A stretch of DNA of 64,000 nt from assembly GCF_018885305.1 (NCBI RefSeq), contig NZ_CP076544.1, positions 868,001-932,000 of the forward strand. Reading direction: 5' to 3'. Numbering within the stretch: the first letter of the stretch is position 1; each line of letters opens with the position of its first letter. The stretch is from Curtobacterium sp. L6-1 (GTDB lineage: Bacteria; Actinomycetota; Actinomycetes; Actinomycetales; Microbacteriaceae). A program made the translations under genes and the position numbers. Shown in pieces: positions 1-64,000 of the stretch. The notes below the pieces were generated by a model. The model made no database searches. It was given only the letters and a program-made list of their open reading frames with translations, and was not told where the DNA came from.

Positions 1-261
1 CTTCGCCGTCGGGGTGTCCGCCGACGAGAAGTAGCCGCTGATCACCCCGAACGCCGGCATGTGGAACGCGTAGATGAACGTGTACAGCGCCAGGGCGTGC
101 TCGCTGCCCGCCGTCTGCCGCTGGATCGCGTGACCCACCACCACCAGGGTCACCGCGATGAACCGCGACGTGTCCCACATCGGGATCCGGCGCTTCGCCC
201 GGCCCGCCTCGAGCGGCTCGGCCGGTGCCGTGGGCGCGGGAGGCGCGGCGTCCGTCGTCAT
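1..261 (-). CDS. Acyltransferase family 3 / fucose-4-O-acetylase-like membrane protein (partial, N-terminus only)
   Basis: The reading frame enters from the left edge, so only about 87 N-terminal residues are visible. After a Pro/Ala-rich cytoplasmic tail it has WDTSRFIAVTLVVVGHAIQ, where the GH lies in a hydrophobic segment, and then FIYAFHMPAF.VISGY. These two blocks are typical of the first membrane helices of acyltransferase-3 proteins, which transfer acyl groups to sugars or lipids at the membrane. The ATG at 261 is preceded directly by GGAGG, which is too close for an ideal ribosome site; an in-frame GTG at 270 is possible. The substrate cannot be told from this fragment. Confidence 0.75.
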   Translation of the reverse strand, partial: MTTDAAPPAPTAPAEPLEAGRAKRRIPMWDTSRFIAVTLVVVGHAIQRQTAGSEHALALYTFIYAFHMPAFGVISGYFSSADTPTAK

Positions 262-300
262 CCTCCGCACGTTACCGTCCGCGCGGGCCGCCGGTGTCGG

Positions 301-306
301 TAGCGT
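301..306 (+). promoter_or_regulatory. Possible -10 hexamer (TAGCGT) for the SDR gene
   Basis: TAGCGT lies about 72 nt before the ATG at 378, in the divergent gap to the acyltransferase gene. It fits the loose TANNNT actinobacterial -10, but no clear -35 is visible, so this is tentative. Confidence 0.3.
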
Positions 307-377
307 TGGCGACCGGACGCCCGTCCCCACCGGCCGTCCGCACGGACACCCGTGCACACGGACCATCGAGGAGCATC

Positions 378-1154
378 ATGACCACACGTCGCGCCGTCGT
401 CACCGGAGCCAGCTCGGGCATCGGGGCCGCCACCGTCCGCCTCTTCCGCCAGCACGGGTGGGACGTCCTCGCCGTCGCCCGCCGTGCCGACCGACTCGAG
501 GCGCTCGCCGCGGAGACCGGGGCGGACACCCTGGTCGTCGACGTCACATCGGACGCGGACGTGTCGGCGCTCGCCGCACGGGTCGACGCACTCGGGGGCG
601 CGGACGTGCTCGTCAACAACGCCGGGGGAGCGTTCGGCTCGGCCTCGATCGAGGAATCGAGCACCGACGACTGGCGGGCGATGTTCGAGGTGAACGTCCT
701 CGGCACGAAGCGCGTCACGGCGGCACTCCTGCCCGCGCTGCGTCGGCGGGCGGCGGAGACCGGCGGTGCGGACGTCGTCACCGTGACGAGCACCGCGGGC
801 TTCGTCACCTACGAGAACGGCGGGGGCTACGTCGCCGCGAAGCACGCCGAGCACGCCCTGGTCGGCGTCCTGCGGCTCGAACTGAACGGCGAACCGATCC
901 GCGTCGTCGAGATCGCGCCCGGCATGGTGAAGACCGACGAGTTCTCCCTCGTGCGCTTCGGCGGCGACGCCGACAAGGCGGCCGCGGTCTACGACGGGGT
1001 GGAGGCGCCGCTCGTCGCCGACGACGTGGCCGAGGCGATCGTGCACGCCGTCGAGCTGCCCGCCCACGTCAACCTCGACCTCGTCACCGTCCGGCCGGTG
1101 GCCCAGTCGGCGCAGCACAAGACCGCCCGCGGGCCGCTCACCCCGAAGCTGTAG
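378..1154 (+). CDS. SDR-family NAD(P)-dependent oxidoreductase
   Basis: A 258-residue classical short-chain dehydrogenase/reductase. It shows the cofactor motif TGASSGIG near residue 10, the structural NNAG, a catalytic Ser in the VTSTAGFV strand, and YVAAK carrying the catalytic Tyr and Lys. The length matches the classical SDR fold. The ATG at 378 has GAGGAG 6 nt upstream, which supports this start over earlier in-frame codons. The family reduces or oxidises carbonyl/alcohol groups; the closest described relatives are YdfG-like serine/3-hydroxy-acid dehydrogenases, but the substrate is unknown. It is monocistronic, divergent from the acyltransferase gene. Confidence 0.9.
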   Translation: MTTRRAVVTGASSGIGAATVRLFRQHGWDVLAVARRADRLEALAAETGADTLVVDVTSDADVSALAARVDALGGADVLVNNAGGAFGSASIEESSTDDWRAMFEVNVLGTKRVTAALLPALRRRAAETGGADVVTVTSTAGFVTYENGGGYVAAKHAEHALVGVLRLELNGEPIRVVEIAPGMVKTDEFSLVRFGGDADKAAAVYDGVEAPLVADDVAEAIVHAVELPAHVNLDLVTVRPVAQSAQHKTARGPLTPKL

Positions 1155-1230
1155 CGACGGCCCGACCGACCCGGACACCCCGCAGCGCCCGGGTCGTGCC
1201 CGCGGGTCGCGGCGGGCGCGTCCCTGCCGG

Positions 1231-1236
1231 TACCGT
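1231..1236 (+). promoter_or_regulatory. -10 hexamer (TACCGT) of a probable leaderless promoter
   Basis: TACCGT starts exactly 12 nt before the ATG at 1243, so the expected transcription start falls on the start codon. No Shine-Dalgarno sequence is visible there, which agrees with a leaderless message. Confidence 0.5.
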
Positions 1237-1242
1237 GGGCGG

Positions 1243-1776
1243 ATGCCGATCAGCAGCGAACCCGCGGAGCCTGCCGCGTCGTCGACCGTGGTGACCGTGA
1301 CGAGCGGACCGGAGGTGCTCGGCTGGCTCGAGTTCGGCGACGCCGCACGCCTGCTCGCCAAGGACGTCCTGTCCGCCGGGTTCGAGCCCGAGGTGGTCGT
1401 CGCCGTGGCCCGTGGCGGCCTCATCATCGCGGGCGCCGTGGCCTACGCGCTCGGCACCAAGGAGTGCGGCTCGATCAACGTGGAGTTCTACACCGACGTC
1501 GAGCAGCGGCTCGAGGAGCCCGTCGTGCTCGCACCGGCCCTCGACGCACCGAGCCTCGCCGGCAAGCGCGTCCTGGTGGCCGACGACGTCTCCGACTCCG
1601 GCCGCACGCTCGCGCTCGTGGTCGACATCATCCGCAGCGCCGGGGCCGACGTCCGCAGCGCCTGCTTGTACTCGAAGCCCGGCACGGTCCTCGAGCCCGA
1701 CCACGTGTGGCGTCGCGTCGACGGGTGGATCACCTTCCCGTGGAGCGCCCTCGCCCCGGTGACGGCCGAGTCGTGA
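1243..1776 (+). CDS. Phosphoribosyltransferase family protein (xanthine/guanine PRTase-like)
   Basis: A 177-residue type I phosphoribosyltransferase. The PRPP-binding loop reads VLVADDVSDSGRTL (about residues 107-120), and an earlier VAVARGGLIIAG is the strand-loop that holds pyrophosphate. Such proteins transfer a ribose-5-phosphate to a purine-like base, or are regulators that keep the fold. It resembles Gpt/HGPRT-like proteins of actinobacteria, but the hood region does not let me name a base. The stop overlaps the next start by 4 bases (GTGA), so it heads a small operon with an S51-type peptidase and ung. Confidence 0.8.
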   Translation: MPISSEPAEPAASSTVVTVTSGPEVLGWLEFGDAARLLAKDVLSAGFEPEVVVAVARGGLIIAGAVAYALGTKECGSINVEFYTDVEQRLEEPVVLAPALDAPSLAGKRVLVADDVSDSGRTLALVVDIIRSAGADVRSACLYSKPGTVLEPDHVWRRVDGWITFPWSALAPVTAES

Positions 1777-2492
1777 GCATCCACCTGGTCGGCGGCGGAC
1801 CCTTCGTCGCCGCGGACGTCGCCGCCGCCTTCACCGCCGAGGCGACCGCCCGCTCCGCCGCGGTCGGTCGCACCGTCCCGCGCATCGCGCTGCTCTCCGT
1901 CGCCGGTGCCGACGGTTCGTCGCCCGGCTCGACCGCGGACATCGCCGAGGTGCTCGGCGGAGCCCGTGCCGCCGAGGTCCTGGTCACCGAGGTACCCGCC
2001 GGCGGGACCTTCGACACGACGGTCCTCAGCGACGTCGACGCCCTCGTCGTCAGCGGCGGTCGCACGCCCGACTACCTGTCCGCCGTGGCCCCGCTCGTCG
2101 ACCAGGTCCGCCTGCTCGTCGCCGACGGCCTGCCGTACCTCGGCTACTCCGCGGGCGCGATGATCGCCGCGGACCGCGCCCTGGTCGGCGGCTTCCGCAT
2201 CGGCGGCGTCGAGATCTGCCCCGAGGACGCCTCCGAGGGCCTCGACGAGGTCGAGCTCCGCGAAGGACTCGGCCTGGTCGACCTGACGATCGACGTGCAC
2301 GCGGTGCAGGCCGGCACGCTCGCCCGGCTCATCGCCAGCGCCGAGGCCGAGTTCGTCACCGCGGGCCTGGCCATCGACGAGGACACCGCGCTCGTCGTCG
2401 GCGAGGGTGCGCTCGAGGTCCGGGGGACCGGGAGCGTCTGGCGGGTGATGGCGGGCGAGGAGTCCGTCTCGGTCGCCACCATGGGCGCCTGA
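1773..2492 (+). CDS. Type 1 glutamine amidotransferase-like / peptidase S51 family protein
   Basis: A 239-residue protein with an alpha/beta fold like aspartyl dipeptidase and cyanophycinase. It opens with HLVGGG and has the nucleophile elbow GYSAGAM (Ser as in S51 enzymes) followed by a conserved histidine-bearing segment (IDVHAVQAG). S51 enzymes cleave Asp-containing peptides or cyanophycin-like polymers, but the substrate here is unknown. It starts at GTG 1773 inside the stop of the phosphoribosyltransferase gene and ends one base before the ung start, so the three are probably cotranscribed. Confidence 0.75.
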
Positions 2493-2493
2493 C

Positions 2494-3180
2494 GTGCAGC
2501 CGAGGCCGCTGGCAGACCTCGTCGATCCCGGTTGGGCCACGGCGCTCGCCCCGGTCGAGGACGAGGTGCACCGGCTCGGGGACTGGCTCCGCGCCGAGAC
2601 CGAGGCCGGACGCCCGTACCTGCCCGCCGGGCCGGCCGTGCTCCGTGCCTTCGAGGACCCCTTCGACCGCGTGAAGGTGCTCGTCGTCGGGCAGGACCCC
2701 TACCCGACGCCCGGACACCCGATCGGCCTGTCCTTCGCCGTCGACCCGCACGTCCGCCCGGTCCCGCGCAGCCTGCAGAACGTGTACCGCGAGCTCGCCG
2801 ACGACCTCGGGGTGACGCCCCCGCAGCACGGCGACCTCCGCGCGTGGTCGGCGCAGGGCGTCCTGCTGCTCAACCGGGTGCTGACCGTCGGCGTCGGCGA
2901 GCCCGCGAGCCACCGCGGCAAGGGGTGGGAGGGCGTCACCGAGCAGGCCGTCCGCGCCCTCGTCGCGCGGGACCGCCCCCTCGTCGCCGTGCTCTGGGGT
3001 GCCCAGGCCGCATCGGTCCGGCCGCTCCTCGGGGAGACGCCGGTCGTGGCGTCGGCGCACCCGAGTCCGCTGAGCGCCTCGCGCGGCTTCTTCGGCAGCC
3101 GGCCGTTCTCCGCGGTGAACGAGTTGCTCGTCGCCCAGGGTGCCGACCCCGTGGACTGGACGCTGCCCGCCCAGGTGTGA
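2494..3180 (+). CDS. ung: Uracil-DNA glycosylase (family 1)
   Basis: A 228-residue enzyme that removes uracil from DNA as the first step of base excision repair. The water-activating loop is GQDPYP near residue 70, followed by GHPIGLSF. The family-1 LLLNRVLTV segment and the minor-groove loop HPSPLSA near residue 190 are both present. In enterobacterial Ung the residue after GQDPY is His; here it is Pro, which I recall as common in actinobacterial Ung, so I do not regard it as damage. GTG start at 2494, 1 base after the upstream stop. Confidence 0.95.
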
Positions 3181-3191
3181 CGCGCCTCCCG

Positions 3192-3197
3192 TAGGCT
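3192..3197 (+). promoter_or_regulatory. -10 hexamer (TAGGCT) of a probable leaderless promoter
   Basis: TAGGCT begins 12 nt before the GTG at 3204, inside the short ung to GNAT gap, with no ribosome site between. It implies that the acetyltransferase has its own leaderless transcript besides any read-through from ung. Confidence 0.5.
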
Positions 3198-3203
3198 CGT
3201 GCC

Positions 3204-3809
3204 GTGCTCGAGGAGGAATACCAGCAGCGGCGGGTCCTGCCGCGGCACCTGCGGACGCCCGCGCCGTCGGAGTCGCCCTTCACCTACGCGATCCGCGCCG
3301 CCACGGCCGCGGACCTGCCCGAGGTCCGCGAGATCCACACGCACTACGTGCGGAACTCGTCGGTCACGTTCGACGCCGCCGCGTTCACCTTCGCCGCGTG
3401 GAAGCGTCGGTTCGACGAGGTGCAGCGGCGGAAACTGCCGTTCCTGGTCGCCGAGAACCCCTCCGGCCAGGTGCTCGGCTACGCGCTCGTCGAGCCGTGG
3501 AACATCCGCGACCGCTCGAACCACGTCGTCGAGGACTCGATCTACCTCGGTGCCGCCTCGGGCGGGAAGGGTCTCGGACGGGCGCTCATGGAGGCGCTCC
3601 TCGAGGCCTGTCGGGTCGCCGGCGTGCGCGAGGTGATCGCGGTCATCGCCGACCGGTCCGCCGACGCGTCGATCCGGCTGCACGAGCGGCTCGGCTTCGA
3701 GGAGGTCGGTCGGATGGGCCGAGTGGGCTACAAGTACGACCGGTGGCTCGGCACGGTCACGATGCGGCTCCGGCTGAAGGGCATCCGCCGCCGGCCGTTC
3801 CTGCGCTGA
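3204..3809 (+). CDS. GNAT N-acetyltransferase (phosphinothricin/amino-acid acetyltransferase-like)
   Basis: A 201-residue acetyltransferase of the GNAT fold. After a ~28-residue N-terminal extension the domain begins YAIRAATAADLPEVREI. The acetyl-CoA pyrophosphate loop is GGKGLGRALM (pattern R/Q-x-x-G-x-G/A), and the end has SIRLHERLGFEEVGRM, typical of the pat/bar subgroup that acetylates amino acids such as phosphinothricin or methionine derivatives. The real substrate cannot be read from sequence. Confidence 0.88.
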   Translation: MLEEEYQQRRVLPRHLRTPAPSESPFTYAIRAATAADLPEVREIHTHYVRNSSVTFDAAAFTFAAWKRRFDEVQRRKLPFLVAENPSGQVLGYALVEPWNIRDRSNHVVEDSIYLGAASGGKGLGRALMEALLEACRVAGVREVIAVIADRSADASIRLHERLGFEEVGRMGRVGYKYDRWLGTVTMRLRLKGIRRRPFLR

Positions 3810-3814
3810 GCGAC

Positions 3815-3842
3815 GCCCGGAGCGACAGGGGCGCCCGGAGCG
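3815..3842. repeat. Pair of 11-bp direct repeats (CGCCCGGAGCG)
   Basis: CGCCCGGAGCG occurs at 3815-3825 and again at 3832-3842, just beyond the acetyltransferase stop and just outside the degraded prohibitin gene. Such short direct repeats can mark a deletion or slippage scar, but that is inference. Confidence 0.5.
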
Positions 3843-3850
3843 TCCGGTCG

Positions 3851-4180
3851 TCACTTCGACTTCGCCCCGGTCCCCGACAGGCTGAGGATGTTGTCGGACC
3901 CCTGCGGCCACCGAGTTGCCGATGGAGTGCGTCTTGAAGTTCTCCTCGGTCTTGTAGGACCGGTAGATGTCGGTGACGGCCTTCGCGTCGATGCTGTACT
4001 GCAGGTTCAGGCTGATGGTCGACGAGACGCCGTCCTGGTCCTGCACGGTGACGTACGGGCCGGAGCGCACGTTGCCGTTGTTGTCCGATTCCGACCCGTT
4101 CACCGCGTTGATGGAGCTGACGGTCTGGTTGCGGATGGTGAACGTGTGCAGGGTCGCCCACGGCGCCGTGACGTGAGAGC
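3851..4180 (-). pseudogene. Remnant of a prohibitin/SPFH (band 7) family gene
   Basis: Reading the minus strand from about 4180 to 3903 gives a clean segment (HTFTIRNQTVSSINAVN ... LQYSIDAKAVTDIYRSYKTEENFKT) that looks like the early SPFH domain of prohibitin-like membrane-scaffold proteins. It then meets a GGGG run at about 3897-3900. Removing one G restores a frame that ends SDNILSLSGTGAKSK and a stop at 3851. The membrane anchor and start codon are missing, and only some 110 codons remain of a gene normally near 270-300, so most of the SPFH core is deleted as well. It begins immediately after the GntR-type regulator stop. I call it a decayed gene; the family assignment is by eye. Confidence 0.6.
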
Positions 4181-4195
4181 CCGAGCCCGATGTGG

Positions 4196-4894
4196 TCAGC
4201 GGGCCTCGGCGATGAACTCGTCGCGGGTCACGCGCACCAGGTCGGCCGTCGTGTCGGAAGCGACCCGGGCCTCCCGTCCGACCACCGCCCGACCGACGGC
4301 CTCGTGGCGGGCGGCGGCCTCGGCGGTCCACCCCGTGATGGTGTCCCGCGACTCGCTCGTCCTGGTCCGCAACAGCGCCTCGACCGTCCCGGCGAAGTGC
4401 GCGAAGACGGTGTTGCCCGAGCCGGTGAGCAGGGCGCGGTGGAAGCGGACGTCGGCCTCCAGGTAAACGCGCCCGTCACCGCGATCGGCGGCGGCGACCA
4501 TCTCGAGCGCGGCGGCGAGCACGGCCCGGGCGTCGTCCCCGCCCCGGTCGGCGGTGAGCGCGGCGGCGACGGGCTCGATGCCGAGTCGGAGCTCGAGGAG
4601 TTCACGCTGCTGGGTGAAGTAGGCCGACGACGCCCCGCGCCATCGGATGACGGACGGCGCGAGCAGCTCCCACGCGGTCGACGGCAGCACCTGCGTGCCG
4701 ACCCGTTGCCGCGGCTCGACCATGCTCAGGGACTGCAGGACGCGCAGGGCCTCGCGGACGACGGAGCGGGAGACGCCGAACTCCGCGGCGACGTCCTCGG
4801 GGCGCAGGACGGTGCCGGGCGCCACGGTGCCGTCGACGATGCGCTGCCCGAGCGTGTCGAGCACGTGGGCGTGCAGGCCGCGGGGTGTCGGCAT
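4196..4894 (-). CDS. GntR/FadR-family transcriptional regulator (probable gluconate regulator)
   Basis: A 232-residue FadR-subfamily regulator. Residues ~5-70 form the winged helix-turn-helix (LRPEDVAAEFGVSRSVVREALRVL), and the rest is an all-helical FCD ligand domain with metal-site style residues (LEADVRFHRALL and later RHEAVGRAV). It is divergent from gntP-gntK, so it probably represses that operon and itself until gluconate or a phosphorylated derivative binds. The ATG at 4894 has AGGAGG 5 nt upstream. A palindrome in the divergent gap is the likely operator. Confidence 0.85.
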   Translation of the reverse strand: MPTPRGLHAHVLDTLGQRIVDGTVAPGTVLRPEDVAAEFGVSRSVVREALRVLQSLSMVEPRQRVGTQVLPSTAWELLAPSVIRWRGASSAYFTQQRELLELRLGIEPVAAALTADRGGDDARAVLAAALEMVAAADRGDGRVYLEADVRFHRALLTGSGNTVFAHFAGTVEALLRTRTSESRDTITGWTAEAAARHEAVGRAVVGREARVASDTTADLVRVTRDEFIAEAR

Positions 4895-4998
4895 CGTTCC
4901 TCCTGGTCGGCTCGTCGCACGCGGATGTGTGACGTGCTCCCCATTGCAGCGGCAGACTGCGCAGCAGACGGGGTGGCGCGCGGACGACGACGATGTAG

Positions 4999-5012
4999 TC
5001 TGATTAATCAGA
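4999..5012. promoter_or_regulatory. Palindromic operator of the gluconate regulator
   Basis: TCTGATTAATCAGA is a perfect 14-bp palindrome and strikingly AT-rich against its surroundings. It lies between the divergent regulator (start 4894) and gntP (start 5108). Its position and symmetry fit a dimeric GntR-family binding site; the promoter elements themselves are not clear. Confidence 0.65.
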
Positions 5013-5107
5013 TTATTCGGTCGACCTCGGGTGTGATCAGCACCCCAACGGTCCGGCACCAGCAGCAGGACGGCGCAGCGCAGGAGCTGTGCCAGGAAGG
5101 GGCGCAG

Positions 5108-6610
5108 ATGCCTCACCTCCAGACCACGGCCGCGGGCAGTGTGCTCGCCGCGGGCACCGAGACGGTCGACCCGTCGGGGACCATCCCGCAACTCGTGATC
5201 GCCGCACTCGTCGGCATCGTCGTCATCATCGTGCTCATCACCTGGCTCAAGGTGCACCCGTTCGTCGCGCTGACGATCGGTGCGCTCGGGGTCGGCATCG
5301 GCGCGGGGCTCGCACCCGAGCAGGCGATCACGAGCTTCGGCAACGGCTTCGGCGCGACCATGACCAGCGTCGGCATCCTCGTCGGGCTCGGCGCGATGTT
5401 CGGCAAGCTCCTCGTCGACTCCGGGGCCGCCGACCGTGTCGTGGACACCCTCGTCCGCCGGTCCTCGGCCGCAGCCCTGCCCTGGACGATGGCCCTCATC
5501 GGCGCGCTCATCGGTCTGCCGATGTTCTTCGAGGTGGGCCTGGTGCTCCTCATCCCGATCATCGTGCTCGTCGCCAAGCGCAGCGACGTGCCGATCATGA
5601 AGATCGCGATCCCCGCCCTCGCCGGCCTCTCCACGATGCACGCGTTCGTCCCGCCGCACCCCGGGCCGCTCGTCGCCGTGTCGACGGTCGGTGCCGACCT
5701 CGGCACCACGCTGGCCTTCGGCATCGTGCTCGCGATCCCCGTCATCGTCCTGGCCGGACCGGTCTTCGCCCGCTTCGCGGCGCGCTGGGTCGACGTGCCG
5801 GTGCCCGACATCTTCGGCGCACGCGGTGAGGACCCCGCCCACTCCGCACGGGAGGCGCGGCGCGGCCCCGCCACGCAGGACACCGCGTCCCTGCCGAACG
5901 GCAAGAGCGACTTCACCCGCGTCATCAGCGAACCGCGCAGCCCATCGTTCGCCACCGCGCTGGTCGGCATCCTGCTGCCCGTCGTCCTCATGCTCGCGAA
6001 GGCGATCCGCGAGGCGACCGCGCCCGACGCATCGGGTGCGCTCGTCGGGCTGCTCGACTTCCTCGGGACGCCGATGATCGCCATCGGCATCGCGGCCGTG
6101 TTCGCGATGGTCTTCTTCGCGATCGGCGGCGGCATGGACCGGTCCGCGGTCGCGAAGTCGCTCGAGAGCGCGCTGCCGCCGATCGCCGGCGTGCTCCTCA
6201 TCGTCGGTGCCGGTGGTGGGTTCAAGCAGGTGCTCATCGACACCGGGATCGGCGGGGTGATCGCCGACGCCGTCAAGGACTCGGGCATCTCCGTGCTCCT
6301 CGTCGCCTGGGTGGTCTCGGCACTCGTCCGCGTCGCCACCGGGTCGGCCACGGTCGCGACGGTCACGGCCGCGGGCATCATGGCCCCCATCGCGCAGGAC
6401 CTGTCCTCGCCGGAGACGTCCCTGCTCGTGCTCGCCATCGGCGCCGGGTCGGTCTTCCTGTCGCACGTCAACGACGCCGGGTTCTGGCTGGTCAAGGGGT
6501 ACCTGAACACCACGGTCGGGCAGACCTTCAAGACGTGGTCGGTGCTCGAGTGCCTCATCTCCCTCGTCGGCCTGGCCGGCGTCCTCGTCGCCGGGATCTT
6601 CGTCGGATGA
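5108..6610 (+). CDS. gntP: Gluconate:H+ symporter, GntP family
   Basis: A 500-residue integral membrane transporter with about 12-14 hydrophobic segments. Family landmarks are the early helix LITWLKVHPFVALTIGALGVGIGAG, the loop MHAFVPPHPGPLVA characteristic of GntP permeases, and late segments rich in Gly/Ala with ATGSATVATVTAAGI and HVNDAGFWLVKGYL. It imports gluconate (or a related sugar acid) with protons. A cytoplasmic loop around residues 235-270 is longer and more charged than the rest. ATG 5108 follows GGAAGGGG; the stop overlaps gntK by 4 bases (ATGA). Confidence 0.92.
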   Translation: MPHLQTTAAGSVLAAGTETVDPSGTIPQLVIAALVGIVVIIVLITWLKVHPFVALTIGALGVGIGAGLAPEQAITSFGNGFGATMTSVGILVGLGAMFGKLLVDSGAADRVVDTLVRRSSAAALPWTMALIGALIGLPMFFEVGLVLLIPIIVLVAKRSDVPIMKIAIPALAGLSTMHAFVPPHPGPLVAVSTVGADLGTTLAFGIVLAIPVIVLAGPVFARFAARWVDVPVPDIFGARGEDPAHSAREARRGPATQDTASLPNGKSDFTRVISEPRSPSFATALVGILLPVVLMLAKAIREATAPDASGALVGLLDFLGTPMIAIGIAAVFAMVFFAIGGGMDRSAVAKSLESALPPIAGVLLIVGAGGGFKQVLIDTGIGGVIADAVKDSGISVLLVAWVVSALVRVATGSATVATVTAAGIMAPIAQDLSSPETSLLVLAIGAGSVFLSHVNDAGFWLVKGYLNTTVGQTFKTWSVLECLISLVGLAGVLVAGIFVG

Positions 6611-7155
6611 GCGCGGGAGTGGTCGACACGACGACGGGCGTGCAGCCGCTCGACGCCCGCGTGCTCGTCGTGATGGGTGTCAGCGGGTCGGGCAAGTCCA
6701 CCGTCGCGGCCATGATCGCCGACGAGCTCGACTGGGCCTTCGCCGAGGGGGACGACATGCACCCCGCGGCGAACGTCGCGAAGATGGAGGCGGGCACGCC
6801 CCTGACGGACGAGGACCGCTGGCCGTGGCTCGACGTCGTGGCCGCCTGGATCCGCGGGCACCTCGACGCCGGGACGAACGGCGTCGTGACCTGCTCGGCC
6901 CTGAAGCGCTCCTACCGGGACGTGCTCCGCGCCGCCGGGGTCGTCTTCGTGCACGTCGCGGGGGACCGGGCCCTGCTCGAGCACCGGATGTCCGCCCGCT
7001 CGGGCCACTTCATGCCGACGTCCCTGCTCGACTCGCAGCTCGCGACGCTCGAACCGCCGCAGTCGGACGAGGCCCACGTGACGGTGACCGCGGACCGGTC
7101 GCCGGCGGACGAGACGGCCGAGGTCGTCGCCGCGCTCGGCCTCCGGCGCGGCTGA
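6607..7155 (+). CDS. gntK: Gluconokinase
   Basis: A 182-residue P-loop kinase that phosphorylates gluconate to 6-phosphogluconate with ATP, feeding the pentose phosphate pathway. Walker A is GVSGSGKST near residue 23, followed by the family block FAEGDDMHP and later CSALKRSYRDVLR and HFMPTSLLDSQLATLE, all standard for thermoresistant-type GntK. It starts within the stop of gntP, so uptake and phosphorylation are translationally coupled. Confidence 0.95.
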   Translation: MSAGVVDTTTGVQPLDARVLVVMGVSGSGKSTVAAMIADELDWAFAEGDDMHPAANVAKMEAGTPLTDEDRWPWLDVVAAWIRGHLDAGTNGVVTCSALKRSYRDVLRAAGVVFVHVAGDRALLEHRMSARSGHFMPTSLLDSQLATLEPPQSDEAHVTVTADRSPADETAEVVAALGLRRG

Positions 7156-7156
7156 G

Positions 7157-7182
7157 GCCGGTGTGCCCGCGGGCACACCGGC
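7157..7182. terminator. Palindromic hairpin between convergent genes
   Basis: GCCGGTGTGCCC (7157-7168) and GGGCACACCGGC (7171-7182) form a perfect 12-bp stem around a 2-base centre, just after the gntK stop and 47 bases before the end of the convergent hydrolase gene. It is followed by TTCCCC rather than a long T run. A bidirectional intrinsic terminator is the simplest reading. Confidence 0.65.
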
Positions 7183-7229
7183 TTCCCCGCCTCGTCTGCG
7201 CCGGCGTCCACCGCCCGGTCCGGGCGTGC

Positions 7230-8177
7230 TCAGCGACCGGTGACGGACGCCGGGGCGTCCGGCGTCGTCGGCAGGGAGGCCCGTGCCCGCTCCCACGCGT
7301 CGTCCTCCGGGTCGAGCGCGGAGCGCAGGTACGCGGTCGTCAGGCGCTGCACGAGCGCGACGCGTGCCGGGTCCTCGTCCGTGGTCTCGGCGGCCTCGTA
7401 GCCGGAGATGCCGCCGAGGCCGTGCTCACCGCCGTGCAGGGTGAGCAGGTCCGTCGCGCCCGGGCTCGACGTGAAGGCGTCGGTGAACCAGTCCGGCCCG
7501 CGGGTCGACATCGCCGACTGGTCCCGGTCGCCCGCGACGACCAGGGTGCGGGTCGTCAGTTCGGCGAACGACGGGCGCATGAAGGGGAAGTTCTCCGCGG
7601 CGAACGGCACGAGCTCGTCCCCGGCCACCCCGGTGGCGGCGAGGAGGACACCGGCGGTGACCCGCGTGTCCCGGCGGTCCTCGCCCGGGCGGCCCTGGTC
7701 GTCGAGGACACGCGCGCCGAGGAGCGCCTGGACGGACTGCGCTCCCCACGAGTGCCCGACCGCGGCGACGCGCGTGTGGTCGACGCGGCCGGCGAGCCCG
7801 GGCAGCGCCGCCTCGACGGTTTCGAGCTGGTCGAGCACGCGGACGAGGTCGGTGGTCCGCTCCCGCCAGATCGACGGGAAGACGGGGTGGTCGAAGCCGA
7901 AGCCGTTCCGGCGGGAGTCCAGGTGCGTCGGCTGGACGACGACGAAGCCGTACGACGCCCAGGACGACACGAGCGGGGCGTACGCGTCGAGGTGCTGGCC
8001 GTTGCCGTGCGAGAAGAGCAGGACGGGCAGGTCGGAGCCCGTCACCGGGGCGGAGACACGCACCTGCAGGGGGAGCGGACGGTCGGGGGCGTCGAGGTCG
8101 ACGGGCGCGACGGAGACGACCGGGACGCCGGCGCCGAGGATCGTGTCGAGAGCTGTGGACGTGGACGTGGTGGGCAC
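7230..8177 (-). CDS. Alpha/beta hydrolase (chlorophyllase/PAF-acetylhydrolase-like)
   Basis: A 315-residue alpha/beta hydrolase. An oxyanion-side loop LLFSHGNGQ is followed by the nucleophile elbow GHSWGAQS, a catalytic Asp in VVAGDRDQS and a late His in LTLHGGEHGLGG. The length and HGNGQHLDAYAPL resemble bacterial esterases grouped with platelet-activating factor acetylhydrolases and chlorophyllases. GTG 8177 has GGAAGGAA just upstream. It is divergent from a TetR regulator that probably controls it, suggesting a role in handling an ester or xenobiotic; the substrate is unknown. Confidence 0.8.
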   Translation of the reverse strand: MPTTSTSTALDTILGAGVPVVSVAPVDLDAPDRPLPLQVRVSAPVTGSDLPVLLFSHGNGQHLDAYAPLVSSWASYGFVVVQPTHLDSRRNGFGFDHPVFPSIWRERTTDLVRVLDQLETVEAALPGLAGRVDHTRVAAVGHSWGAQSVQALLGARVLDDQGRPGEDRRDTRVTAGVLLAATGVAGDELVPFAAENFPFMRPSFAELTTRTLVVAGDRDQSAMSTRGPDWFTDAFTSSPGATDLLTLHGGEHGLGGISGYEAAETTDEDPARVALVQRLTTAYLRSALDPEDDAWERARASLPTTPDAPASVTGR

Positions 8178-8239
8178 GGGGTTCCTTCCGGGAGCGGTGC
8201 GCTGCCGTAGGATGAAACGGAGCGACGTTCCGGACAGTA

Positions 8240-8256
8240 GCGGAACAGTGTTCCGC
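8240..8256. promoter_or_regulatory. 17-bp palindrome, probable TetR operator
   Basis: GCGGAACA-G-TGTTCCGC is a perfect inverted repeat with one central base, placed between the divergent hydrolase (start 8177) and the TetR gene (start 8282). A related half site GTTCCG also lies at 8228-8233. TetR-family dimers typically bind such sites, so repression of both genes is likely. Confidence 0.7.
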
Positions 8257-8281
8257 ATGCAATCGATGTGAGGAGTCGCCC

Positions 8282-8944
8282 GTGCCCGACCATGCCGACC
8301 CCGAGCCCGCAGACCTCGCCTCCGCTCACTCGGACGCCGGTCCCGACGTGACCGACCGCTCGCGGCGGAGCGACGCCGTCCGGAACCAGGCCAACCTGCT
8401 CGACGCCGCCGCGCGGGTCTTCGTCCGCGCCGGGGTCGATGCCCCCGTCCGGGCCGTCGCCGCCGAGGCCGGGGTCGGTGTCGGCACCGTCTACCGGCAC
8501 TTCCCGACCCGCGCCGACCTCGTGCTGGCGGTCTACCGCCACCAGGTGGAGGCGTGTGCCGAGGCCGGCCCGCGCCTCCTGGCCGACACCCCCACGCCCG
8601 AGGGAGCACTCCGTGCGTGGATCGGGCTGTTCGTCGACTTCCTGGTCACGAAGCACGGGCTGCCGGTCGCGATGCACGGGGACGCGGCCGGGACGGACGC
8701 CCTGCACCGGTACTTCGTCGACCGGCTGGTGCCGGTCTGCACGGAGCTGCTGTCGGCAGCCCGGGCGGCGGTGGCGGGCGCGGGCGGCCGGGACGACGGT
8801 GCGGGCCGCGCCGACCTCAGCGGCTACGAGCTCCTGCGCGGGGTCGGGAACCTGTGCATCGGGACCGCCGCCGACCCGGACTTCGACGTGGACCGGGCCG
8901 TGCAGGTGTACGTCTCCGGAGCGCTCGTCGGGGCGCCGCGGTGA
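8282..8944 (+). CDS. TetR/AcrR-family transcriptional regulator
   Basis: A 220-residue regulator. The N-terminal helix-turn-helix spans about residues 32-80 (ANLLDAAARVFVRAG ... VGVGTVYRHFPTRADLVLAVY), and the remainder is a helical ligand and dimer domain. A GTG at 8282 with GAGGAG 8 nt upstream is the chosen start; the first ~30 residues are Asp/Pro-rich and probably disordered. Position suggests control of the divergent hydrolase and of itself. The inducer is unknown. Confidence 0.88.
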   Translation: MPDHADPEPADLASAHSDAGPDVTDRSRRSDAVRNQANLLDAAARVFVRAGVDAPVRAVAAEAGVGVGTVYRHFPTRADLVLAVYRHQVEACAEAGPRLLADTPTPEGALRAWIGLFVDFLVTKHGLPVAMHGDAAGTDALHRYFVDRLVPVCTELLSAARAAVAGAGGRDDGAGRADLSGYELLRGVGNLCIGTAADPDFDVDRAVQVYVSGALVGAPR

Positions 8945-8950
8945 GCCGGG

Positions 8951-9436
8951 TCAGGCCTCGGTGAGCGCCGCCGCGTAGGCCCGGACGGACCGGTTGTACC
9001 GCGGCATGGTCGGCTCGATCGTCTCGAGGGCCAGGCGCAACGCCTCGTCCTGCCGTCCGGCGCTGTGCAGGGCCAGTGCGAGGAACACCGACGGGGCCGC
9101 GCCGATCGACGGGTGCGACGGAGCGGAACGGAGCATGGCGATGGCGTCGTCCACCCGGCCGAGGTTCCGCAGGGTCGAGGCGTGCTGGATGACCAGCCGC
9201 GCGGCACGTTCGGGATCGACCGTGCCGAGACCGGCCTCGGTGGCGCGGCGGTACTCGGCGTCGGCGTCGGCCTCGCGCCCACCCGAGTCGTACGCACCGC
9301 CGAGCTCGAAGGCGCCCAGGGCCGGGTGCGGCGCCGAGCCGGCGAGGTCACGCATCCGGTCGATGCGCTCCGCCGGGTCCGCGTCCGCGTCCGCCCAGAG
9401 GTCCTCGACGTGCTGTTCCCACTCGATGTCGTCCAC
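8951..9436 (-). CDS. Tetratricopeptide-repeat protein
   Basis: A 161-residue helical protein resembling the small actinobacterial TPR proteins. Repeats such as ALGAFELGGAYDSGGREADADAEYRRATEAG and the later FLALALHSAGRQDEALRLALE show the TPR spacing of Ala/Gly/Leu. It is presumably a protein-protein interaction module in the cytoplasm, with unknown partner. The GTG at 9436 has TACGCT starting exactly 12 nt upstream, so it is probably leaderless. It lies 26 nt downstream of the ABC-F gene on the same strand. Confidence 0.75.
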   Translation of the reverse strand: MDDIEWEQHVEDLWADADADPAERIDRMRDLAGSAPHPALGAFELGGAYDSGGREADADAEYRRATEAGLGTVDPERAARLVIQHASTLRNLGRVDDAIAMLRSAPSHPSIGAAPSVFLALALHSAGRQDEALRLALETIEPTMPRYNRSVRAYAAALTEA

Positions 9437-9462
9437 CCCGCAAGCGTAGGACGCCGCCCGGC

Positions 9463-11127
9463 TCAGGCCTCGGTGACCCGCCCGGCCTCGACGCGCCACT
9501 GGCGGTCCAGCTGCACGGTGTCGAGCATCCGGCAGTCGTGCGTGACCAGGAGCAGCGTGCCCTCGTACGTCTCGAGGGCCTGTTCGAGCTGCTCGATCGC
9601 GGCGAGGTCGAGGTGGTTCGTCGGTTCGTCGAGCACCAGGACGTTCACCCCGCGTGCCTGCAGCAGCGCCAGGCCGGCCCGGGTGCGTTCGCCGGGGGAC
9701 AGCTCGCCCGACGATCGACCGACGTGCTCGGCCTTCAGCCCGAACTTCGCGAGCAGGGTCCGGACGTCGGCGGTCGTCATCTCCGGCACGAGTCCCTCGA
9801 ACACGGACGCCAGGGGAGTCGGCCCGGTGAACAGCGAGCGGGCCTGGTCGACCTCGCCGACCGCGACGCTCGACCCGAGGGACGCCGTGCCGCTCGTCGG
9901 CGCCTGCCGTCCGAGCAGCGCCCGCAGCAGCGTCGACTTGCCGGCACCGTTCGGGCCGGTGATGCCGATCCGGTCGCCGCCGTTCACCTGCAGCGAGACC
10001 GGGCCGAGGGTGAAGTCGCCCTGCTCGTACCGTGCGTCGGACAGGGTCGCGACGACGGCGCTGGACCGCGGTGCCTGGCCGATCGTGAACTCGAGCTGCC
10101 ACTCCTTGCGGGGCTCCTCGACCTCGTCCAACCGCGCGATCCGGGACTCCATCTGCCGGACCTTCTGCGCCTGCTTCTCGCTCGACTCGCTCGCGGCCTT
10201 CCGGCGGATCTTGTCGTTGTCCGGGGCCTTCTTCATCGCGTTCCGGACGCCCTGGCTCGACCACTCGCGCTGGGTCCGCGCGCGCGAGACGAGGTCGGCC
10301 TTCGTCGCGGCGAACTCGTCGTACGCATCACGCTTGTGCTGCCGGGCGATCTCCCGTTCCTCGAGGTAGGCGTCGTACCCGCCGCCGAACAGCCGGTTGG
10401 ACGACTGTGCCAGGTCGAGCTCGAGCACGGCCGTGACCGACCGGGCCAGGAACTCCCGGTCGTGGCTGACGAGCACGACACCGCCGCGCAGGCCGCGCAC
10501 GAACTCCTCGAGGCGGTGCAGCCCGTCCAGGTCGAGGTCGTTCGTCGGCTCGTCGAGCAGCACGATGTCGAACCGCGAGAGCAGCAGGGCGGCGAGCCCC
10601 ACGCGCGCGGCCTGTCCGCCGGACAGGGACGTCATGAGCGAGTCCGCGGTCACCGAGCCGTCGGCCGCGTCGAGCGTGAGGCCGAGGTCGGCCAGGACGA
10701 CCGGCATTCGCTCGTCGAGGTCCGCCGCCCCCGACGCCAACCACCGCTCGAGCGCCGTCGAGTACCGGTCGGCAGCGGCGTCCCCGGCGTCGGGCTCGCC
10801 GAGCGCCAGGGCGGTCGCGTCCATCTCGGCGGCGGCCTGCGCACACCCGGTGCGACGGGCGACGTAGCCGGCGACCGTCTCCCCGGGCACCCGCTCGTGC
10901 TCCTGCGGCAACCAGCCGACGAACGCGTCGGTCGGGGAGAGCGACACGGTCCCGTCGAGCGGCTCGTCGACATCGGCGAGGAGGCGCAGCAGCGTCGACT
11001 TGCCGGCACCGTTCACGCCGACGACGCCGATCACGTCACCGGGCGCGACCGTGAGGTCGAGGGAGTCGAACAGCGTGCGGGCGGCGTAGCCGCCGGCGAG
11101 CCCCTTGGCGACGAGCGTGGCGGTCAT
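9463..11127 (-). CDS. ABC-F family ATP-binding protein
   Basis: A 554-residue soluble protein with two ABC ATPase domains and no membrane segments. Domain 1 has GVNGAGKST, LSGGQ and LLDEPTNDLD; domain 2 has GPNGAGKST, the variant signature LSPGE and VLDEPTNHLD. The charged linker between them (KADLVSRARTQREW ... KVRQMESRIARLDEVEEP) is the P-site interaction motif region. ABC-F proteins act on ribosomes, either as translation factors or for ribosome-protective antibiotic resistance. Which group this belongs to cannot be settled by eye. ATG start at 11127. Confidence 0.9.
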   Translation of the reverse strand: MTATLVAKGLAGGYAARTLFDSLDLTVAPGDVIGVVGVNGAGKSTLLRLLADVDEPLDGTVSLSPTDAFVGWLPQEHERVPGETVAGYVARRTGCAQAAAEMDATALALGEPDAGDAAADRYSTALERWLASGAADLDERMPVVLADLGLTLDAADGSVTADSLMTSLSGGQAARVGLAALLLSRFDIVLLDEPTNDLDLDGLHRLEEFVRGLRGGVVLVSHDREFLARSVTAVLELDLAQSSNRLFGGGYDAYLEEREIARQHKRDAYDEFAATKADLVSRARTQREWSSQGVRNAMKKAPDNDKIRRKAASESSEKQAQKVRQMESRIARLDEVEEPRKEWQLEFTIGQAPRSSAVVATLSDARYEQGDFTLGPVSLQVNGGDRIGITGPNGAGKSTLLRALLGRQAPTSGTASLGSSVAVGEVDQARSLFTGPTPLASVFEGLVPEMTTADVRTLLAKFGLKAEHVGRSSGELSPGERTRAGLALLQARGVNVLVLDEPTNHLDLAAIEQLEQALETYEGTLLLVTHDCRMLDTVQLDRQWRVEAGRVTEA

Positions 11128-11163
11128 CCCCACATCGTCCCACCCCGCGGGGGCGGCCACGGA

Positions 11164-11209
11164 CCGGACGGGAGGCGCGGCGTGCGGCCGCCCCGTGCCT
11201 CCCGTCCGG
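11164..11209. repeat. Inverted repeat carrying the GGACGGGAGGC element
   Basis: CCGGACGGGAGGC (11164-11176) pairs perfectly with GCCTCCCGTCCGG (11197-11209) around a 20-nt loop. It sits between two divergent starts (11127 minus, 11229 plus), so it cannot simply be a terminator for either. The same core occurs in a longer hairpin at 36653-36710 and as half sites elsewhere, pointing to a dispersed repeat family. Confidence 0.65.
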
Positions 11210-11216
11210 CGCCTGC

Positions 11217-11222
11217 CAGACT
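11217..11222 (+). promoter_or_regulatory. -10-like hexamer (CAGACT), probable leaderless promoter
   Basis: CAGACT begins 12 nt before the ATG at 11229. The same hexamer with the same spacing precedes the arginase-like gene at 26971, which makes chance less likely. Confidence 0.4.
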
Positions 11223-11228
11223 GGCGCG

Positions 11229-12200
11229 ATGCGACGCGTGCTGGTGCTGGGTGGGACGGGGTGGCTCGGCCGCGAGGTGGCGGACGCCGCACTGCGGACC
11301 GGAGCGGAGGTGACCTGCCTGGCTCGCGGCCTCTCCGGCGAGGTCCCCACGGGCGCCTGGCTGGTCAGGGCGGACCGGTCCCTGCCGGGCGCGTACGACG
11401 GCGTCGCCGCCGACTGGGACGCCGTCGTGGACCTCGCGACCGACCCGGCTCACGTCCGGTCGGCACTCGATGCGCTCTCGGCGCGGGCGGCGCACTGGAC
11501 GGGCGTCTCGTCGGTCTCGGTGTACGCCAGGACGGACGAGCCCGACGGCGACGAGGCCGCGGACGTCGTCGAACCGGAGGACGTCACCCGGTACCCCGAC
11601 GCGAAGGTCGCCGGCGAGCGGGCGGTCCGCGCGGTGCGGGGTGCCGACGCGCTCGTGGTGCGACCGGGGCTCGTCGTCGGTCCGGGCGATCCGAGCGACC
11701 GGTTCGGGTACTGGGCGGCGCGGCTCGAGCGCGGCGGTGACGTGGTCGTCCCCGTGCTCGAGGGTCGCGCGGTGCAGGTCGTCGACGTGACCGACCTGGC
11801 TGAGTGGATCGCCCGTGCCGGTGCGGCTGCCCGGACGGGGACCGTCGACGCCGTCGGGCGCAGTACGTCGATGGGGGCGTTCCTCGAGGCGGTCGCGACC
11901 ACGACCGCGTTCGGCGGGAGGCTCGTGGAGACAGACGACGCTGCGCTCCTCGAGCACGGGGTCGCGTACTGGGCGGGAGCAGCCTCGTTGCCGCTCTGGA
12001 TCCCGGTGAGCGAGGTCGGGTTCGCGCGGCGCAGCGGCCGGGCGTTCCGGGACGCAGGCGGGGTCGCGCGCCCACTCGTCGAGACCGTCGGCCGTGTCGT
12101 CGAGGACGAACGTCGTCGCGGGGTCGACCGACCGCGCCGGGCGGGACTGACACCCGATCACGAGCGGCGCGTCCTGCGGGCCGTGGCGCGGCGCGACTAG
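11229..12200 (+). CDS. NAD-dependent epimerase/reductase-like protein (extended SDR)
   Basis: A 323-residue atypical extended SDR. The N-terminal Rossmann motif is GGTGWLG, and the middle has VSSVSVYA followed by the RYPDAKVAGERAV stretch, in which Tyr and Lys could be the catalytic pair, and then VVRPGLVVGPGDP. These match actinobacterial NAD-dependent epimerase/dehydratase-type reductases of unknown substrate. The stop codon overlaps that of the next gene tail to tail (CTAG at 12197-12200). Confidence 0.8.
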   Translation: MRRVLVLGGTGWLGREVADAALRTGAEVTCLARGLSGEVPTGAWLVRADRSLPGAYDGVAADWDAVVDLATDPAHVRSALDALSARAAHWTGVSSVSVYARTDEPDGDEAADVVEPEDVTRYPDAKVAGERAVRAVRGADALVVRPGLVVGPGDPSDRFGYWAARLERGGDVVVPVLEGRAVQVVDVTDLAEWIARAGAAARTGTVDAVGRSTSMGAFLEAVATTTAFGGRLVETDDAALLEHGVAYWAGAASLPLWIPVSEVGFARRSGRAFRDAGGVARPLVETVGRVVEDERRRGVDRPRRAGLTPDHERRVLRAVARRD

Positions 12201-12892
12201 TCGAGGGACGCCGACGAGTCGAAGGCGACCGTGAGCAGTCCGAGGTCGTCGCGGGGGAGCACCGCGGTCAGGACCCTGCCGTCGTCGAGCACCGTCGCGA
12301 GACCGAGCACGAACGGGTCGGTGTCGAGCACGAAGCCCCGACGCTGGACACCGTCCACGAGGACCGGGTGGCCGGACTGCACGCTCCGCTCGTCGACCAC
12401 GACCGGCCAGCGTTCCTCGACGACGTCCGGCATGGCGTGGGCCTCGCGGTACTGGTTGACCAGGACGGACTGCACGTGGTCGGTCAGCACGCGAGCGGGG
12501 TCGAGGGCGTCTGCTGCTCCGGAGTGCCAGTGCGTCGCCACCGCTTCCCAGAGCATCGGGAAACGCAGACGTCGGGCCACCTCGACGAGCCAGGCGGGGC
12601 GTGGCCAGGGCGGGTCGTCCTCGAGGGCGGCGCGACGCGCCTCGTCGAGGTCGGCTTCGTTCACCGGGTCGTCCCGGTCGTCGGGGTTCCGCCACAGTGT
12701 GTAGTTCCGCGCGACGGTCGCCTGCTCGACCCCGTCGCCGGACTCGCCGGTGGACACGTTCAGGCCGCGGAGCTCCTCGAGGTGGCGCTGCGGGACGAGG
12801 CCGGCGACGCCGAACCCGAGAGCCCGGACCCCCGCTCGCTGTTCGACGGCCGGATCCGGTGCGTCCGCTGCGAGGACTCCACCCACGTGCAT
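12197..12892 (-). CDS. Hypothetical protein
   Basis: A 231-residue soluble protein that I do not recognise. Visible features are YTLWRNPDDRDDPVNEADLDEARRAALE, then PAWLVEVARRLRFPMLWEAVATHWH, and a C-terminal two-strand segment ending in an Asp/Ser-rich tail. There is no signal peptide or membrane segment. Two starts are possible: GTG 12931 and ATG 12892. I prefer 12892 because CAGGCT begins 12 nt before it, the spacing seen at other leaderless genes here. It ends convergently with, and overlapping, the epimerase gene. Confidence 0.6.
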   Translation of the reverse strand: MHVGGVLAADAPDPAVEQRAGVRALGFGVAGLVPQRHLEELRGLNVSTGESGDGVEQATVARNYTLWRNPDDRDDPVNEADLDEARRAALEDDPPWPRPAWLVEVARRLRFPMLWEAVATHWHSGAADALDPARVLTDHVQSVLVNQYREAHAMPDVVEERWPVVVDERSVQSGHPVLVDGVQRRGFVLDTDPFVLGLATVLDDGRVLTAVLPRDDLGLLTVAFDSSASLD

Positions 12893-13004
12893 GCGGTGAG
12901 CCTGCCCCGCCGCTGCGCCGGGGTCAAGCACCTCCGCACCGGTGCCTGCCGGCCACGTCGACTGTCGCTGTGCTCAGGAAGTGCCGGAGCACAACGATCC
13001 TCGT

Positions 13005-13010
13005 TATGCT
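13005..13010 (+). promoter_or_regulatory. -10 hexamer (TATGCT) of a probable leaderless promoter
   Basis: TATGCT starts 12 nt before the ATG at 13017 with no ribosome site between, so transcription should begin at the start codon of the membrane-protein/HTH pair. Confidence 0.55.
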
Positions 13011-13016
13011 CGCCAC

Positions 13017-13688
13017 ATGTCCGTCCCCGATGAGCGTGCAGCGGCGCTCCGCCAGAAGAGCTCCGTCAGCTTCGTGTTCGTCGTCGCGCTGGGCACGATC
13101 GTGGTCTCGGCGGTCCGCGCCTGGTTCGTTGTCGCCGGCATGGTCGACCAGCTGGCACACCGGACGACCGGCATCGACTGGACGTGGTCGCTCGAGGAAC
13201 CGATCGACCAGCCGTCGGCGTCCGCGGCGGCTGGAGCATCGATCGTGCCCGGGACCACACCGGCGGTCACCGAGATGATCGGACGGGTGCAGGACCTGCC
13301 GGCCGCCACGATCGTGCTGCACAGCCTGAGCGAACTCGTCGCCGTCCTCACGACCATGGGCATCGCCGTCTGCCTGCTGCTCGTGACCCGCAGCATCGGC
13401 GACGGGCGCCCGTTCGCCCGGACCTGCTCGCGCGCGCTCGTGACGCTCGCCGTCATCGTCTTCGTGGGGTTCGAGGCCGCCACGATCCTGGAGTTGGTCG
13501 CTCGGTTCACGCAACCGGCGATCGCCGGCACCCTGCCCGAGTTCTCGGGCTCGTACACCGGGCACCCGGAGCGGGGACAGCTCAGCGCCCCCTTCTGGCC
13601 GGTCGTCGCTGCAGCCGGGCTCGCTGCTCTCGCGTCGGTGTTCCGGACGGCCGACGGCTACCGGGACGACGCGACCGGGCTGGTCTGA
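13017..13688 (+). CDS. DUF2975-type integral membrane protein
   Basis: A 223-residue protein with four hydrophobic segments (about residues 18-42, 100-122, 140-160 and 192-212). The pattern of four helices, an extracytoplasmic Pro/Ala-rich loop after helix 1 and the segment RSIGDGRPFARTCSRAL between helices 2 and 3 matches DUF2975 proteins. Those are typically encoded directly before a tiny Cro/CI-type regulator, as here. Function is unknown; a membrane sensor or anti-regulator of the HTH partner has been suggested for the arrangement, which is inference. The stop overlaps the next ATG by one base (TGATG). Confidence 0.75.
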   Translation: MSVPDERAAALRQKSSVSFVFVVALGTIVVSAVRAWFVVAGMVDQLAHRTTGIDWTWSLEEPIDQPSASAAAGASIVPGTTPAVTEMIGRVQDLPAATIVLHSLSELVAVLTTMGIAVCLLLVTRSIGDGRPFARTCSRALVTLAVIVFVGFEAATILELVARFTQPAIAGTLPEFSGSYTGHPERGQLSAPFWPVVAAAGLAALASVFRTADGYRDDATGLV

Positions 13689-13903
13689 TGGCGATCGTCT
13701 GTCGTCTCGACGAACTGCTGCTGGCGCGCGGGATGACCCTCGTCGACCTCTCCGAACAGGTCGGCGTGAGCACCGTCAACCTCTCGATCCTCAAGAACGG
13801 GCACGCGAAGGCCGTCCGCTTCAGCACCCTCGAAGCGATCTGTGTCGCACTCGACTGCCAGGTCGGGGACCTGCTCGTGCAGGTGCCGGACGCGTCCGCC
13901 TAG
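13688..13903 (+). CDS. Small XRE-family HTH regulator (YozG-like)
   Basis: A 71-residue single-domain DNA-binding protein: RLDELLLARGMTLVDLSEQVGVSTVNLSILKNGHAKAVRF carries the helix-turn-helix, and the end (LEAICVALDCQVGDLLV) is the conserved Cro/CI C-terminal helix pair. Such proteins pair with DUF2975 membrane proteins in many Firmicutes and actinobacteria. It probably regulates its own operon. Translationally coupled to the upstream gene. Confidence 0.88.
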   Translation: MAIVCRLDELLLARGMTLVDLSEQVGVSTVNLSILKNGHAKAVRFSTLEAICVALDCQVGDLLVQVPDASA

Positions 13904-13906
13904 GCT
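13901..13906 (+). promoter_or_regulatory. -10 hexamer (TAGGCT) of a probable leaderless promoter
   Basis: TAGGCT overlaps the stop codon of the HTH gene and begins 12 nt before the amidase GTG at 13913; no ribosome site fits between them. Confidence 0.55.
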
Positions 13907-13912
13907 CGGTGC

Positions 13913-15352
13913 GTGTTCGAACTCCACCACCTGTCGGCGCAGGAACTCTGGGACTGGATCCGCCGCGGTGACGCCACCGCCCGCGAGGTCGCCGACCACT
14001 ACCTGGAGCGGATCGACCGGCTGGACGACGCCCTCGGCGCGTTCGTGACCGTCACGGCCGAGGCCGCCCGCGACCGGGCCGACCACCTCGGGGACCTGGT
14101 GCCGACGTCGCGACCGCTGTGGGGCCTCCCGTCCGCGGACAAGGACCTGACCGACCGGCGTGGCGTGCCCACGCGGTCCGGGAGCACCGCGCTGCCGGTG
14201 ACGCCCGCCCGCGCCGACCACCCACTCGTCGCGGCGCTCGACGCAGCCGGAGCGGTGAGCCTCGGGAAGACGGCGACGCCCGAGTACGGCATGTCGAGCT
14301 CGTCCGAGACCCGGTTCGGCGTCACCCGCAACCCGTACGACACGACACGAGCGCCGGGCGGGTCGTCGAGCGGCGCCGCGGTGGCGGTCGCGGCGGGACT
14401 GCTGCCCGCCGCCGTCGGGTCGGACGGCGGCGGATCGGTCCGGATCCCGGCCGCGGCCACGGGACTGGTGGGTCTGAAGCCGAGCCGTGGGCGGGTGCCG
14501 GCCATGCCCGGACGCACCGGGATCGGCGGACTCGCCGTCGCCGGGCCGCTCACCCGCTCGGTCGCCGACGCGGGGATGCTGCTCGACGCCCTCGTCGCAC
14601 CGACCGGTCTGCCCGGCCGTCCGCCGTACGCGCTCGTCACGCCGGACGTCGGCGACGGGCCCTTCACCGCCGCGGCCGTCCGTGGCGAGGGGCGCTTCGT
14701 GATCGGCCTGCTCGAGGGGTCGCCGTGGGACGAGACCGTCGACGTGGTCGTCGACCCGGCCGCGCGTGCGGCCGTGGACACCGCGCTCCGGGTCCTCGGG
14801 GAGGTCGGGCACGGTGTCGAGGACGTGCGGATGCCGCGCGTGCCGTACGCCGAGCCGTTCCAGGTGGCGTGGGAGTCGTCCGGGGCCGGGATCGTGCGGG
14901 TGCCCGGGATCGACCTGGGGGAACTGACACCTCTGGTCGCCTGGCTCGTCGAACGCGGCCGGGCGCTCACCGCCACGCAGGTGCTCGACGCCATGGCGGG
15001 ACTCGACGCCTTCTCGGTGGAGCTCATCAGCGCGTTCGACCGGTTCGACGCCGTCCTCACCCCGACCCTCGCGCTGACGCCGCGCCCACTCGGTTGGTAC
15101 GGCGACGACCCGGAGGAGGACTTCCGGCGGCAGTGCGCCTACTCGCCGTGGACCTCGATGGCGAACGTGACGGGACTGCCGGCGATCACGCTGCCGGTCG
15201 GGGTCACGGAGGAGGGGCACCCGGACGGGGCCGGGCTGCCCATGGGGGTGCAGCTGATCGGGCGGCCGGGTGGCGAGCGGGTGCTGCTGGCCATCGGGGC
15301 GCAGCTCGAGCGGCGGTTGCGCTGGCAACGGAGGCACCCGGCGGGCTGGTAG
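13913..15352 (+). CDS. Amidase (amidase-signature family)
   Basis: A 479-residue amidase-signature hydrolase. The catalytic Lys is in SADKDLTD near residue 76, the cis-Ser in the Gly/Ser-rich APGGSSSGAA, and the nucleophile Ser in GSDGGGSVRIPAA about 24 residues later, giving a full Ser-cisSer-Lys triad. C-terminal blocks (DAVLTPTLALTP, TGLPAITLPVG) are also standard. It hydrolyses carboxamides; it could be read as GatA-like, but no gatB or gatC is nearby, so a stand-alone amidase is more likely. Confidence 0.92.
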   Translation: MFELHHLSAQELWDWIRRGDATAREVADHYLERIDRLDDALGAFVTVTAEAARDRADHLGDLVPTSRPLWGLPSADKDLTDRRGVPTRSGSTALPVTPARADHPLVAALDAAGAVSLGKTATPEYGMSSSSETRFGVTRNPYDTTRAPGGSSSGAAVAVAAGLLPAAVGSDGGGSVRIPAAATGLVGLKPSRGRVPAMPGRTGIGGLAVAGPLTRSVADAGMLLDALVAPTGLPGRPPYALVTPDVGDGPFTAAAVRGEGRFVIGLLEGSPWDETVDVVVDPAARAAVDTALRVLGEVGHGVEDVRMPRVPYAEPFQVAWESSGAGIVRVPGIDLGELTPLVAWLVERGRALTATQVLDAMAGLDAFSVELISAFDRFDAVLTPTLALTPRPLGWYGDDPEEDFRRQCAYSPWTSMANVTGLPAITLPVGVTEEGHPDGAGLPMGVQLIGRPGGERVLLAIGAQLERRLRWQRRHPAGW

Positions 15353-15422
15353 CGGGGGCGGTCGGCGGGGCCGGGCGGCGGCGCCGGGCGGCGGGGCTAG
15401 GTGGTGGCGCGGCGCCGCTCCG

Positions 15423-15469
15423 CCGAGATCGCACGACACGCCGCCCGCAGCCCGCCGAGGTCGCACGAA
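15423..15469 (+). repeat. Half copy of the mosaic palindromic repeat (two forward motifs)
   Basis: Motifs related to CCGAGGTCGCACGAA at 15423-15437 and 15455-15469, 32 bp apart, both in forward orientation. It lacks the two inverted copies that complete the 122-bp elements downstream. Confidence 0.7.
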
Positions 15470-15525
15470 CTGCCAGCCGGCGCCCGAGTCCGCGCCGTCC
15501 AGCGCTTCGGGCTCGGACGGGACGG

Positions 15526-15647
15526 CCGAGGTCGCACGAAACGCCGTCGGCCCTCTGCCGAGGTCGCAGGAACTGCCGGCCGGGTCGGCGGTGACCGGCG
15601 GATCGTGCGACCTCGGCGGATGCCAGCGGCGGTTCGTGCGAGCTCGG
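15526..15647. repeat. 122-bp palindromic mosaic repeat, copy A
   Basis: Two forward motifs (15526-15540, 15558-15572) spaced 32 bp, then two inverted motifs (15602-15616, 15633-15647) spaced 31 bp. The motif consensus is CCGAGGTCGCACGAA, usually followed by CTGCCG or CCGCCG. The arrangement folds into a long interrupted hairpin. The same layout and exactly the same length recur at 15735-15856. Confidence 0.75.
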
Positions 15648-15734
15648 CGCTCCGCCGGGAGCGCCGTGCGTCCTGCCAGCTTGCCGACCGAGCGATCTGC
15701 CCAGGTCGCAAGAACGGCCGGTGTCGGAGGGCTG

Positions 15735-15856
15735 CCGGGGTCGCACGACATGCCGTCTGCGTGCTGTCGAGGTCGCTCGAAGGGTCGGGCGGGAGGCCCG
15801 TGGCCGGCAGATCGCGCGACCTCGGCGGACGTGAGCGGCGGTTCGTGCGACCTCGG
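15735..15856. repeat. 122-bp palindromic mosaic repeat, copy B
   Basis: Forward motifs at 15735-15749 and 15767-15781, inverted motifs at 15811-15825 and 15842-15856, the same forward-forward-reverse-reverse layout and length as copy A, 209 bp further on. A single extra forward motif (15700-15714) lies just before it. Confidence 0.75.
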
Positions 15857-15960
15857 CCCGGCCCCGCCCCGCCCGCCGGCCCCGCCGGCCCCGCCGGCCG
15901 CGCCGGCCCCGCCCCGCCCGCCGGCCCCGCCGGCCGCGCCGGCCGCGGCGCGCCGCGGCG
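15857..15960. repeat. G/C-only low-complexity tract
   Basis: About 100 bases without A or T, built from short units such as CCGGCC, CCCCG and CGCGCC, including a long near-duplicate of GCCCCGCCCGCCGGCCCCG. It ends just inside the terminal codons of the downstream (minus-strand) ATPase gene. Confidence 0.7.
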
Positions 15961-15968
15961 CGCCGCGC

Positions 15969-16784
15969 CTACGGCAGCGTCGGCGCCGCCGCCACCAGGG
16001 CGCGCGTGACCTCGTGCGTCGGCGCGTCGAGCAGGGACACCGGGCCCTGCTCGACGATCCGCCCCGCCGACATCACCGCGACGGTGTCGCACAGCCGCTG
16101 GACGACCCCGATGTCGTGCGACACGAGCACGAGCGTCAACCCGAGGTCGTCGACCAGGGAGCGGAACAGGTCGATCACCCGCGCCCGGACCACCACGTCG
16201 AGGGCGCTCATCGGCTCGTCCCCGAACAGGATCCGCGGCCGGTGCACGACGGCGCGGGCGATGGCGATCCGCTGCCGCTGCCCGCCGGAGAACTCGTGCG
16301 GGTACCGGTCGACCGCGTCGCCGGGCAGGTCGACGCGGTCGAGGACGGCGGCCACCATCGCACGGTGGTCGCCCGCGATCCGCAGGGCCCGGAGCGGTTC
16401 CGCGACGATCGCGCCGACGCGCATCCGCGGGTCGAGCGAGGCGACGGGGTCCTGGAACACGATGCCGGTCTCCCGTCGCCACCAGCGCGAGGACGCGGCC
16501 GACGCCCGCGCGTCCACGGGGCGGCCCGCAGCGTGCACGGTGCCGGTGGTTGGGGCCTCCAGTCCGGCCAGCAGGCGGACGAGGGTGGACTTGCCCGACC
16601 CGGACTCGCCGACGATGCCGAGCCGTGCGCCGGGCGCGACCGTCAGGTCGACGCCGTCGACGGCGGTGCGGACGGGGCCGGGCTCGAACGGTCCGCGCCG
16701 GGGGAGTCGGTACGTGCGGCGCAGGTCCGCGCCGACGAGCGCCGCGGCGGCCGTCCCGGGCACGGAGGGCGGGTCCTGGTTCAC
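15969..16784 (-). CDS. Peptide ABC transporter ATPase (DppF/OppF-like)
   Basis: A 271-residue ABC ATPase. Walker A is GESGSGKST near residue 50, Q-loop VFQDPVASLDPRM, signature FSGGQRQR, Walker B ILFGDEPMSALD, and switch His in LVSHDIGVV. It is slightly shorter than usual OppF because the C-terminal Fe-S/oligopeptide tail is absent. The GTG at 16784 overlaps the previous stop by 4 bases. It is the last gene of a five-gene operon (binding protein, two permeases, two ATPases) for uptake of peptides or a similar substrate. Confidence 0.92.
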   Translation of the reverse strand: MNQDPPSVPGTAAAALVGADLRRTYRLPRRGPFEPGPVRTAVDGVDLTVAPGARLGIVGESGSGKSTLVRLLAGLEAPTTGTVHAAGRPVDARASAASSRWWRRETGIVFQDPVASLDPRMRVGAIVAEPLRALRIAGDHRAMVAAVLDRVDLPGDAVDRYPHEFSGGQRQRIAIARAVVHRPRILFGDEPMSALDVVVRARVIDLFRSLVDDLGLTLVLVSHDIGVVQRLCDTVAVMSAGRIVEQGPVSLLDAPTHEVTRALVAAAPTLP

Positions 16785-17743
16785 GGGGTCCTCCTGGCGG
16801 TGGCGCGTGCGGCCTCGACGAGGGCGACGGTCGCCGGGTGGTGGGGTGCGGCGAGCAGGTCGGTGACCAGGCCCTGCTCGACGACGCGGCCGGCCTCGAG
16901 GACGACCGCCGAGTCCGCGATCCGCGACAGCACCGCGAGGTCGTGCGTCACGAAGAGCATCCCCGTCCCCCGGGAGGCGGTGAGCGACTCGAACAGGTCG
17001 AGGATCCGCGCCTGCGTGGTCACGTCGAGCGCCGTGGTCGGCTCGTCCGCGACCAGGAACGCCGGGTCGCCGGCCATCGCCATGGCGATGCAGATGCGCT
17101 GGCGCTGTCCGCCGGAGAGCTGGTGCGGGTACTGGCGGAGGAGCACGTCGGGGTCGGGCAGGCCGACGTCGCGGGCGAGGCCGACGGCCGCCTCCGCCGC
17201 GGCACGACGGTCGAGGCCGCGGTGCAGTCGGAGGGGCTCGGCGATCTGCCGTCCGACCCGGCGGAGCGGGTCGAGCGCGGTGCCGGGCTCCTGGAACACC
17301 ATGCCGATCGCGGCGCCGCGGGTGCGCGCGCGCTCGCGGTCGGGCAGGCCGACCAGTTCGCGGCCGTCTAGGCGGATGCTGCCGGTCACGGTCGCACCGG
17401 CAGGTTCCAGGCCCATCAGGGCCAGGGAGGTCAGGGACTTGCCGGACCCGGAGGCGCCGATCACGCCGACACGGCGGCCGGGAGGCACAGCGAACGTCAC
17501 GTCGTCGAGCACCGTCCGTCCCGCGATGCGGACCGTCAGGCCGCGGACGTCGAGGCCTCGCGGGGTGTCGGTCCCACCGGGAGCGCTCGCGTCGGTAGCG
17601 GGGGCGGCTGGCCCGGGCACGGTCGCGTCGGTCGTACGGGCGGCTGGCCCGGGGTCGGTCGGGTCGGTCGTACGGGCGGCTGGCCCGGGGTCGGTCGGGT
17701 CGGTCGTACGGGCGGCTGGCCCGGGGTCGGTCGGGTCGGTCAT
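16781..17743 (-). CDS. Peptide ABC transporter ATPase (DppD/OppD-like) with N-terminal tandem repeat
   Basis: A 320-residue ABC ATPase whose first ~50 residues are near-perfect copies of a 12-residue unit (TTDPTDPGPAAR), encoded by 36-bp DNA repeats. The ATPase proper starts around residue 63: GASGSGKS (Walker A), VFQEPGTALDPL, LSGGQRQR, FLVADEPTTALD, LFVTHDLAVL. OppD-type ATPases normally begin right before the first strand, so the repeat tail is an extension of unknown role. The ATG at 17743 overlaps the permease stop (ATGA). Confidence 0.92.
   Translation of the reverse strand: MTDPTDPGPAARTTDPTDPGPAARTTDPTDPGPAARTTDATVPGPAAPATDASAPGGTDTPRGLDVRGLTVRIAGRTVLDDVTFAVPPGRRVGVIGASGSGKSLTSLALMGLEPAGATVTGSIRLDGRELVGLPDRERARTRGAAIGMVFQEPGTALDPLRRVGRQIAEPLRLHRGLDRRAAAEAAVGLARDVGLPDPDVLLRQYPHQLSGGQRQRICIAMAMAGDPAFLVADEPTTALDVTTQARILDLFESLTASRGTGMLFVTHDLAVLSRIADSAVVLEAGRVVEQGLVTDLLAAPHHPATVALVEAARATARRTP
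17595..17738. repeat. 36-bp in-frame tandem repeat (3 near-identical + 1 diverged unit)
   Basis: Units start at 17595 (diverged), 17631, 17667 and 17703. The last three are essentially identical over 36 bp. Since 36 is divisible by three, gain or loss of units would change the length of the DppD-like N-terminus without breaking it. Right next to it, 17756-17780 is a GGTGCC hexamer run encoding the Thr-Gly tail of the permease. Confidence 0.85.
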
Positions 17744-18678
17744 GCGATCCCCTCGGTGCCGGTGCCGGTGCCGGTGCCGGTGAGGCGGGCGCCGGAGTCA
17801 GGGCCGGTGTCGGCGCCGCGCGGTTCGCCGGCGCCACGGCCCGCGCCCCGTCCTCGCGTCAGCCGCGGATCGGTGGCGTCCCGCACCGCGTCCCCGAGCA
17901 GCGACAGCGCCGCCACGACGAGCGCGATGGCGGCACCCGGCCACGTCGCACTCCACGGGTGCACGCCGATGTACGTCTGCAGGTCGGAGAGCAGGCGGCC
18001 CCACGAGGCGGTGCCCGCGTCGGCGCCGTAGCCCAGGTAGGACAGGCCGGCCTCAGCGAGGACCGCGGTCGCCATCGCGAGCGACAGCTGCACGGTGAAC
18101 AGCGGCGCCGCGTTCGGCACGAGGTGACGGAACAGCACGCCCGCCGGCCCGACCCCGGACGCCCGTGCGGCGACGACGTAGTCGCTCCGCGCGATGCGTC
18201 GGATCTCCCCGCGGGCAACACGTGCGATCGTCACTCCGAACGCCAGCCCGACGGACACGACGACGACCCCGAGCGAGCCGCCGTACACCGCGGTCAGCAG
18301 CATCGCGGTGAGCAGGGTCGGGAAGGCGACGAGCACGTCGAGCAGCACGGCGGTGGTCTCGCGCACCCACCGTGCGGTCAGTGAGCCGACGGCGGTGAGG
18401 AGGATGCCGACGACGCTCGCGATGACCCCGGACCCCACGGCGACGAGGACGGTCGTGCGGGTGCCGGCGAGCAGGTAGCTGGCGATGTCCCGGCCGACCG
18501 CGTCGGTGCCGAACCAGTGCGCGGCACCCGGCCGCTCCCACTGCGCGAAGGGGTCGGTGCGGAACGGGTCCTGCGGCGTCCAGACGAGCGAGACGCCGGC
18601 GAGGACGAGGAGCAGCCCGAGGACGACCACGGCGAAGAGCCCGGTCGGGGTGGCGAGCAGACGACGGAGGACGGTCAC
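17740..18678 (-). CDS. Peptide ABC transporter permease (DppC/OppC-like)
   Basis: A 312-residue membrane protein with about six helices. HWFGTDAVGRDIASYLLAGTRTTVLVA is the conserved early block of DppC permeases. The ATPase-contacting EAA loop reads VVAARASGVGPAGVLFRHLVPNA. The last ~40 residues are a low-complexity tail of Gly/Asp and Thr-Gly repeats that extends beyond the normal end of the family. GTG start at 18678 within the stop of the upstream permease. Confidence 0.9.
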   Translation of the reverse strand: MTVLRRLLATPTGLFAVVVLGLLLVLAGVSLVWTPQDPFRTDPFAQWERPGAAHWFGTDAVGRDIASYLLAGTRTTVLVAVGSGVIASVVGILLTAVGSLTARWVRETTAVLLDVLVAFPTLLTAMLLTAVYGGSLGVVVVSVGLAFGVTIARVARGEIRRIARSDYVVAARASGVGPAGVLFRHLVPNAAPLFTVQLSLAMATAVLAEAGLSYLGYGADAGTASWGRLLSDLQTYIGVHPWSATWPGAAIALVVAALSLLGDAVRDATDPRLTRGRGAGRGAGEPRGADTGPDSGARLTGTGTGTGTEGIA

Positions 18679-19628
18679 GAGGCCGCCTCCCGCTGCCGGG
18701 GGTCGAGCAGCCGGTGGAGCACGTCGACGGCGAACCCGACGAGCAGCACGAGACCGGTCAGCACGAGGAGCTCGGACTGCACCTTCGTGATGTCCCGGCG
18801 CCCGACGTCGGCCACGAGCATCCGCCCGACCCCGGGCAGCGAGAACAGCTGCTCGACGACGACGGCCCCGACCAGGAGCCCGGCGATCTGCACGCCCAGC
18901 ACGGCGAGCACCGTGAGGGCCACGCTCGGCAGGCCGTGGCGGAGGAGCGCCCGGTTCCGCGACAGGCCGACGGCCGCGGCGGTACGGAGGTGGTCGGCGC
19001 CGAGGACGGAGAGCGTGGCCGACCGGGTGAAGCGCAGGATGACGGCACCCTCGACCGCGCCGATCGTCAGTGCGGGCAGGACGAGTGCGGCGAACGCCCG
19101 GTCCGGGGTCCGCCAGCCGTCGAGGGGGAAACCCTGCACCGGGAGCCAGTGCAGCGTCACGGCGAACAGCGCGACGAGCAGCATGCCCGCCCACACCACC
19201 GGAACCGCGGCGACCGCCTGGGCCGCGAACGAGATGACCGCCCCGCCGGGTCGGCGACGGAGCACCGCGGCGAGCACCCCGAGCGGCACCCCGATGACGA
19301 GGGCTGCGGCGAGGGACATCCCGGCCAGGGGCAGCGTCACGGCGAGCTTCTGCGCGATCTCGGGTGCGACCGGTCCGCGCGTGACGAGCGAGGTGCCGAG
19401 GTCGCCGCGGAACAGTCCGCCGATCCAGTCCAGGTACTGCAGGACGACCGGCCGGTCCAGCCCGAGCTGCTCGCGGAGGGCGGCGACCTGGGCGGGCGTC
19501 GCCTCGGCACCGGCGACGACCTGCGCGACGTCGCCCGGGAGCACCCGCAGCGTGGCGAAGACGATGAGGCTCGCCACGAGCAGGCCGACGGCGAGCAGGA
19601 ACACCCGCCCGACGAGGAATCGGGTCAC
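18675..19628 (-). CDS. Peptide ABC transporter permease (DppB/OppB-like)
   Basis: A 317-residue permease. It begins with a hydrophobic helix and the characteristic FATLRVLPGD, then the LREQLGLDRPVVLQYLDWIGGLFRGDLGTS block of DppB. The EAA loop is LRTAAAVGLSRNRALLRHGLPS. It forms the channel with the DppC-like partner. ATG at 19628, 9 bases after the binding-protein stop; it overlaps the next gene by 4 bases. Confidence 0.9.
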   Translation of the reverse strand: MTRFLVGRVFLLAVGLLVASLIVFATLRVLPGDVAQVVAGAEATPAQVAALREQLGLDRPVVLQYLDWIGGLFRGDLGTSLVTRGPVAPEIAQKLAVTLPLAGMSLAAALVIGVPLGVLAAVLRRRPGGAVISFAAQAVAAVPVVWAGMLLVALFAVTLHWLPVQGFPLDGWRTPDRAFAALVLPALTIGAVEGAVILRFTRSATLSVLGADHLRTAAAVGLSRNRALLRHGLPSVALTVLAVLGVQIAGLLVGAVVVEQLFSLPGVGRMLVADVGRRDITKVQSELLVLTGLVLLVGFAVDVLHRLLDPRQREAAS

Positions 19629-19637
19629 GGTGCGATG

Positions 19638-21137
19638 CTACGAGACGGCGAGGTCCGCTAGGTCCAGCCGGGTGGTGGTGCTGTCGAACGGGAAGCCGGT
19701 GACACCGTCGCGGACCGCGGTCGTCGTGGTGGCCGTGTACAGCCACTCGGCAGCGGCGTCCTGGCTGACGATCGCCGCGGCACGCTGCAGGGCCTGGACC
19801 TTCTCGTCCTCGTCGGTGGTGGCGATCGACGCGGCGTACAGACGCTGCACCTGGGGGTTGTCGTACCCGAAGTAGTAGTCCGGGTCCGCCCAGTTGCCGA
19901 AGTCCCGCGCCTCGGTGTGGTTGACCATGCTCAGGTCGAAGTCCTTCTTCGTGAAGACGGTGTCGAGCCAGGTCGCGAAGTCCACCCGCTGCACCTTCAG
20001 GGTGATCCCCACGTCGGCCAGCTCCGAGGTGAGGACGTCACCGATCGCGGTCGGGTACACGTTGGCGTAGGTGAGGGTCAGCGTCGGCTTCCCGACGCCG
20101 GCCTGCCGCAGGAGCTTCCGCGCGGCGGACGGGTCGTACGGGTCGACGTCGGTCAGGTCCTGGTAGCCCGGGTCGAGCGCCGGGATCGGGCCGCCCTGCT
20201 CGACACCGCCGCCACCGACCGCCTTGATGACGGCCTTCGGGTCGATCGCCTGGCGGATCGCCTTGCGGACCCGCACGTCGTCGAAGGGCGCCTTCGCGTC
20301 GTTGAACGCGAGCGTGTACTTGTCCGTCGTCTTGCCGGTGTGCAGCGTGATGCCGGAGGCGTTCTGCAGCTGGCTCTTCAGCGTGCCGTCGACCGCGGTC
20401 TCGACGTCGAGGTCGCCGCCGGCCATCGCGTTCACGGCCGTCGACGGATCGGTGATGTAGCGGAAGACGACCTCGGCGACCTTCGCCTTCGTGCCCCAGT
20501 AGTCCGGGTTGCGCGAGAAGGTCAGCGAGTCGCCCTGCTTCCAGCTCGAGACCTCGAAGGGGCCGGTGCCGTTGGCGGTCTTCGTGCGGTCGTTGTCGGC
20601 GCCCTGCTCGAGGACCAGGCCGGCTCGTCCCGTCAGGTTCCAGAGCAGGTCGGAGTCGGGCTTCGTCAAGGTGATCCGGACCCGGTCGTCCCCGGACGCC
20701 TCGATCGTGTCGACGGCGGCGAGCTTGTCGGAGTCGACGTAGGAGTCGAGGGTCTTCGCGTCCCGCAGCGACCAGACGACGTCGTCCGCGGTGACCGGTT
20801 CGCCGTCCTGGAACGAGGTGCCGTCGCGCAGCGTGAACGTGTAGGTCAGCCCGTCGTCCGACACCTCGTGCGACGAGGCCAGGACGTCGCGGATCTCGCC
20901 GTCCGGGGTGCGCCCGACGAGTCCCTGGTAGACGTTGTCGATGAGCACCTGGTCGAGGGCGTTCCCGGACTGGGTCCGGATGTCCAGGCTCGTCGGTTCG
21001 AGCACGAGACCGACCCGGACCGTCGCGTCGGCACCGCCGCGGGTGTCGTCGGAGCCGCCGGAGCAGCCGGCCAGGGCGACCGAGGTCGCCACGGCGAGGG
21101 CTGCCGCGGCCAGGGCGGTGCGGTGGAGCGGACGCAT
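19638..21137 (-). CDS. Peptide/nickel-type ABC transporter substrate-binding lipoprotein (SBP family 5)
   Basis: A 499-residue lipoprotein. The signal peptide ends in the lipobox LAGC near residue 24, followed by a Gly/Ser/Asp linker. Family-5 blocks include EPTSLDIRTQSGNALDQVLIDNVYQGL, YTFTLRDGTSFQDGEPVTADDVVWS, NGTGPFEV and VRKAIRQAIDPKAV. It captures the substrate outside the membrane for the permease and ATPase genes that follow. As first gene of the operon it likely carries the promoter in the 110-nt gap upstream; no clear element is visible there. ATG 21137 has GGAAGGAA upstream. Confidence 0.93.
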   Translation of the reverse strand: MRPLHRTALAAAALAVATSVALAGCSGGSDDTRGGADATVRVGLVLEPTSLDIRTQSGNALDQVLIDNVYQGLVGRTPDGEIRDVLASSHEVSDDGLTYTFTLRDGTSFQDGEPVTADDVVWSLRDAKTLDSYVDSDKLAAVDTIEASGDDRVRITLTKPDSDLLWNLTGRAGLVLEQGADNDRTKTANGTGPFEVSSWKQGDSLTFSRNPDYWGTKAKVAEVVFRYITDPSTAVNAMAGGDLDVETAVDGTLKSQLQNASGITLHTGKTTDKYTLAFNDAKAPFDDVRVRKAIRQAIDPKAVIKAVGGGGVEQGGPIPALDPGYQDLTDVDPYDPSAARKLLRQAGVGKPTLTLTYANVYPTAIGDVLTSELADVGITLKVQRVDFATWLDTVFTKKDFDLSMVNHTEARDFGNWADPDYYFGYDNPQVQRLYAASIATTDEDEKVQALQRAAAIVSQDAAAEWLYTATTTTAVRDGVTGFPFDSTTTRLDLADLAVS

Positions 21138-21247
21138 GCAGGGTTCCTTCCCGGAGCCGACCCACGACGGGGCGGAACGAGGGCGGCGCGACGACGGTCG
21201 TCAGCGGCGCTCGGACGAGGCTACCGGGCGACGCGGGCCGGACGGTG

Positions 21248-22201
21248 TCAGGTCTCGGACGAAGTCGCGGGGGGTTCTTCGACGCTGTCCAACAAACCGT
21301 GCGTCGTCGCCCAGTCCCGGATCGCGGCGGCGAGGTCGAGCGGCGCCTGCGTCTGCACCGCGTGCCGCGACGTCACGGTGACGATGGTGGCGTCCGGCAG
21401 GCGTTCGGCGAAGGACTGGTGCAGCTTCGGGGAGACGTACCCGCGGTCGCCGCGGACGAGGAGCAGCGGCACGTCGAGCTGCTCCAGGTCCGGCCAGGCG
21501 TCCGCGAACCGACCGACCGAGGCCGTCCGTCCGGCGCCGAGGTGCGGGAAGTGGTGGCGGCGCACGAGTCGGCCGTCCTCGCCGAGGCGGGTGGTGTGCC
21601 GGGCCTCGCGGAGGAGTGCCGGCCGGTCGTCGCCGACGCGGGCGGCGACCGCCCGTTCGACGACCTCGTCCAGGGTCGCGAACGGCTCCTCGGCCTCCAG
21701 CGCCCGCGCGATCCGGTCGACGGCGCGCTGGGCGAAGTCCGGCGACATGTCGACGAGCACGAGTCCGGTCACCCGCTCCGGCGCGAGGGCGGTCAGCCGG
21801 GCGGAGAGGATCGCGCCGAGCGAGTGCCCGACCACCAGCCCGGGTGGCACGTCGAGGGCGTCGAGCGCGCCGAGGACGGTGGGCGCGGTCACCGCGGCGG
21901 CGTAGTCGGCGTCGTCCCGCCACCCGGACCGTCCGTGACCGGGCAGGTCGAGGGCGACCGCCGGCTCGTCGACCGCGATCGCGGTCTGGTCGAAGCTGTG
22001 CGCGTCGATGCCGAGCCCGTGCAGGTAGGTGATCCGGGCCTCCCGGCCGGTCGGCGGGTCGGTCCGCGACCAGCGGATCGCGGACACGTCGCCGCCGTCG
22101 GCGGTGCGGACCACCTGCCGGGAGGCCCGGAGCGGCTCCGTCACGCCGCTCGCGGCGGCCAGGGCGGGGACGTCGGCGAATTCGTCATCGTGGTCGGACA
22201 C
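21248..22201 (-). CDS. Alpha/beta-fold hydrolase
   Basis: A 317-residue hydrolase. YLHGLGIDAHSFD forms the oxyanion region, VVGHSLGAILS the nucleophile elbow (Ser), LLLVRGDRGYVSP carries the acidic residue and a late SRHAVQTQAP the His. These place it with lactonase/epoxide-hydrolase style proteins, but no substrate can be named. GTG 22201 is the chosen start. It is divergent from the siderophore-reductase gene; a 24-bp tandem repeat lies directly upstream. Confidence 0.82.
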   Translation of the reverse strand: MSDHDDEFADVPALAAASGVTEPLRASRQVVRTADGGDVSAIRWSRTDPPTGREARITYLHGLGIDAHSFDQTAIAVDEPAVALDLPGHGRSGWRDDADYAAAVTAPTVLGALDALDVPPGLVVGHSLGAILSARLTALAPERVTGLVLVDMSPDFAQRAVDRIARALEAEEPFATLDEVVERAVAARVGDDRPALLREARHTTRLGEDGRLVRRHHFPHLGAGRTASVGRFADAWPDLEQLDVPLLLVRGDRGYVSPKLHQSFAERLPDATIVTVTSRHAVQTQAPLDLAAAIRDWATTHGLLDSVEEPPATSSET

Positions 22202-22208
22202 CCGCCCA

Positions 22209-22303
22209 GTGTCGCAGCCCGTCGGTGTGGCGGCGTCGCAGCCCGGCGGTGTCGCAGTGTCGCAGCCCGTCGGCGCTCAGCGTCGCAGCCGGGCGGTGGC
22301 GCC
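22209..22303. repeat. 24-bp tandem repeat (four units)
   Basis: Units start at 22209, 22233, 22257 and 22280, each beginning G(T/C)GTCGCAGCC(C/G)G. Spacings are 24, 24 and 23. The array fills the 5' region of the hydrolase gene and stops about 55 bases before the iron box of the next gene. Confidence 0.75.
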
Positions 22304-22357
22304 ACGTGCGGTCGCGCGCTCCCGATCCGGTGGCCGCGCCGGCCCGTCCTTCCGCCC

Positions 22358-22376
22358 TTAGGTTAGGCATGCCATA
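22358..22376 (+). promoter_or_regulatory. DtxR/IdeR-like iron box
   Basis: TTAGGTTAGGCATGCCATA matches the left half of the DtxR/IdeR consensus (TTAGGTTAGGCTAACCTAA) over 11 bases, with a partly conserved right half. It overlaps a -10-like CATACT (22373-22378) that begins 12 nt before the GTG at 22385. Iron-loaded DtxR would therefore block the promoter of the siderophore-reductase and ATPase genes. Confidence 0.75.
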
Positions 22377-22384
22377 CTCGAGGT

Positions 22385-23302
22385 GTGGCAGCCCGGTACC
22401 GCGTCTTCTCCGTCCGCGTGGCGGCCGTCACCTCGCTCACCCCGCACTTCGTCCGGGTGACGCTCACCGGCGACGAGCTCGCCGACTTCTCCGCCGTCGG
22501 CCTCGACCAGCGCATCAAGGTGCTGCTGCCGCTCGACGGCCACGGCTTCTCGGACCTGCCGGAGGGCGAGGACTGGTTCGCCGCCTGGCGTGCGCTGCCG
22601 GATGCGACCCGCAACCCGATCCGCACGTACACGGTCCGCTCGTTCCGCCCGGACGCCCACGAGCTCGACATCGACTTCGTCGCCCACGGCGACGCCGGAC
22701 CGGCCTCGCGCTGGGTGTCGGCGTGCCGCGTCGGCGACGAGCTGCGCATCGTGGGGCCGCGCGTGCCGGAGTCCCCGGAGGACCTGCCGTCCGGTGCCGC
22801 CGAGTTCGCCCCGGGCTCCGCGAACCGGATCCTGCTCGCCGGCGACGAGACCGCGGCGCCGGCGATCTGCGCGATCCTCGAGGCGCTGGACGTCTCCGCG
22901 GTCGGCCACGTCTTCATCGAGGTCCCGACCGACGCCGACCGGCTGCCGGTGTCCGCTCCGGCCGGGGTCGAGGTCCGCTGGATCGCCCGGAACGGCGCCT
23001 CGCACGGCGTCCGGATGACCGACCACGTGCAGGCGTGGGCGTCGGCGGTCGCACCGGTGACGGGTTCCACCACCGTCGCCGGGGCGGGTCACCCCGCCGT
23101 CGAGCTCGCGGACGTCGACGTCGACCAGCAGGTGCTGTGGGACGTGCCGCGCGAGGACGACGACCTGCCCGTGTACGCCTGGATCGCGGGGGAGGCCGGC
23201 TGTGTGAAGGAACTGCGCCGGCACCTCGTCCGCGGGGTCGGCCTCGAGCGCAAGCAGGTCGCGTTCATGGGGTACTGGCGGCACGGCAAGGCGGAGTGTT
23301 GA
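22385..23302 (+). CDS. Siderophore-interacting protein (FAD-dependent ferric-siderophore reductase)
   Basis: A 305-residue SIP-family flavoprotein (ViuB/YqjH type). The FAD-binding barrel contains TPHFVRVTLTGDEL and the flavin motif RTYTVRSF. The C-terminal part has LLAGDETAAPAICAILE, typical of the NAD(P)H-binding side, and ends with the family signature IAGEAG..K.LRRHLV..... and KQVAFMGYWRHGKAE. It reduces Fe3+-siderophore in the cytoplasm to release Fe2+. GTG 22385 is supported by the leaderless-type spacing, and the iron box above fits its role. Confidence 0.93.
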   Translation: MAARYRVFSVRVAAVTSLTPHFVRVTLTGDELADFSAVGLDQRIKVLLPLDGHGFSDLPEGEDWFAAWRALPDATRNPIRTYTVRSFRPDAHELDIDFVAHGDAGPASRWVSACRVGDELRIVGPRVPESPEDLPSGAAEFAPGSANRILLAGDETAAPAICAILEALDVSAVGHVFIEVPTDADRLPVSAPAGVEVRWIARNGASHGVRMTDHVQAWASAVAPVTGSTTVAGAGHPAVELADVDVDQQVLWDVPREDDDLPVYAWIAGEAGCVKELRRHLVRGVGLERKQVAFMGYWRHGKAEC

Positions 23303-24129
23303 CCCCTGCCGGCACCGGTCGTGGTTCGGTCCTGACGCCCGAGGCGCCGCTCACGGCACTCGGCGCCCGCGGTCTGCGCCTGGGCTACGACGACCGGGTC
23401 GTGGTCGACGGTCTCGACGTCGACGTGCCGGACGGTGAACTGACGGTCATCGTCGGTCCGAACGCGTGCGGCAAGTCGACGCTCCTCCGGGCCCTGGCAC
23501 GGACGCTCGCGCCCAGCGCGGGCACCGTGTACCTGGACGGACGGCCGATCGGCTCGTACCGCCCGAAGGCCGTCGCCCGGCGGGTCGCGATGCTCCCGCA
23601 GACGCCGATCGCGCCCGACGGCATCACCGTCCGCGACCTGGTCTCCCGGGGCCGGTTCCCGCACCAGGACCTCCTGCACCCGTCCAGCGGGACGGACCGG
23701 CAGGTGGTGCAGGCGGCGCTCGCGCAGACGGACGTCGTCGAACTCGCCGACCGTGGCGTCGACGAGCTGTCGGGGGGCCAGCGGCAGCGGGTGTGGATCG
23801 CGATGGTGCTGGCGCAGGAGACCGACATCGTGCTGCTCGACGAGCCCACGACGTTCCTCGACATCGCCCACCAGTACGACGTGCTCGAACTCGCGTCGGC
23901 CCTGCACGTGGCCGGGCGGACGGTCGTCGCGGTGCTGCACGACCTGAACCAGGCGGCCCGGTACGCGACGCACATGATCGCGATGCGGGACGGCGTCATC
24001 GTGGCGCAGGGGCCGCCGGAGTCGGTCGTGACGGCGTCGCTCGTCGAGGACGTCTTCGGCTTGCCGTGCGTGGTCGTGCCCGACCCGGAGACGGGTACGC
24101 CGCTCGTCGTCCCGCGCCGGGCGCGCTGA
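23296..24129 (+). CDS. Iron-siderophore ABC transporter ATPase (FecE/FepC-like)
   Basis: A 277-residue ATPase. Walker A is GPNACGKST, a variant typical for iron-siderophore importers. Then VAMLPQTPIAPDGITVRDLVSRGRFPHQ, signature LSGGQRQRVWIAM, Walker B DIVLLDEPTTFLDIAHQ and switch AVLHDLNQA. It energises siderophore uptake. The start is either GTG 23296 or TTG 23299, both overlapping the stop of the reductase gene, so the pair is coupled. No permease or binding-protein gene follows, so partners must lie elsewhere. Confidence 0.9.
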   Translation: MLTPAGTGRGSVLTPEAPLTALGARGLRLGYDDRVVVDGLDVDVPDGELTVIVGPNACGKSTLLRALARTLAPSAGTVYLDGRPIGSYRPKAVARRVAMLPQTPIAPDGITVRDLVSRGRFPHQDLLHPSSGTDRQVVQAALAQTDVVELADRGVDELSGGQRQRVWIAMVLAQETDIVLLDEPTTFLDIAHQYDVLELASALHVAGRTVVAVLHDLNQAARYATHMIAMRDGVIVAQGPPESVVTASLVEDVFGLPCVVVPDPETGTPLVVPRRAR

Positions 24130-24152
24130 GCCCACCGAACCCCTCGGCAGCC

Positions 24153-24208
24153 GGTCCGCTGGTCCGCTGGTCCGCCGGTCCGCTGGTCCGACGGTCCGAC
24201 GGTCCGCT
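24153..24208. repeat. 8-bp tandem repeat (GGTCCGCT x7)
   Basis: Seven head-to-tail units of GGTCCGCT or its variants GGTCCGCC and GGTCCGAC, starting at 24153 and ending at 24208, 23 bases after the ATPase stop. It lies between convergent genes and is non-coding. Confidence 0.85.
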
Positions 24209-24285
24209 GAACGGCGTCGCCGCCCCGTGGGCTGCGGTCCCGCCGACCTGCCGGCTCCGCACCCGGCAGGACACCTGTCACCCGG

Positions 24286-24642
24286 TCAGCGGTAGCCGCC
24301 GTCCTCCAGGCCCGCCTCGACCTCGAACCGGTTGCGCAGCGGGTCCTGGCCCGCGACGGCGTAGAGCAGCGGCATGAGCATGCCGTTCCGCTTCCACTGC
24401 TCGACGTGCACCCGCTCGTGCCGGAGGACCCGCTCACCGTCGTTGTCCCGCGTGAGGTACACCGAACCGATGCAGGTGCCGCCGCGCCGGAACACCCAGC
24501 GCGGCAGCCCCCGGCACACGATCAACCCGTCGACGACCCGCACGGGCCCGGTCGACAGCGGGAGGCCGATCACGAGCCCGACGAGCGTCGCGACCAGCCA
24601 CCCTGCACGGGACACCGGCGAGTCGACGAGCGGGTTGCGCAC
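24286..24642 (-). CDS. Small membrane-anchored protein with HExxH motif
   Basis: A 118-residue protein. An N-terminal hydrophobic segment (WLVATLVGLVIGLPL, about residues 15-29) is followed by a short domain with RHERVHVEQWKRNGML. HERVH is a zincin-like HExxH, but a third ligand is not obvious. Similar proteins in actinobacteria are annotated variously (for example as Fe-S oxidoreductase), with no proven role. GTG 24642 lies 3 bases after the stop of the oxidoreductase gene, so the two are an operon. Confidence 0.65.
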   Translation of the reverse strand: MRNPLVDSPVSRAGWLVATLVGLVIGLPLSTGPVRVVDGLIVCRGLPRWVFRRGGTCIGSVYLTRDNDGERVLRHERVHVEQWKRNGMLMPLLYAVAGQDPLRNRFEVEAGLEDGGYR

Positions 24643-24645
24643 GCG

Positions 24646-26046
24646 CTACTCGGGCCGGCCGTAGGTCTCGAGGAGACGCAGCCAGATCTCGTTCATCGTG
24701 GGGTAGGCGGGGACGGCGTGCCAGAGCCGGTCGACCGGGACCTCGCCGACGACGGCGACGGTCGCGGCGTGCAGCATCTCGGCCACGTCCTGCCCGACGA
24801 AGGTCACCCCGACGACGACCCCGCGGGACTCGTCGACGACCATCTTCGCCCGCCCGCTGTAGCCGTCGGCCTGCAGCGCGGAACCCGCGACGCTGCCGAG
24901 GTCGTACTCGACTGCCCGCACGTCGATGCCCTGCTGACGGGCCTGCTCCTCGGTGAGGCCGACGCTTGCGACCTCGGGGTCCGTGAAGGTGACCTGGGGG
25001 ACCGACGCGTGGTCGGCGGTCGCGACGTGCGCACCCCACGGCTCGGCGTGCACGGGGGTGCCCTGCAGGCGTGCCGCGATGGCCTCGCCGGCGGCACGGG
25101 CCTGGTACTTGCCCTGGTGGGTGAGGAGGGCGCGGTGGTTGACGTCGCCGACGGCGTAGAGCCAGTCGGTTCCGGTCACGAGCATGGTGTCGTCGACGTC
25201 CAGCCACTCGCCGGGGGTCAGCCCGACGGTCTCGAGTCCGAGGTTGCCGGTGCCCGGGGCGCGACCGGTCGCCGCGAGGACCTCGCTCGTGACCAGGGTG
25301 GTGCCGTCGTCGAGGGTGGTCGTGACGAGACCGTGCTCGTCGCGGTCGACGCGGGTCGGGTTGACACCGGTGCGGACGTCGATGCCCATCTCGCGCATGG
25401 CGTCGGCGACGAGCTCGCCGGCGAAGGGCTCCATGCCGCCGAGCAGCCCGTGCCGGGCGACGAGGGTGACCTTCGCGCCGAGCGAGGCCCAGGCCGTGGC
25501 GAGCTCCGAGCCCGCGACACCGCCGCCGATGACGAGCAGGCTCTCCGGGACCTCCTGCGCACTGGTGCCCTCACGCGTACCCCAGGGCTTCGCGTCCTCG
25601 AGACCGGGCACGGGCGGCAGGGTGTGCAGCGAACCCGTGGCGACGGCGACGGCCTTCGCGGTGTGGGTGGTGCCGTCCACCTCGAGGGTCTTCGGACCGG
25701 TGAACGTCGCGTAGCCGCGGATCAGCGCGATGTCGGACGACTCGAGCCAGGACACCTGCGACGCGTCGTCCCAGTTGCTCGTGAAGGAGTTGCGGCGGGC
25801 GAGCACGGCCGCGGCGTCGACGTCGCCGGTGACGGCCTGGGCGGCACCGCCGAGACGCTTGGCCGCGGCGACGGCGTGGCCGCTGCGCAGGAGTGCCTTG
25901 GACGGCATGCACGCCCAGTAGGAGCACTCACCGCCCACCAGTTCCGCCTCGACCACGGCGACCGACAGGCCGCGCTTGTGGGCGTAGTCCGCCACGTTCT
26001 CGCCGACTGCGCCGGCGCCGATCACGATGAGGTCGTAGTCCGTCAT
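24646..26046 (-). CDS. FAD-dependent pyridine nucleotide-disulfide oxidoreductase (Lpd/MerA family)
   Basis: A 466-residue flavoprotein disulfide reductase. The FAD motif is VIGAGAVGENVA, the redox-active pair is GGECSYWACMPSKA (CxxxxC as in Lpd), a second dinucleotide motif is VIGGGVAGSELA, and YAVGDVN is the FAD-ribityl loop. In the C-terminal dimer domain the usual HxxPxxSE reads HAVPAYPTMNE, so His and Glu are kept with altered spacing. It is not next to 2-oxoacid dehydrogenase genes, so a soluble transhydrogenase-, mercuric reductase- or mycothione reductase-like role is as likely as lipoamide dehydrogenase. Start ATG 26046. Confidence 0.88.
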   Translation of the reverse strand: MTDYDLIVIGAGAVGENVADYAHKRGLSVAVVEAELVGGECSYWACMPSKALLRSGHAVAAAKRLGGAAQAVTGDVDAAAVLARRNSFTSNWDDASQVSWLESSDIALIRGYATFTGPKTLEVDGTTHTAKAVAVATGSLHTLPPVPGLEDAKPWGTREGTSAQEVPESLLVIGGGVAGSELATAWASLGAKVTLVARHGLLGGMEPFAGELVADAMREMGIDVRTGVNPTRVDRDEHGLVTTTLDDGTTLVTSEVLAATGRAPGTGNLGLETVGLTPGEWLDVDDTMLVTGTDWLYAVGDVNHRALLTHQGKYQARAAGEAIAARLQGTPVHAEPWGAHVATADHASVPQVTFTDPEVASVGLTEEQARQQGIDVRAVEYDLGSVAGSALQADGYSGRAKMVVDESRGVVVGVTFVGQDVAEMLHAATVAVVGEVPVDRLWHAVPAYPTMNEIWLRLLETYGRPE

Positions 26047-26149
26047 GGGGCCGAGCGTAGCCTCCTGCGGGCTGGCTCCGGCCGTGAGCGGTGCGCTGTG
26101 TGGAGGACGCTCTCCGGATGCCTCCCTGTGCAGGGGAGTGCGGGTTGGG

Positions 26150-26971
26150 TCAGGAGGCGCGGGCCGCCGTGGAGAGTGCGCCGACGATGCGCAGGATGAC
26201 CCCGAGGTCGTCGACCGCACGGTCCGGGTCGACCGGGGCGAACCCCGTCAGGGCGGCACCGACGAGCTGCCGGCCGGCCGTCGCGGCCTGCACCAGGGCG
26301 ACGAGCGCCGCGCCGTCGAGCCCGAAGGGGACGGGTTCGAGCAGACCGTCGACCTCGCTCGGGTCGAGGACGTCGAGGTCGACGTGGACGAACACCCGCG
26401 TGGCACCGGTGGCCGCGACCGCTGCGCCGAGCCGGTCCGGTGTGGCCGCGTCGACGTCGAGGTGCGTGATCCCGGCGCGCTCGAGGGCGGCTGCCTCGGC
26501 ACCTTCGGTCCCTCGGGTGCCGGCGACGACGACGGAGGTGGCGGGCACCACGGGGAGGTCCGGGAACAGGTCCGCCGGACGGTCGACCAGGAGGCGCAGC
26601 GCAGCCGTCTCGGCGGCCACCGGTTGTGCGCGGTTCAGTGCGCGGTACCCGCTCGACCCGGACAGCCGGACCACCGCCGTGTCGCCGCCGACCAGCACGG
26701 CGGCGCCGAGCACGCTCGACCCGTCACCGCCGATGACGAGCACCGGCTCGGAGGCGACCGCGGCCTCCTGCGCGACGGCGCCGGAGACGGTGAGCACCGA
26801 GGTGTACCGAGCGACCGCGGTGTCCAACCGGTCGCCGGCCCCGGGCGGGACGTCGACGGTCGTCGTCGCCGTGCGGGGGAGGTCCGCCGCCACGGCCGTC
26901 GCTCCGTCCGCCAGCCGCATCGCACGCGACGACGCCGAACCCTGCCACTGACCGACCACGAGGAATCGCAT
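26150..26971 (-). CDS. Arginase/agmatinase-fold protein with missing metal ligands
   Basis: A 273-residue protein with the ureohydrolase order of motifs. The expected GGDHS reads GGDGSS, the expected DAHxD strand reads RLSGSSG, while FVHVDLDVLDPSEVDG keeps the Asp-rich third motif. In true arginases the first two motifs supply His and Asp ligands for two Mn ions, so this protein probably cannot bind both metals. It may be a catalytically dead or re-purposed relative. CAGACT begins 12 nt before the ATG at 26971, suggesting a leaderless message. Confidence 0.75.
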   Translation of the reverse strand: MRFLVVGQWQGSASSRAMRLADGATAVAADLPRTATTTVDVPPGAGDRLDTAVARYTSVLTVSGAVAQEAAVASEPVLVIGGDGSSVLGAAVLVGGDTAVVRLSGSSGYRALNRAQPVAAETAALRLLVDRPADLFPDLPVVPATSVVVAGTRGTEGAEAAALERAGITHLDVDAATPDRLGAAVAATGATRVFVHVDLDVLDPSEVDGLLEPVPFGLDGAALVALVQAATAGRQLVGAALTGFAPVDPDRAVDDLGVILRIVGALSTAARAS

Positions 26972-27030
26972 CCTGTCAGTCTGGCAGCCGGGTCCGACGC
27001 CGTCCGGTGTGCTCGGTGCTCGCAGCGTGG

Positions 27031-27756
27031 CTACGCCGTGGTCGGACCGCCGGACTTCAGTGCCGCGAGCCGCGCCTCGACCTCGGCGTCGCGGCCGACG
27101 TCCTCGAGGCTCTCGAACTGGGCGTCCAGGCTCGACGCCTGCAGTTCCTGCTGGCCGATCACCTTCGCCTCCTCGCGGCGGACCTTCTCCTCGAAGCGCG
27201 CCAGGTCGCTCGTCGGGTCGGTGATGTCGATCGTGCCGATGGCGTCGTTCACCTTCGACTGCGCCTCGGCGGTCTTCGCCCGGGCGACGAGGCTGTTGCG
27301 CTTGGCGCGCAGCTCCTCGAGCTTCTGCTCCATGCCGGCGAGCCCCTGCTTGAGCTTCTCGACCTGCTCGTTCTGCGTGGCGAGCGGTGCAGCGTTGTCC
27401 TTGACCTCCTGCTCGGCGGCGATCTGCTTGCCGATGGCGATCTTGGCGAGGTTGTCGAACTTGTCGGCCTCGGCGGTCTTGCCCTCGGCGCGGTACTTGT
27501 CGGCGGCGGACGAGGCGTTGCCCGCCTTCTGGCCCCACTCCTGCGCGGCGCGGACGTCCTCCTCGTTGTCCTGCTCGAGCAGGCGGAGGTTGCCGATCGT
27601 CTGGGCGATGGCGCTCTTCGCGTCGGCGATGTTGTTCGAGTAGTCGCGGACGAGCTGGTCGAGCATCAGCTGCGGGTCCTCGGCGTCGTCGATGATCTGG
27701 TTGATGTTCGCCCGGACGAGCGAGGAGATCCGGCCGAAGATGGTCTGCTTTGCCAT
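27031..27756 (-). CDS. pspA: PspA/IM30 family membrane-stress protein
   Basis: A 241-residue, almost fully helical protein. The N-terminal amphipathic helix (MAKQTIFGRISSLVRANINQIIDDAEDP) and the long coiled coil with LEELRAKRNSLVARAKTAEAQ are hallmarks of PspA/Vipp1, which coat and stabilise the inner face of a damaged membrane. The ATG at 27756 follows AAAGGGAAAC. It lies 47 bases downstream of the TPM-domain gene on the same strand, a pairing seen in many actinobacteria. Confidence 0.93.
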   Translation of the reverse strand: MAKQTIFGRISSLVRANINQIIDDAEDPQLMLDQLVRDYSNNIADAKSAIAQTIGNLRLLEQDNEEDVRAAQEWGQKAGNASSAADKYRAEGKTAEADKFDNLAKIAIGKQIAAEQEVKDNAAPLATQNEQVEKLKQGLAGMEQKLEELRAKRNSLVARAKTAEAQSKVNDAIGTIDITDPTSDLARFEEKVRREEAKVIGQQELQASSLDAQFESLEDVGRDAEVEARLAALKSGGPTTA

Positions 27757-27803
27757 TGCTGTTTCCCTTTCGTGGATGGACTGCTGGGGTCGAACCGGGT
27801 GGG

Positions 27804-29837
27804 TCAGAAGCGGCCGCCGCCGGAGAAGCCGCCGCCCCCGCCGCCGCCACCTCCGCCGCCGAAGCCGCCGCCCCCACCGAAACCGCCCCCACCGCCGAAG
27901 CCCCCACCGCCGAAGCTGCCGCCGCCGTAGCTCCCGCCACGGCCGCCGAGCAGGCCGCCGAGGACGATGCCGGTCACGAGGCCGCCGAGCTGCGGGCCGC
28001 CACGGCCGCCGCCCGTGCCGCCCAGGCCGCCGCCGGGCCAGCCGGACGTGTCGTCGTTCGCCGCGTCGATGGCGGCTGCCGCGTACTGCTCGGCAGCGCG
28101 CGCCGCCTGCAGCGCGCGCATGGGATCGGAGGTGGCGAGGTCGAGGGCGTCGTCGAGGGCACGTTCGGCCTCGGAGAGTCGGGTGCGGGCGGTCGGGCCG
28201 ACGGCCCCGCGGTGCACCGTGACGTACTCGCGTGCCTGCCCGATGCGGCTCCGGGCGTCGCGCAGTGCGGCGTCCAGCGCCCGGGTCGCGCGCTGCAGCT
28301 GCTCCTCGGCGGTGCGGGCGGTGGCGAGTGCGGCGTCGATGTCGGTGTTCGCCCTGGTGAGGGCGTCGACCGCACCGACGGGGTCACGCGGGTCGACGTC
28401 CGAGCGCAGGACGCGCTGCGCGCGGGCGACGGCGCCGGCGAGGTCCGGCCCACCACGCTGCAGCGCACCGGCGGACGCGATGTCGCCCTCGATGTCGGCT
28501 CGCATGGCCTCGGCCCGGTCGGCCGCCTCGGTGAAGGTGCGCTCGGCCGCGGTCACCGCACCGGTCAGCTGCTGGACCTGTGCGAGGGCGTGCTGCCCGT
28601 CGCGGACGGCGACGACGGCCTCGCCGCGCGCGCCGGCGGCCAGCGCGGCACGCGCGGCGGCAGCGCGGCCGTCCGCGTACTCGAGCACCTGCTCCGCCTG
28701 GTCGACGTTGTCGGTGACCGTCGCGAGTGTCCGACCCGTGTAGGAACCGCGGACCCGGTCGAGCGCGGCACGAGCGTCGGCCAGCGCCGCGGGGGCTGCG
28801 GCGAGTGCGGTCGTCAGCTCGGCGGAGGCGGTGTCGACGCCCTGCTCCAGCGACCGCAGCTGGTCGAACGCCTCGGTCTGGGACTCGATCGCCGCGTGGG
28901 CCTGCTCGCACACGGAGATGATCTGGTGCGCCCAGTCGCTGCGCTGCTGCGGTGTGTCCGGCACCTCGTCGTCGAGCTGCTGCTGCAGGGCGAACGCCTT
29001 CCGCACCTCGCGCTTGGCGACGGCGACGGTCTCGGCGAAGGGCTCCGCGGCGTCGTCGCCGAACTGGGCGGCAGCGAAGCCGACCTCCTGCTCGGCGGTC
29101 CGGAGCTCGTCGTCGATGGTGACGAGGGCCCCGCCGGCGCGGCGCTCGAGGTCGGCGAGCGACGCCTCCTGCTCGCGGCGGGCCGCGGCGGCGCGACGTC
29201 GGTTGCGTGCTCGGATGACGAGCACGGCCACGACGGCGGTCAGCACGGCGACACCGAGCAGGACCCACAGCCAGGTGAGGTCGGCGGGCTGCTGGCTCTG
29301 CTGCAGGCCACCCGCGAAGGCGGTCGCCGCGGCGGCCCACTCGCCCTGCTTGAGCCGCGGGAGCAGGTCGCTGTCGACCGCGTCCTCGACGTCCCGCGAC
29401 GTGATGGCCGTCTCGTTCGTCTGCTGGACGTCGTAGTTCCGTTCGGCGACCGCGACCGACAGCAGGATGCCGTCCGTCTCGATCTGGTTCCGCTCCATGG
29501 TCGCGGTACCCCACGCGGTGTGGTCGGCGGGGTCGGTGAACGAGGGCACGAACACGACGTAGAGCTGGGTCTGTGTCTCCTGGTAGAGCTCCTGCACGGC
29601 CCGCTCGACGTCGGCCTGCTGGGCGTCGGTGAGCGCGTCGGCGTCGTCGAGCACGTAGGCGCTGCCGAGGTCGACCGGTGCGGTGGCCTGCGCCGCGGAG
29701 ACCGGGGCGAGGACGAGGAGCGCCGACACCGCGGCCGCCGCCAGGGCAGCACCGACCCGTGTCGTCCACCGGGTCCCGTCGGTCGCCGTCGTCCGCCCCC
29801 TCGACCCGGCGTCCGTCCTGATCCCGACCGCGCGCAT
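27804..29837 (-). CDS. TPM-domain membrane protein with coiled-coil region and Gly-rich tail
   Basis: A 677-residue protein. A signal segment (about residues 28-52, ending AQATA) precedes an extracytoplasmic TPM_phosphatase domain (YVLDDADALTDAQQADVERAV ... LYVVFVPSF). One membrane helix follows (WLWVLLGVAVLTAVVAVLVI), then about 380 residues of Ala-rich cytoplasmic coiled coil, and a tail of Gly-Gly-Phe repeats ending SGGGRF. TPM domains occur in photosystem repair factors and in stress proteins near PspA. The Gly/Phe tail resembles those of many bacterial TPM (YgcG-like) proteins. ATG 29837 has GGAGG upstream. Confidence 0.85.
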   Translation of the reverse strand: MRAVGIRTDAGSRGRTTATDGTRWTTRVGAALAAAAVSALLVLAPVSAAQATAPVDLGSAYVLDDADALTDAQQADVERAVQELYQETQTQLYVVFVPSFTDPADHTAWGTATMERNQIETDGILLSVAVAERNYDVQQTNETAITSRDVEDAVDSDLLPRLKQGEWAAAATAFAGGLQQSQQPADLTWLWVLLGVAVLTAVVAVLVIRARNRRRAAAARREQEASLADLERRAGGALVTIDDELRTAEQEVGFAAAQFGDDAAEPFAETVAVAKREVRKAFALQQQLDDEVPDTPQQRSDWAHQIISVCEQAHAAIESQTEAFDQLRSLEQGVDTASAELTTALAAAPAALADARAALDRVRGSYTGRTLATVTDNVDQAEQVLEYADGRAAAARAALAAGARGEAVVAVRDGQHALAQVQQLTGAVTAAERTFTEAADRAEAMRADIEGDIASAGALQRGGPDLAGAVARAQRVLRSDVDPRDPVGAVDALTRANTDIDAALATARTAEEQLQRATRALDAALRDARSRIGQAREYVTVHRGAVGPTARTRLSEAERALDDALDLATSDPMRALQAARAAEQYAAAAIDAANDDTSGWPGGGLGGTGGGRGGPQLGGLVTGIVLGGLLGGRGGSYGGGSFGGGGFGGGGGFGGGGGFGGGGGGGGGGGFSGGGRF

Positions 29838-30019
29838 CCGTCCTCCGTCCGTGGCCGCGTCCGTCGTCCGTGGCCGTCGCCCGGAGTCTATCCAGGGGCC
29901 TCCTGGGCGACCCGGGCCTGTGGACAGTGACGTTGGCGGTGCCGGAGTTGTACCCCGCCGCGGTGGACCGGAAGGCGCAGATTGCGCACATCGGTCACGA
30001 GGTGTCCCCCGAAACGGGG

Positions 30020-30025
30020 TAGGGT
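30020..30025 (+). promoter_or_regulatory. Possible -10 hexamer (TAGGGT) of the 67-residue gene
   Basis: TAGGGT lies 37 nt before the ATG at 30057, and a GGAAGGGGAGC ribosome site sits between, so this gene would have a short normal leader. No convincing -35 is seen. Confidence 0.4.
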
Positions 30026-30056
30026 CGGGGAACGCCTACGAGGAAGGGGAGCAGCA

Positions 30057-30260
30057 ATGGAGCGAGCGACCACCGCAGAAGTCGTCCCACTGGAGGACGG
30101 GTACCACCGCGTGTCCACGCCGCTGAGCGGCGTGATCGGGTTCGTGCGTGAGAGCGACGGCCGGTACGAGGTCCTCCGGGGCCGCGTCCGTCAGGCCACC
30201 CGGTCCGAGGGCAAGTACGCCACCATGAACGTCGCGCTCATCGCGCTGACCCACGCCTGA
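30057..30260 (+). CDS. Small conserved-looking hypothetical protein
   Basis: A 67-residue soluble protein beginning MERATTAEVVPLEDG and ending NVALIALTHA. It has an excellent ribosome site (GGAAGGGGAGC, about 6 nt spacing) and third-position GC typical of genes here, so it is probably real. I recognise no family. The middle (VSTPLSGVIGFVRESDGRYEVLRG) looks like a small beta-rich domain. It stands alone between the TPM gene and the phosphopantetheinyl transferase. Confidence 0.65.
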   Translation: MERATTAEVVPLEDGYHRVSTPLSGVIGFVRESDGRYEVLRGRVRQATRSEGKYATMNVALIALTHA

Positions 30261-30289
30261 CCGCAGGTCCATCACCCACCCACCCGCCG

Positions 30290-30295
30290 TAGGCT
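30290..30295 (+). promoter_or_regulatory. -10 hexamer (TAGGCT) of a probable leaderless promoter
   Basis: TAGGCT starts 12 nt before the GTG at 30302 of the phosphopantetheinyl transferase gene, with no ribosome site between. Confidence 0.55.
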
Positions 30296-30301
30296 GCGCG
30301 G

Positions 30302-31009
30302 GTGGGTGATCCGTGCCTCCAGGCCGTCTCGGTCCGCGTCATGCGGCCCGGCGCGTCCCGCGACGCCGACCGGGAGGCCCTCCGCGCGTTCGTCGCCGAG
30401 GTCACCGACACGGACCCCGCGCTGGTGCGCGTCGTCCGTCGCTGCCCGCACTGCGGGGCGGCCGACCACGGCCGACCGTCGGCGCTCGTCGCCGACCGGC
30501 AGGTCCCGGTCAGCCTCGCCCGGACTTCCGGTGCGGTCGTCCTCGCCGTCGGACCGGGACCACTCGGCGTCGACGTCGAACGGCCGTCGCGGGTGACCGC
30601 CGCCGCACTCGACGTCTTCACGCCCGGCGAACGCGCCCGCGCCGCGGCCGAGGTGCTCCCTGCCGCGGGCGACGCACACCGCACGGCGTGCTGGGCGGTC
30701 AAGGAGTCGGTGCTCAAGCGGGACGGCCGTGGGCTCCGGGTCGACCCCGTGCTGGTGGAGGCGGTCCTCGGCCCGCTCCGGAACGGCGGCGACGGCGACG
30801 GCCACCGCGACGGCGACAGCGACGGCGGCGACGACCGCGACCACGATGGCGACCACGACCACGCACGGTTCGCCGGTGACGAACAGCCCGTCACCGTCCT
30901 GCTGCTCGACGACGACCTCGTGCTCGCGGTGGCCGCCGGCGGTGTCCCCGTGCACGTGCAGGACGTCCGTGGTCCCGCCGCCGCGCGGGTCCGTCCGCAG
31001 CAGCGCTAG
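30302..31009 (+). CDS. 4'-phosphopantetheinyl transferase superfamily protein
   Basis: A 235-residue enzyme of the Sfp/AcpT type that would load the phosphopantetheine arm of CoA onto a carrier-protein serine. GVDVE (about residue 88) and WAVKES (about residue 130) are the Mg2+/CoA-binding signature (GxD...WxxKE). CPHCGAADHGRP near residue 48 is a conserved feature of actinobacterial members. Around residues 160-190 there is an unusual insert made almost only of Gly, Asp, His and Arg. It lies next to, and convergent with, an M1 peptidase/NRPS operon whose carrier domain it may activate. Its stop overlaps the convergent peptidase stop (CTAG). Confidence 0.82.
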   Translation: MGDPCLQAVSVRVMRPGASRDADREALRAFVAEVTDTDPALVRVVRRCPHCGAADHGRPSALVADRQVPVSLARTSGAVVLAVGPGPLGVDVERPSRVTAAALDVFTPGERARAAAEVLPAAGDAHRTACWAVKESVLKRDGRGLRVDPVLVEAVLGPLRNGGDGDGHRDGDSDGGDDRDHDGDHDHARFAGDEQPVTVLLLDDDLVLAVAAGGVPVHVQDVRGPAAARVRPQQR

Positions 31010-32322
31010 GGCAGTTCCGGGACGCCCGGTTCGTCGATCCAGGGCCCGAGCAGGAGCAGCACGGCGTCCGGTCCGGTGCCCGCGGCCTCGGCGAAGGACG
31101 CGACGACGTCGGGGGAGCTGACGGTGCCGTGCCGGTACCGCGTCGTGACGATCCGCAGTCCCGCCGTGAACGCCGCGTCGCCGATCGTCCGGCGGAGGGC
31201 GTGCAGGGCGAGGGCGCCGCGCTTGTAGACCCGGTCGTCGAACATGTCCCGCGCGCCGGGATCGGCGACGACGAGGTCCTGCGGTTGCTGCAGCAGGCCC
31301 GACCGGTACGAGCGGGCGAGGTCGTCGGCGGTCGGCCCGCCGCGGTGCTCGGACCAGAGCCACTCGGCGTAGCAGGCGAAGCCCTCGTGCAGCCAGATGT
31401 CCCGCCACCGGCCGAGGGTCACGGAGTTGCCGAACCACTGGTGCGCGAGCTCGTGGGCGATGAGCCGGTCGGTGCCGTGCGCGCCGTCGACGTGGTTCCG
31501 TCCGAAGACGGCGAGCCCGTGCGCCTCGAGCGGGATCTCCAGCTCGTCGTCGGTCACCACGACGCCGTACTCGGCGAACGGGTACGGGCCGAACCGGTCG
31601 GCGAACAGGGCGATCATCTCCGGGACCTGCCCGAAGTCGGTCTTCGCCGCTGCGGTGAGGTCGGCCGGGTGGTGCAGCGTGACGGGGACGTCCCCGCCGC
31701 GGAGCTTCGTCGTCCGGTAGCGGCCGATCTGCACCGTGGCCAGGTAGGTCGCCATCGGTTCGGTGACGGCGAAGGTCCAGCGGGTCCCGCGGGCGGTGCG
31801 GTCGCGCCCGAGGAGCTCGCCGTTCGCGACGACCTCGTACCCGGCCTCGCAGGTGAGCTCGATCCGGTACGTGGCCTTGTCGTCGGGGCGGTCGTTGCAG
31901 GGGAACCAGGACGGCGCACCGACCGGCTGGCTGGCGACGATGACGCCGTCGGTCAGTTCCTCCCAGCCGAGCGTGCCCCAGGGGCTCCGGAGCGGTCGCG
32001 GGGTGCCGCGGTAGCGGACGTGCACGGCGAAGTCGGCGCCCGCGGGGATCGGGGCGGCCGGCGTGACGGTGGTCTTGTGGGTGCCGACCGAGACCTTCTT
32101 CGCGCGGACGCCGTCGACGTCGACCCGGTCGACGGAGAGCCCGTGCAGGTCGAGGACGACCTTGTCGAGCGCTTCGACGGCCGTCGCGCTGATCGTGGCG
32201 GTCGCGTCGAGCCGGTTCGTGGCGACCCGGTAGTCCAGGTGCAGGTCGTGGTGGCGGCTCGTCCAGCGCCGGTCGCCGCTGTGCGGGGTGTACGGGTCGG
32301 CGGCGGGGTCGGTCTGCTTCAC
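31006..32322 (-). CDS. M1 family zinc metallopeptidase (aminopeptidase)
   Basis: A 438-residue member of family M1. The zinc site is HELAHQWFGN with the third ligand in WLHEGFACYAE 19 residues on. The family exopeptidase motif normally GAMEN is not evident: the aligned region reads LEAHGLAVF, so substrate-amine recognition may differ. It has no C-terminal ERAP domain, hence the short length. It begins with GTG 32322, 9 bases after the stop of the Pls-like NRPS, so it is cotranscribed. A cytosolic enzyme trimming or degrading the polymer made by that NRPS is plausible; known epsilon-polylysine-degrading enzymes are Zn aminopeptidases. Confidence 0.88.
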   Translation of the reverse strand: MKQTDPAADPYTPHSGDRRWTSRHHDLHLDYRVATNRLDATATISATAVEALDKVVLDLHGLSVDRVDVDGVRAKKVSVGTHKTTVTPAAPIPAGADFAVHVRYRGTPRPLRSPWGTLGWEELTDGVIVASQPVGAPSWFPCNDRPDDKATYRIELTCEAGYEVVANGELLGRDRTARGTRWTFAVTEPMATYLATVQIGRYRTTKLRGGDVPVTLHHPADLTAAAKTDFGQVPEMIALFADRFGPYPFAEYGVVVTDDELEIPLEAHGLAVFGRNHVDGAHGTDRLIAHELAHQWFGNSVTLGRWRDIWLHEGFACYAEWLWSEHRGGPTADDLARSYRSGLLQQPQDLVVADPGARDMFDDRVYKRGALALHALRRTIGDAAFTAGLRIVTTRYRHGTVSSPDVVASFAEAAGTGPDAVLLLLGPWIDEPGVPELP

Positions 32323-32330
32323 GGTGCCGG

Positions 32331-35300
32331 TCAGTCTGCCACGGCGCCGACGGGGCTCGGGGTCTCCGCGCGCTTCCCGTCCACCGGGTCCGGGGTGGTC
32401 CGCCACGGCGGGTGCTCCCACGGGCCGATGGGGTTGCCGGCCCACAGCGTCCCGCCGGGCACCTGCTCGCCGCGCATCACGAGGGACGCCGGGCCGACGG
32501 TCGCGCCGGGGCCGATGCCGGCGGCGGGCAGCACCACGCCGTGCGGACCGAGCGTCGCGCCGGCGTCCAGCGTGACCGTGTCGAGCTGCATCACGCGGTC
32601 GTGGAACAGGTGGGTCTGCACGACGGTGCCGCGGGCGATCGTCGCGCCGTCGCCGATGGTGACGAGGTCGGCCTCGGGCAGCCAGTACGTCTCACACCAG
32701 ACCCCGCGGCCGATCGTCGCCCCGAGGCTCCGGAGCCAGGCGGCGAGTGCCGGCGTGCCGATGGCCTGCTCGGCGAACCACGGCCGTGCGACGGTCTCCA
32801 CGAAGGTGTCCTGCACCTCGTTGCGCCAGACGAACGACGACCACAGCGGGTGCTCGGTGGCGGTGATCCGGCCGACGAAGCCCCACTTCGCGAGCGTCGA
32901 CACCGCGGCGGCCACGGCTCCGGCGACGATGAGCACCGGGCCGGCGAGCAGGACCGTCCAGCCGATGCCGACGGTGTCCCAGAGCGCGAGGAAGGTCACG
33001 GCGACGCCGAGCCCGATCGCCGCGGACACCATCGGTGCCACGAGCCGCAGCAGCTCCCACGCACCGCGGGCGACCTTGAGGCGGCGCGGCGGACGGAAGG
33101 TGCGCTCCTCGTCGAACTGCGTGGCGGCGCGGCGGAGCCGGACCGGGGGACTGCCGAGCCACGAGGAGCCGCGCTTGGCCTTCTTCGGCACGGCGGACAG
33201 CACCGCGACGAGGGCCTCGCGGGGGACCGAGCGCCCGGCGCCGGTCATGCCGGAGTTGCCGAGGAACGCCCGCCGACCGACCTTCGAGCGACCGATCTTC
33301 ACGCGGCCGCCGCCGAGCTCGTAGGTGGCGACCATCGTGTCGTCGGCGAGGAACGCGCCGGACGCGATCTGCGTCAGCGCGGGGATCAGCAGGACGGTGG
33401 AGATCTCGGTGTCCCGCCCGACCTTCGCGCCGAGCAGCCGGAGCCACAGCGGCGTCACGAGGCTCGCGTACAGCGGGAACAGCAGCGTGCGGGCGGCGTC
33501 GAGGATCCGTTCGGTGCTCCACGCCTGCCAGCCGGTCCGGGAGCGCACCGGGTGCCGACCCTCGGTGAGCCCGAGGCCGAGCAGGCGGACGGCGGCGACC
33601 ACGAGGGCGGCGTAGACCAGCCCGGCGACGACCGTGGTGAGGGGGACGGCGAGCAGGGCGGGTCCGACGGCGGCGCCGAGGGACGCGGGACGGCCGACCA
33701 CGGCGGCGGCGACCGCGAGCCCGGCCGCGACGCCGACGACGGGCAGCCCGGCGACCGCGACCGAGCCGGCCCCGTACGCGAGCAGCCAGCGCTTCGGGGA
33801 GGCGGGGCGCGCCTCCCGGCCGTGGCGTGCGGACCCGACGCGTTCGGCGGGGGAGCCCGCCCACCGTTCCCCGGCGGGGACGGCTCCCGCGACGGCGGAG
33901 CCGGCCTCGACCTCGGCACCGTCGCCGACCCGCGCACCGGGCATGAGGGTGGAGCGGCTGTGCACGACCGCGTCGGCGCCGACGTGCACCGGGCCGAGCC
34001 GGAAGACGTCGCCGTCGACCCAGTGCCCGGCGAGGTCCACCTCGGGTTCGATCGAGGCGCGCTTGCCGACGGTGAGCATGCCGGTGACCGGCGGCAGCGT
34101 GTGCAGGTCGACGTCGCGGCCGATCGTCGCCCCGAGGGCCCGGGCGTAGTAGCTGATCCAGGGCGCCCCGGCGGTCGAGGGTCCGTCGACGGCCTCCGCG
34201 ATGCGCTCGGCGAGCCAGACCCGCACGTGCACGGAGCCGCCGCGCGGGTGGTCCCCGGGGCGGACGCCGGCGAGCAGGAGCCGGGCGGCGACGACCGTGA
34301 TCGTCATCTTCCCCGCCGGGGTGACGAAGAGCAGGAGGGCGAGCACGAGGACCGGCCAGGGCAGCACCGGCAGGAACGGCATCGTGGTGGCGTGCAGGAC
34401 CGCGGCGACCAGGGCCGTCCAGCTGAGCAGCCGGAGCCCGCGGAGCACCTGGAGCGGCAGGCCGAGCAGCGTCAGGAGCAGCCCGGTCCGCGGCGGCACC
34501 GGTGCCACGTCGCGGGAGGCTGCGGCGACCGGCCCGGACTCGTCGAGCGCTGCCGCGAGCGCGCCGATGCGGGGGTGGTCGTAGACGTCGGCGACGGTCG
34601 TGGTCGGGTAGCGCTCGCGGATCGCCGACACGAGCTGTGCGGCCGTCAGGGAGCCGCCGCCGTGCGCGAAGAAGTCGTCGTCGACGTCGGCGACCGGCAC
34701 ACCGAGGATCGCGGACCAGCGTTCCGCGATCCACGCGACGGTGGGCGGCAGGTCGGCGCCGACGGCACCCTCGAGCGGCCAGGGCAGGGCGGCGCGGTCG
34801 ACCTTGCCGGACGTCCGGGTCGGCAGGTGGTCGACGACGGCCAGGAGCGGCACGAGCGCGGCGGGCAGTTCACGGCGGAGGCGGTCGTTCGCGGCGGCGG
34901 TGTCGATGGTCGCGCCGGCGACGGGCGCGACGTAGCCGACGAGGACCTGGTTGCCGGCGGGGGTGCGCTGCACGACCGCGGCCCCGCCGGCGACGTCGTC
35001 GAGGGCCTGGAGCGCGGCGTCGATCTCGCCGAGCTCGATGCGGCGGCCGCCGAGCTTCACCTGGTCGTCGGCACGTCCCTGGAACACGAGGCCCTCGGGG
35101 TCGTAACGGACGAGGTCGCCGCTCCGGTAGGCCCGGTCCCAGCCGAGCTCGGGGAACGGCGCGTACTTCTCGGCGTCCTTGGCGGGGTCGAGGTAGCGGC
35201 CGAGCCCGACGCCGCCGATGACGAGTTCGCCGACCTGCCCGGGGGCGACACGCTGCCCCTCGGCGTCGACGACCGCGAGGTCCCAGCCGTCGAGCGGCAG

Positions 35301-36260
35301 GCCGATCCGGACGGGGCTGCTGCCGTCGAGCAGGGCTCCGCAGGCGACGACGGTGGCCTCGGTCGGGCCGTAGGTGTTCCACACCTCGCGGTCGCGGGAG
35401 GCGATGCGGGCGGCGAGTTCGGGCGGGCAGGCCTCGCCGCCGAAGATGACCAGGCGGACGGACTCGAGCGCGTCGTCGGGCCAGAGCGCGGCGAGGGTGG
35501 GGACGGTGGACACGACGGTGATGCCGTGCGCGATGAGCCACGGGCCGAGGTCGACGCCGCTCTTCACCAGCGAGCGCGGGGCGGGCACGAGGCAGGCGCC
35601 GTGGCCCCAGGCGAGCCACATCTCCTCGCAGGAGGCGTCGAACGCGACGCTGAGGCCGGCGAGCACCCGGTCGCCGGGGCCGAGCGGCGCGCCCTGCAGG
35701 AACATCCGTGCCTCGGCGTCGACGAAGGCCGCGGCGGAGCGGTGGGTGACGGCGACGCCCTTGGGGACCCCGGTCGAGCCGGAGGTGAAGATGATCCACG
35801 CGTCGTCGTCGGTCGTCGGTGCCTCGGCGCGCGCGGCGGGGTCGACGACGGGCAGCGTGGTGCCGTCGCGGTCGGCGAGGACCCCGCCGGCGCCGATCAC
35901 GCCGACGACCCCCGCTTCGCCGAAGACGAGGGTGGCGCGTTCCTCGGGGTCGTCGGCGTCGACGGGGACGTAGGCGGCTCCCGCGGCGAGGACGGCGAGG
36001 ATCGACACGGACAGGTCGCGGCCGCCCGAGGGGACGCGGACGCCGACCCGGTCACCGCGGCGGACGCCGTGCCGGGCGAGGTCGTGGGCGCGTCCGTGCA
36101 CGAGGTCGAGGAGGGCGCGGTAGTCGAGCGGTCCCTCGGGGGTCTCGAGCGCGAGGGCGTCGGGGTGCGCCTCAGCGGTGGCGGTGAGCACGTCGAGCAG
36201 GGTCCGGGCCGGTGCGGCCAGGGCACCGCGGTCGAGTTCCTGCTGCGTGGGGTTCGTCAC
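32331..36260 (-). CDS. Pls/PosA-type non-ribosomal peptide synthetase (poly-amino-acid synthetase)
   Basis: A 1309-residue single-module NRPS with the layout of epsilon-poly-L-lysine synthetase (about 1319 residues in Streptomyces albulus). Residues ~15-490 are the adenylation domain: FTSGSTGVPKG, FDASCEEMW, NTYGPTEAT, YRSGDLVRY, GRADDQVKLGGRRIELGEID, TSGKVDRAAL. Residues ~505-575 are the carrier domain with phosphopantetheine Ser537 (HGGGSLTA). Six membrane segments follow in pairs (about 593-650, 826-895, 1071-1125), separating three soluble domains (~651-820, ~900-1065, ~1130-1280) rich in hexapeptide turns such as LGATIGRDV. In Pls these three domains catalyse chain growth. No thioesterase or classical condensation domain is present. 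GTG 36260 has TAGGAT beginning 14 nt upstream. Confidence 0.88.
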   Translation of the reverse strand: MTNPTQQELDRGALAAPARTLLDVLTATAEAHPDALALETPEGPLDYRALLDLVHGRAHDLARHGVRRGDRVGVRVPSGGRDLSVSILAVLAAGAAYVPVDADDPEERATLVFGEAGVVGVIGAGGVLADRDGTTLPVVDPAARAEAPTTDDDAWIIFTSGSTGVPKGVAVTHRSAAAFVDAEARMFLQGAPLGPGDRVLAGLSVAFDASCEEMWLAWGHGACLVPAPRSLVKSGVDLGPWLIAHGITVVSTVPTLAALWPDDALESVRLVIFGGEACPPELAARIASRDREVWNTYGPTEATVVACGALLDGSSPVRIGLPLDGWDLAVVDAEGQRVAPGQVGELVIGGVGLGRYLDPAKDAEKYAPFPELGWDRAYRSGDLVRYDPEGLVFQGRADDQVKLGGRRIELGEIDAALQALDDVAGGAAVVQRTPAGNQVLVGYVAPVAGATIDTAAANDRLRRELPAALVPLLAVVDHLPTRTSGKVDRAALPWPLEGAVGADLPPTVAWIAERWSAILGVPVADVDDDFFAHGGGSLTAAQLVSAIRERYPTTTVADVYDHPRIGALAAALDESGPVAAASRDVAPVPPRTGLLLTLLGLPLQVLRGLRLLSWTALVAAVLHATTMPFLPVLPWPVLVLALLLFVTPAGKMTITVVAARLLLAGVRPGDHPRGGSVHVRVWLAERIAEAVDGPSTAGAPWISYYARALGATIGRDVDLHTLPPVTGMLTVGKRASIEPEVDLAGHWVDGDVFRLGPVHVGADAVVHSRSTLMPGARVGDGAEVEAGSAVAGAVPAGERWAGSPAERVGSARHGREARPASPKRWLLAYGAGSVAVAGLPVVGVAAGLAVAAAVVGRPASLGAAVGPALLAVPLTTVVAGLVYAALVVAAVRLLGLGLTEGRHPVRSRTGWQAWSTERILDAARTLLFPLYASLVTPLWLRLLGAKVGRDTEISTVLLIPALTQIASGAFLADDTMVATYELGGGRVKIGRSKVGRRAFLGNSGMTGAGRSVPREALVAVLSAVPKKAKRGSSWLGSPPVRLRRAATQFDEERTFRPPRRLKVARGAWELLRLVAPMVSAAIGLGVAVTFLALWDTVGIGWTVLLAGPVLIVAGAVAAAVSTLAKWGFVGRITATEHPLWSSFVWRNEVQDTFVETVARPWFAEQAIGTPALAAWLRSLGATIGRGVWCETYWLPEADLVTIGDGATIARGTVVQTHLFHDRVMQLDTVTLDAGATLGPHGVVLPAAGIGPGATVGPASLVMRGEQVPGGTLWAGNPIGPWEHPPWRTTPDPVDGKRAETPSPVGAVAD

Positions 36261-36268
36261 GCCGCGTG

Positions 36269-36274
36269 ATCCTA
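36269..36274 (-). promoter_or_regulatory. -10 hexamer (TAGGAT) before the Pls-like gene
   Basis: On the minus strand TAGGAT begins 14 nt before the GTG at 36260, as also seen for argS, so the NRPS-peptidase operon may have a leaderless or nearly leaderless transcript. Confidence 0.45.
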
Positions 36275-36444
36275 GGGCCCCCAGGTGTCGCCCCCGGGAA
36301 CACGCCCCCGCAGCGAAGCCGCACCCACGACCAGAACGACCTCGAGAACGCACCCACGGAGAGAACCGATCTCGATGAAGCGACCACGGGGGAAGGTCGC
36401 CGCAGGCGATGTCGCGCGCTGCCGACCGAGCGCAGCGAGGACGT

Positions 36445-36505
36445 CAGCTTGCGCGGGGGATGTTCCGCAGCTTGCGTGGGGGATGTTCCGCAGCTTGCGC
36501 GGAGA
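36445..36505. repeat. 23-bp tandem repeat beside the tRNA gene
   Basis: CAGCTTGCG(C/T)GGGGGATGTTCCG at 36445-36467 and 36468-36490, then a partial third unit to 36505. The array ends 9 bases from the 3' end of the tRNA-Arg gene (which reads leftwards), in the 253-base non-coding gap after the NRPS promoter. Confidence 0.85.
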
Positions 36506-36513
36506 TGCAACAG

Positions 36514-36585
36514 TGCCCCCAGGAGGATTCGAACCTCCGCCCCTGCCTCCGGAGGGCAGTGCTCTATCCCCTGAGCTATGGGGGC
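36514..36585 (-). tRNA. tRNA-Arg (anticodon CCG)
   Basis: On the minus strand a full cloverleaf: acceptor GCCCCCA/TGGGGGC, D arm GCTCAGGGGATAGAGC, anticodon arm CTGCC-CTCCGGA-GGCAG with anticodon CCG (reads CGG), T arm GGAGG-TTCGAAT-CCTCC, discriminator A. The CCA end is not encoded. Length 72 nt. In a high-GC genome the CGG codon is common. Confidence 0.95.
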
Positions 36586-36652
36586 CCGGGGTGTCACCAA
36601 CCGTAGCAGGTCCGGACCGGCTTCCTGTACGTCGCGTCGCTGCCCCGGGCGT

Positions 36653-36710
36653 GCCGTGGCGGACGGGAGGCGCGTGGCCTGCCCGGTGCGCGCCTCCCGT
36701 CCGCCACGGC
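36653..36710. terminator. 22-bp perfect inverted repeat (GGACGGGAGGCGCG family)
   Basis: Bases 36653-36674 pair without mismatch with 36689-36710 around a 14-nt loop, 8 bases beyond the stop of the lipoprotein gene. No T run follows. It would act as a very stable terminator hairpin for the lipoprotein transcript, but its core (GGACGGGAGGCGCG) recurs elsewhere in the window, so it may primarily be a dispersed repeat. Confidence 0.65.
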
Positions 36711-36717
36711 GGCGCGG

Positions 36718-37311
36718 TCAGGGCGTCGGTGACGTGCTGGGGGCGACGGCGGGGGCGGTCGCGTCGGGCGCGACGGTCTGTCGGACGGCGTCGACGACGG
36801 GCTGCGCGGTGCCCGGCTCGGTGAAGAGCGAGGAGTCGGTGTGGATCCAGTAGGGACCGGCGAAGGCGTCGGCGCGGCCGGAGCCGTCGTGCAGCGAGAA
36901 GTACCCCTCGACGGTGTAGGTCGGGACGGAGCCGCCCTGTTCGAAGAGGGCGTCGGCGAGCCGCGTGAGCGTCTTCTCAGGCAGGTGCGCGACGGCGACG
37001 GTGACGGTGGTGTCCTCGTCGGTCGTGGAGCGCCAGGTGCAGACGCGGCCGTCCTGGGCGGCGATCTGCGCAGCGGGGGAGCCCTTCTCCGGGGTGGGGG
37101 TGCGGACCCGTTCGAAGTCCTGTCCGTACACGCTGAAGGTCGTCGTCGGCACGAGCTCGTCGCAGTCCTGCGCGACCCGCTGCCCGACGCCGCCGGTGCT
37201 CGGCGAGGCCGAGGGGGTGCCGCCACCGCCGCCGGAACAGGCGGCGAGCACGAGCGCCGTCGGGACGACGAGAGCGGCCAGGCAGGTCGCCCGGAGGCTG
37301 CGGGAGGTCAT
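36718..37311 (-). CDS. Hypothetical lipoprotein
   Basis: A 197-residue secreted protein. The signal peptide ends in the lipobox [11 protein letters not shown] near residue 25, then a Ser/Pro linker. The mature part contains [21 protein letters not shown], a Cys in GRVCTWRS (a possible disulfide with the earlier Cys) and [11 protein letters not shown]. This resembles the small DUF3558-like lipoproteins of actinobacteria in layout, but I cannot assign it. Divergent from argS; ATG 37311 has GGGAGG upstream. Confidence 0.75.
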
Positions 37312-37370
37312 GACGGACCATGATGCTGCATCGCCCGCGGCGCGGTCCGGGCGGCGGCTGGGTGTCCCGG

Positions 37371-37376
37371 TAGACT
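37371..37376 (+). promoter_or_regulatory. -10 hexamer (TAGACT) before argS
   Basis: TAGACT begins 14 nt before the GTG at 37385, with no ribosome site in between, consistent with an almost leaderless argS transcript. Confidence 0.5.
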
Positions 37377-37384
37377 CGACCGCC

Positions 37385-39049
37385 GTGACTCCTGTCGAAC
37401 TCTCCGCTGCCTACCTGTCGATCCTCACGGGCATCGTCGAGCGCCGAGGCGCTGCCGACACGGTGACGGTCCAGGAGTCGCACGCGGCCCTCGAACGCCC
37501 GAAGAACCGGGCACACGGGGACTGGGCGTCGAACGCGGCCATGCAGCTCGCGAAGCGGCTCGGCACGAACCCGCGCGAGCTGGCGACCGAGATCGCCGGC
37601 GAGCTGACCGAGCTCGACGGCGTCGCCTCGGTCGACGTGGCCGGGCCCGGGTTCATCAACATCACGCTCGAGGCCGCTGCGGCGGGCGAGGTCGCCCGCA
37701 CCGTGGTCGAGCAGGGGACGGCCTACGGGCACGGCGACCTGTACGACGGGGTCCGCATCGACCTCGAGTTCGTGTCGGCGAACCCGACCGGGCCGATCCA
37801 CATGGGCGGTGTCCGCTGGGCCGCGGTGGGCGACAGCCTGGCCCGCGTGTTCCAGGCGCAGGGCGCGCTCGTGACGCGTGAGTACTACTTCAACGACCAC
37901 GGCAGCCAGATCGACCGCTTCGCTCGCTCGCTCGTCGCTTCGGCGCTGGGTGAGCCCACGCCGGAGGACGGCTACGGCGGCGCCTACATCGGCGAGATCG
38001 CCGCCCGCGTCATCGCGACGTACGACGGCGACGTCGCCGACCTGCCGCGGGACGAGGCCCAGGAGCTGTTCCGGCGCGAGGGCGTCGAGTTCATGTTCGC
38101 CGACATCAAGCACTCGCTGCACGAGTTCGGCGTCGACTTCGACGTGTACTTCCACGAGAACGAGCTGCACGAGTCGAAGGCGGTCGAGCGCGCGATCGAG
38201 CGGCTCCGCGAGAACGGCCACATGTACGAGGCCGAGGGTGCGCAGTGGCTCCGGACGACCGACTTCGGTGACGACCGCGACCGCGTCGTGATCAAGTCCG
38301 ACGGTGAGCCCGCGTACATCGCCGGCGACCTGGCGTACTACCTCGACAAGCGCGAGCGCGGCTTCGAGCGGAACCTCATCATGCTCGGCGCGGACCACCA
38401 CGGCTACGTCGGCCGCATGATGGCGATGTGCGCCGCGTTCGGCGACGAGCCGGGCAAGAACCTCGAGATCCTCATCGGGCAGATGGTCAACCTGCTCAAG
38501 GATGGCGAGCCGATGCGGATGTCGAAGCGCAACGGCACGATCGTCACGATGGAGGACCTGGTCGACGCGGTCGGTGTGGACGCGGGGCGGTACTCGCTCG
38601 TGCGCTTCGCCAGCGACACCGCGATCGACATCGACCTCGACCTGCTCGTCAAGCGGACGAACGACAACCCGGTCTTCACCGTGCAGTACGCCCACGCCCG
38701 CACGCAGTCGGTCGCGCGCAACGCCGCGGCCGCCGGTGTCGACCGGTCGGTGTTCGACGCGTCCCTGCTCACGCACGAGACCGAGAGCGCCCTGCTCGGC
38801 GCCCTCGCCGAGTACCCGCGGGTGCTGCGTCAGGCGGCCGAGCTCCGCGAGCCGCACCGCATCGCGCGCTTCATCGAGCAGCTCGCCGGGCTGTACCACC
38901 GCTGGTACGACTCCTGCCGGGTCACGCCGCTCGGCGACGAGCCGGTGACCGACCTGCACCGCACCCGCCTCTGGGTGAACGACGCCACCGGGCAGGTCGT
39001 CCGCAACGGCCTGGGCCTGCTCGGCGTCAGCGCACCCGACCGGATGTGA
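37385..39049 (+). CDS. argS: Arginyl-tRNA synthetase
   Basis: A 554-residue class I synthetase that charges tRNA-Arg. The HIGH-type motif is [11 protein letters not shown], near residue 136, and the KMSKS-type loop is [10 protein letters not shown]. The N-terminal additional domain and the C-terminal DALR anticodon-binding domain ([14 protein letters not shown] ... [10 protein letters not shown]) are complete. GTG 37385 gives the usual length. It lies one gene away from a tRNA-Arg and starts the conserved argS-lysA-hom-thr order. The stop overlaps the next start by 4 bases. Confidence 0.97.
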
Positions 39050-39816
39050 CGGTGTCGTCCGCACCCACCACCGGCCGCCCCCGGAAGCGTCGCGGTCGCA
39101 GGTTCGCGATCGTCCTGGTCGTCGTGCTGCTCGTCGTCGCCGCGCTCGTCGTGGTGGCCGAGTTCGTCCTGCGCGGCGTCGTCGACCGCACGGTCGCCGA
39201 GCAGGTCGAGCAGTCGCTGCCGGAGGGCACGACCGGGCAGGTGGACGCCCACGTCGACGGCGTCGTCATCCCGCAGCTCGTGCGGGGCACGCTCGACCGG
39301 GTCGACATCACCTCGGACCGGCTCACGGTGGACGGCATCCCGCTGGCGGCGGACGTGACCGCGCACGACGTCCCGGTGGACGGCGCCGGCGACGTGCGGG
39401 ACGTCGACGGCACCGTCCGGCTCGCGGCGGGCGCGGTCAAGGACCTGTCGAAGTACTCCCCGCTGTTCGAGCGGGTCCGCCTGATCGACGGCGGCGTCGA
39501 GCTGCGCGGCAGTGCCTCCGTCCTCGGCTTCCGCATCGGGTACGCCGCCGACGGCTCGGTCGCGGTCCAGCGGGACGGCCGCGGTGTCACGATCACGCCG
39601 GAGACGGTGCGCATCACGAACTCCTCGCTCGGTCTCAAGGTGGACGACATCCCGGGCGTCTCCGACGTGCCGGTGCCGGTGTGCACGGCTCAGTTCCTGC
39701 CGGAGCAGCTCCGCATCCGTTCGCTCGACCTCACGAAGTCGGCCGCGGCGGTCCGGATCACGGCCGACCGCCTGCCCCTCGACGAGGCGGGCCTGCGCAC
39801 CACCGGTCGCTGCTGA
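39046..39816 (+). CDS. LmeA-like (DUF2993) phospholipid-binding protein
   Basis: A 256-residue protein with a basic N-terminus ([10 protein letters not shown]), one uncleaved-looking membrane anchor ([27 protein letters not shown]) and an extracytoplasmic DUF2993 domain. The repeated pattern of alternating beta strands ([36 protein letters not shown]) matches LmeA, which binds phospholipids and affects lipomannan growth in mycobacteria. Function here is unproven. The GTG at 39046 overlaps the argS stop (GTGA); a second GTG at 39052 is possible. Confidence 0.8.
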
Positions 39817-39845
39817 GCGGTGCTCGTCCACCGGTCGCGTCACAT

Positions 39846-39864
39846 GGCCGGGAGGCGCGTGGCC
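39846..39864 (+). repeat. Half site of the GGACGGGAGGCGCG repeat
   Basis: GGCCGGGAGGCGCGTGGCC shares 18 of 19 positions with the left arm and loop start of the hairpin at 36661-36679. It lies between the LmeA-like gene and lysA. Confidence 0.55.
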
Positions 39865-39870
39865 GCCGGA

Positions 39871-39876
39871 TAGGAT
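39871..39876 (+). promoter_or_regulatory. -10 hexamer (TAGGAT) before lysA
   Basis: TAGGAT begins 13 nt before the GTG at 39884, with no ribosome site, so lysA is probably read from a leaderless transcript. Confidence 0.5.
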
Positions 39877-39883
39877 CGGGCCC

Positions 39884-41305
39884 GTGAGCGAGAACCCCCT
39901 TGCGCCGCCGCGGCTGCGGTTCCCGACGGACGCCTCCGACCTGGTGGGACGGATCTGGCCCGCGTCGGCGACGCGGACCGACGAGGGCACGTTGGCCGTC
40001 GGTGGTGTCGCCGCCGACGACCTGGTCGCCCGCTTCGGGTCGCCGCTCTACGTCGTCGACGAGCGTGACGTCCAGTCCCGTGCCGTCCGCGTGCGCACCG
40101 CCTTCACCGACGCCTTCGCGCGCATCGGGACCCGGGCGCACGTCTACTACGCGGCGAAGGCCTTCTGGACGACGCACGTCGCGCGCTGGATGGCCGACGC
40201 CGACCTCCGCCTCGACGTCTGCACGATGGGGGAGATGGCGGTCGCCCTGGCCGCGGGCGTCGACCCCGCGCTGATGGGCTTCCACGGCAACGACAAGTCC
40301 GACGCCGAGATCGAGCGCGCGGTGTCGATCGGCCTCGGCACGATCGTGCTCGACAGCCACGAGGAGATCGGTCGCGTGGCCCGGGCCGCCGCAGACGCCG
40401 GTGTGGTCCAGCGTGTCCGGATCCGGATCAACAGCGGGGTGCACGCCTCGACGCACGAGTTCCTGGCGACGGCGCGCGAGGACCAGAAGTTCGGCATCCC
40501 GCTGTCCGAGGCCGTGCGGGCCGCGACGGCCGTGCGCGCCGAACCGTCGCTCGCGTTCGTCGGGCTGCACTCGCACATCGGCTCGCAGATCTTCGACGAC
40601 AGTGGGTTCCGCGAGGCCGCCCGTCGGCTCATGGACGTGCACGCCACGCTCGTCGCCGACGGCCCGGTGCCCGAGCTCAACCTCGGCGGCGGCTGGGGCA
40701 TCGACTACACCGAGGCAGACTCCGCCCTCGCGCCCGAGGACGTCGCCGACGCCCTCGCCGCGATCATCGAGGACGAGTGCTCGTCCCGCGGCATCCCGGT
40801 GCCCGAGATCGCGGTGGAGCCCGGTCGGTACATCGTCGGCCCCGCGGGCGTCACGCTCTACCGTGTCGGCACGATCAAGCCCGTCACCGTCGAGACCGGC
40901 GCGGGCGGCACGGCGACGCGCACGTACGTGTCGGTCGACGGCGGCATGAGCGACAACGTCCGCCCGGCCCTGTACGGCGCCGACTACACCGCCCGGCTCG
41001 CCCGGACGTCGGACGCCGACCCGGTGCTCACCCGCGTCGTCGGGAAGCACTGCGAGAGCGGCGACGTCGTCGTCCACGACGAGTACCTGCCCGGCGACGT
41101 GCAGCGCGGGGACCTCCTAGCCGTCGCCGCGACGGGTGCCTACTGCTGGAGCCTGGCGAGCAACTACAACCACGTCGGCCGCCCGCCGGTCGTCGCGGTC
41201 GCCGACGGGGCAGCCCGTATCCTCGTGCGGGGCGAGACGGTCGACGACCTCCTCGCCCGCGACACCGGCGTCGCCCCGGTGCCCGACACCGGTGCCGACC
41301 GCTGA
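39884..41305 (+). CDS. lysA: Diaminopimelate decarboxylase
   Basis: A 473-residue PLP enzyme of the alanine-racemase fold that converts meso-diaminopimelate to L-lysine. The PLP lysine is in VYYAAKAF near residue 90, HSHIGSQIF and LNLGGGWGIDY bind the cofactor phosphate, VEPGRYIV and the C-terminal CESGDV (active-site Cys) complete the site. It precedes hom-thrC-thrB, grouping aspartate-derived amino acid genes. Lysine made here would also be the likely monomer of the Pls-like synthetase upstream, a link that is only inference. Confidence 0.97.
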   Translation: MSENPLAPPRLRFPTDASDLVGRIWPASATRTDEGTLAVGGVAADDLVARFGSPLYVVDERDVQSRAVRVRTAFTDAFARIGTRAHVYYAAKAFWTTHVARWMADADLRLDVCTMGEMAVALAAGVDPALMGFHGNDKSDAEIERAVSIGLGTIVLDSHEEIGRVARAAADAGVVQRVRIRINSGVHASTHEFLATAREDQKFGIPLSEAVRAATAVRAEPSLAFVGLHSHIGSQIFDDSGFREAARRLMDVHATLVADGPVPELNLGGGWGIDYTEADSALAPEDVADALAAIIEDECSSRGIPVPEIAVEPGRYIVGPAGVTLYRVGTIKPVTVETGAGGTATRTYVSVDGGMSDNVRPALYGADYTARLARTSDADPVLTRVVGKHCESGDVVVHDEYLPGDVQRGDLLAVAATGAYCWSLASNYNHVGRPPVVAVADGAARILVRGETVDDLLARDTGVAPVPDTGADR

Positions 41306-41333
41306 CCACCCGACCCGGAGAGACCCCCACCAG

Positions 41334-42641
41334 ATGATCGAATACCGCAACGTCCGCGTCGCGCTGCTCGGAGCCGGCTCGGTCGGCTCCCAGGTCGCCC
41401 GACTCCTGCTCGAGCACGGACCGGAACTCGCCACGCGTGCCGGCGCCGGTCTGGAGCTGGTCGGGATCGCCGTGCGCGACGTCGACGCACCGCGGGACGT
41501 CGACCTGCCGCGCGAGCTCTTCACGACGGACGCCGAGTCGTTGATCCTGGAGGCCGACATCGTCGTCGAGCTCATCGGTGGGATCGAGCCGGCACGAACC
41601 CTCGTGTTGCAGGCGCTGCAGTCCGGCGCGGACGTCGTCACGGGCAACAAGGCACTCCTCGCCACGCACGGCCCGGAGCTGTTCGGCGCTGCCGAGCAGG
41701 TCGGCGCACAGCTCTACTACGAGGCCGCCGTGGCCGGTGCGATCCCGATCATCCGGCCGCTGCACGACTCGCTCGCGGGGGACCGCATCGAGCGGATCAT
41801 GGGCATCGTCAACGGCACCACGAACTTCATCCTCGACCTGATGGACCGCGAGGGCGCGACGTTCGCCGACGCGCTGGCGACGGCGACCGAGCTCGGGTAC
41901 GCCGAGGCCGACCCGACCGCCGACGTCGAGGGGTACGACGCCGCGCAGAAGGCCGCCATCCTGGCCTCGCTCGCGTTCCACACCTCGGTCCCGCTGGCCG
42001 CCGTGCACCGCGAGGGCATCACGTCGGTGACCATCGAGCAGGTCCGTGCCGCGCGCAAGGCCGGCTACGTCGTGAAGATCCTCGCCACGTGCGAGCGCCT
42101 CACCGACGCCGAGGGCCGCGAGGGCGTCAGCGCCCGTGTCTACCCGGCGCTCGTCCCCGAGTCGCACCCCCTCGCGAGCGTGCACGGCGCGAAGAACGCC
42201 GTCTTCGTCGAGGCCGAGGCGGCCGGCGACCTCATGTTCTACGGAGCCGGTGCCGGCGGCGTCGAGACCGCGTCGGCCGTCCTCGGTGACCTGGTGTCCG
42301 CCGCCCGTCGGCACGTCATCGGCGGTCCCGGCGTGGCGGAGTCGACCCAGTCGGCGCTGCCGGTCTTCCCGATCGGCACGGTCCGCACCCGGTACCAGAT
42401 CTCGTTGCACGTCTCGGACGCCCCGGGCGTGCTCTCGACGGTCGCCGGCGTCCTGGCGCACCACGGCGTCAGCGTCGAGACCGTCGAGCAGACCACCACG
42501 GGCGCCGCCGAGGGCACGGCCACGCTCGTGATCGGCACGCACCTCGCCCGCGAGGCCGACCTGGCCGACACCGTCGCCGCGCTCCGCGGCGAGGACGTCG
42601 TCCGTGACGTGACCAGCGTCCTGCGCGTCGTCGGCGTCTGA
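41334..42641 (+). CDS. hom: Homoserine dehydrogenase
   Basis: A 435-residue enzyme reducing aspartate semialdehyde to homoserine. The N-terminal NAD(P) motif is [12 protein letters not shown], the catalytic core has [28 protein letters not shown] and [13 protein letters not shown], and the C-terminal ~85 residues are an ACT domain ([25 protein letters not shown]), which usually confers feedback inhibition by threonine. It follows lysA by 28 bases with GGAGAGA as ribosome site. Confidence 0.97.
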
Positions 42642-42748
42642 CGCAAACCGCGCCTCCCGGCCGACCGCGCCACCGCACGACCGCACGCCCGCACGACCGA
42701 CCAGCCAGCCCCACCCAGACCGATCCACCGGACAGAGAGAGAAGCCTG

Positions 42749-43828
42749 ATGGCCCACCAGTGGCAGGGAGTCCTGCGCGAGTACGCCGACCGACTCGACG
42801 TGACCGACGCGACCCCGGTCGTGACGCTCGGTGAGGGCGGCACGCCGCTCATCCCGGCCCGTCGCCTCTCCGAGCGCACCGGCGCCCAGGTCTACGTGAA
42901 GTACGAGGGCATGAACCCGACCGGCTCCTTCAAGGACCGCGGCATGACGATGGCCATCTCGAAGGCCGTGGAGCACGGCGCCAAGGCGGTCATCTGCGCC
43001 TCGACCGGCAACACGAGCGCCTCGGCCGCCGCGTACGCCACGCACGCCGGGATCACCGCCGCGGTGCTCGTGCCCGAGGGCAAGATCGCCATGGGCAAGC
43101 TCAGCCAGGCCGTCGCCCACGACGCGCAGCTGCTGCAGGTGCAGGGCAACTTCGACGACTGCCTCGACATCGCGCGCGACCTCGCCGCGAACTACCCGGT
43201 GCACCTGGTCAACTCCGTGAACAACGACCGCATCGAGGGGCAGAAGACCGCCGCGTTCGAGGTCGTCGACGTCCTCGGTGACGCCCCGGACTTCCACTTC
43301 CTGCCGGTCGGCAACGCGGGCAACTACACCGCGTACTCGCGCGGCTACCGCGAGGACGTCGCCTCGGGCCGCTCGACGCGGATGCCGCGCATGTTCGGCT
43401 TCCAGGCCGCCGGCTCGGCACCGATCGTCCGCGGCGAGGTCGTGCCGCACCCCGAGACCATCGCGTCCGCCATCCGCATCGGCAACCCGGCGTCGTGGAA
43501 GTACGCGCTCGAGGCCCGCGACGAGACCGACGGGTACTTCGGCGCGATCTCGGACGAGGCGATCCTCGCGGCCCACCGCATCCTCTCCGCCGAGGTCGGC
43601 GTGTTCGTCGAGCCCGCCTCGGCCATCGGCGTCGCGGGGCTGCTCGAGCGTGCCGACGCCGGCGTCGTGCCGAAGGGCGCCACGGTCGTCATCACGGTGA
43701 CGGGCCACGGCCTCAAGGACCCGCAGTGGGCACTCCGCACCCAGGACGGCGGCGAGGTCGCGCCGACCAGCGTGCCGGTCGACACCGCGGCGATCGCGGG
43801 CGTGCTCGGACTGGTCAGCGCGCGGTGA
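42749..43828 (+). CDS. thrC: Threonine synthase
   Basis: A 359-residue PLP enzyme that makes threonine from O-phosphohomoserine. The PLP lysine is in [10 protein letters not shown] near residue 60, the phosphate loop is [12 protein letters not shown], and ASTGNTSAS is the substrate loop. The 107-base gap before it is CA/CG-rich and contains CGCGCCTCCCGGCC (42649-42662), the reverse complement of the dispersed GGGAGGCGCG half site. ATG 42749 follows AGAGAGAGAAG. Confidence 0.97.
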
Positions 43829-44850
43829 GCGTCGACCGCTCGTCCGGACCGGGGGAGGGCGCGACCGCCCACGACGCTGTACCGGCCGGACGGGCGGTCC
43901 GTGTGCGCGTCCCGGCGACCTCGGCGAACCTGGGGCCGGGCTTCGACTCCCTCGGTCTCGCACTGTCCCTCTACGACGAGGTGGACGTGCGGGTGCGCGA
44001 GGAACCGGGCGCGACCGTCACGATCGACGGCGTCGGTGCCGGTGAGGTCGCGACCGACGACACGAACCTCGTCGTGCGCGCCGTCCGTCGTGGCTTCGAG
44101 CACGCCGGGGTCCTGCAGCCCGGGCTCGAGCTGCACGCCACCAACGCCGTCCCGCACGGCCGCGGCCTCGGGTCGTCCGCAGCCGCGATCGTCGCCGGCC
44201 TCATGGCGGCGCGCGGGCTGCTCGCCGGGGTCGTCGACCTCGACGCCTCGACCCTCCTGTCGCTCGCGACCGAGATGGAGGGGCACCCGGACAACGTCGC
44301 CCCGGCGCTGTTCGGGGGGCTGACGATCGCGTGGATGACCGCCGACGGCCCTGCGTACAAGCGCCTGCTCGTGCACCGCGGTGTCTCGCCGGTGGTGTTC
44401 GTGCCGACGTCGACGCTCTCCACGAAGCTCGCACGGTCCCTCCAGCCGACGACGGTGCCGCACGAGGACGCCGCGTTCAACGTGTCCCGCTCGGCCCTGC
44501 TCGTGGCGGCGCTCATCCAGAGCCCGGAGCTGCTCCTCGCCGCGACCGAGGACCGGCTCCACCAGGCCTACCGGGCGAGCGCGATGCCCGAGACGGACGC
44601 ACTCATCGGACTGCTGCGCCAGCACGGCCTGGCGGCGGTCGTCTCGGGTGCCGGCCCGAGCCTCCTGGTGATGGGCAGCGACCCGGCACAGCGGTTGACG
44701 GCGGCCGCGCTCGTCGAGCGACACGCCCAGTCCGACTGGCGGGCGCTCATGCTGGCCGTCGACCTCGGTGGTGCTACAGTGGGGTCGCACCCGACGCTCG
44801 AAGCCGAACTCGCGGAGGCGTCGACCATCCCAGGTCGACCGCCACGCTGA
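43825..44850 (+). CDS. thrB: Homoserine kinase
   Basis: A 341-residue GHMP kinase phosphorylating homoserine. Motif 1 is [19 protein letters not shown], the ATP loop is [16 protein letters not shown], and motif 3 is [10 protein letters not shown]. The N-terminal 30 residues before the first motif are extra and probably flexible. GTG 43825 overlaps the thrC stop by 4 bases, giving the usual thrC-thrB coupling. The extreme 3' end of the gene appears to hold the promoter of rho. Confidence 0.96.
44775..44780 (+). promoter_or_regulatory. Probable -10 (TGCTACAGT) of rho
   Basis: TACAGT preceded by TGC (extended -10) lies inside the thrB end. It would give a leader of about 190 nt before the rho GTG at 44979. 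No sure -35 is visible. Confidence 0.5.
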
Positions 44851-44880
44851 TCCGGTGCGTGGGGCACTCTCTCCAGATCA

Positions 44881-44935
44881 CCGTTCCCGGTCCGTCGTCT
44901 GAACGACGGCCGTTGCACACCCGCGACGGGAACGG
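44881..44935 (+). promoter_or_regulatory. Nested hairpins in the rho leader
   Basis: The outer arms CCGTTCCCG (44881-44889) and CGGGAACGG (44927-44935) pair over 9 bp. Inside, CCGTCGT (44892-44898) and ACGACGG (44903-44909) form a 7-bp stem with a CTGA tetraloop. Rho commonly controls its own gene by early termination in the leader, so this fold is a candidate control element. Confidence 0.6.
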
Positions 44936-44978
44936 TGGAAACTCTCCGCGTTCTGCGGTCGGAAGGAACAACAGCATC

Positions 44979-47144
44979 GTGACCGACGTCACCACCTCCA
45001 CCGGTTCGGTGGAGATCCCCACTGACCTGCGCGCGCTCCGTCTCCCGGAGCTCCAGCGCATCGCCTCGTCCCTCGGGATCACGGGGCTCTCGAAGCTCCG
45101 CAAGGGCGACCTCATCGCCTCCATCGAGGACAAGCGTCCGGCCGAGGCACCCGCCACGGTCACGCCGACCCTCGACGGTGCCGGCACCGGGACGCCGGTG
45201 GCGGACGAGGCCCAGCCCGCCGCGCAGCAGGCGCCGGCCGAGCAGGCCGACGCCCCGGCGCAGCCGGCCGCCGAGGCCCCGGCCCGCGGACGCCGGAACC
45301 GCCGCGCCACCTCCGGTGGCACGGTCACGGCCGAGCCCACGAGCGCGGCCGCGCACACCAACGCCGGACACACCGGCACCGAGGACCTGCTCGCCGGCCT
45401 CGACCAGGTCCGCGCCGAGAAGGACGCGCAGGAAGCCGCGCAGTCCGGGCAGCGCCGCGGCCGCGGCCGCCAGGCGCAGCAGGCCGACGGCCAGGAGGCC
45501 CGTGGCGGCGCCACCGCCGAGGCCGAGTCGCCCGTCGCCGACGTCGTCGAGCAGGACCAGGACGCGACGCAGCAGGACGACGGCCAGCAGGCCGACCAGG
45601 GCGAGCAGGGCGAGGGCGGCGCACGCCGCGGCCGTCGCAGCCGTGGCCGCGGGCGCGGTCGCGGGCAGAACGCCGACCAGGCCGAGAACGGCCAGGGCAG
45701 CCAGAACGGCCAGCAGGCCGAGGTCGACAAGGGCGAGCCGAAGCAGCAGCAGCAGCAGGGCGGCAAGCAGCAGAACGCCGACAAGGGCGACCAGAAGCAG
45801 AACGGTCAGCAGAAGCAGGCCGACCAGCAGCGTGGCGACCAGCAGCGCGGCGACCAGCGTGCCGACCAGCAGCGTGCCGCCGAGCAGGAGGCCGAGAACG
45901 GCCGGACCCGCCGGCAGCGTGACCGCAAGCGCGGCCGCGGCGGCCAGAACGACGAGTTCGAGCCCGAGGTCACCGAGGACGACGTCCTCATCCCGATCGC
46001 CGGCATCCTCGACGTGCTCGACAACTACGCCTTCGTGCGCACCACCGGCTACCTGCCGGGGCCGGAGGACGTCTACGTCTCGCTCGGCCAGGTGAAGAAG
46101 TACCACCTGCGCAAGGGCGACGCGGTCGTCGGCGCGATCAAGCAGCCGCGCGACAACGAGCAGCAGAGCCGCCAGAAGTACAACGCGCTGGTCAAGATCG
46201 ACACGGTCAACGGCCAGACCGCCGACGAGGCCGCGAGCCGCGTCGACTTCCAGGACCTCACCCCGCTCTACCCGAACGAGCGCCTGCGCCTCGAGACCGA
46301 GCCCGCGAAGACCTCCACGCGGATCATCGACCTCGTGTCGCCGATCGGCAAGGGCCAGCGCGGCCTCATCGTGTCCCCGCCGAAGGCCGGCAAGACCGTC
46401 GTGCTGCAGGCGATCGCGAACGCCGTCGCGAAGAACAACCCCGAGGCGCACCTCATGGTCGTGCTCGTGGACGAGCGGCCCGAAGAGGTCACCGACATGC
46501 AGCGCACGGTGAAGGGCGAGGTCATCGCCTCCACCTTCGACCGTCCCGCCGAGGACCACACCACGGTCGCCGAGCTCGCGATCGAGCGCGCGAAGCGCCT
46601 GGTCGAGCTCGGCCACGACGTCGTCGTGCTGCTCGACTCGATCACCCGCCTGGGTCGCGCCTACAACCTGGCCACCCCGCCGTCGGGCCGCGTGCTCTCC
46701 GGTGGCGTCGACTCGGCCGCGCTCTACCCGGTCAAGCGCTTCTTCGGCGCCGCGCGCAACATCGAGAACGGCGGCTCGCTCACCATCCTCGCCACGGCGC
46801 TCGTCGAGACCGGGTCGAAGATGGACGAGGTGATCTTCGAGGAGTTCAAGGGCACCGGCAACATGGAGCTCCGCCTCAACCGGCACCTCGCCGACAAGCG
46901 AATCTTCCCCGCCGTCGACATCAACGCGTCCGGCACCCGTCGCGAGGAGCAGCTGCTCTCCGCCGACGAGGTGGCGATCACGTGGCGTCTCCGTCGTGCC
47001 CTCGCCGGGCTCGACCCGCAGCAGGCGCTCGACGTCGTGCTCCGGAACCTCAAGGAGACCCAGTCGAACGTCGAGTTCCTCGTCCAGATCCAGAAGTCGG
47101 TGCCGGCGACCAACGGTCACCACGGCAACGGCCACCAGGAGTAA
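44979..47144 (+). CDS. rho: Transcription termination factor Rho
   Basis: A 721-residue Rho, far longer than the ~420 residues of E. coli. Residues ~15-50 are the Rho_N helical domain ([30 protein letters not shown]). Residues ~55-325 are a low-complexity insert rich in Gln, Ala, Gly, Arg, Asp and Lys, as in many actinobacteria. Then comes the cold-shock-type RNA-binding domain ([20 protein letters not shown]) and the hexameric ATPase: [11 protein letters not shown] (Walker A), [28 protein letters not shown] (Walker B and Q-loop). GTG 44979 has GGAAGGA about 12 nt upstream. Confidence 0.97.
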
Positions 47145-47147
47145 CGC

Positions 47148-48230
47148 GTGTTCGAGTCGGTGGCAGGGCTGCTGGCGGAACACGAGGAACTGACGCAGCA
47201 GCTGTCGGACCCCGCGCTCCACGCCGACCCGGCCCGGGCGAAGAAGGTCAACCGGCGGTACGCCGAACTCAGCCAGATCAAGAACGCCCACGAGGCCTGG
47301 CTGGCGGCGGGGGACGACCTCGCCGCCGCCCGGGAGCTCGCGCGTGAGGACGAGGCGTTCGCGGACGAGGTGCCCGGGCTCGAGGAGCAGCTGGCCGAGC
47401 GCCAGGAGCGTCTCCGCCGGCTCCTCATCCCGCGCGACCCGGACGACGGGCGCGACGTCATCATGGAGATCAAGGGCGGTGAGGGCGGCGAGGAGTCGGC
47501 GCTGTTCGCGGCGGACCTGCTCCGGATGTACTCGCACTACGCCGAGTCCAAGGGCTGGAAGGTCGAGATGCTCGAGCGCACCGAGTCCGACCTCGGTGGC
47601 TACAAGGACGTCCAGGTCGCGATCAAGTCGAACACGACCGACCCGTCCCAGGGCGTCTGGGCGCACCTGAAGTACGAGGGCGGCGTGCACCGCGTCCAGC
47701 GTGTCCCGGCGACCGAGTCGCAGGGGCGCATCCACACGTCGACGACCGGTGTGCTCGTCTTCCCCGAGGTGGACGAGCCGGAGGAGGTCGCGATCAACCA
47801 GAACGACCTGAAGATCGACGTCTACCGGTCCTCCGGTCCCGGCGGGCAGTCGGTCAACACGACCGACTCCGCGGTGCGCATCACGCACCTCCCGACGGGC
47901 ATCACGGTCGCGATGCAGAACGAGAAGTCCCAGCTGCAGAACCGGGAGGCCGGCATGCGCGTCCTGCGTGCCCGCATCCTGGCGAAGCAGCAGGAGGAGC
48001 TCGACGCCCTGGCCTCGGACGCCCGGAAGTCGCAGATCCGCGGGATGGACCGGTCGGAGCGCATCCGCACGTACAACTTCCCGGAGAACCGGATCGCGGA
48101 CCACCGCACCGGCTACAAGGCGTACGACCTCGACCGCGTGATGAACGGTGCGCTCGAGCCCGTCGTCCAGTCCGCCATCCGTGCGGACGAAGAGGCACGA
48201 CTGGCCGCCATCGGCGACCAGGACGCCTGA
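47148..48230 (+). CDS. prfA: Peptide chain release factor 1
   Basis: A 360-residue class I release factor recognising UAA and UAG. The peptidyl-tRNA hydrolysis motif GGQ is in [20 protein letters not shown] near residue 230. The stop-codon reading segment, normally PxT in RF1, lies in the expected central domain ([19 protein letters not shown]). GTG 47148 starts 3 bases after the rho stop, and prmC, which methylates this GGQ glutamine, follows immediately. Confidence 0.97.
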
Positions 48231-48235
48231 GCCCG

Positions 48236-49192
48236 GTGTCCGTCCCGTCGGACAGCCTCGGTCCGGTCGGTCCCGGTCGGTCGGAGACCGTCCCGGGCGC
48301 TGGTCGGGGGCCCCGTCCCACCGCCGCCCCGCAGCCGTCGTTCGCCGCGGACCGCCTCCTGCGCGAGGCGGCCGCGGCGCTGGCCGCCGCGGCCGTCCCG
48401 ACACCGCAGGTCGACGCGGAACTCCTGCTCGCCTGGGCGACCGACACCTCGCGCGGCGCGGTGCAGGCCCGGGCGATGACCGGGGGAGCGATCGCGTCCG
48501 AGCACGTCGAGCGCTTCCGGCACGCCGTCGCCCGCCGCGTCACCCGCGAGCCGTTGCAGCACGTCACGGGCGAGGCGCACTTCCGCGCGCTGACGCTCGC
48601 CGTCGGACCGGGTGTGTTCGTCCCGCGACCGGAGACCGAGTCCGTCGTGCAGTTCGGCATCGACGCGCTCCGTGCGACCGCGGTGCCGGAACCGATCGCG
48701 GTGGACCTCGGCTCGGGCAGTGGTGCGATCGCGATCGCGATGGACACCGAGGTCCCGAACGCCCTCGTGTACGCCGTCGAACGCTCGCCCGAGGCGCTGC
48801 CCTGGACCCGTCGGAACGTCGACGCCCACGGCGGGACGGTGCGGCTGGTCGAGGGCGACCTCGCCGACGCGCTGCCCGAGCTCGACGGCCGGGTGTCGGT
48901 CGTCGTGTCGAACCCGCCGTACGTCCCCGACGACGCCGTCCCGATCGATCCCGAGGTCCGTGACCACGACCCGGCGCTGGCGCTCTACGGCGGACCGGAC
49001 GGCCTCGACGCCGTCCGCGCGCTCACCGAGACCGCGTGGCGACTGCTCGTGCCCGGCGGGCTCGTGGTCGTCGAACACGCCGAGCAGCAGGGCGCTGGGG
49101 TCCGGGCGGTCCTCGCCGCGGGGGGATTCCGCTCACCGGAGACCCACGTCGACCTCACTGGACGCGACCGCACGACCACCGCGACCCGCTGA
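48236..49192 (+). CDS. prmC: Release factor glutamine methyltransferase
   Basis: A 318-residue SAM-dependent methyltransferase that modifies the Gln of the GGQ motif of release factors. The N-terminal helical domain has LQHVTGEAHF, the SAM motif is VDLGSGSGAIAIAM, and the substrate-binding signature is VVSNPPYVP. The first ~35 residues are a Gly/Pro-rich extension not normally present. GTG 48236 lies 5 bases after prfA. Confidence 0.95.
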   Translation: MSVPSDSLGPVGPGRSETVPGAGRGPRPTAAPQPSFAADRLLREAAAALAAAAVPTPQVDAELLLAWATDTSRGAVQARAMTGGAIASEHVERFRHAVARRVTREPLQHVTGEAHFRALTLAVGPGVFVPRPETESVVQFGIDALRATAVPEPIAVDLGSGSGAIAIAMDTEVPNALVYAVERSPEALPWTRRNVDAHGGTVRLVEGDLADALPELDGRVSVVVSNPPYVPDDAVPIDPEVRDHDPALALYGGPDGLDAVRALTETAWRLLVPGGLVVVEHAEQQGAGVRAVLAAGGFRSPETHVDLTGRDRTTTATR

Positions 49193-49226
49193 CCGGACGC
49201 TGGTCGGGCCTCCCGGCCGCGAGCCG

Positions 49227-49892
49227 TCAGACGACCGGTGCGTCCGTCGCGGCGTGGGCGGCGACGAAGGTGCGGACCGCGTCCCGCAGGTCCGTGTCGT
49301 GCTCGACGAGCACGGCCGTGATGCCGACGCTCCGGGCGCCCGCGACGTTCTCGGGCATGTCGTCGGCGAAGAACGTCCGCTCGGCCGGGACACCGTGGTG
49401 CTCGAGGACGCGGCGGAAGACCTCCGGCTCGGGCTTCCGGGCGCCGAACGCGCTCGAGGTGTCCAGGTGCTCACCGAACAGCGGCGGCAGCGACGGCACC
49501 CACTCGTGCAGCCAGCGCCCGGCCAAAGGACCGTTGTTCGTCAGGAGCGCGACGCGGCCGTGCTGCTCGGCGATGCGGACCGCCTCGACCCGGTCGGGGA
49601 GCTCGGTCATCGCGGCACCGCGGATCCGTGCCCACTCGGCCTCGGGCACCGGGCAGCCCATGGCCTCCTCGAAGGCGGCGAGGTAGTCGTCGCCGTCCGC
49701 GAAGTGCCCCGCCTCGGCCCGCTGCTCGTTGCCGGAGTCCCACCAGCGACGGCGGAGCTCGGCGAAGTCGTGCCCGGTCAGTTCGGACAGCCCGGCCATG
49801 CGGGTCTTCCAGTCGTAGCGGACGAGCACGTCGTCCATGTCGAAGAGGAACAGGAGTGGGGGTGCGGGCGTCTCGTTCACGATGCAACCCAT
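49227..49892 (-). CDS. HAD-family hydrolase
   Basis: A 221-residue haloacid-dehalogenase phosphatase-like protein. Motif I is LFDMDDVLV (nucleophile Asp and acid Asp), motif II LLTNNGP, motif III Lys in RKPEPEVFRRVL, motif IV FADDMPENVAGA. The cap is a small helical C1 type. The substrate is unknown; sugar phosphates are common. ATG 49892 is chosen because GATAGT begins 14 nt upstream on that strand; GTG 49880 is an alternative. It is the only minus-strand gene in the rho-atp stretch. Confidence 0.85.
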   Translation of the reverse strand: MGCIVNETPAPPLLFLFDMDDVLVRYDWKTRMAGLSELTGHDFAELRRRWWDSGNEQRAEAGHFADGDDYLAAFEEAMGCPVPEAEWARIRGAAMTELPDRVEAVRIAEQHGRVALLTNNGPLAGRWLHEWVPSLPPLFGEHLDTSSAFGARKPEPEVFRRVLEHHGVPAERTFFADDMPENVAGARSVGITAVLVEHDTDLRDAVRTFVAAHAATDAPVV

Positions 49893-49918
49893 CCTCGCGC
49901 ACTATCATCGTCCAGGTC

Positions 49919-50593
49919 ATGGCTTCCCGATACGACTGCTCCGATCCCGACGGGCTCCTGACCGGCATGCGGCTCGCGCGAACCGCCCTCGGTCGCGGTG
50001 AACTCGTCGTCGTCCCCACCGACACCGTGTACGGCGTCGCGGCGGACGCCTTCAGCGCGCAGGCCGTCCAGCGCCTCCTCGACGCGAAGGGACGCACCCG
50101 CCAGTCGCCGCCGCCGGTCCTCATCCCGGGCGTGGCGACCCTCGACGCGCTCGCGAGCGAGGTGCCCGAACAGGTGCGCCGGCTCGTCGACGAGTTCTGG
50201 CCGGGCGGGCTGACCGTGATCCTCCGCGCGCAGCCGTCGCTCGACTGGGACCTGGGGGAGACGCGGGGGACCGTGGCGCTCCGCATGCCGGACTCGCGCA
50301 TCGCCCTCGAGCTCCTGCACGAGGTCGGGCCGCTCGCGGTGTCCTCCGCGAACTCGACCGGCGACCCGGCGGCGATGGACGTCGACGCCGCCGAGCAGAT
50401 GCTCGGCGACAGCGTCTCGGTCTACCTCGACGGCGGCGCACTGCCCCCGCACGACGGCTCGGCCGCGTCGACCGGCTCGACGATCGTCGACGCGACCGGT
50501 CTCGCCGCGGGGGAGGGCCTGCGCATCGTCCGCCACGGGGTCATCCCGGACGACGAGATCAGACGGGTCGTCGGGGACGACCTCGTCCTGTGA
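49919..50593 (+). CDS. ywlC: L-threonylcarbamoyladenylate synthase (Sua5/YwlC/YrdC)
   Basis: A 224-residue enzyme making threonylcarbamoyl-AMP for the t6A37 modification of ANN-decoding tRNAs. VVVPTDTVYGVAADAF and the KGRTRQSPPPVLI block near residue 60 bind the nucleotide, and VALRMPDS and LAVSSANSTGDPA complete the YrdC domain. There is no C-terminal Sua5 domain. ATG 49919 is 16 nt after a TATCAT hexamer at 49903. The stop overlaps the next gene by 4 bases. Confidence 0.94.
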   Translation: MASRYDCSDPDGLLTGMRLARTALGRGELVVVPTDTVYGVAADAFSAQAVQRLLDAKGRTRQSPPPVLIPGVATLDALASEVPEQVRRLVDEFWPGGLTVILRAQPSLDWDLGETRGTVALRMPDSRIALELLHEVGPLAVSSANSTGDPAAMDVDAAEQMLGDSVSVYLDGGALPPHDGSAASTGSTIVDATGLAAGEGLRIVRHGVIPDDEIRRVVGDDLVL

Positions 50594-51843
50594 AGTTCTA
50601 CCTGCTCGCGGGGGTCATCTCGGCGGTCGTGAGCTTCCTGGTCAGCTGGCTCGTCTGGAAGCTCGGGATCAAGTACCGGTGGTACCCGAAAGTCCGTGAG
50701 CGGGACGTGCACCGCACGCCGACGCCGCGGCTCGGTGGGATCGCGATGTTCCTCGGCGTGATCGTCTCGCTGCTCTGCGCGTGGTTCCTGTTCCCCGCCA
50801 TCGCGGGGCAGGACTACTTCCGGCTGGTGTTCGCCGAGCCGGGGCGGGTGATCGCCGTGCTGGCGGGCGCGACGATCATCGTGGTGCTCGGTGTCGCCGA
50901 CGACATCTGGGACCTCGACTGGATGACGAAGCTCGCCGGGCAGATCATCGCGGCGGGGATCCTGGCGTGGCAGGGCGTCGCGATCGTGTCGCTGCCGATC
51001 GGGAACACGCTCGGCGTCGGCTCGTCCTACATGAGCCTGATCTTCACCGTGCTCGCGGTCGTCCTGGTGATGAACGCCGTCAACTTCATCGACGGACTGG
51101 ACGGTCTGGTCGCGGGGGTCGCGATCATCGCCGGCGGGGTGTTCTTCCTCTACACGTTCTTCATCAACCGCGTGGTCGTCGAGACCGAGTTCTTCTTCAA
51201 CCTGCCGTCGCTGCTGACCGCGGTGCTCGTCGGGGCCTGTGCCGGCTTCCTCGTGCTCAACTGGCACCCCGCCAAGCTCTTCATGGGGGATGCCGGAGCG
51301 CTCCTGGTCGGGTTCCTCATGGCCACCAGCGCGGTGTCGATCACGGGCAACATCGACCCCGCGGCCGTCCGGACCCGGACCGACCTGCTGCCGGCGTTCA
51401 TCCCGATCCTGCTGCCCTTCGCGATCCTGGTCGTCCCGATCCTCGACTTCGGGCTCGCGGTCATCCGCCGGGTCAGCGCCGGCAAGTCGCCCTTCTCGGC
51501 CGACCGGAAGCACCTGCACCACCGGCTGCTCGACATGGGGCACTCGCACTTCCACGCGGTGCTCATCTTCTACGCGTGGACGGCGGTCGTCGCCTTCGGG
51601 TGCCTGCTCTTCCTCTTCGTCAACTGGTGGTGGGTCGCGGCCTTCGTCGCCGTCGGCTTCACGGTGTGCGCCATCGTCACCTTCGCGCCGCTCGGCCGGA
51701 AGCGCGTCGAGATCGCCGCGCAGACCACGGCCGGTCGCGGGGCGCGCTTCGACGCCAGCCACGACCCGCTCGACGCCGCCGCGGCCGTCCACGACCCGCA
51801 GCCCCGCCCACAGACCCGCTCGACCTCTGGAGACCCCTCGTGA
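50590..51843 (+). CDS. WecA/TagO-like undecaprenyl-phosphate sugar-1-phosphate transferase
   Basis: A 417-residue polytopic enzyme with about 11 helices. Family blocks are RDVHRTPTPRLGG, VLGVADDIWDLDW (Asp-rich Mg site), NAVNFIDGLDGLVAG, KLFMGDAGALLVGF and the C-terminal HLHHRLLDMGHSH. It transfers a sugar-1-phosphate (usually GlcNAc) from UDP-sugar to undecaprenyl phosphate to begin cell-wall glycopolymers. The last ~45 residues are a hydrophilic tail. GTG 50590 overlaps the upstream stop, and this gene in turn overlaps the atpI-like gene. Confidence 0.93.
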   Translation: MKFYLLAGVISAVVSFLVSWLVWKLGIKYRWYPKVRERDVHRTPTPRLGGIAMFLGVIVSLLCAWFLFPAIAGQDYFRLVFAEPGRVIAVLAGATIIVVLGVADDIWDLDWMTKLAGQIIAAGILAWQGVAIVSLPIGNTLGVGSSYMSLIFTVLAVVLVMNAVNFIDGLDGLVAGVAIIAGGVFFLYTFFINRVVVETEFFFNLPSLLTAVLVGACAGFLVLNWHPAKLFMGDAGALLVGFLMATSAVSITGNIDPAAVRTRTDLLPAFIPILLPFAILVVPILDFGLAVIRRVSAGKSPFSADRKHLHHRLLDMGHSHFHAVLIFYAWTAVVAFGCLLFLFVNWWWVAAFVAVGFTVCAIVTFAPLGRKRVEIAAQTTAGRGARFDASHDPLDAAAAVHDPQPRPQTRSTSGDPS

Positions 51844-52319
51844 CCGAACCGAACGCGCTCGACCACGTCCGGCCGGTGTTCCGCCGCATCCTCCTGCAGG
51901 GCGCCGTCCTCGCCGCCGCCCTCGCCCTGGTCGGCGGTGTCGTCGGCTGGTTCGTCGCCGGCGGACCCGGCCTGACCGGCGGGCTCATCGGCGCCGTGAT
52001 GAGCGTCGTCTTCTGCGGGCTGACCGCCGTCAGCGTGCTGCTGGCGATCCGCTTCTCGGGCGGTCAGATGGTCTCCGGCGCCTTCTTCGGCACGATCATG
52101 GGCACCTTCCTGGTGAAGTTCGTGCTCTTCATCGTCGTGCTCGTCGCCCTCAAGGACCGCGACTGGGTCGACACGCCCGTGCTCGCGGTGGCGATCATCG
52201 TCGGGGTCATCGGATCCCTCGTGATCGACGTCACGGTCATCGCGCGGTCCCGCGTCCCCATCGGTGTGTCCCTGCCCGGAGACCGGACGGACGCTGGGGA
52301 TCGCGACCCGGCAGCCTGA
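51840..52319 (+). CDS. AtpI-like small membrane protein
   Basis: A 159-residue protein with four predicted helices, lying directly before atpB. The position, size and paired hydrophobic segments (GAVLAAALALVGGVVGWFVAG, then LLAIRFSG and FLVKFVLFIVVLVAL) fit the poorly conserved ATP synthase protein I, thought to help c-ring assembly. GTG 51840 overlaps the WecA-like stop by 4 bases. Confidence 0.75.
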   Translation: MTEPNALDHVRPVFRRILLQGAVLAAALALVGGVVGWFVAGGPGLTGGLIGAVMSVVFCGLTAVSVLLAIRFSGGQMVSGAFFGTIMGTFLVKFVLFIVVLVALKDRDWVDTPVLAVAIIVGVIGSLVIDVTVIARSRVPIGVSLPGDRTDAGDRDPAA

Positions 52320-52345
52320 GAGCCCGAGAAGCCGCACACACCTGA

Positions 52346-52351
52346 TAGTCT
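52346..52351 (+). promoter_or_regulatory. Probable -10 (TGATAGTCT) of the atp operon
   Basis: TAGTCT with an upstream TGA lies 105 nt before the proposed atpB start, the only clear -10-like sequence in the 131-base gap. It would give the ATP synthase operon a leader of roughly 90 nt. Confidence 0.45.
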
Positions 52352-52450
52352 TCTTGAGCCCGCTGCCGGAGCTTGAGCTCGGACGGGCAAGCCTCCACTT
52401 CAGTCCACCTCCGCGTGCCATGCGTGCGCGCCCCGACACAGGAGACAGCG

Positions 52451-53582
<1,132 letters not shown>

Positions 53583-53591
53583 GGCTTCTCG

Positions 53592-54155
53592 ATGCAGACT
53601 GCACTCATCCTGGCGGCGGAGGAGACCCACAATCCGCTGATCCCAGAGATCTACGACATCGTGTGGTCAGCGGTCGCCTTCGTCATCATCTTCCTCGTGA
53701 TGTGGCGTGTCGTCACGCCGCGGATCACGAAGATGCTCGATGAGCGCACCGAGGCCATCGAGGGCGGCATCAAGAAGGCCGAAGCCGCCCAGCAACAGGC
53801 CGCTGCTGCGCTCGACGAGTACAACAAGCAGCTGGCGGACGCGCGTGCCGAGGCATCGCGCATCCGTGAGCAGGCCCGTGCCGACGCCACCGCGATCGGC
53901 AACGAGGTCCGCGAGCAGGCGACGGCCGATGCAGCACGCATCACCGCCAACGCCCAGGCACAGATCGAGGCCGAGCGCCAGAGCGCGCTCCAGTCGCTCC
54001 GCACCGAGGTCGGCACGCTCGCGCTCGACCTCGCGTCGGGTGTCATCGGCGAGTCCCTCCAGGACGACGCCAAGGCGACCGCTGTCGTCGACCGCTTCCT
54101 CGCCGACCTCGAGTCGTCGAAGGGCGTCCAGACGGCTGCCGGAACGGAGCACTGA
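53592..54155 (+). CDS. atpF: ATP synthase subunit b
   Basis: A 187-residue peripheral-stalk protein. One membrane helix (IYDIVWSAVAFVIIFLVMWRVV, about residues 20-41) is followed by a long charged coiled coil (AEAAQQQAAAALDEYNKQLADARAEASRIREQARADA). It links the membrane part to F1 through the delta subunit. ATG at 53592, 9 bases after atpE. Confidence 0.96.
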   Translation: MQTALILAAEETHNPLIPEIYDIVWSAVAFVIIFLVMWRVVTPRITKMLDERTEAIEGGIKKAEAAQQQAAAALDEYNKQLADARAEASRIREQARADATAIGNEVREQATADAARITANAQAQIEAERQSALQSLRTEVGTLALDLASGVIGESLQDDAKATAVVDRFLADLESSKGVQTAAGTEH

Positions 54156-54157
54156 GC

Positions 54158-54952
54158 ATGCGCAGCGCCACCCGCGAAGCGATGACGTCCACCCGGGCGG
54201 TCCTCGCCGACCTCGGCGGCGCCGTCGACCTGCACGTCGGGTCGGAGATCTTCGCCGCCGGGCGAGCGATCGCCCGTGCGCCGCAGCTGCTCAACCTGCT
54301 CGCCGACCCGACGGCGGACACCGCCGGCAAGAAGGTCCTCATCGACCGCGTCTTCGCCGGTCAGACCGACGCCTCGCGCGCCGTGCTGACCGCGGTGGCC
54401 GGCTCGCGCTGGTCGTCGCAGGGTGACCTGCTCGCCGGCATCGAGGACGCCGGCGTCCGCGCCGTGGCAGCGACGGCGGACCAGTCGACCTCGATCGAGG
54501 CCGAACTGTTCGCCTTCGAGACCGCGGTGCGCTCGGACGCCGGACTCGAGCTCGCGCTCGGGACCAAGCTGGGCAGCGCCGACCAGAAGGGCTCGCTCGC
54601 CGAGCGCCTGCTGGGCGGCAAGGTGTCCGCGCAGACGATCACCATCGTGTCGAACCTGGTGCAGCAGCCTCGTGGCCGTCGCATCGGTGAGATCGTGCGG
54701 GACGCCTCGCGGATCGTCGCCGACCAGGCCGACAAGCTCGTCGCCACGGTCATCACGGCGGTCCCGCTGTCCGACGAGCAGGCGGCTCGCGTCGCCCGCG
54801 GTATCGGAGAGCGGTACGGCCGGGACATCAGTGTCAACCAGGTCGTCGACCCCGCCGTGCTCGGCGGAGTCCGGGTGCAGGTCGGCGGCGACGTCATCGA
54901 CGGCACCGTCGCGTCCCGACTCGCCGACCTCCGTCTCCAGCTCGCACGCTGA
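54158..54952 (+). CDS. atpH: ATP synthase subunit delta
   Basis: A 264-residue stalk subunit, the long form usual in actinobacteria. The N-terminal part is helical, and the C-terminal OSCP-like signature is [45 protein letters not shown] 54158 lies 2 bases after atpF. A 107-base gap before atpA contains no gene; only its GGAAAA ribosome site is recognisable. Confidence 0.95.
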
Positions 54953-55059
54953 GCGTACGGTCGAAGACGTCCCACCCAAGTCCACAACGGGAACTGTCGC
55001 TCGCGGCAGCATCACCCTCTCGGAGCCGAAGGGCCCCGGAAAACCACAAGGAAAATCCC

Positions 55060-56688
55060 ATGGCAGACATCACCATCAGCCCCGATGAGATCCGTGATGC
55101 CCTGAAGGACTTCGTCTCGAACTACGAGCCGACGAAGGCCTCCACGGCCGAGGTCGGGCACGTTACCGATGCCGGTGACGGTATCGCCCACGTCGAAGGT
55201 CTCCCCGGCGTCATGGCCAACGAGCTCATCCGCTTCGCGGACGGCACGCTCGGCCTCGCGCAGAACCTCGACGAGGACGAGATCGGCGCGATCGTGCTCG
55301 GCGAGTTCGCCGGCGTCGAGGAAGGCCAGGAGGTCACCCGCACCGGCGAGGTCCTCTCCGCCCCGGTCGGCGACGCCTTCCTCGGTCGTGTCGTCGACCC
55401 GCTCGGCGCCCCGATCGACGGTCTCGGCGAGATCGCAGCCGAGGGTCGTCGTGCCCTCGAGCTCCAGGCCCCCGGCGTCATGTCCCGCAAGTCGGTGCAC
55501 GAGCCGCTGCAGACCGGCATCAAGGCAATCGACGCGATGATCCCCGTCGGCCGCGGTCAGCGTCAGCTGATCATCGGCGACCGCCAGACCGGCAAGACGG
55601 CCATCGCGATCGACACGATCATCAACCAGAAGGCCAACTGGGAGTCGGGCGACGCGGACAAGCAGGTTCGCTGCATCTATGTCGCGATCGGCCAGAAGGG
55701 CTCCACGATCGCCTCCGTCAAGGGTGCGCTCGAGGACGCCGGCGCGATGGAGTACACCACCATCGTCGCCGCCCCGGCCTCCGACCCGGCCGGCTTCAAG
55801 TACCTCGCCCCGTACACCGGCTCGGCCATCGGTCAGCACTGGATGTACCAGGGCAAGCACGTCCTCATCATCTTCGACGACCTGTCGAAGCAGGCAGAGG
55901 CCTACCGTGCGGTGTCGCTCCTCCTGCGTCGTCCGCCGGGACGCGAGGCATACCCGGGCGACGTCTTCTACCTGCACTCCCGTCTGCTGGAGCGTTGCGC
56001 GAAGCTGTCCGACGAGCTCGGCGCCGGTTCGATGACGGGCCTCCCGATCATCGAGACCAAGGCGAACGACGTCTCGGCGTACATCCCGACCAACGTGATC
56101 TCGATCACCGACGGCCAGATCTTCCTGCAGTCGGACCTGTTCAACGCGAACCAGCGTCCGGCCGTCGACGTGGGCATCTCGGTGTCGCGCGTCGGTGGTG
56201 ACGCCCAGGTGAAGTCGATCAAGAAGGTCTCCGGCACGCTGAAGCTCGAGCTGGCCCAGTACCGCTCGCTCGAGGCCTTCGCGATGTTCGCGTCCGACCT
56301 CGACCAGGCCTCGCGTCGTCAGCTCGACCGCGGTGCCCGTCTGACCGAGCTCCTCAAGCAGCCGCAGTACTCGCCGTACCCGGTGGAGGAGCAGGTCGTC
56401 TCGATCTGGGCCGGCACCAACGGCAAGCTCGACGAGGTCCCGGTCTCCGACGTGCTGCGCTTCGAGGGCGAGCTCCTCGAGCACCTGCGCCGCAACTCGG
56501 ACGTGCTCTCGACCCTGCGTGAGACGAACCAGCTCAGCGACGACACCGTCGCCGAGATGTCGAAGCAGATCGACGAGTTCAAGAAGGGCTTCCAGACGAG
56601 CGACGGCAAGACCCTGGGCTCCGAGCAGTTCGACGCCGCCTCTGCCGACGACGTCGACCAGGAGCAGATCGTCAAGGGTCGTCGCTAG
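55060..56688 (+). CDS. atpA: ATP synthase subunit alpha
   Basis: A 542-residue non-catalytic F1 subunit. The nucleotide loop is [15 protein letters not shown] near residue 170. [17 protein letters not shown] and [24 protein letters not shown] are the conserved C-terminal blocks with the alpha arginine finger region. ATG 55060 has AAGGAAAA upstream. The atpG start codon follows the stop without a gap. Confidence 0.97.
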
Positions 56689-59095
<2,407 letters not shown>

Positions 59096-59096
59096 G

Positions 59097-59360
59097 ATGG
59101 CGGGTCTCACCGTGAGTGTCGTCTCGGCTGACCGCGAGGTCTGGTCGGGCGACACCACCATGGTCGTCGCACGCACGACGGAGGGCCAGATCGGCATCCT
59201 CGCGGGGCACGAGCCGATGCTCGCCACCCTCGCGCAGGGTCAGGTCCGCATCACGCGGGCCGACGGCTCGACCGTCGCGGTCGACGCGGAGGACGGCTTC
59301 CTCTCCGTCGAGCACGACACGGTCACGATCGTCGCGCGGCAGGCCGCGCTGGCGTCCTGA
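59097..59360 (+). CDS. atpC: ATP synthase subunit epsilon
   Basis: An 87-residue epsilon subunit with only the N-terminal beta-sandwich (LTVSVVSADREVWSGDTTMVVARTTEGQIGILAGHEPMLATL). The C-terminal two-helix inhibitory arm found in E. coli epsilon (about 139 residues) is missing, as in several actinobacterial ATP synthases. ATG 59097 follows the atpD stop closely; the stop overlaps the probable CTG start of yaaA. Confidence 0.95.
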   Translation: MAGLTVSVVSADREVWSGDTTMVVARTTEGQIGILAGHEPMLATLAQGQVRITRADGSTVAVDAEDGFLSVEHDTVTIVARQAALAS

Positions 59361-60127
59361 CCGGACTGACCGTCCTCCTCCCGCCTTCGGAGACGAAGCG
59401 GGAGGGTGGGGACACGGAGCGCACCCTCGACCTGGGGTCGCTCTCGTTCCCGGAACTGTCCGACGAGCGGGCCGCGGTGATCACCGCGGCCCGCTCCGTC
59501 AGTTCCGAGGAGTCCTCTGCCCGGACGGCACTCAAGCTCGGACCGAAGTCGGTCACCGAGCGCTTCCGGAACCTCGTGCTCGAGTCGAGCCCGACGATGC
59601 CGGCGATCGACCGCTACACGGGCGTGCTCTACGACCCGCTCGACGCCCCCGGCGCCGATGCGGCGACGCGGGCGTGGTGGGCGCAGCACGTGGTGGTGCA
59701 GTCGGCGATGTTCGGGCCGATCGGTGCCGGTGACCTCGTGCCGGCCTACCGGCTGTCGCACGACTCCCGGCTCCCCGGGCTCCGTCTGCCGGCGCACTGG
59801 GCGGAGCGTTCCGCCGAGGTGCTCGCAGCGCGTGCCGGTGGTCTGGTGCTCGACCTGCGGTCCGAGGGGTACCGCACGCTCGGGCCGGTCGACGGCGCCG
59901 TGCCGGTCCGGGTCGTGAGCGTCGCCGGAGACGGCCGGCGCAAGGCGCTGAACCACTGGAACAAGACCGCGAAGGGCCGTCTGGTGTCCCTGCTCGGGCG
60001 GACTGGTGCGGACATCGCGTCGATGCCCGACCTCGTCGCCTGGGCCGCCGTGTACGGCGTGGTCGTGGAGGCCGTGGGTGACGGCTGGGACCTGCTCGCC
60101 GAGAGCCTGGAGCCCGTCGCGGCCTGA
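59357..60127 (+). CDS. yaaA: YaaA (DUF328) family peroxide-stress protein, probable CTG start
   Basis: A ~256-residue member of the YaaA family, which lowers free iron damage during peroxide stress and binds DNA in E. coli. The signature VLLPPSETK lies at the very N-terminus, then LSFPELSDERAAVITAARS, YTGVLYDPLD and a C-terminal NHWNKTAKGRLVSLL. Family members start one to three residues before VLLPPSE, but no ATG, GTG or TTG exists there. CTG 59357 overlaps the atpC stop (CTGA), and CTG 59366 is a second option. A stable hairpin covers codons 8-17. A start at the internal GTG 59477 would remove the signature. Confidence 0.85.
   Translation: MTGLTVLLPPSETKREGGDTERTLDLGSLSFPELSDERAAVITAARSVSSEESSARTALKLGPKSVTERFRNLVLESSPTMPAIDRYTGVLYDPLDAPGADAATRAWWAQHVVVQSAMFGPIGAGDLVPAYRLSHDSRLPGLRLPAHWAERSAEVLAARAGGLVLDLRSEGYRTLGPVDGAVPVRVVSVAGDGRRKALNHWNKTAKGRLVSLLGRTGADIASMPDLVAWAAVYGVVVEAVGDGWDLLAESLEPVAA
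59377..59405 (+). promoter_or_regulatory. GNRA-capped hairpin at the yaaA start
   Basis: CCTCCCG (59377-59383) pairs with CGGGAGG (59399-59405), and CTTCG (59385-59389) with CGAAG (59394-59398), with one bulged C and a GAGA tetraloop. That is a 12-bp stem inside the first codons of yaaA. It could terminate the atp transcript partly or block ribosomes at yaaA. Confidence 0.55.
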
Positions 60128-60169
60128 CGGCCGACGTGGGTCTGACGGCCGAAGCGGCATGACGGCCGA
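60125..60169. repeat. Three copies of TGACGGCCGA
   Basis: TGACGGCCGA at 60125, 60143 and 60160, spaced 18 and 17 bp. The first overlaps the yaaA stop and the last overlaps the start codon of the next gene. Confidence 0.7.
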
Positions 60170-60809
60170 CGCCTTCCCTGCACAGGACGGGTCGATCGGC
60201 GGCGTTCTCCACCGGTCCGTCGACGGCCCGATCTGGAGGCTCGGTCCGCGTCAGGCTGTCGGCATGGACTCCCAGACGCTCAGCCCACCAGATCCGTTCA
60301 TCCGGTACAGCCACGAGATCGCCGCGGCCGTCACCGTGCCGGCTGCGGCACGCGCGCTCGTCGGTGCGTCGGCGCTCACGACGGCAGAGGCGGCGGCGGT
60401 GACGACCGCCTGCGGCGCCCTGTCGACGCGGATCGCACTCCTGCGGTTCCTCGCCGTGCCGGGTGCCGCCGACCCGGGCGCCGTGCGTGGACACGACCCC
60501 TTCACCGAACCGATGCCCCCGGCACTGCTCGGCAGAGGGCCGATGCCCGACCGTGACCGCGTTCGGCTCGCGGGTGACCGGTGCGTCGAAGCGTGGCGGA
60601 CGTGGATCGCGGACGCTGGATCCGGGCAGTCGCCCGTCGGGGTCGCCGGCGCACTCTCGCTCGCAGCGTGGTGCTCGTGGGCGCTCGGCTCCGAGCTGCG
60701 TGCGAGCACACGGGCCCGGTACGCGCTGGACCTCGCCGCGGACGACCCGCTCGCGACGTTGGTGCTCCGTGCCTGTCGGGCTCGGCGTCGGGCGGCGTGG
60801 CGTGGGTGA
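60159..60809 (+). CDS. Hypothetical protein, possibly DUF4192-like C-terminal half
   Basis: A 216-residue soluble protein. The C-terminal part (GVAGALSLAAWCSWALGSELRASTRARYALDLAADDPLATLVL) resembles the end of actinobacterial DUF4192 proteins, which are normally about 350 residues; the N-terminal half is absent. ATG 60159 lacks a good ribosome site, and ATG 60264 is an alternative that would start at MDSQTLSPPDPFIRY. Short direct repeats right at the start could mark a deletion junction. No function can be assigned. Confidence 0.5.
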   Translation: MTADAFPAQDGSIGGVLHRSVDGPIWRLGPRQAVGMDSQTLSPPDPFIRYSHEIAAAVTVPAAARALVGASALTTAEAAAVTTACGALSTRIALLRFLAVPGAADPGAVRGHDPFTEPMPPALLGRGPMPDRDRVRLAGDRCVEAWRTWIADAGSGQSPVGVAGALSLAAWCSWALGSELRASTRARYALDLAADDPLATLVLRACRARRRAAWRG

Positions 60810-60830
60810 CCTCGGGTGCACCGCATCGTC

Positions 60831-60836
60831 TACGGT
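60831..60836 (+). promoter_or_regulatory. Possible -10 (TACGGT) of the FHA-PP2C-kinase operon
   Basis: TACGGT lies 32 nt before the GTG at 60863, which has a GGAAGGGG ribosome site, so this operon would have a short normal leader. Confidence 0.4.
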
Positions 60837-60862
60837 GGTGTCGTCGACGGAAGGGGTCGCAC

Positions 60863-61675
60863 GTGCACGACGACGACCGCGTCGATGACACCGTCATCCG
60901 GCCTCGGCGCCAGCGCGGAGACGGGCCTGGTCGGCACGCGACCGGTAGCCCGGGCGGCAGCGGCGACCTCGACGACGTCCGTGGGATCGACGAGCGCGGT
61001 GACCTCGACGACACGGTCGTCCGCGACGGTCGCGGGACACCCGTCGACCGCGCTGTCCCCGGTGTCGACCGCGCCGCTCGCGGTGTCGAGCGCCGAGGTG
61101 CCCATGCAGCAGGCGACACGGATGCGGCTGGACGCTCGGACCCGGTCCGTGTCGACGCCGTCTCCGGTGCCGCTGCTGCGACGGCGGGCCCGGCTGCGGG
61201 CACCGGCGCGGGGGAGCCGGACGCACCACGGCCGCCCGCACCCTCGGTCCGCGTCGGCGATCGTGTCATCCGCCTCGACCACCCCGTGATCGTCGGGCGT
61301 CGGCCGTCACCGCCGCGTGTGGTGCGGGGGACGCCCCCGGAACTCGTGACCGTCGCGTCGCCGACCGGCCTCGTCTCGTCCTCCCACGTCCTCCTCCACG
61401 CGGCCGGCTCGTCGGCGGTCGTCGACGACCTGCGCTCCACGAACGGCACGACCGTCCGGGCGCCCGGCGCGGCGCCGCACCGGATGCCCGCCGGTGCCTC
61501 GATCGTCGTGCTGACCGGTACGGTTGTCGACATCGGTGACGGCAACACGATCGAGGTGCTGTCGCCGTTCGTGCGGACCGTCGTCACCGGCGACCGCGAG
61601 ACCTCCGGACCGTGGCCCGCGCCGCCGTCCGCCCCGGCCCGTCCCGACCCCCCAGAGAGCGATCCTGAACCGTGA
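60863..61675 (+). CDS. FHA-domain protein
   Basis: A 270-residue protein. The first ~130 residues are low-complexity (Asp, Arg, Gly, Ala), with TVIRPR and DDTVVRD Thr sites that resemble kinase targets near FHA partners. The C-terminal FHA fold has VIVGRRPSPP, GLVSSSHVLLH and DDLRSTNGTTV, the phosphothreonine-binding signature. It would read the phosphorylation state set by the kinase and phosphatase encoded next. The stop overlaps the phosphatase start (GTGA). Confidence 0.85.
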   Translation: MHDDDRVDDTVIRPRRQRGDGPGRHATGSPGGSGDLDDVRGIDERGDLDDTVVRDGRGTPVDRAVPGVDRAARGVERRGAHAAGDTDAAGRSDPVRVDAVSGAAAATAGPAAGTGAGEPDAPRPPAPSVRVGDRVIRLDHPVIVGRRPSPPRVVRGTPPELVTVASPTGLVSSSHVLLHAAGSSAVVDDLRSTNGTTVRAPGAAPHRMPAGASIVVLTGTVVDIGDGNTIEVLSPFVRTVVTGDRETSGPWPAPPSAPARPDPPESDPEP

Positions 61676-62499
61676 CCGAACTCGGCCGTGCAACCTCCTC
61701 CCACGCGATCGCCGTCCCCGACGGTGGCGGTGGGACCCTGACGCTCTCCTGGGGTGCGGCGACGGACGTCGGCCGCCGACGTGACCACAACGAGGACAGC
61801 TACATCGTCGACGCGCCGTACTTCGTCGTGGCGGACGGCATGGGCGGGCACCTGGCCGGTGACCGCGCGTCCGACGCCGTCGTGCGTCGGCTCGGGGACT
61901 CCACCACCGAGCCGTTCGCCTCGCGTCAGACCATCCAGCGCGCCCTGCTCCTGGCCACCGCGGACATCGAGAAGGCCGCCGGCGGCAACGCGATCGGTGC
62001 GGGGACGACGGTGACGGGTGTCGCCCTCGTCGCCGGCCACGGCCAGCCCTCGGCCCTCGTGTTCAACGTCGGGGACTCGCGCACGTACCGGAGCGACGCC
62101 GGCGGACCGCTCAAGCGACTCACGGTCGACCACTCGGTCGTGCAGGAGATGGTGGACGCCGGCGTGCTCCGCGCCGAGGACGCCGAGTCGCACCCGGACA
62201 GCAACGTCATCACGCGCGCGGTCGGCTTCGGCGAGCCGCCGGAGCCGGACTGGTGGACCATCCCGCTCCGCACCGGTGACCGCTACGTGGTCTGCTCGGA
62301 CGGCCTCACCAAGGAGATCGGTGACGTCGGCATCTCGCGGATCGCGGCGAAGGTCGACGACCCGCAGGAGCTCGCCGAGCGCCTCGTCGGGGACGCCGTC
62401 ATCGCCGGTGGCCGCGACAACGTCACGGTCGTCGTCCTCCAGGTCGACGACGCCCCCGAGGTCGCCGAGGACCTCGAGGACACCCTCCCGCGGCACTGA
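61672..62499 (+). CDS. PP2C-family Ser/Thr protein phosphatase
   Basis: A 275-residue PPM phosphatase. Metal-binding motifs are DHNEDSYIV, VADGMGGHLAG, the substrate-side VGDSRTYR, CSDGLTKEIGD and GGRDNVTVVVL, all complete, so it should be active with Mn/Mg. No membrane segment. GTG 61672 overlaps the FHA gene. It probably reverses the action of the kinase encoded 233 bases downstream. Confidence 0.94.
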   Translation: MTELGRATSSHAIAVPDGGGGTLTLSWGAATDVGRRRDHNEDSYIVDAPYFVVADGMGGHLAGDRASDAVVRRLGDSTTEPFASRQTIQRALLLATADIEKAAGGNAIGAGTTVTGVALVAGHGQPSALVFNVGDSRTYRSDAGGPLKRLTVDHSVVQEMVDAGVLRAEDAESHPDSNVITRAVGFGEPPEPDWWTIPLRTGDRYVVCSDGLTKEIGDVGISRIAAKVDDPQELAERLVGDAVIAGGRDNVTVVVLQVDDAPEVAEDLEDTLPRH

Positions 62500-62695
62500 C
62501 CGCCACGGACGTCGGACGGTCGCGCGGTCGTCAGCGGGCGGAGGTCGGCGGACGTCCCGTCGCCCCTCCCGGTCCGTCCGGCTGCGACGGACGGCGGCCA
62601 GGCGGGGCCCCTGCACGGCACACCGCGACCACTGCCCGGTGTCCGCCCGGTGTCCGCTCGGTACGGGTCCCGGCGACCCGTCCACCCCACCGCGG

Positions 62696-62701
62696 TATCG
62701 T
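62696..62701 (+). promoter_or_regulatory. Possible -10 (TATCGT) of the kinase gene
   Basis: TATCGT lies 37 nt before the ATG at 62733 in the 233-base gap after the phosphatase gene; GGAAGGA is the ribosome site. The rest of the gap shows only short G/C-rich repeats. Confidence 0.35.
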
Positions 62702-62732
62702 GACCGAGCCACGCTGACCGGAAGGACCGACC

Positions 62733-64000
62733 ATGGCGCGCAGGCTGCCGTCGACCCCGCCGGTCCTCCCGGGCTTCACCCCCGTGCACGTGCTCGGGTC
62801 GGGCGGCTTCGCCGACGTCTTCCTCTACGAGCAGGACATGCCCCGGCGGCAGGTGGCCGTGAAGGTCCTGCTCGACGAGGTCGTCGACGACCGCGTGCGG
62901 CAGATGTTCCGCGCCGAGGCCAACCTGATGGCACGGCTGAGCACCCACCCGTCGATCCTCACGGTGTTCCAGGCCAGCGTCGCCGCCGACGGTCGGCCGT
63001 ACCTGGTGATGGAGCTCTGCTCGTCGTCCCTGAGCGAGCGGTACCGGCGTGAACCCGTGCCGGTGTCGCAGGTGCTCTCGATCGGGGTCCGCATCGGCTC
63101 CGCGCTCGAGACCGCGCACCGGGAGGGCGTCCTGCACCGCGACGTGAAGCCGTCGAACATCCTGCTCACCGCGTACGGCAACCCCGTGCTCTCCGACTTC
63201 GGCATTGCGGCCACGCTGGGGGAGTCCGACCCCGACGAGCCCGTCGGCATGTCGATCCCGTGGTCCGCGCCCGAGGTCCTCGCCGACGAGTCCCGCGGCA
63301 CGATCCAGTCCGAGGTCTACTCCCTCGCGGCGACCGTCTCGACGCTGCTCGCCGGTCGGAGTCCGTTCGAGGTGCCCGGCGGGGACAACGGGGCCGCGGC
63401 GCTCATGGCCCGGGTCGAGAAGGGCGGTCCGCGGCCGACCGGACGCCCGGACGTGCCGCCGACGCTCGAGCGCGTGCTCGCGAACGCGATGTCCCGTCGC
63501 CCGCAGAACCGTCCCGCGACCGTCATGGAACTCGTCCGGGGTCTCCAGCAGGTCGAGGCCGAACTCGGACTGCCGCAGACGCCGGCCGAGGTCGCGGTGG
63601 AGGCGTGGGCGGTGTCCTCGCCGGTGCCCGACGGCGAGCGGACCGTGGTCGGCGGTCTCGACCCGGCCGCCCGGTCGGGCCGGCGGCGCCGCACGCGGTC
63701 GTCGCTCCGCGGTGGCGTGGCCGCGACCGCCTCGCAGAGCGTGGGCACGGTGCACCGGACCGCTTCGACGGTCCGACGGAAGCGGGGCCCGCGCGCCGCG
63801 GTCGTGTGGGGATCGGTGGCGTCCGCCGTGGTCGTCGCGGCCCTGGCCGTGACCGCCGTGGTCGCCGTCGGGCGTGGCGGCGACGGGACCGTGCCGGTCG
63901 TGACCGACCTCAGCGCCACGGCGGGCTCGTCGTCCGTGACCTTCCGGTGGACCGACCCGGGCCTCCGTCCCGGTGACACCTTCGTCGTCACCGCCGACGG
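62733..64000 (+). CDS. Ser/Thr protein kinase with extracytoplasmic FN3-like part (partial, runs off the edge)
   Basis: The visible 422 residues contain a full Hanks-type kinase domain: glycine loop VLGSGGFADVF, ATP Lys in VAVKVLLD, catalytic loop HRDVKPSNIL, SDFGIA and WSAPEVLADE (about residues 15-265). A basic linker leads to one membrane helix (VVWGSVASAVVVAALAVTAVVAV, near residues 352-375). Then TDLSATAGSSSVTFRWTDPG begins a fibronectin-III-like domain cut by the window end. With FHA and PP2C upstream it forms a phospho-signalling module, as in other Microbacteriaceae. Confidence 0.9.
   Translation, partial: MARRLPSTPPVLPGFTPVHVLGSGGFADVFLYEQDMPRRQVAVKVLLDEVVDDRVRQMFRAEANLMARLSTHPSILTVFQASVAADGRPYLVMELCSSSLSERYRREPVPVSQVLSIGVRIGSALETAHREGVLHRDVKPSNILLTAYGNPVLSDFGIAATLGESDPDEPVGMSIPWSAPEVLADESRGTIQSEVYSLAATVSTLLAGRSPFEVPGGDNGAAALMARVEKGGPRPTGRPDVPPTLERVLANAMSRRPQNRPATVMELVRGLQQVEAELGLPQTPAEVAVEAWAVSSPVPDGERTVVGGLDPAARSGRRRRTRSSLRGGVAATASQSVGTVHRTASTVRRKRGPRAAVVWGSVASAVVVAALAVTAVVAVGRGGDGTVPVVTDLSATAGSSSVTFRWTDPGLRPGDTFVVTAD

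Follow-up and report, generated by a model that had tools for sequence, protein, structure and literature searches.

The DNA analysed, called the window (64,000 nt of Curtobacterium sp. L6-1; NZ_CP076544.1, positions 868,001-932,000), contains a locus that, with a probability of about 0.9, encodes an epsilon-poly-L-lysine system with lysine as the unit of its product, as predicted here from the sequence. Epsilon-poly-lysine is an antimicrobial chain of lysines. The locus comprises pls, an M1 peptidase gene and a phosphopantetheinyl transferase gene (Table 1; positions are those in the window); the family scores, together with the presence of an M1 gene downstream of pls, on the same strand, in all 80 kept loci (35 from Micrococcales and 45 others), rule out a chance arrangement. 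The system is of a known and ordinary kind; examples are already published and widespread in Actinobacteria.

Table 1. Features of the pls locus, with positions in the 64,000-nt window.
Feature	Position	Strand	Description
pls, epsilon-poly-L-lysine synthetase homologue	32331..36260	-	A-T-(2TM-C1)-(2TM-C2)-(2TM-C3); 1309 aa; GTG start
Adenylation domain	34767..36260	-	residues 1-498; AMP-binding, 7WEW homology
Carrier (thiolation) domain	34521..34748	-	residues 505-580; PP-binding match
C1, first left-handed beta-helix domain	33795..34274	-	about residues 663-822; AlphaFold model and hexapeptide matches
C2, second beta-helix domain	33090..33575	-	about residues 896-1057; AlphaFold model
C3, third beta-helix domain	32412..32873	-	about residues 1130-1283; contains VVQTHLFHDR
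M1 zinc metallopeptidase	31006..32322	-	438 aa; GTG start; PldII-like by position and family
Phosphopantetheinyl transferase (PF01648)	30302..31009	+	235 aa; convergent; insert rich in Asp/His/Gly

The pls product matches the NCBIfam family TIGR02353 (Pls/PosA family) along residues 597-1278 with 688 bits, against a cut-off of 423.1, and scores 690 bits in the genome-wide search; thus the C-terminal half is of the Pls type, as an earlier note on this DNA had proposed. Pfam recognizes the AMP-binding (residues 27-353) and PP-binding (510-572) domains and, at the same threshold (E <= 0.001), neither a condensation domain nor a thioesterase, while a hexapeptide repeat at 758-791 falls slightly under the Pfam cut-off. 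In the confident AlphaFold model three pairs of membrane helices, at about 590-662, 824-895 and 1059-1129, are each followed by a soluble beta-helix domain; hydropathy finds stretches in the same three regions, and fainter signals both at 953-971 and within the adenylation domain. The protein therefore has the complete Pls layout, with A and T domains, six membrane segments in three pairs, three soluble domains and no C or TE domain, so that the domain order read earlier from the sequence is borne out by Pfam, hydropathy and the model. The carrier has its pantetheine attachment residue at Ser537 (34650-34652), which is a serine in 122 of 122 aligned rows. The 50 rows listed by Foldseek, for the most part acyltransferases with a single beta-helix, have TM-scores of 0.08-0.14 when normalised by query length; the VIA-align rows are taken up by matches to the carrier domain and so probe the membrane part very little. 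Among the PDB sequence matches listed, none is a full-length Pls chain, and no paper combining "poly-L-lysine synthetase" with "cryo-EM" was found in open-licence PMC text; for the PosA membrane domain, the excerpt of PMC10522769 (papers with PMC numbers are cited here from excerpts) states that experimental support for the structure is still needed.

That the adenylation domain activates L-lysine is strongly supported by its sequence. The closest solved chain to Pls is 7WEW, the adenylation domain of the S. albulus epsilon-poly-L-lysine synthetase (E 4e-188; 67.1% identity over 484 aligned residues), and the ten pocket residues, DAESIGTVVK (208, 209, 212, 251, 272, 274, 296, 304, 305 and 486), are all the same in it. 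This pocket recurs in 119 of 121 aligned relatives (120 of 122 rows with the query), the two others being represented, by the alignment, by their C-terminal part only. Four loci from sampled large genomes (L117-L120) have adenylation domains 66-68% identical to 7WEW; they are hardly nearer to it than that of Curtobacterium and were therefore not used as named Pls. Because Pls enzymes that activate lysine have this same pocket, epsilon-poly-L-lysine specifically is the expected polymer; TIGR02353 and the lysine-type pocket together favour the cationic homopolymer suggested in the earlier note, and narrow it to this compound.

The pls stop codon and the GTG of the peptidase gene are 8 nt apart in the window, an operon-like layout, and in 74 of the 80 kept loci the projected M1 start lies no more than 150 nt from the pls stop. 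The zinc site of the peptidase, HExxH-x18-E, is formed by HELAH (290-294) and Glu313, and HE[LI][AS]H is present in 121 of 121 aligned M1 rows; the closest solved relatives are the M1 zinc metalloproteases 6a8z and 6iff (PDB; E about 1e-49, residues 7-415). GAMEN, the M1 exopeptidase motif, is absent from the protein, which has IPLEAHG instead; the ten commonest strings at this position, accounting for 109 of the 121 rows, are all of the form [IV]P[LIV]E[AS][QH]. Hydropathy reveals no signal peptide and no membrane segment in the peptidase. A role in trimming or detoxifying the polymer, as put forward earlier, would agree with that published for PldII (PMC9223678, PMC4361855).

The stops of the peptidase and transferase genes overlap by 4 bp, and the transferase matches PF01648 with 35 bits against a cut-off of 25. 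Phosphopantetheinyl transferases carry the motifs GxDxE and WxxKE, found here in canonical form as GVDVE (at 89) and WAVKE (at 131). The zinc peptidase and the convergent transferase named in the earlier note both stand. The strict pattern of this type fits 18 of 31 transferases; in the aligned blocks the remaining ones carry variants, several Microbacterium rows having WxxVEA or WxxIEA for WxxKEA. The locus transferase very probably primes Pls, as already suspected, because the genome contains a single other PF01648 place (E <= 0.01), a 128-residue frame of AcpS size, and a single other PP-binding place (E <= 0.001), a small protein in the fatty-acid cluster. Within the family, at least two PF01648 places (E <= 0.01), counted genome-wide and not all tied to the pls neighbourhood, occur in 76 of 87 genomes with pls versus 16 of 112 without it; in the 18 genera with both pls-bearing and pls-free genomes the figures are 23/29 and 6/28, a contrast reached by 1 of 20,000 within-genus shuffles. 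Only one place is seen at this threshold in 11 of the 87, so some genomes either lack a second transferase or have one whose sequence has diverged beyond detection. No report linking pls to a phosphopantetheinyl transferase was found in open-licence PMC text.

Among the residues of the C-terminal half of Pls conserved at 97% or more, His1217 (32610-32612, in C3) is the only histidine retained in two paralogues, which are 28-30% identical, and this makes it a candidate catalytic residue. We infer that the acting site of condensation might lie around His1217, Gln1215 and Asp1221, an assignment that stays rather tentative; 3ixc, the best PDB match of the C3 profile, has Asp where Pls has His1217, which counts against it. 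The conserved histidine offers a direct test of how an isopeptide bond is formed without a condensation domain.

The system would work as follows. The transferase would pass phosphopantetheine from CoA to Ser537, and the adenylation domain would activate L-lysine and, as known for the family, attach it to the carrier through a thioester bond. The membrane-bound C1-C2-C3 part, predicted to be a pseudo-threefold beta-helix assembly resembling acyltransferases, would then join the lysines one after another, carboxyl carbon to epsilon-amine, without a thioesterase, again as known for the family; the closely following M1 peptidase may shorten or destroy the product like S. albulus PldII, for self-protection or turnover. 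A more speculative combined proposal, about which there is considerable doubt, is that of a three-gene module of Micrococcales with a dedicated transferase, a single acyltransferase-type site on C3 (lost from the other two helices) and a cytosolic M1 peptidase limiting the polymer inside the cell and not outside.

The Pls/PosA family includes synthetases for ornithine, diaminobutyrate, diaminopropionate and beta-lysine (PMC10522769), and a cationic homopolymer of one of these would be the obvious other product. It is highly improbable here, since all ten pocket residues match 7WEW, while the beta-lysine code, DGESISVVNK, differs, and since position 2 is Ala209, as in Pls, and neither the Met of PosA (Met218) nor the Phe of the diaminopropionate and diaminobutyrate enzymes; Ala at this position has been proposed as the chain-length determinant for lysine (PMC10522769). 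A peptidase partner, moreover, is typical of pls, in contrast to the three further synthetases compared with it in the excerpt of PMC8117764. An accidental proximity of the transferase to pls, with a function elsewhere, would fit its absence near pls in all 45 loci outside Micrococcales and the second PF01648 place in 16 of the 112 genomes devoid of pls; against this, the number of places tracks pls within genera, the genome has no further carrier domain (E <= 0.001) beyond those of Pls and the fatty-acid cluster, and 30 of 35 Micrococcales loci have the gene facing the peptidase gene in convergent orientation, so that coincidence has a low probability.

The locus might also be an intact yet silent remnant yielding no polymer in nature. 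A Corynebacterium Pls, 51% identical to that of Streptomyces, made epsilon-poly-lysine in S. coelicolor; both polymer and Pls protein were undetectable in cultured C. variabile, and C. glutamicum expressing C. variabile pls made the protein and no polymer (PMC8117764). Loci of this kind may therefore stay silent or depend on additional conditions. Also, one of five sampled Curtobacterium genomes (G149) has no TIGR02353 match and a single PF01648 place. This explanation is nevertheless unlikely, as the open frame and the checked motifs are intact in the window and the pls-M1 pair is kept in nine named Curtobacterium contigs. An epsilon-poly-L-lysine system thus remains the preferred reading.

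A lysine-supply link through lysA (diaminopimelate decarboxylase) was rejected as a general functional link. In the window the lysA start is 3.6 kb from pls, with tRNA-Arg, a small gene and argS in between; among the 34 of 87 family genomes with pls that were searched, lysA and pls are at most 20 kb apart in 4/4 Curtobacterium and 0/30 others (two of which have the genes on separate contigs), the nearest distances among these others being about 38 and 84 kb. In Plantibacter (L032) lysA is near pls, but on the opposite side.

Curtobacterium may thus join the potential epsilon-poly-lysine producers. No report of poly-lysine in this genus was found in open-licence PMC text, and the excerpt of PMC12067966, describing a new Curtobacterium, mentions epsilon-poly-lysine clusters for other genera only. 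PldII is presumably an M1 family member; it and the Curtobacterium peptidase are both of the zinc aminopeptidase class and lie directly behind pls, the likeness being one of position and family. The Curtobacterium enzyme lacks a secretion signal, whereas PldII is stated to lie outside the membrane (PMC9223678). The gene pair is published as pls-pldII, and the 8-nt gap found here corresponds to a 4 bp gene overlap in S. albulus (PMC4361855). PosA, the delta-poly-L-ornithine synthetase of Acinetobacter baumannii, belongs to the same family and has the same three-beta-helix membrane domain in a predicted model (PMC10522769), but differs at pocket position 2 (Met for Ala) and is coded by a gene described as a single-gene operon. 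With Pls of S. albulus (7WEW) and C. variabile the Curtobacterium protein shares the domain order, the six membrane segments, the lack of condensation and thioesterase domains and the downstream peptidase, the sequence comparison with S. albulus, an identical pocket and 67% identity, being that of the adenylation domain. Unlike these two, the Curtobacterium locus additionally has a linked phosphopantetheinyl transferase, by which a likely priming enzyme can be named for the Pls synthetases of Micrococcales.

Judged from its sequence, the locus (features listed below), which lies in a 3.40-Mb genome assembled as a single contig, is a standard epsilon-poly-lysine system. The Pls-like synthetase proposed in the earlier note was recovered by TIGR02353 ("Pls/PosA family non-ribosomal peptide synthetase"), which matched residues 597-1278 of Pls at 688 bits (cut-off 423); the adenylation and carrier domains and the lack of a thioesterase were likewise borne out by Pfam, which at E <= 0.001 identified AMP-binding and carrier domains, a trace of hexapeptide repeats and no others. 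The best tblastn segment of the nearest named synthetase relatives, Curtobacterium L003 and L012, reaches 92% (best 80 of at least 583 relatives), which makes Curtobacterium the very probable genus of the organism.

Features of the locus and its surroundings (window positions)
Feature	Position	Strand	Remark
pls frame	32331-36260	-	1309 residues
tRNA-Arg(CCG)	36513-36585	-	just upstream of pls
argS, lysA, homoserine dehydrogenase	37385-42641	+	beyond tRNA-Arg(CCG)
23-bp unit	36445-36502		2.5 copies, between tRNA-Arg and pls
Short tandem repeat	30783-30868		units of 6-18 bases, within the transferase gene
Arginase-family, PspA/IM30 and TPM-domain genes	26150-29837	-	beyond the transferase

Among PDB sequences, Pls is nearest to 7WEW, the adenylation domain of an epsilon-poly-L-lysine synthase from S. 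albulus (E 4e-188; 325 of 484 residues identical). At the ten Stachelhaus positions, located by PheA numbering, both read DAESIGTVVK. Counting the query, 120 of 122 aligned sequences carry this string (119 of 121 among the relatives); L001 and L085, which are copies of the window itself, were excluded, and some sampled genomes may duplicate named species. In the two sequences lacking it, L121 and L123, both from large genomes, only the C-terminal part aligns. Their frames (919 and 860 aa, 28-30% identical to the window's Pls) hold the C-terminal body of Pls plus a stretch resembling a carrier, without an aligned adenylation domain. For position 2, Patel and Gulick (PMC10522769) propose that Ala corresponds to lysine, Met to ornithine and Phe to diaminopropionate or diaminobutyrate.

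A scan of genome contigs confirmed at least 583 relatives, the best 80 of which were kept, all actinobacterial by title. At E <= 1e-30, TIGR02353 was found in 87 of 199 sampled genomes of the same family, and in 10 of 197 of the phylum sample. Published work describes Pls homologues from Microbacterium as well as other coryneforms (PMC8117764); Agrococcus and Microbacterium are reported to hold epsilon-poly-lysine clusters, and Leifsonia appears in a comparison figure of the same paper (PMC12067966).

The zinc peptidase was correctly placed close downstream of the synthetase: M1 starts 8 nt past the pls stop, and a same-strand homologue follows pls in all 80 kept loci (best of at least 583), with its start projected to lie no more than 150 nt from the pls stop in 74 of them. 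In five others the start falls 0.6-2.1 kb past that stop, and in the sixth exception, L057, 631 nt before it. HExxH is present in 121/121 aligned M1 rows, and hydropathy analysis of M1 gave no 19-residue window with a mean above 1.31.

The transferase convergent with the peptidase also holds beyond the window: a profile built from it located the same arrangement in 30 of the best 80 loci, namely in 30 of the 35 that belong to Micrococcales by record title and in none of the 45 others. One of the five exceptions is L061, whose contig runs only some 0.5 kb past the peptidase; among the 45, the contig of L027 stops at the peptidase, leaving no room for a transferase. In the window's genome PF01648 (E <= 0.01) occurs in two places only, an AcpS-size frame of 128 residues and this transferase, and PF00550 (E <= 0.001) in two only, Pls and a small protein flanked by fabH- and fabF-like genes, putatively acpP from gene names read from the DNA. 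Two or more PF01648 places, counted anywhere in the genome and not all located relative to pls, were found in 76 of 87 pls+ versus 16 of 112 pls- genomes of the family sample; within the 18 genera holding both kinds, a comparison chosen to lessen the effect of shared ancestry, the figures were 23/29 and 6/28, a value reached in 1 of 20,000 within-genus shuffles. These counts support, without proving, a role of the transferase as dedicated priming enzyme. A search of open-licence PMC text found no published mention of one, and such a transferase as conserved third part of the system in Micrococcales may be new, if modest. The tandem repeat inside the gene encodes an Asp/His/Gly-rich insert absent from the closest relatives L003 and L012. 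By frame reading, putative methionine-aminopeptidase-like and small helix-turn-helix-like frames lie between M1 and transferase in Curtobacterium loci L004, L005, L007 and L009 (~13230-14340), and TPM- and PspA-like frames stand behind the transferase in L010 as in the window.

AlphaFold2 modelling of residues 500-1283 (77 sequences; mean pLDDT 89.9, pTM 0.90) predicted the carrier domain followed by three repeats of a helix pair and a short-strand domain of beta-helix pattern, in keeping with the three soluble domains separated by membrane segments previously described. The profile of C3, the third of these domains, matched hexapeptide acyltransferases and gamma-carbonic anhydrases in the PDB (best E 3.5e-9). 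Counting polar, charged, Cys, Tyr and Trp residues between 560 and 1309, 79 show conservation of at least 97% in 120 sequences (the 122 minus two paralogues); 23 are retained in both paralogues, 28-30% identical, one of them (Y560) in the carrier domain, and their sole histidine is His1217, in VVQTHLFHDR of C3. In the profile alignment it is matched by the histidine within a THD string of the acetyltransferase 8vr6, and by an Asp in 3ixc, which outscores 8vr6. Beta-helix acetyltransferases employ a histidine base. From this conservation and these alignments we infer that C3 may carry the condensation site; His1217, as an explicit candidate catalytic residue of the C-terminal half, may be a new, modest contribution.

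Upstream, the tRNA-Arg(CCG) precedes pls by 0.2-6 kb in 9/9 Curtobacterium loci, lies on the opposite side of pls in Plantibacter L032 and is absent from the remaining 16 of the 26 loci scanned for tRNAs, a distribution that suggests an insertion hotspot at this tRNA. Genome-wide, the 20-base core of the 23-bp unit matches (<=2 mismatches) these two copies only.

Compared with known systems, the predicted three-repeat fold agrees with the PosA model as described. A pls-peptidase pair is reported for C. variabile (PMC8117764); in S. albulus, pldII is reported to be translationally coupled and self-protective (PMC9223678) and to share one operon with pls, the two genes overlapping by 4 bp (PMC4361855), which differs from the 8-nt gap in the window.
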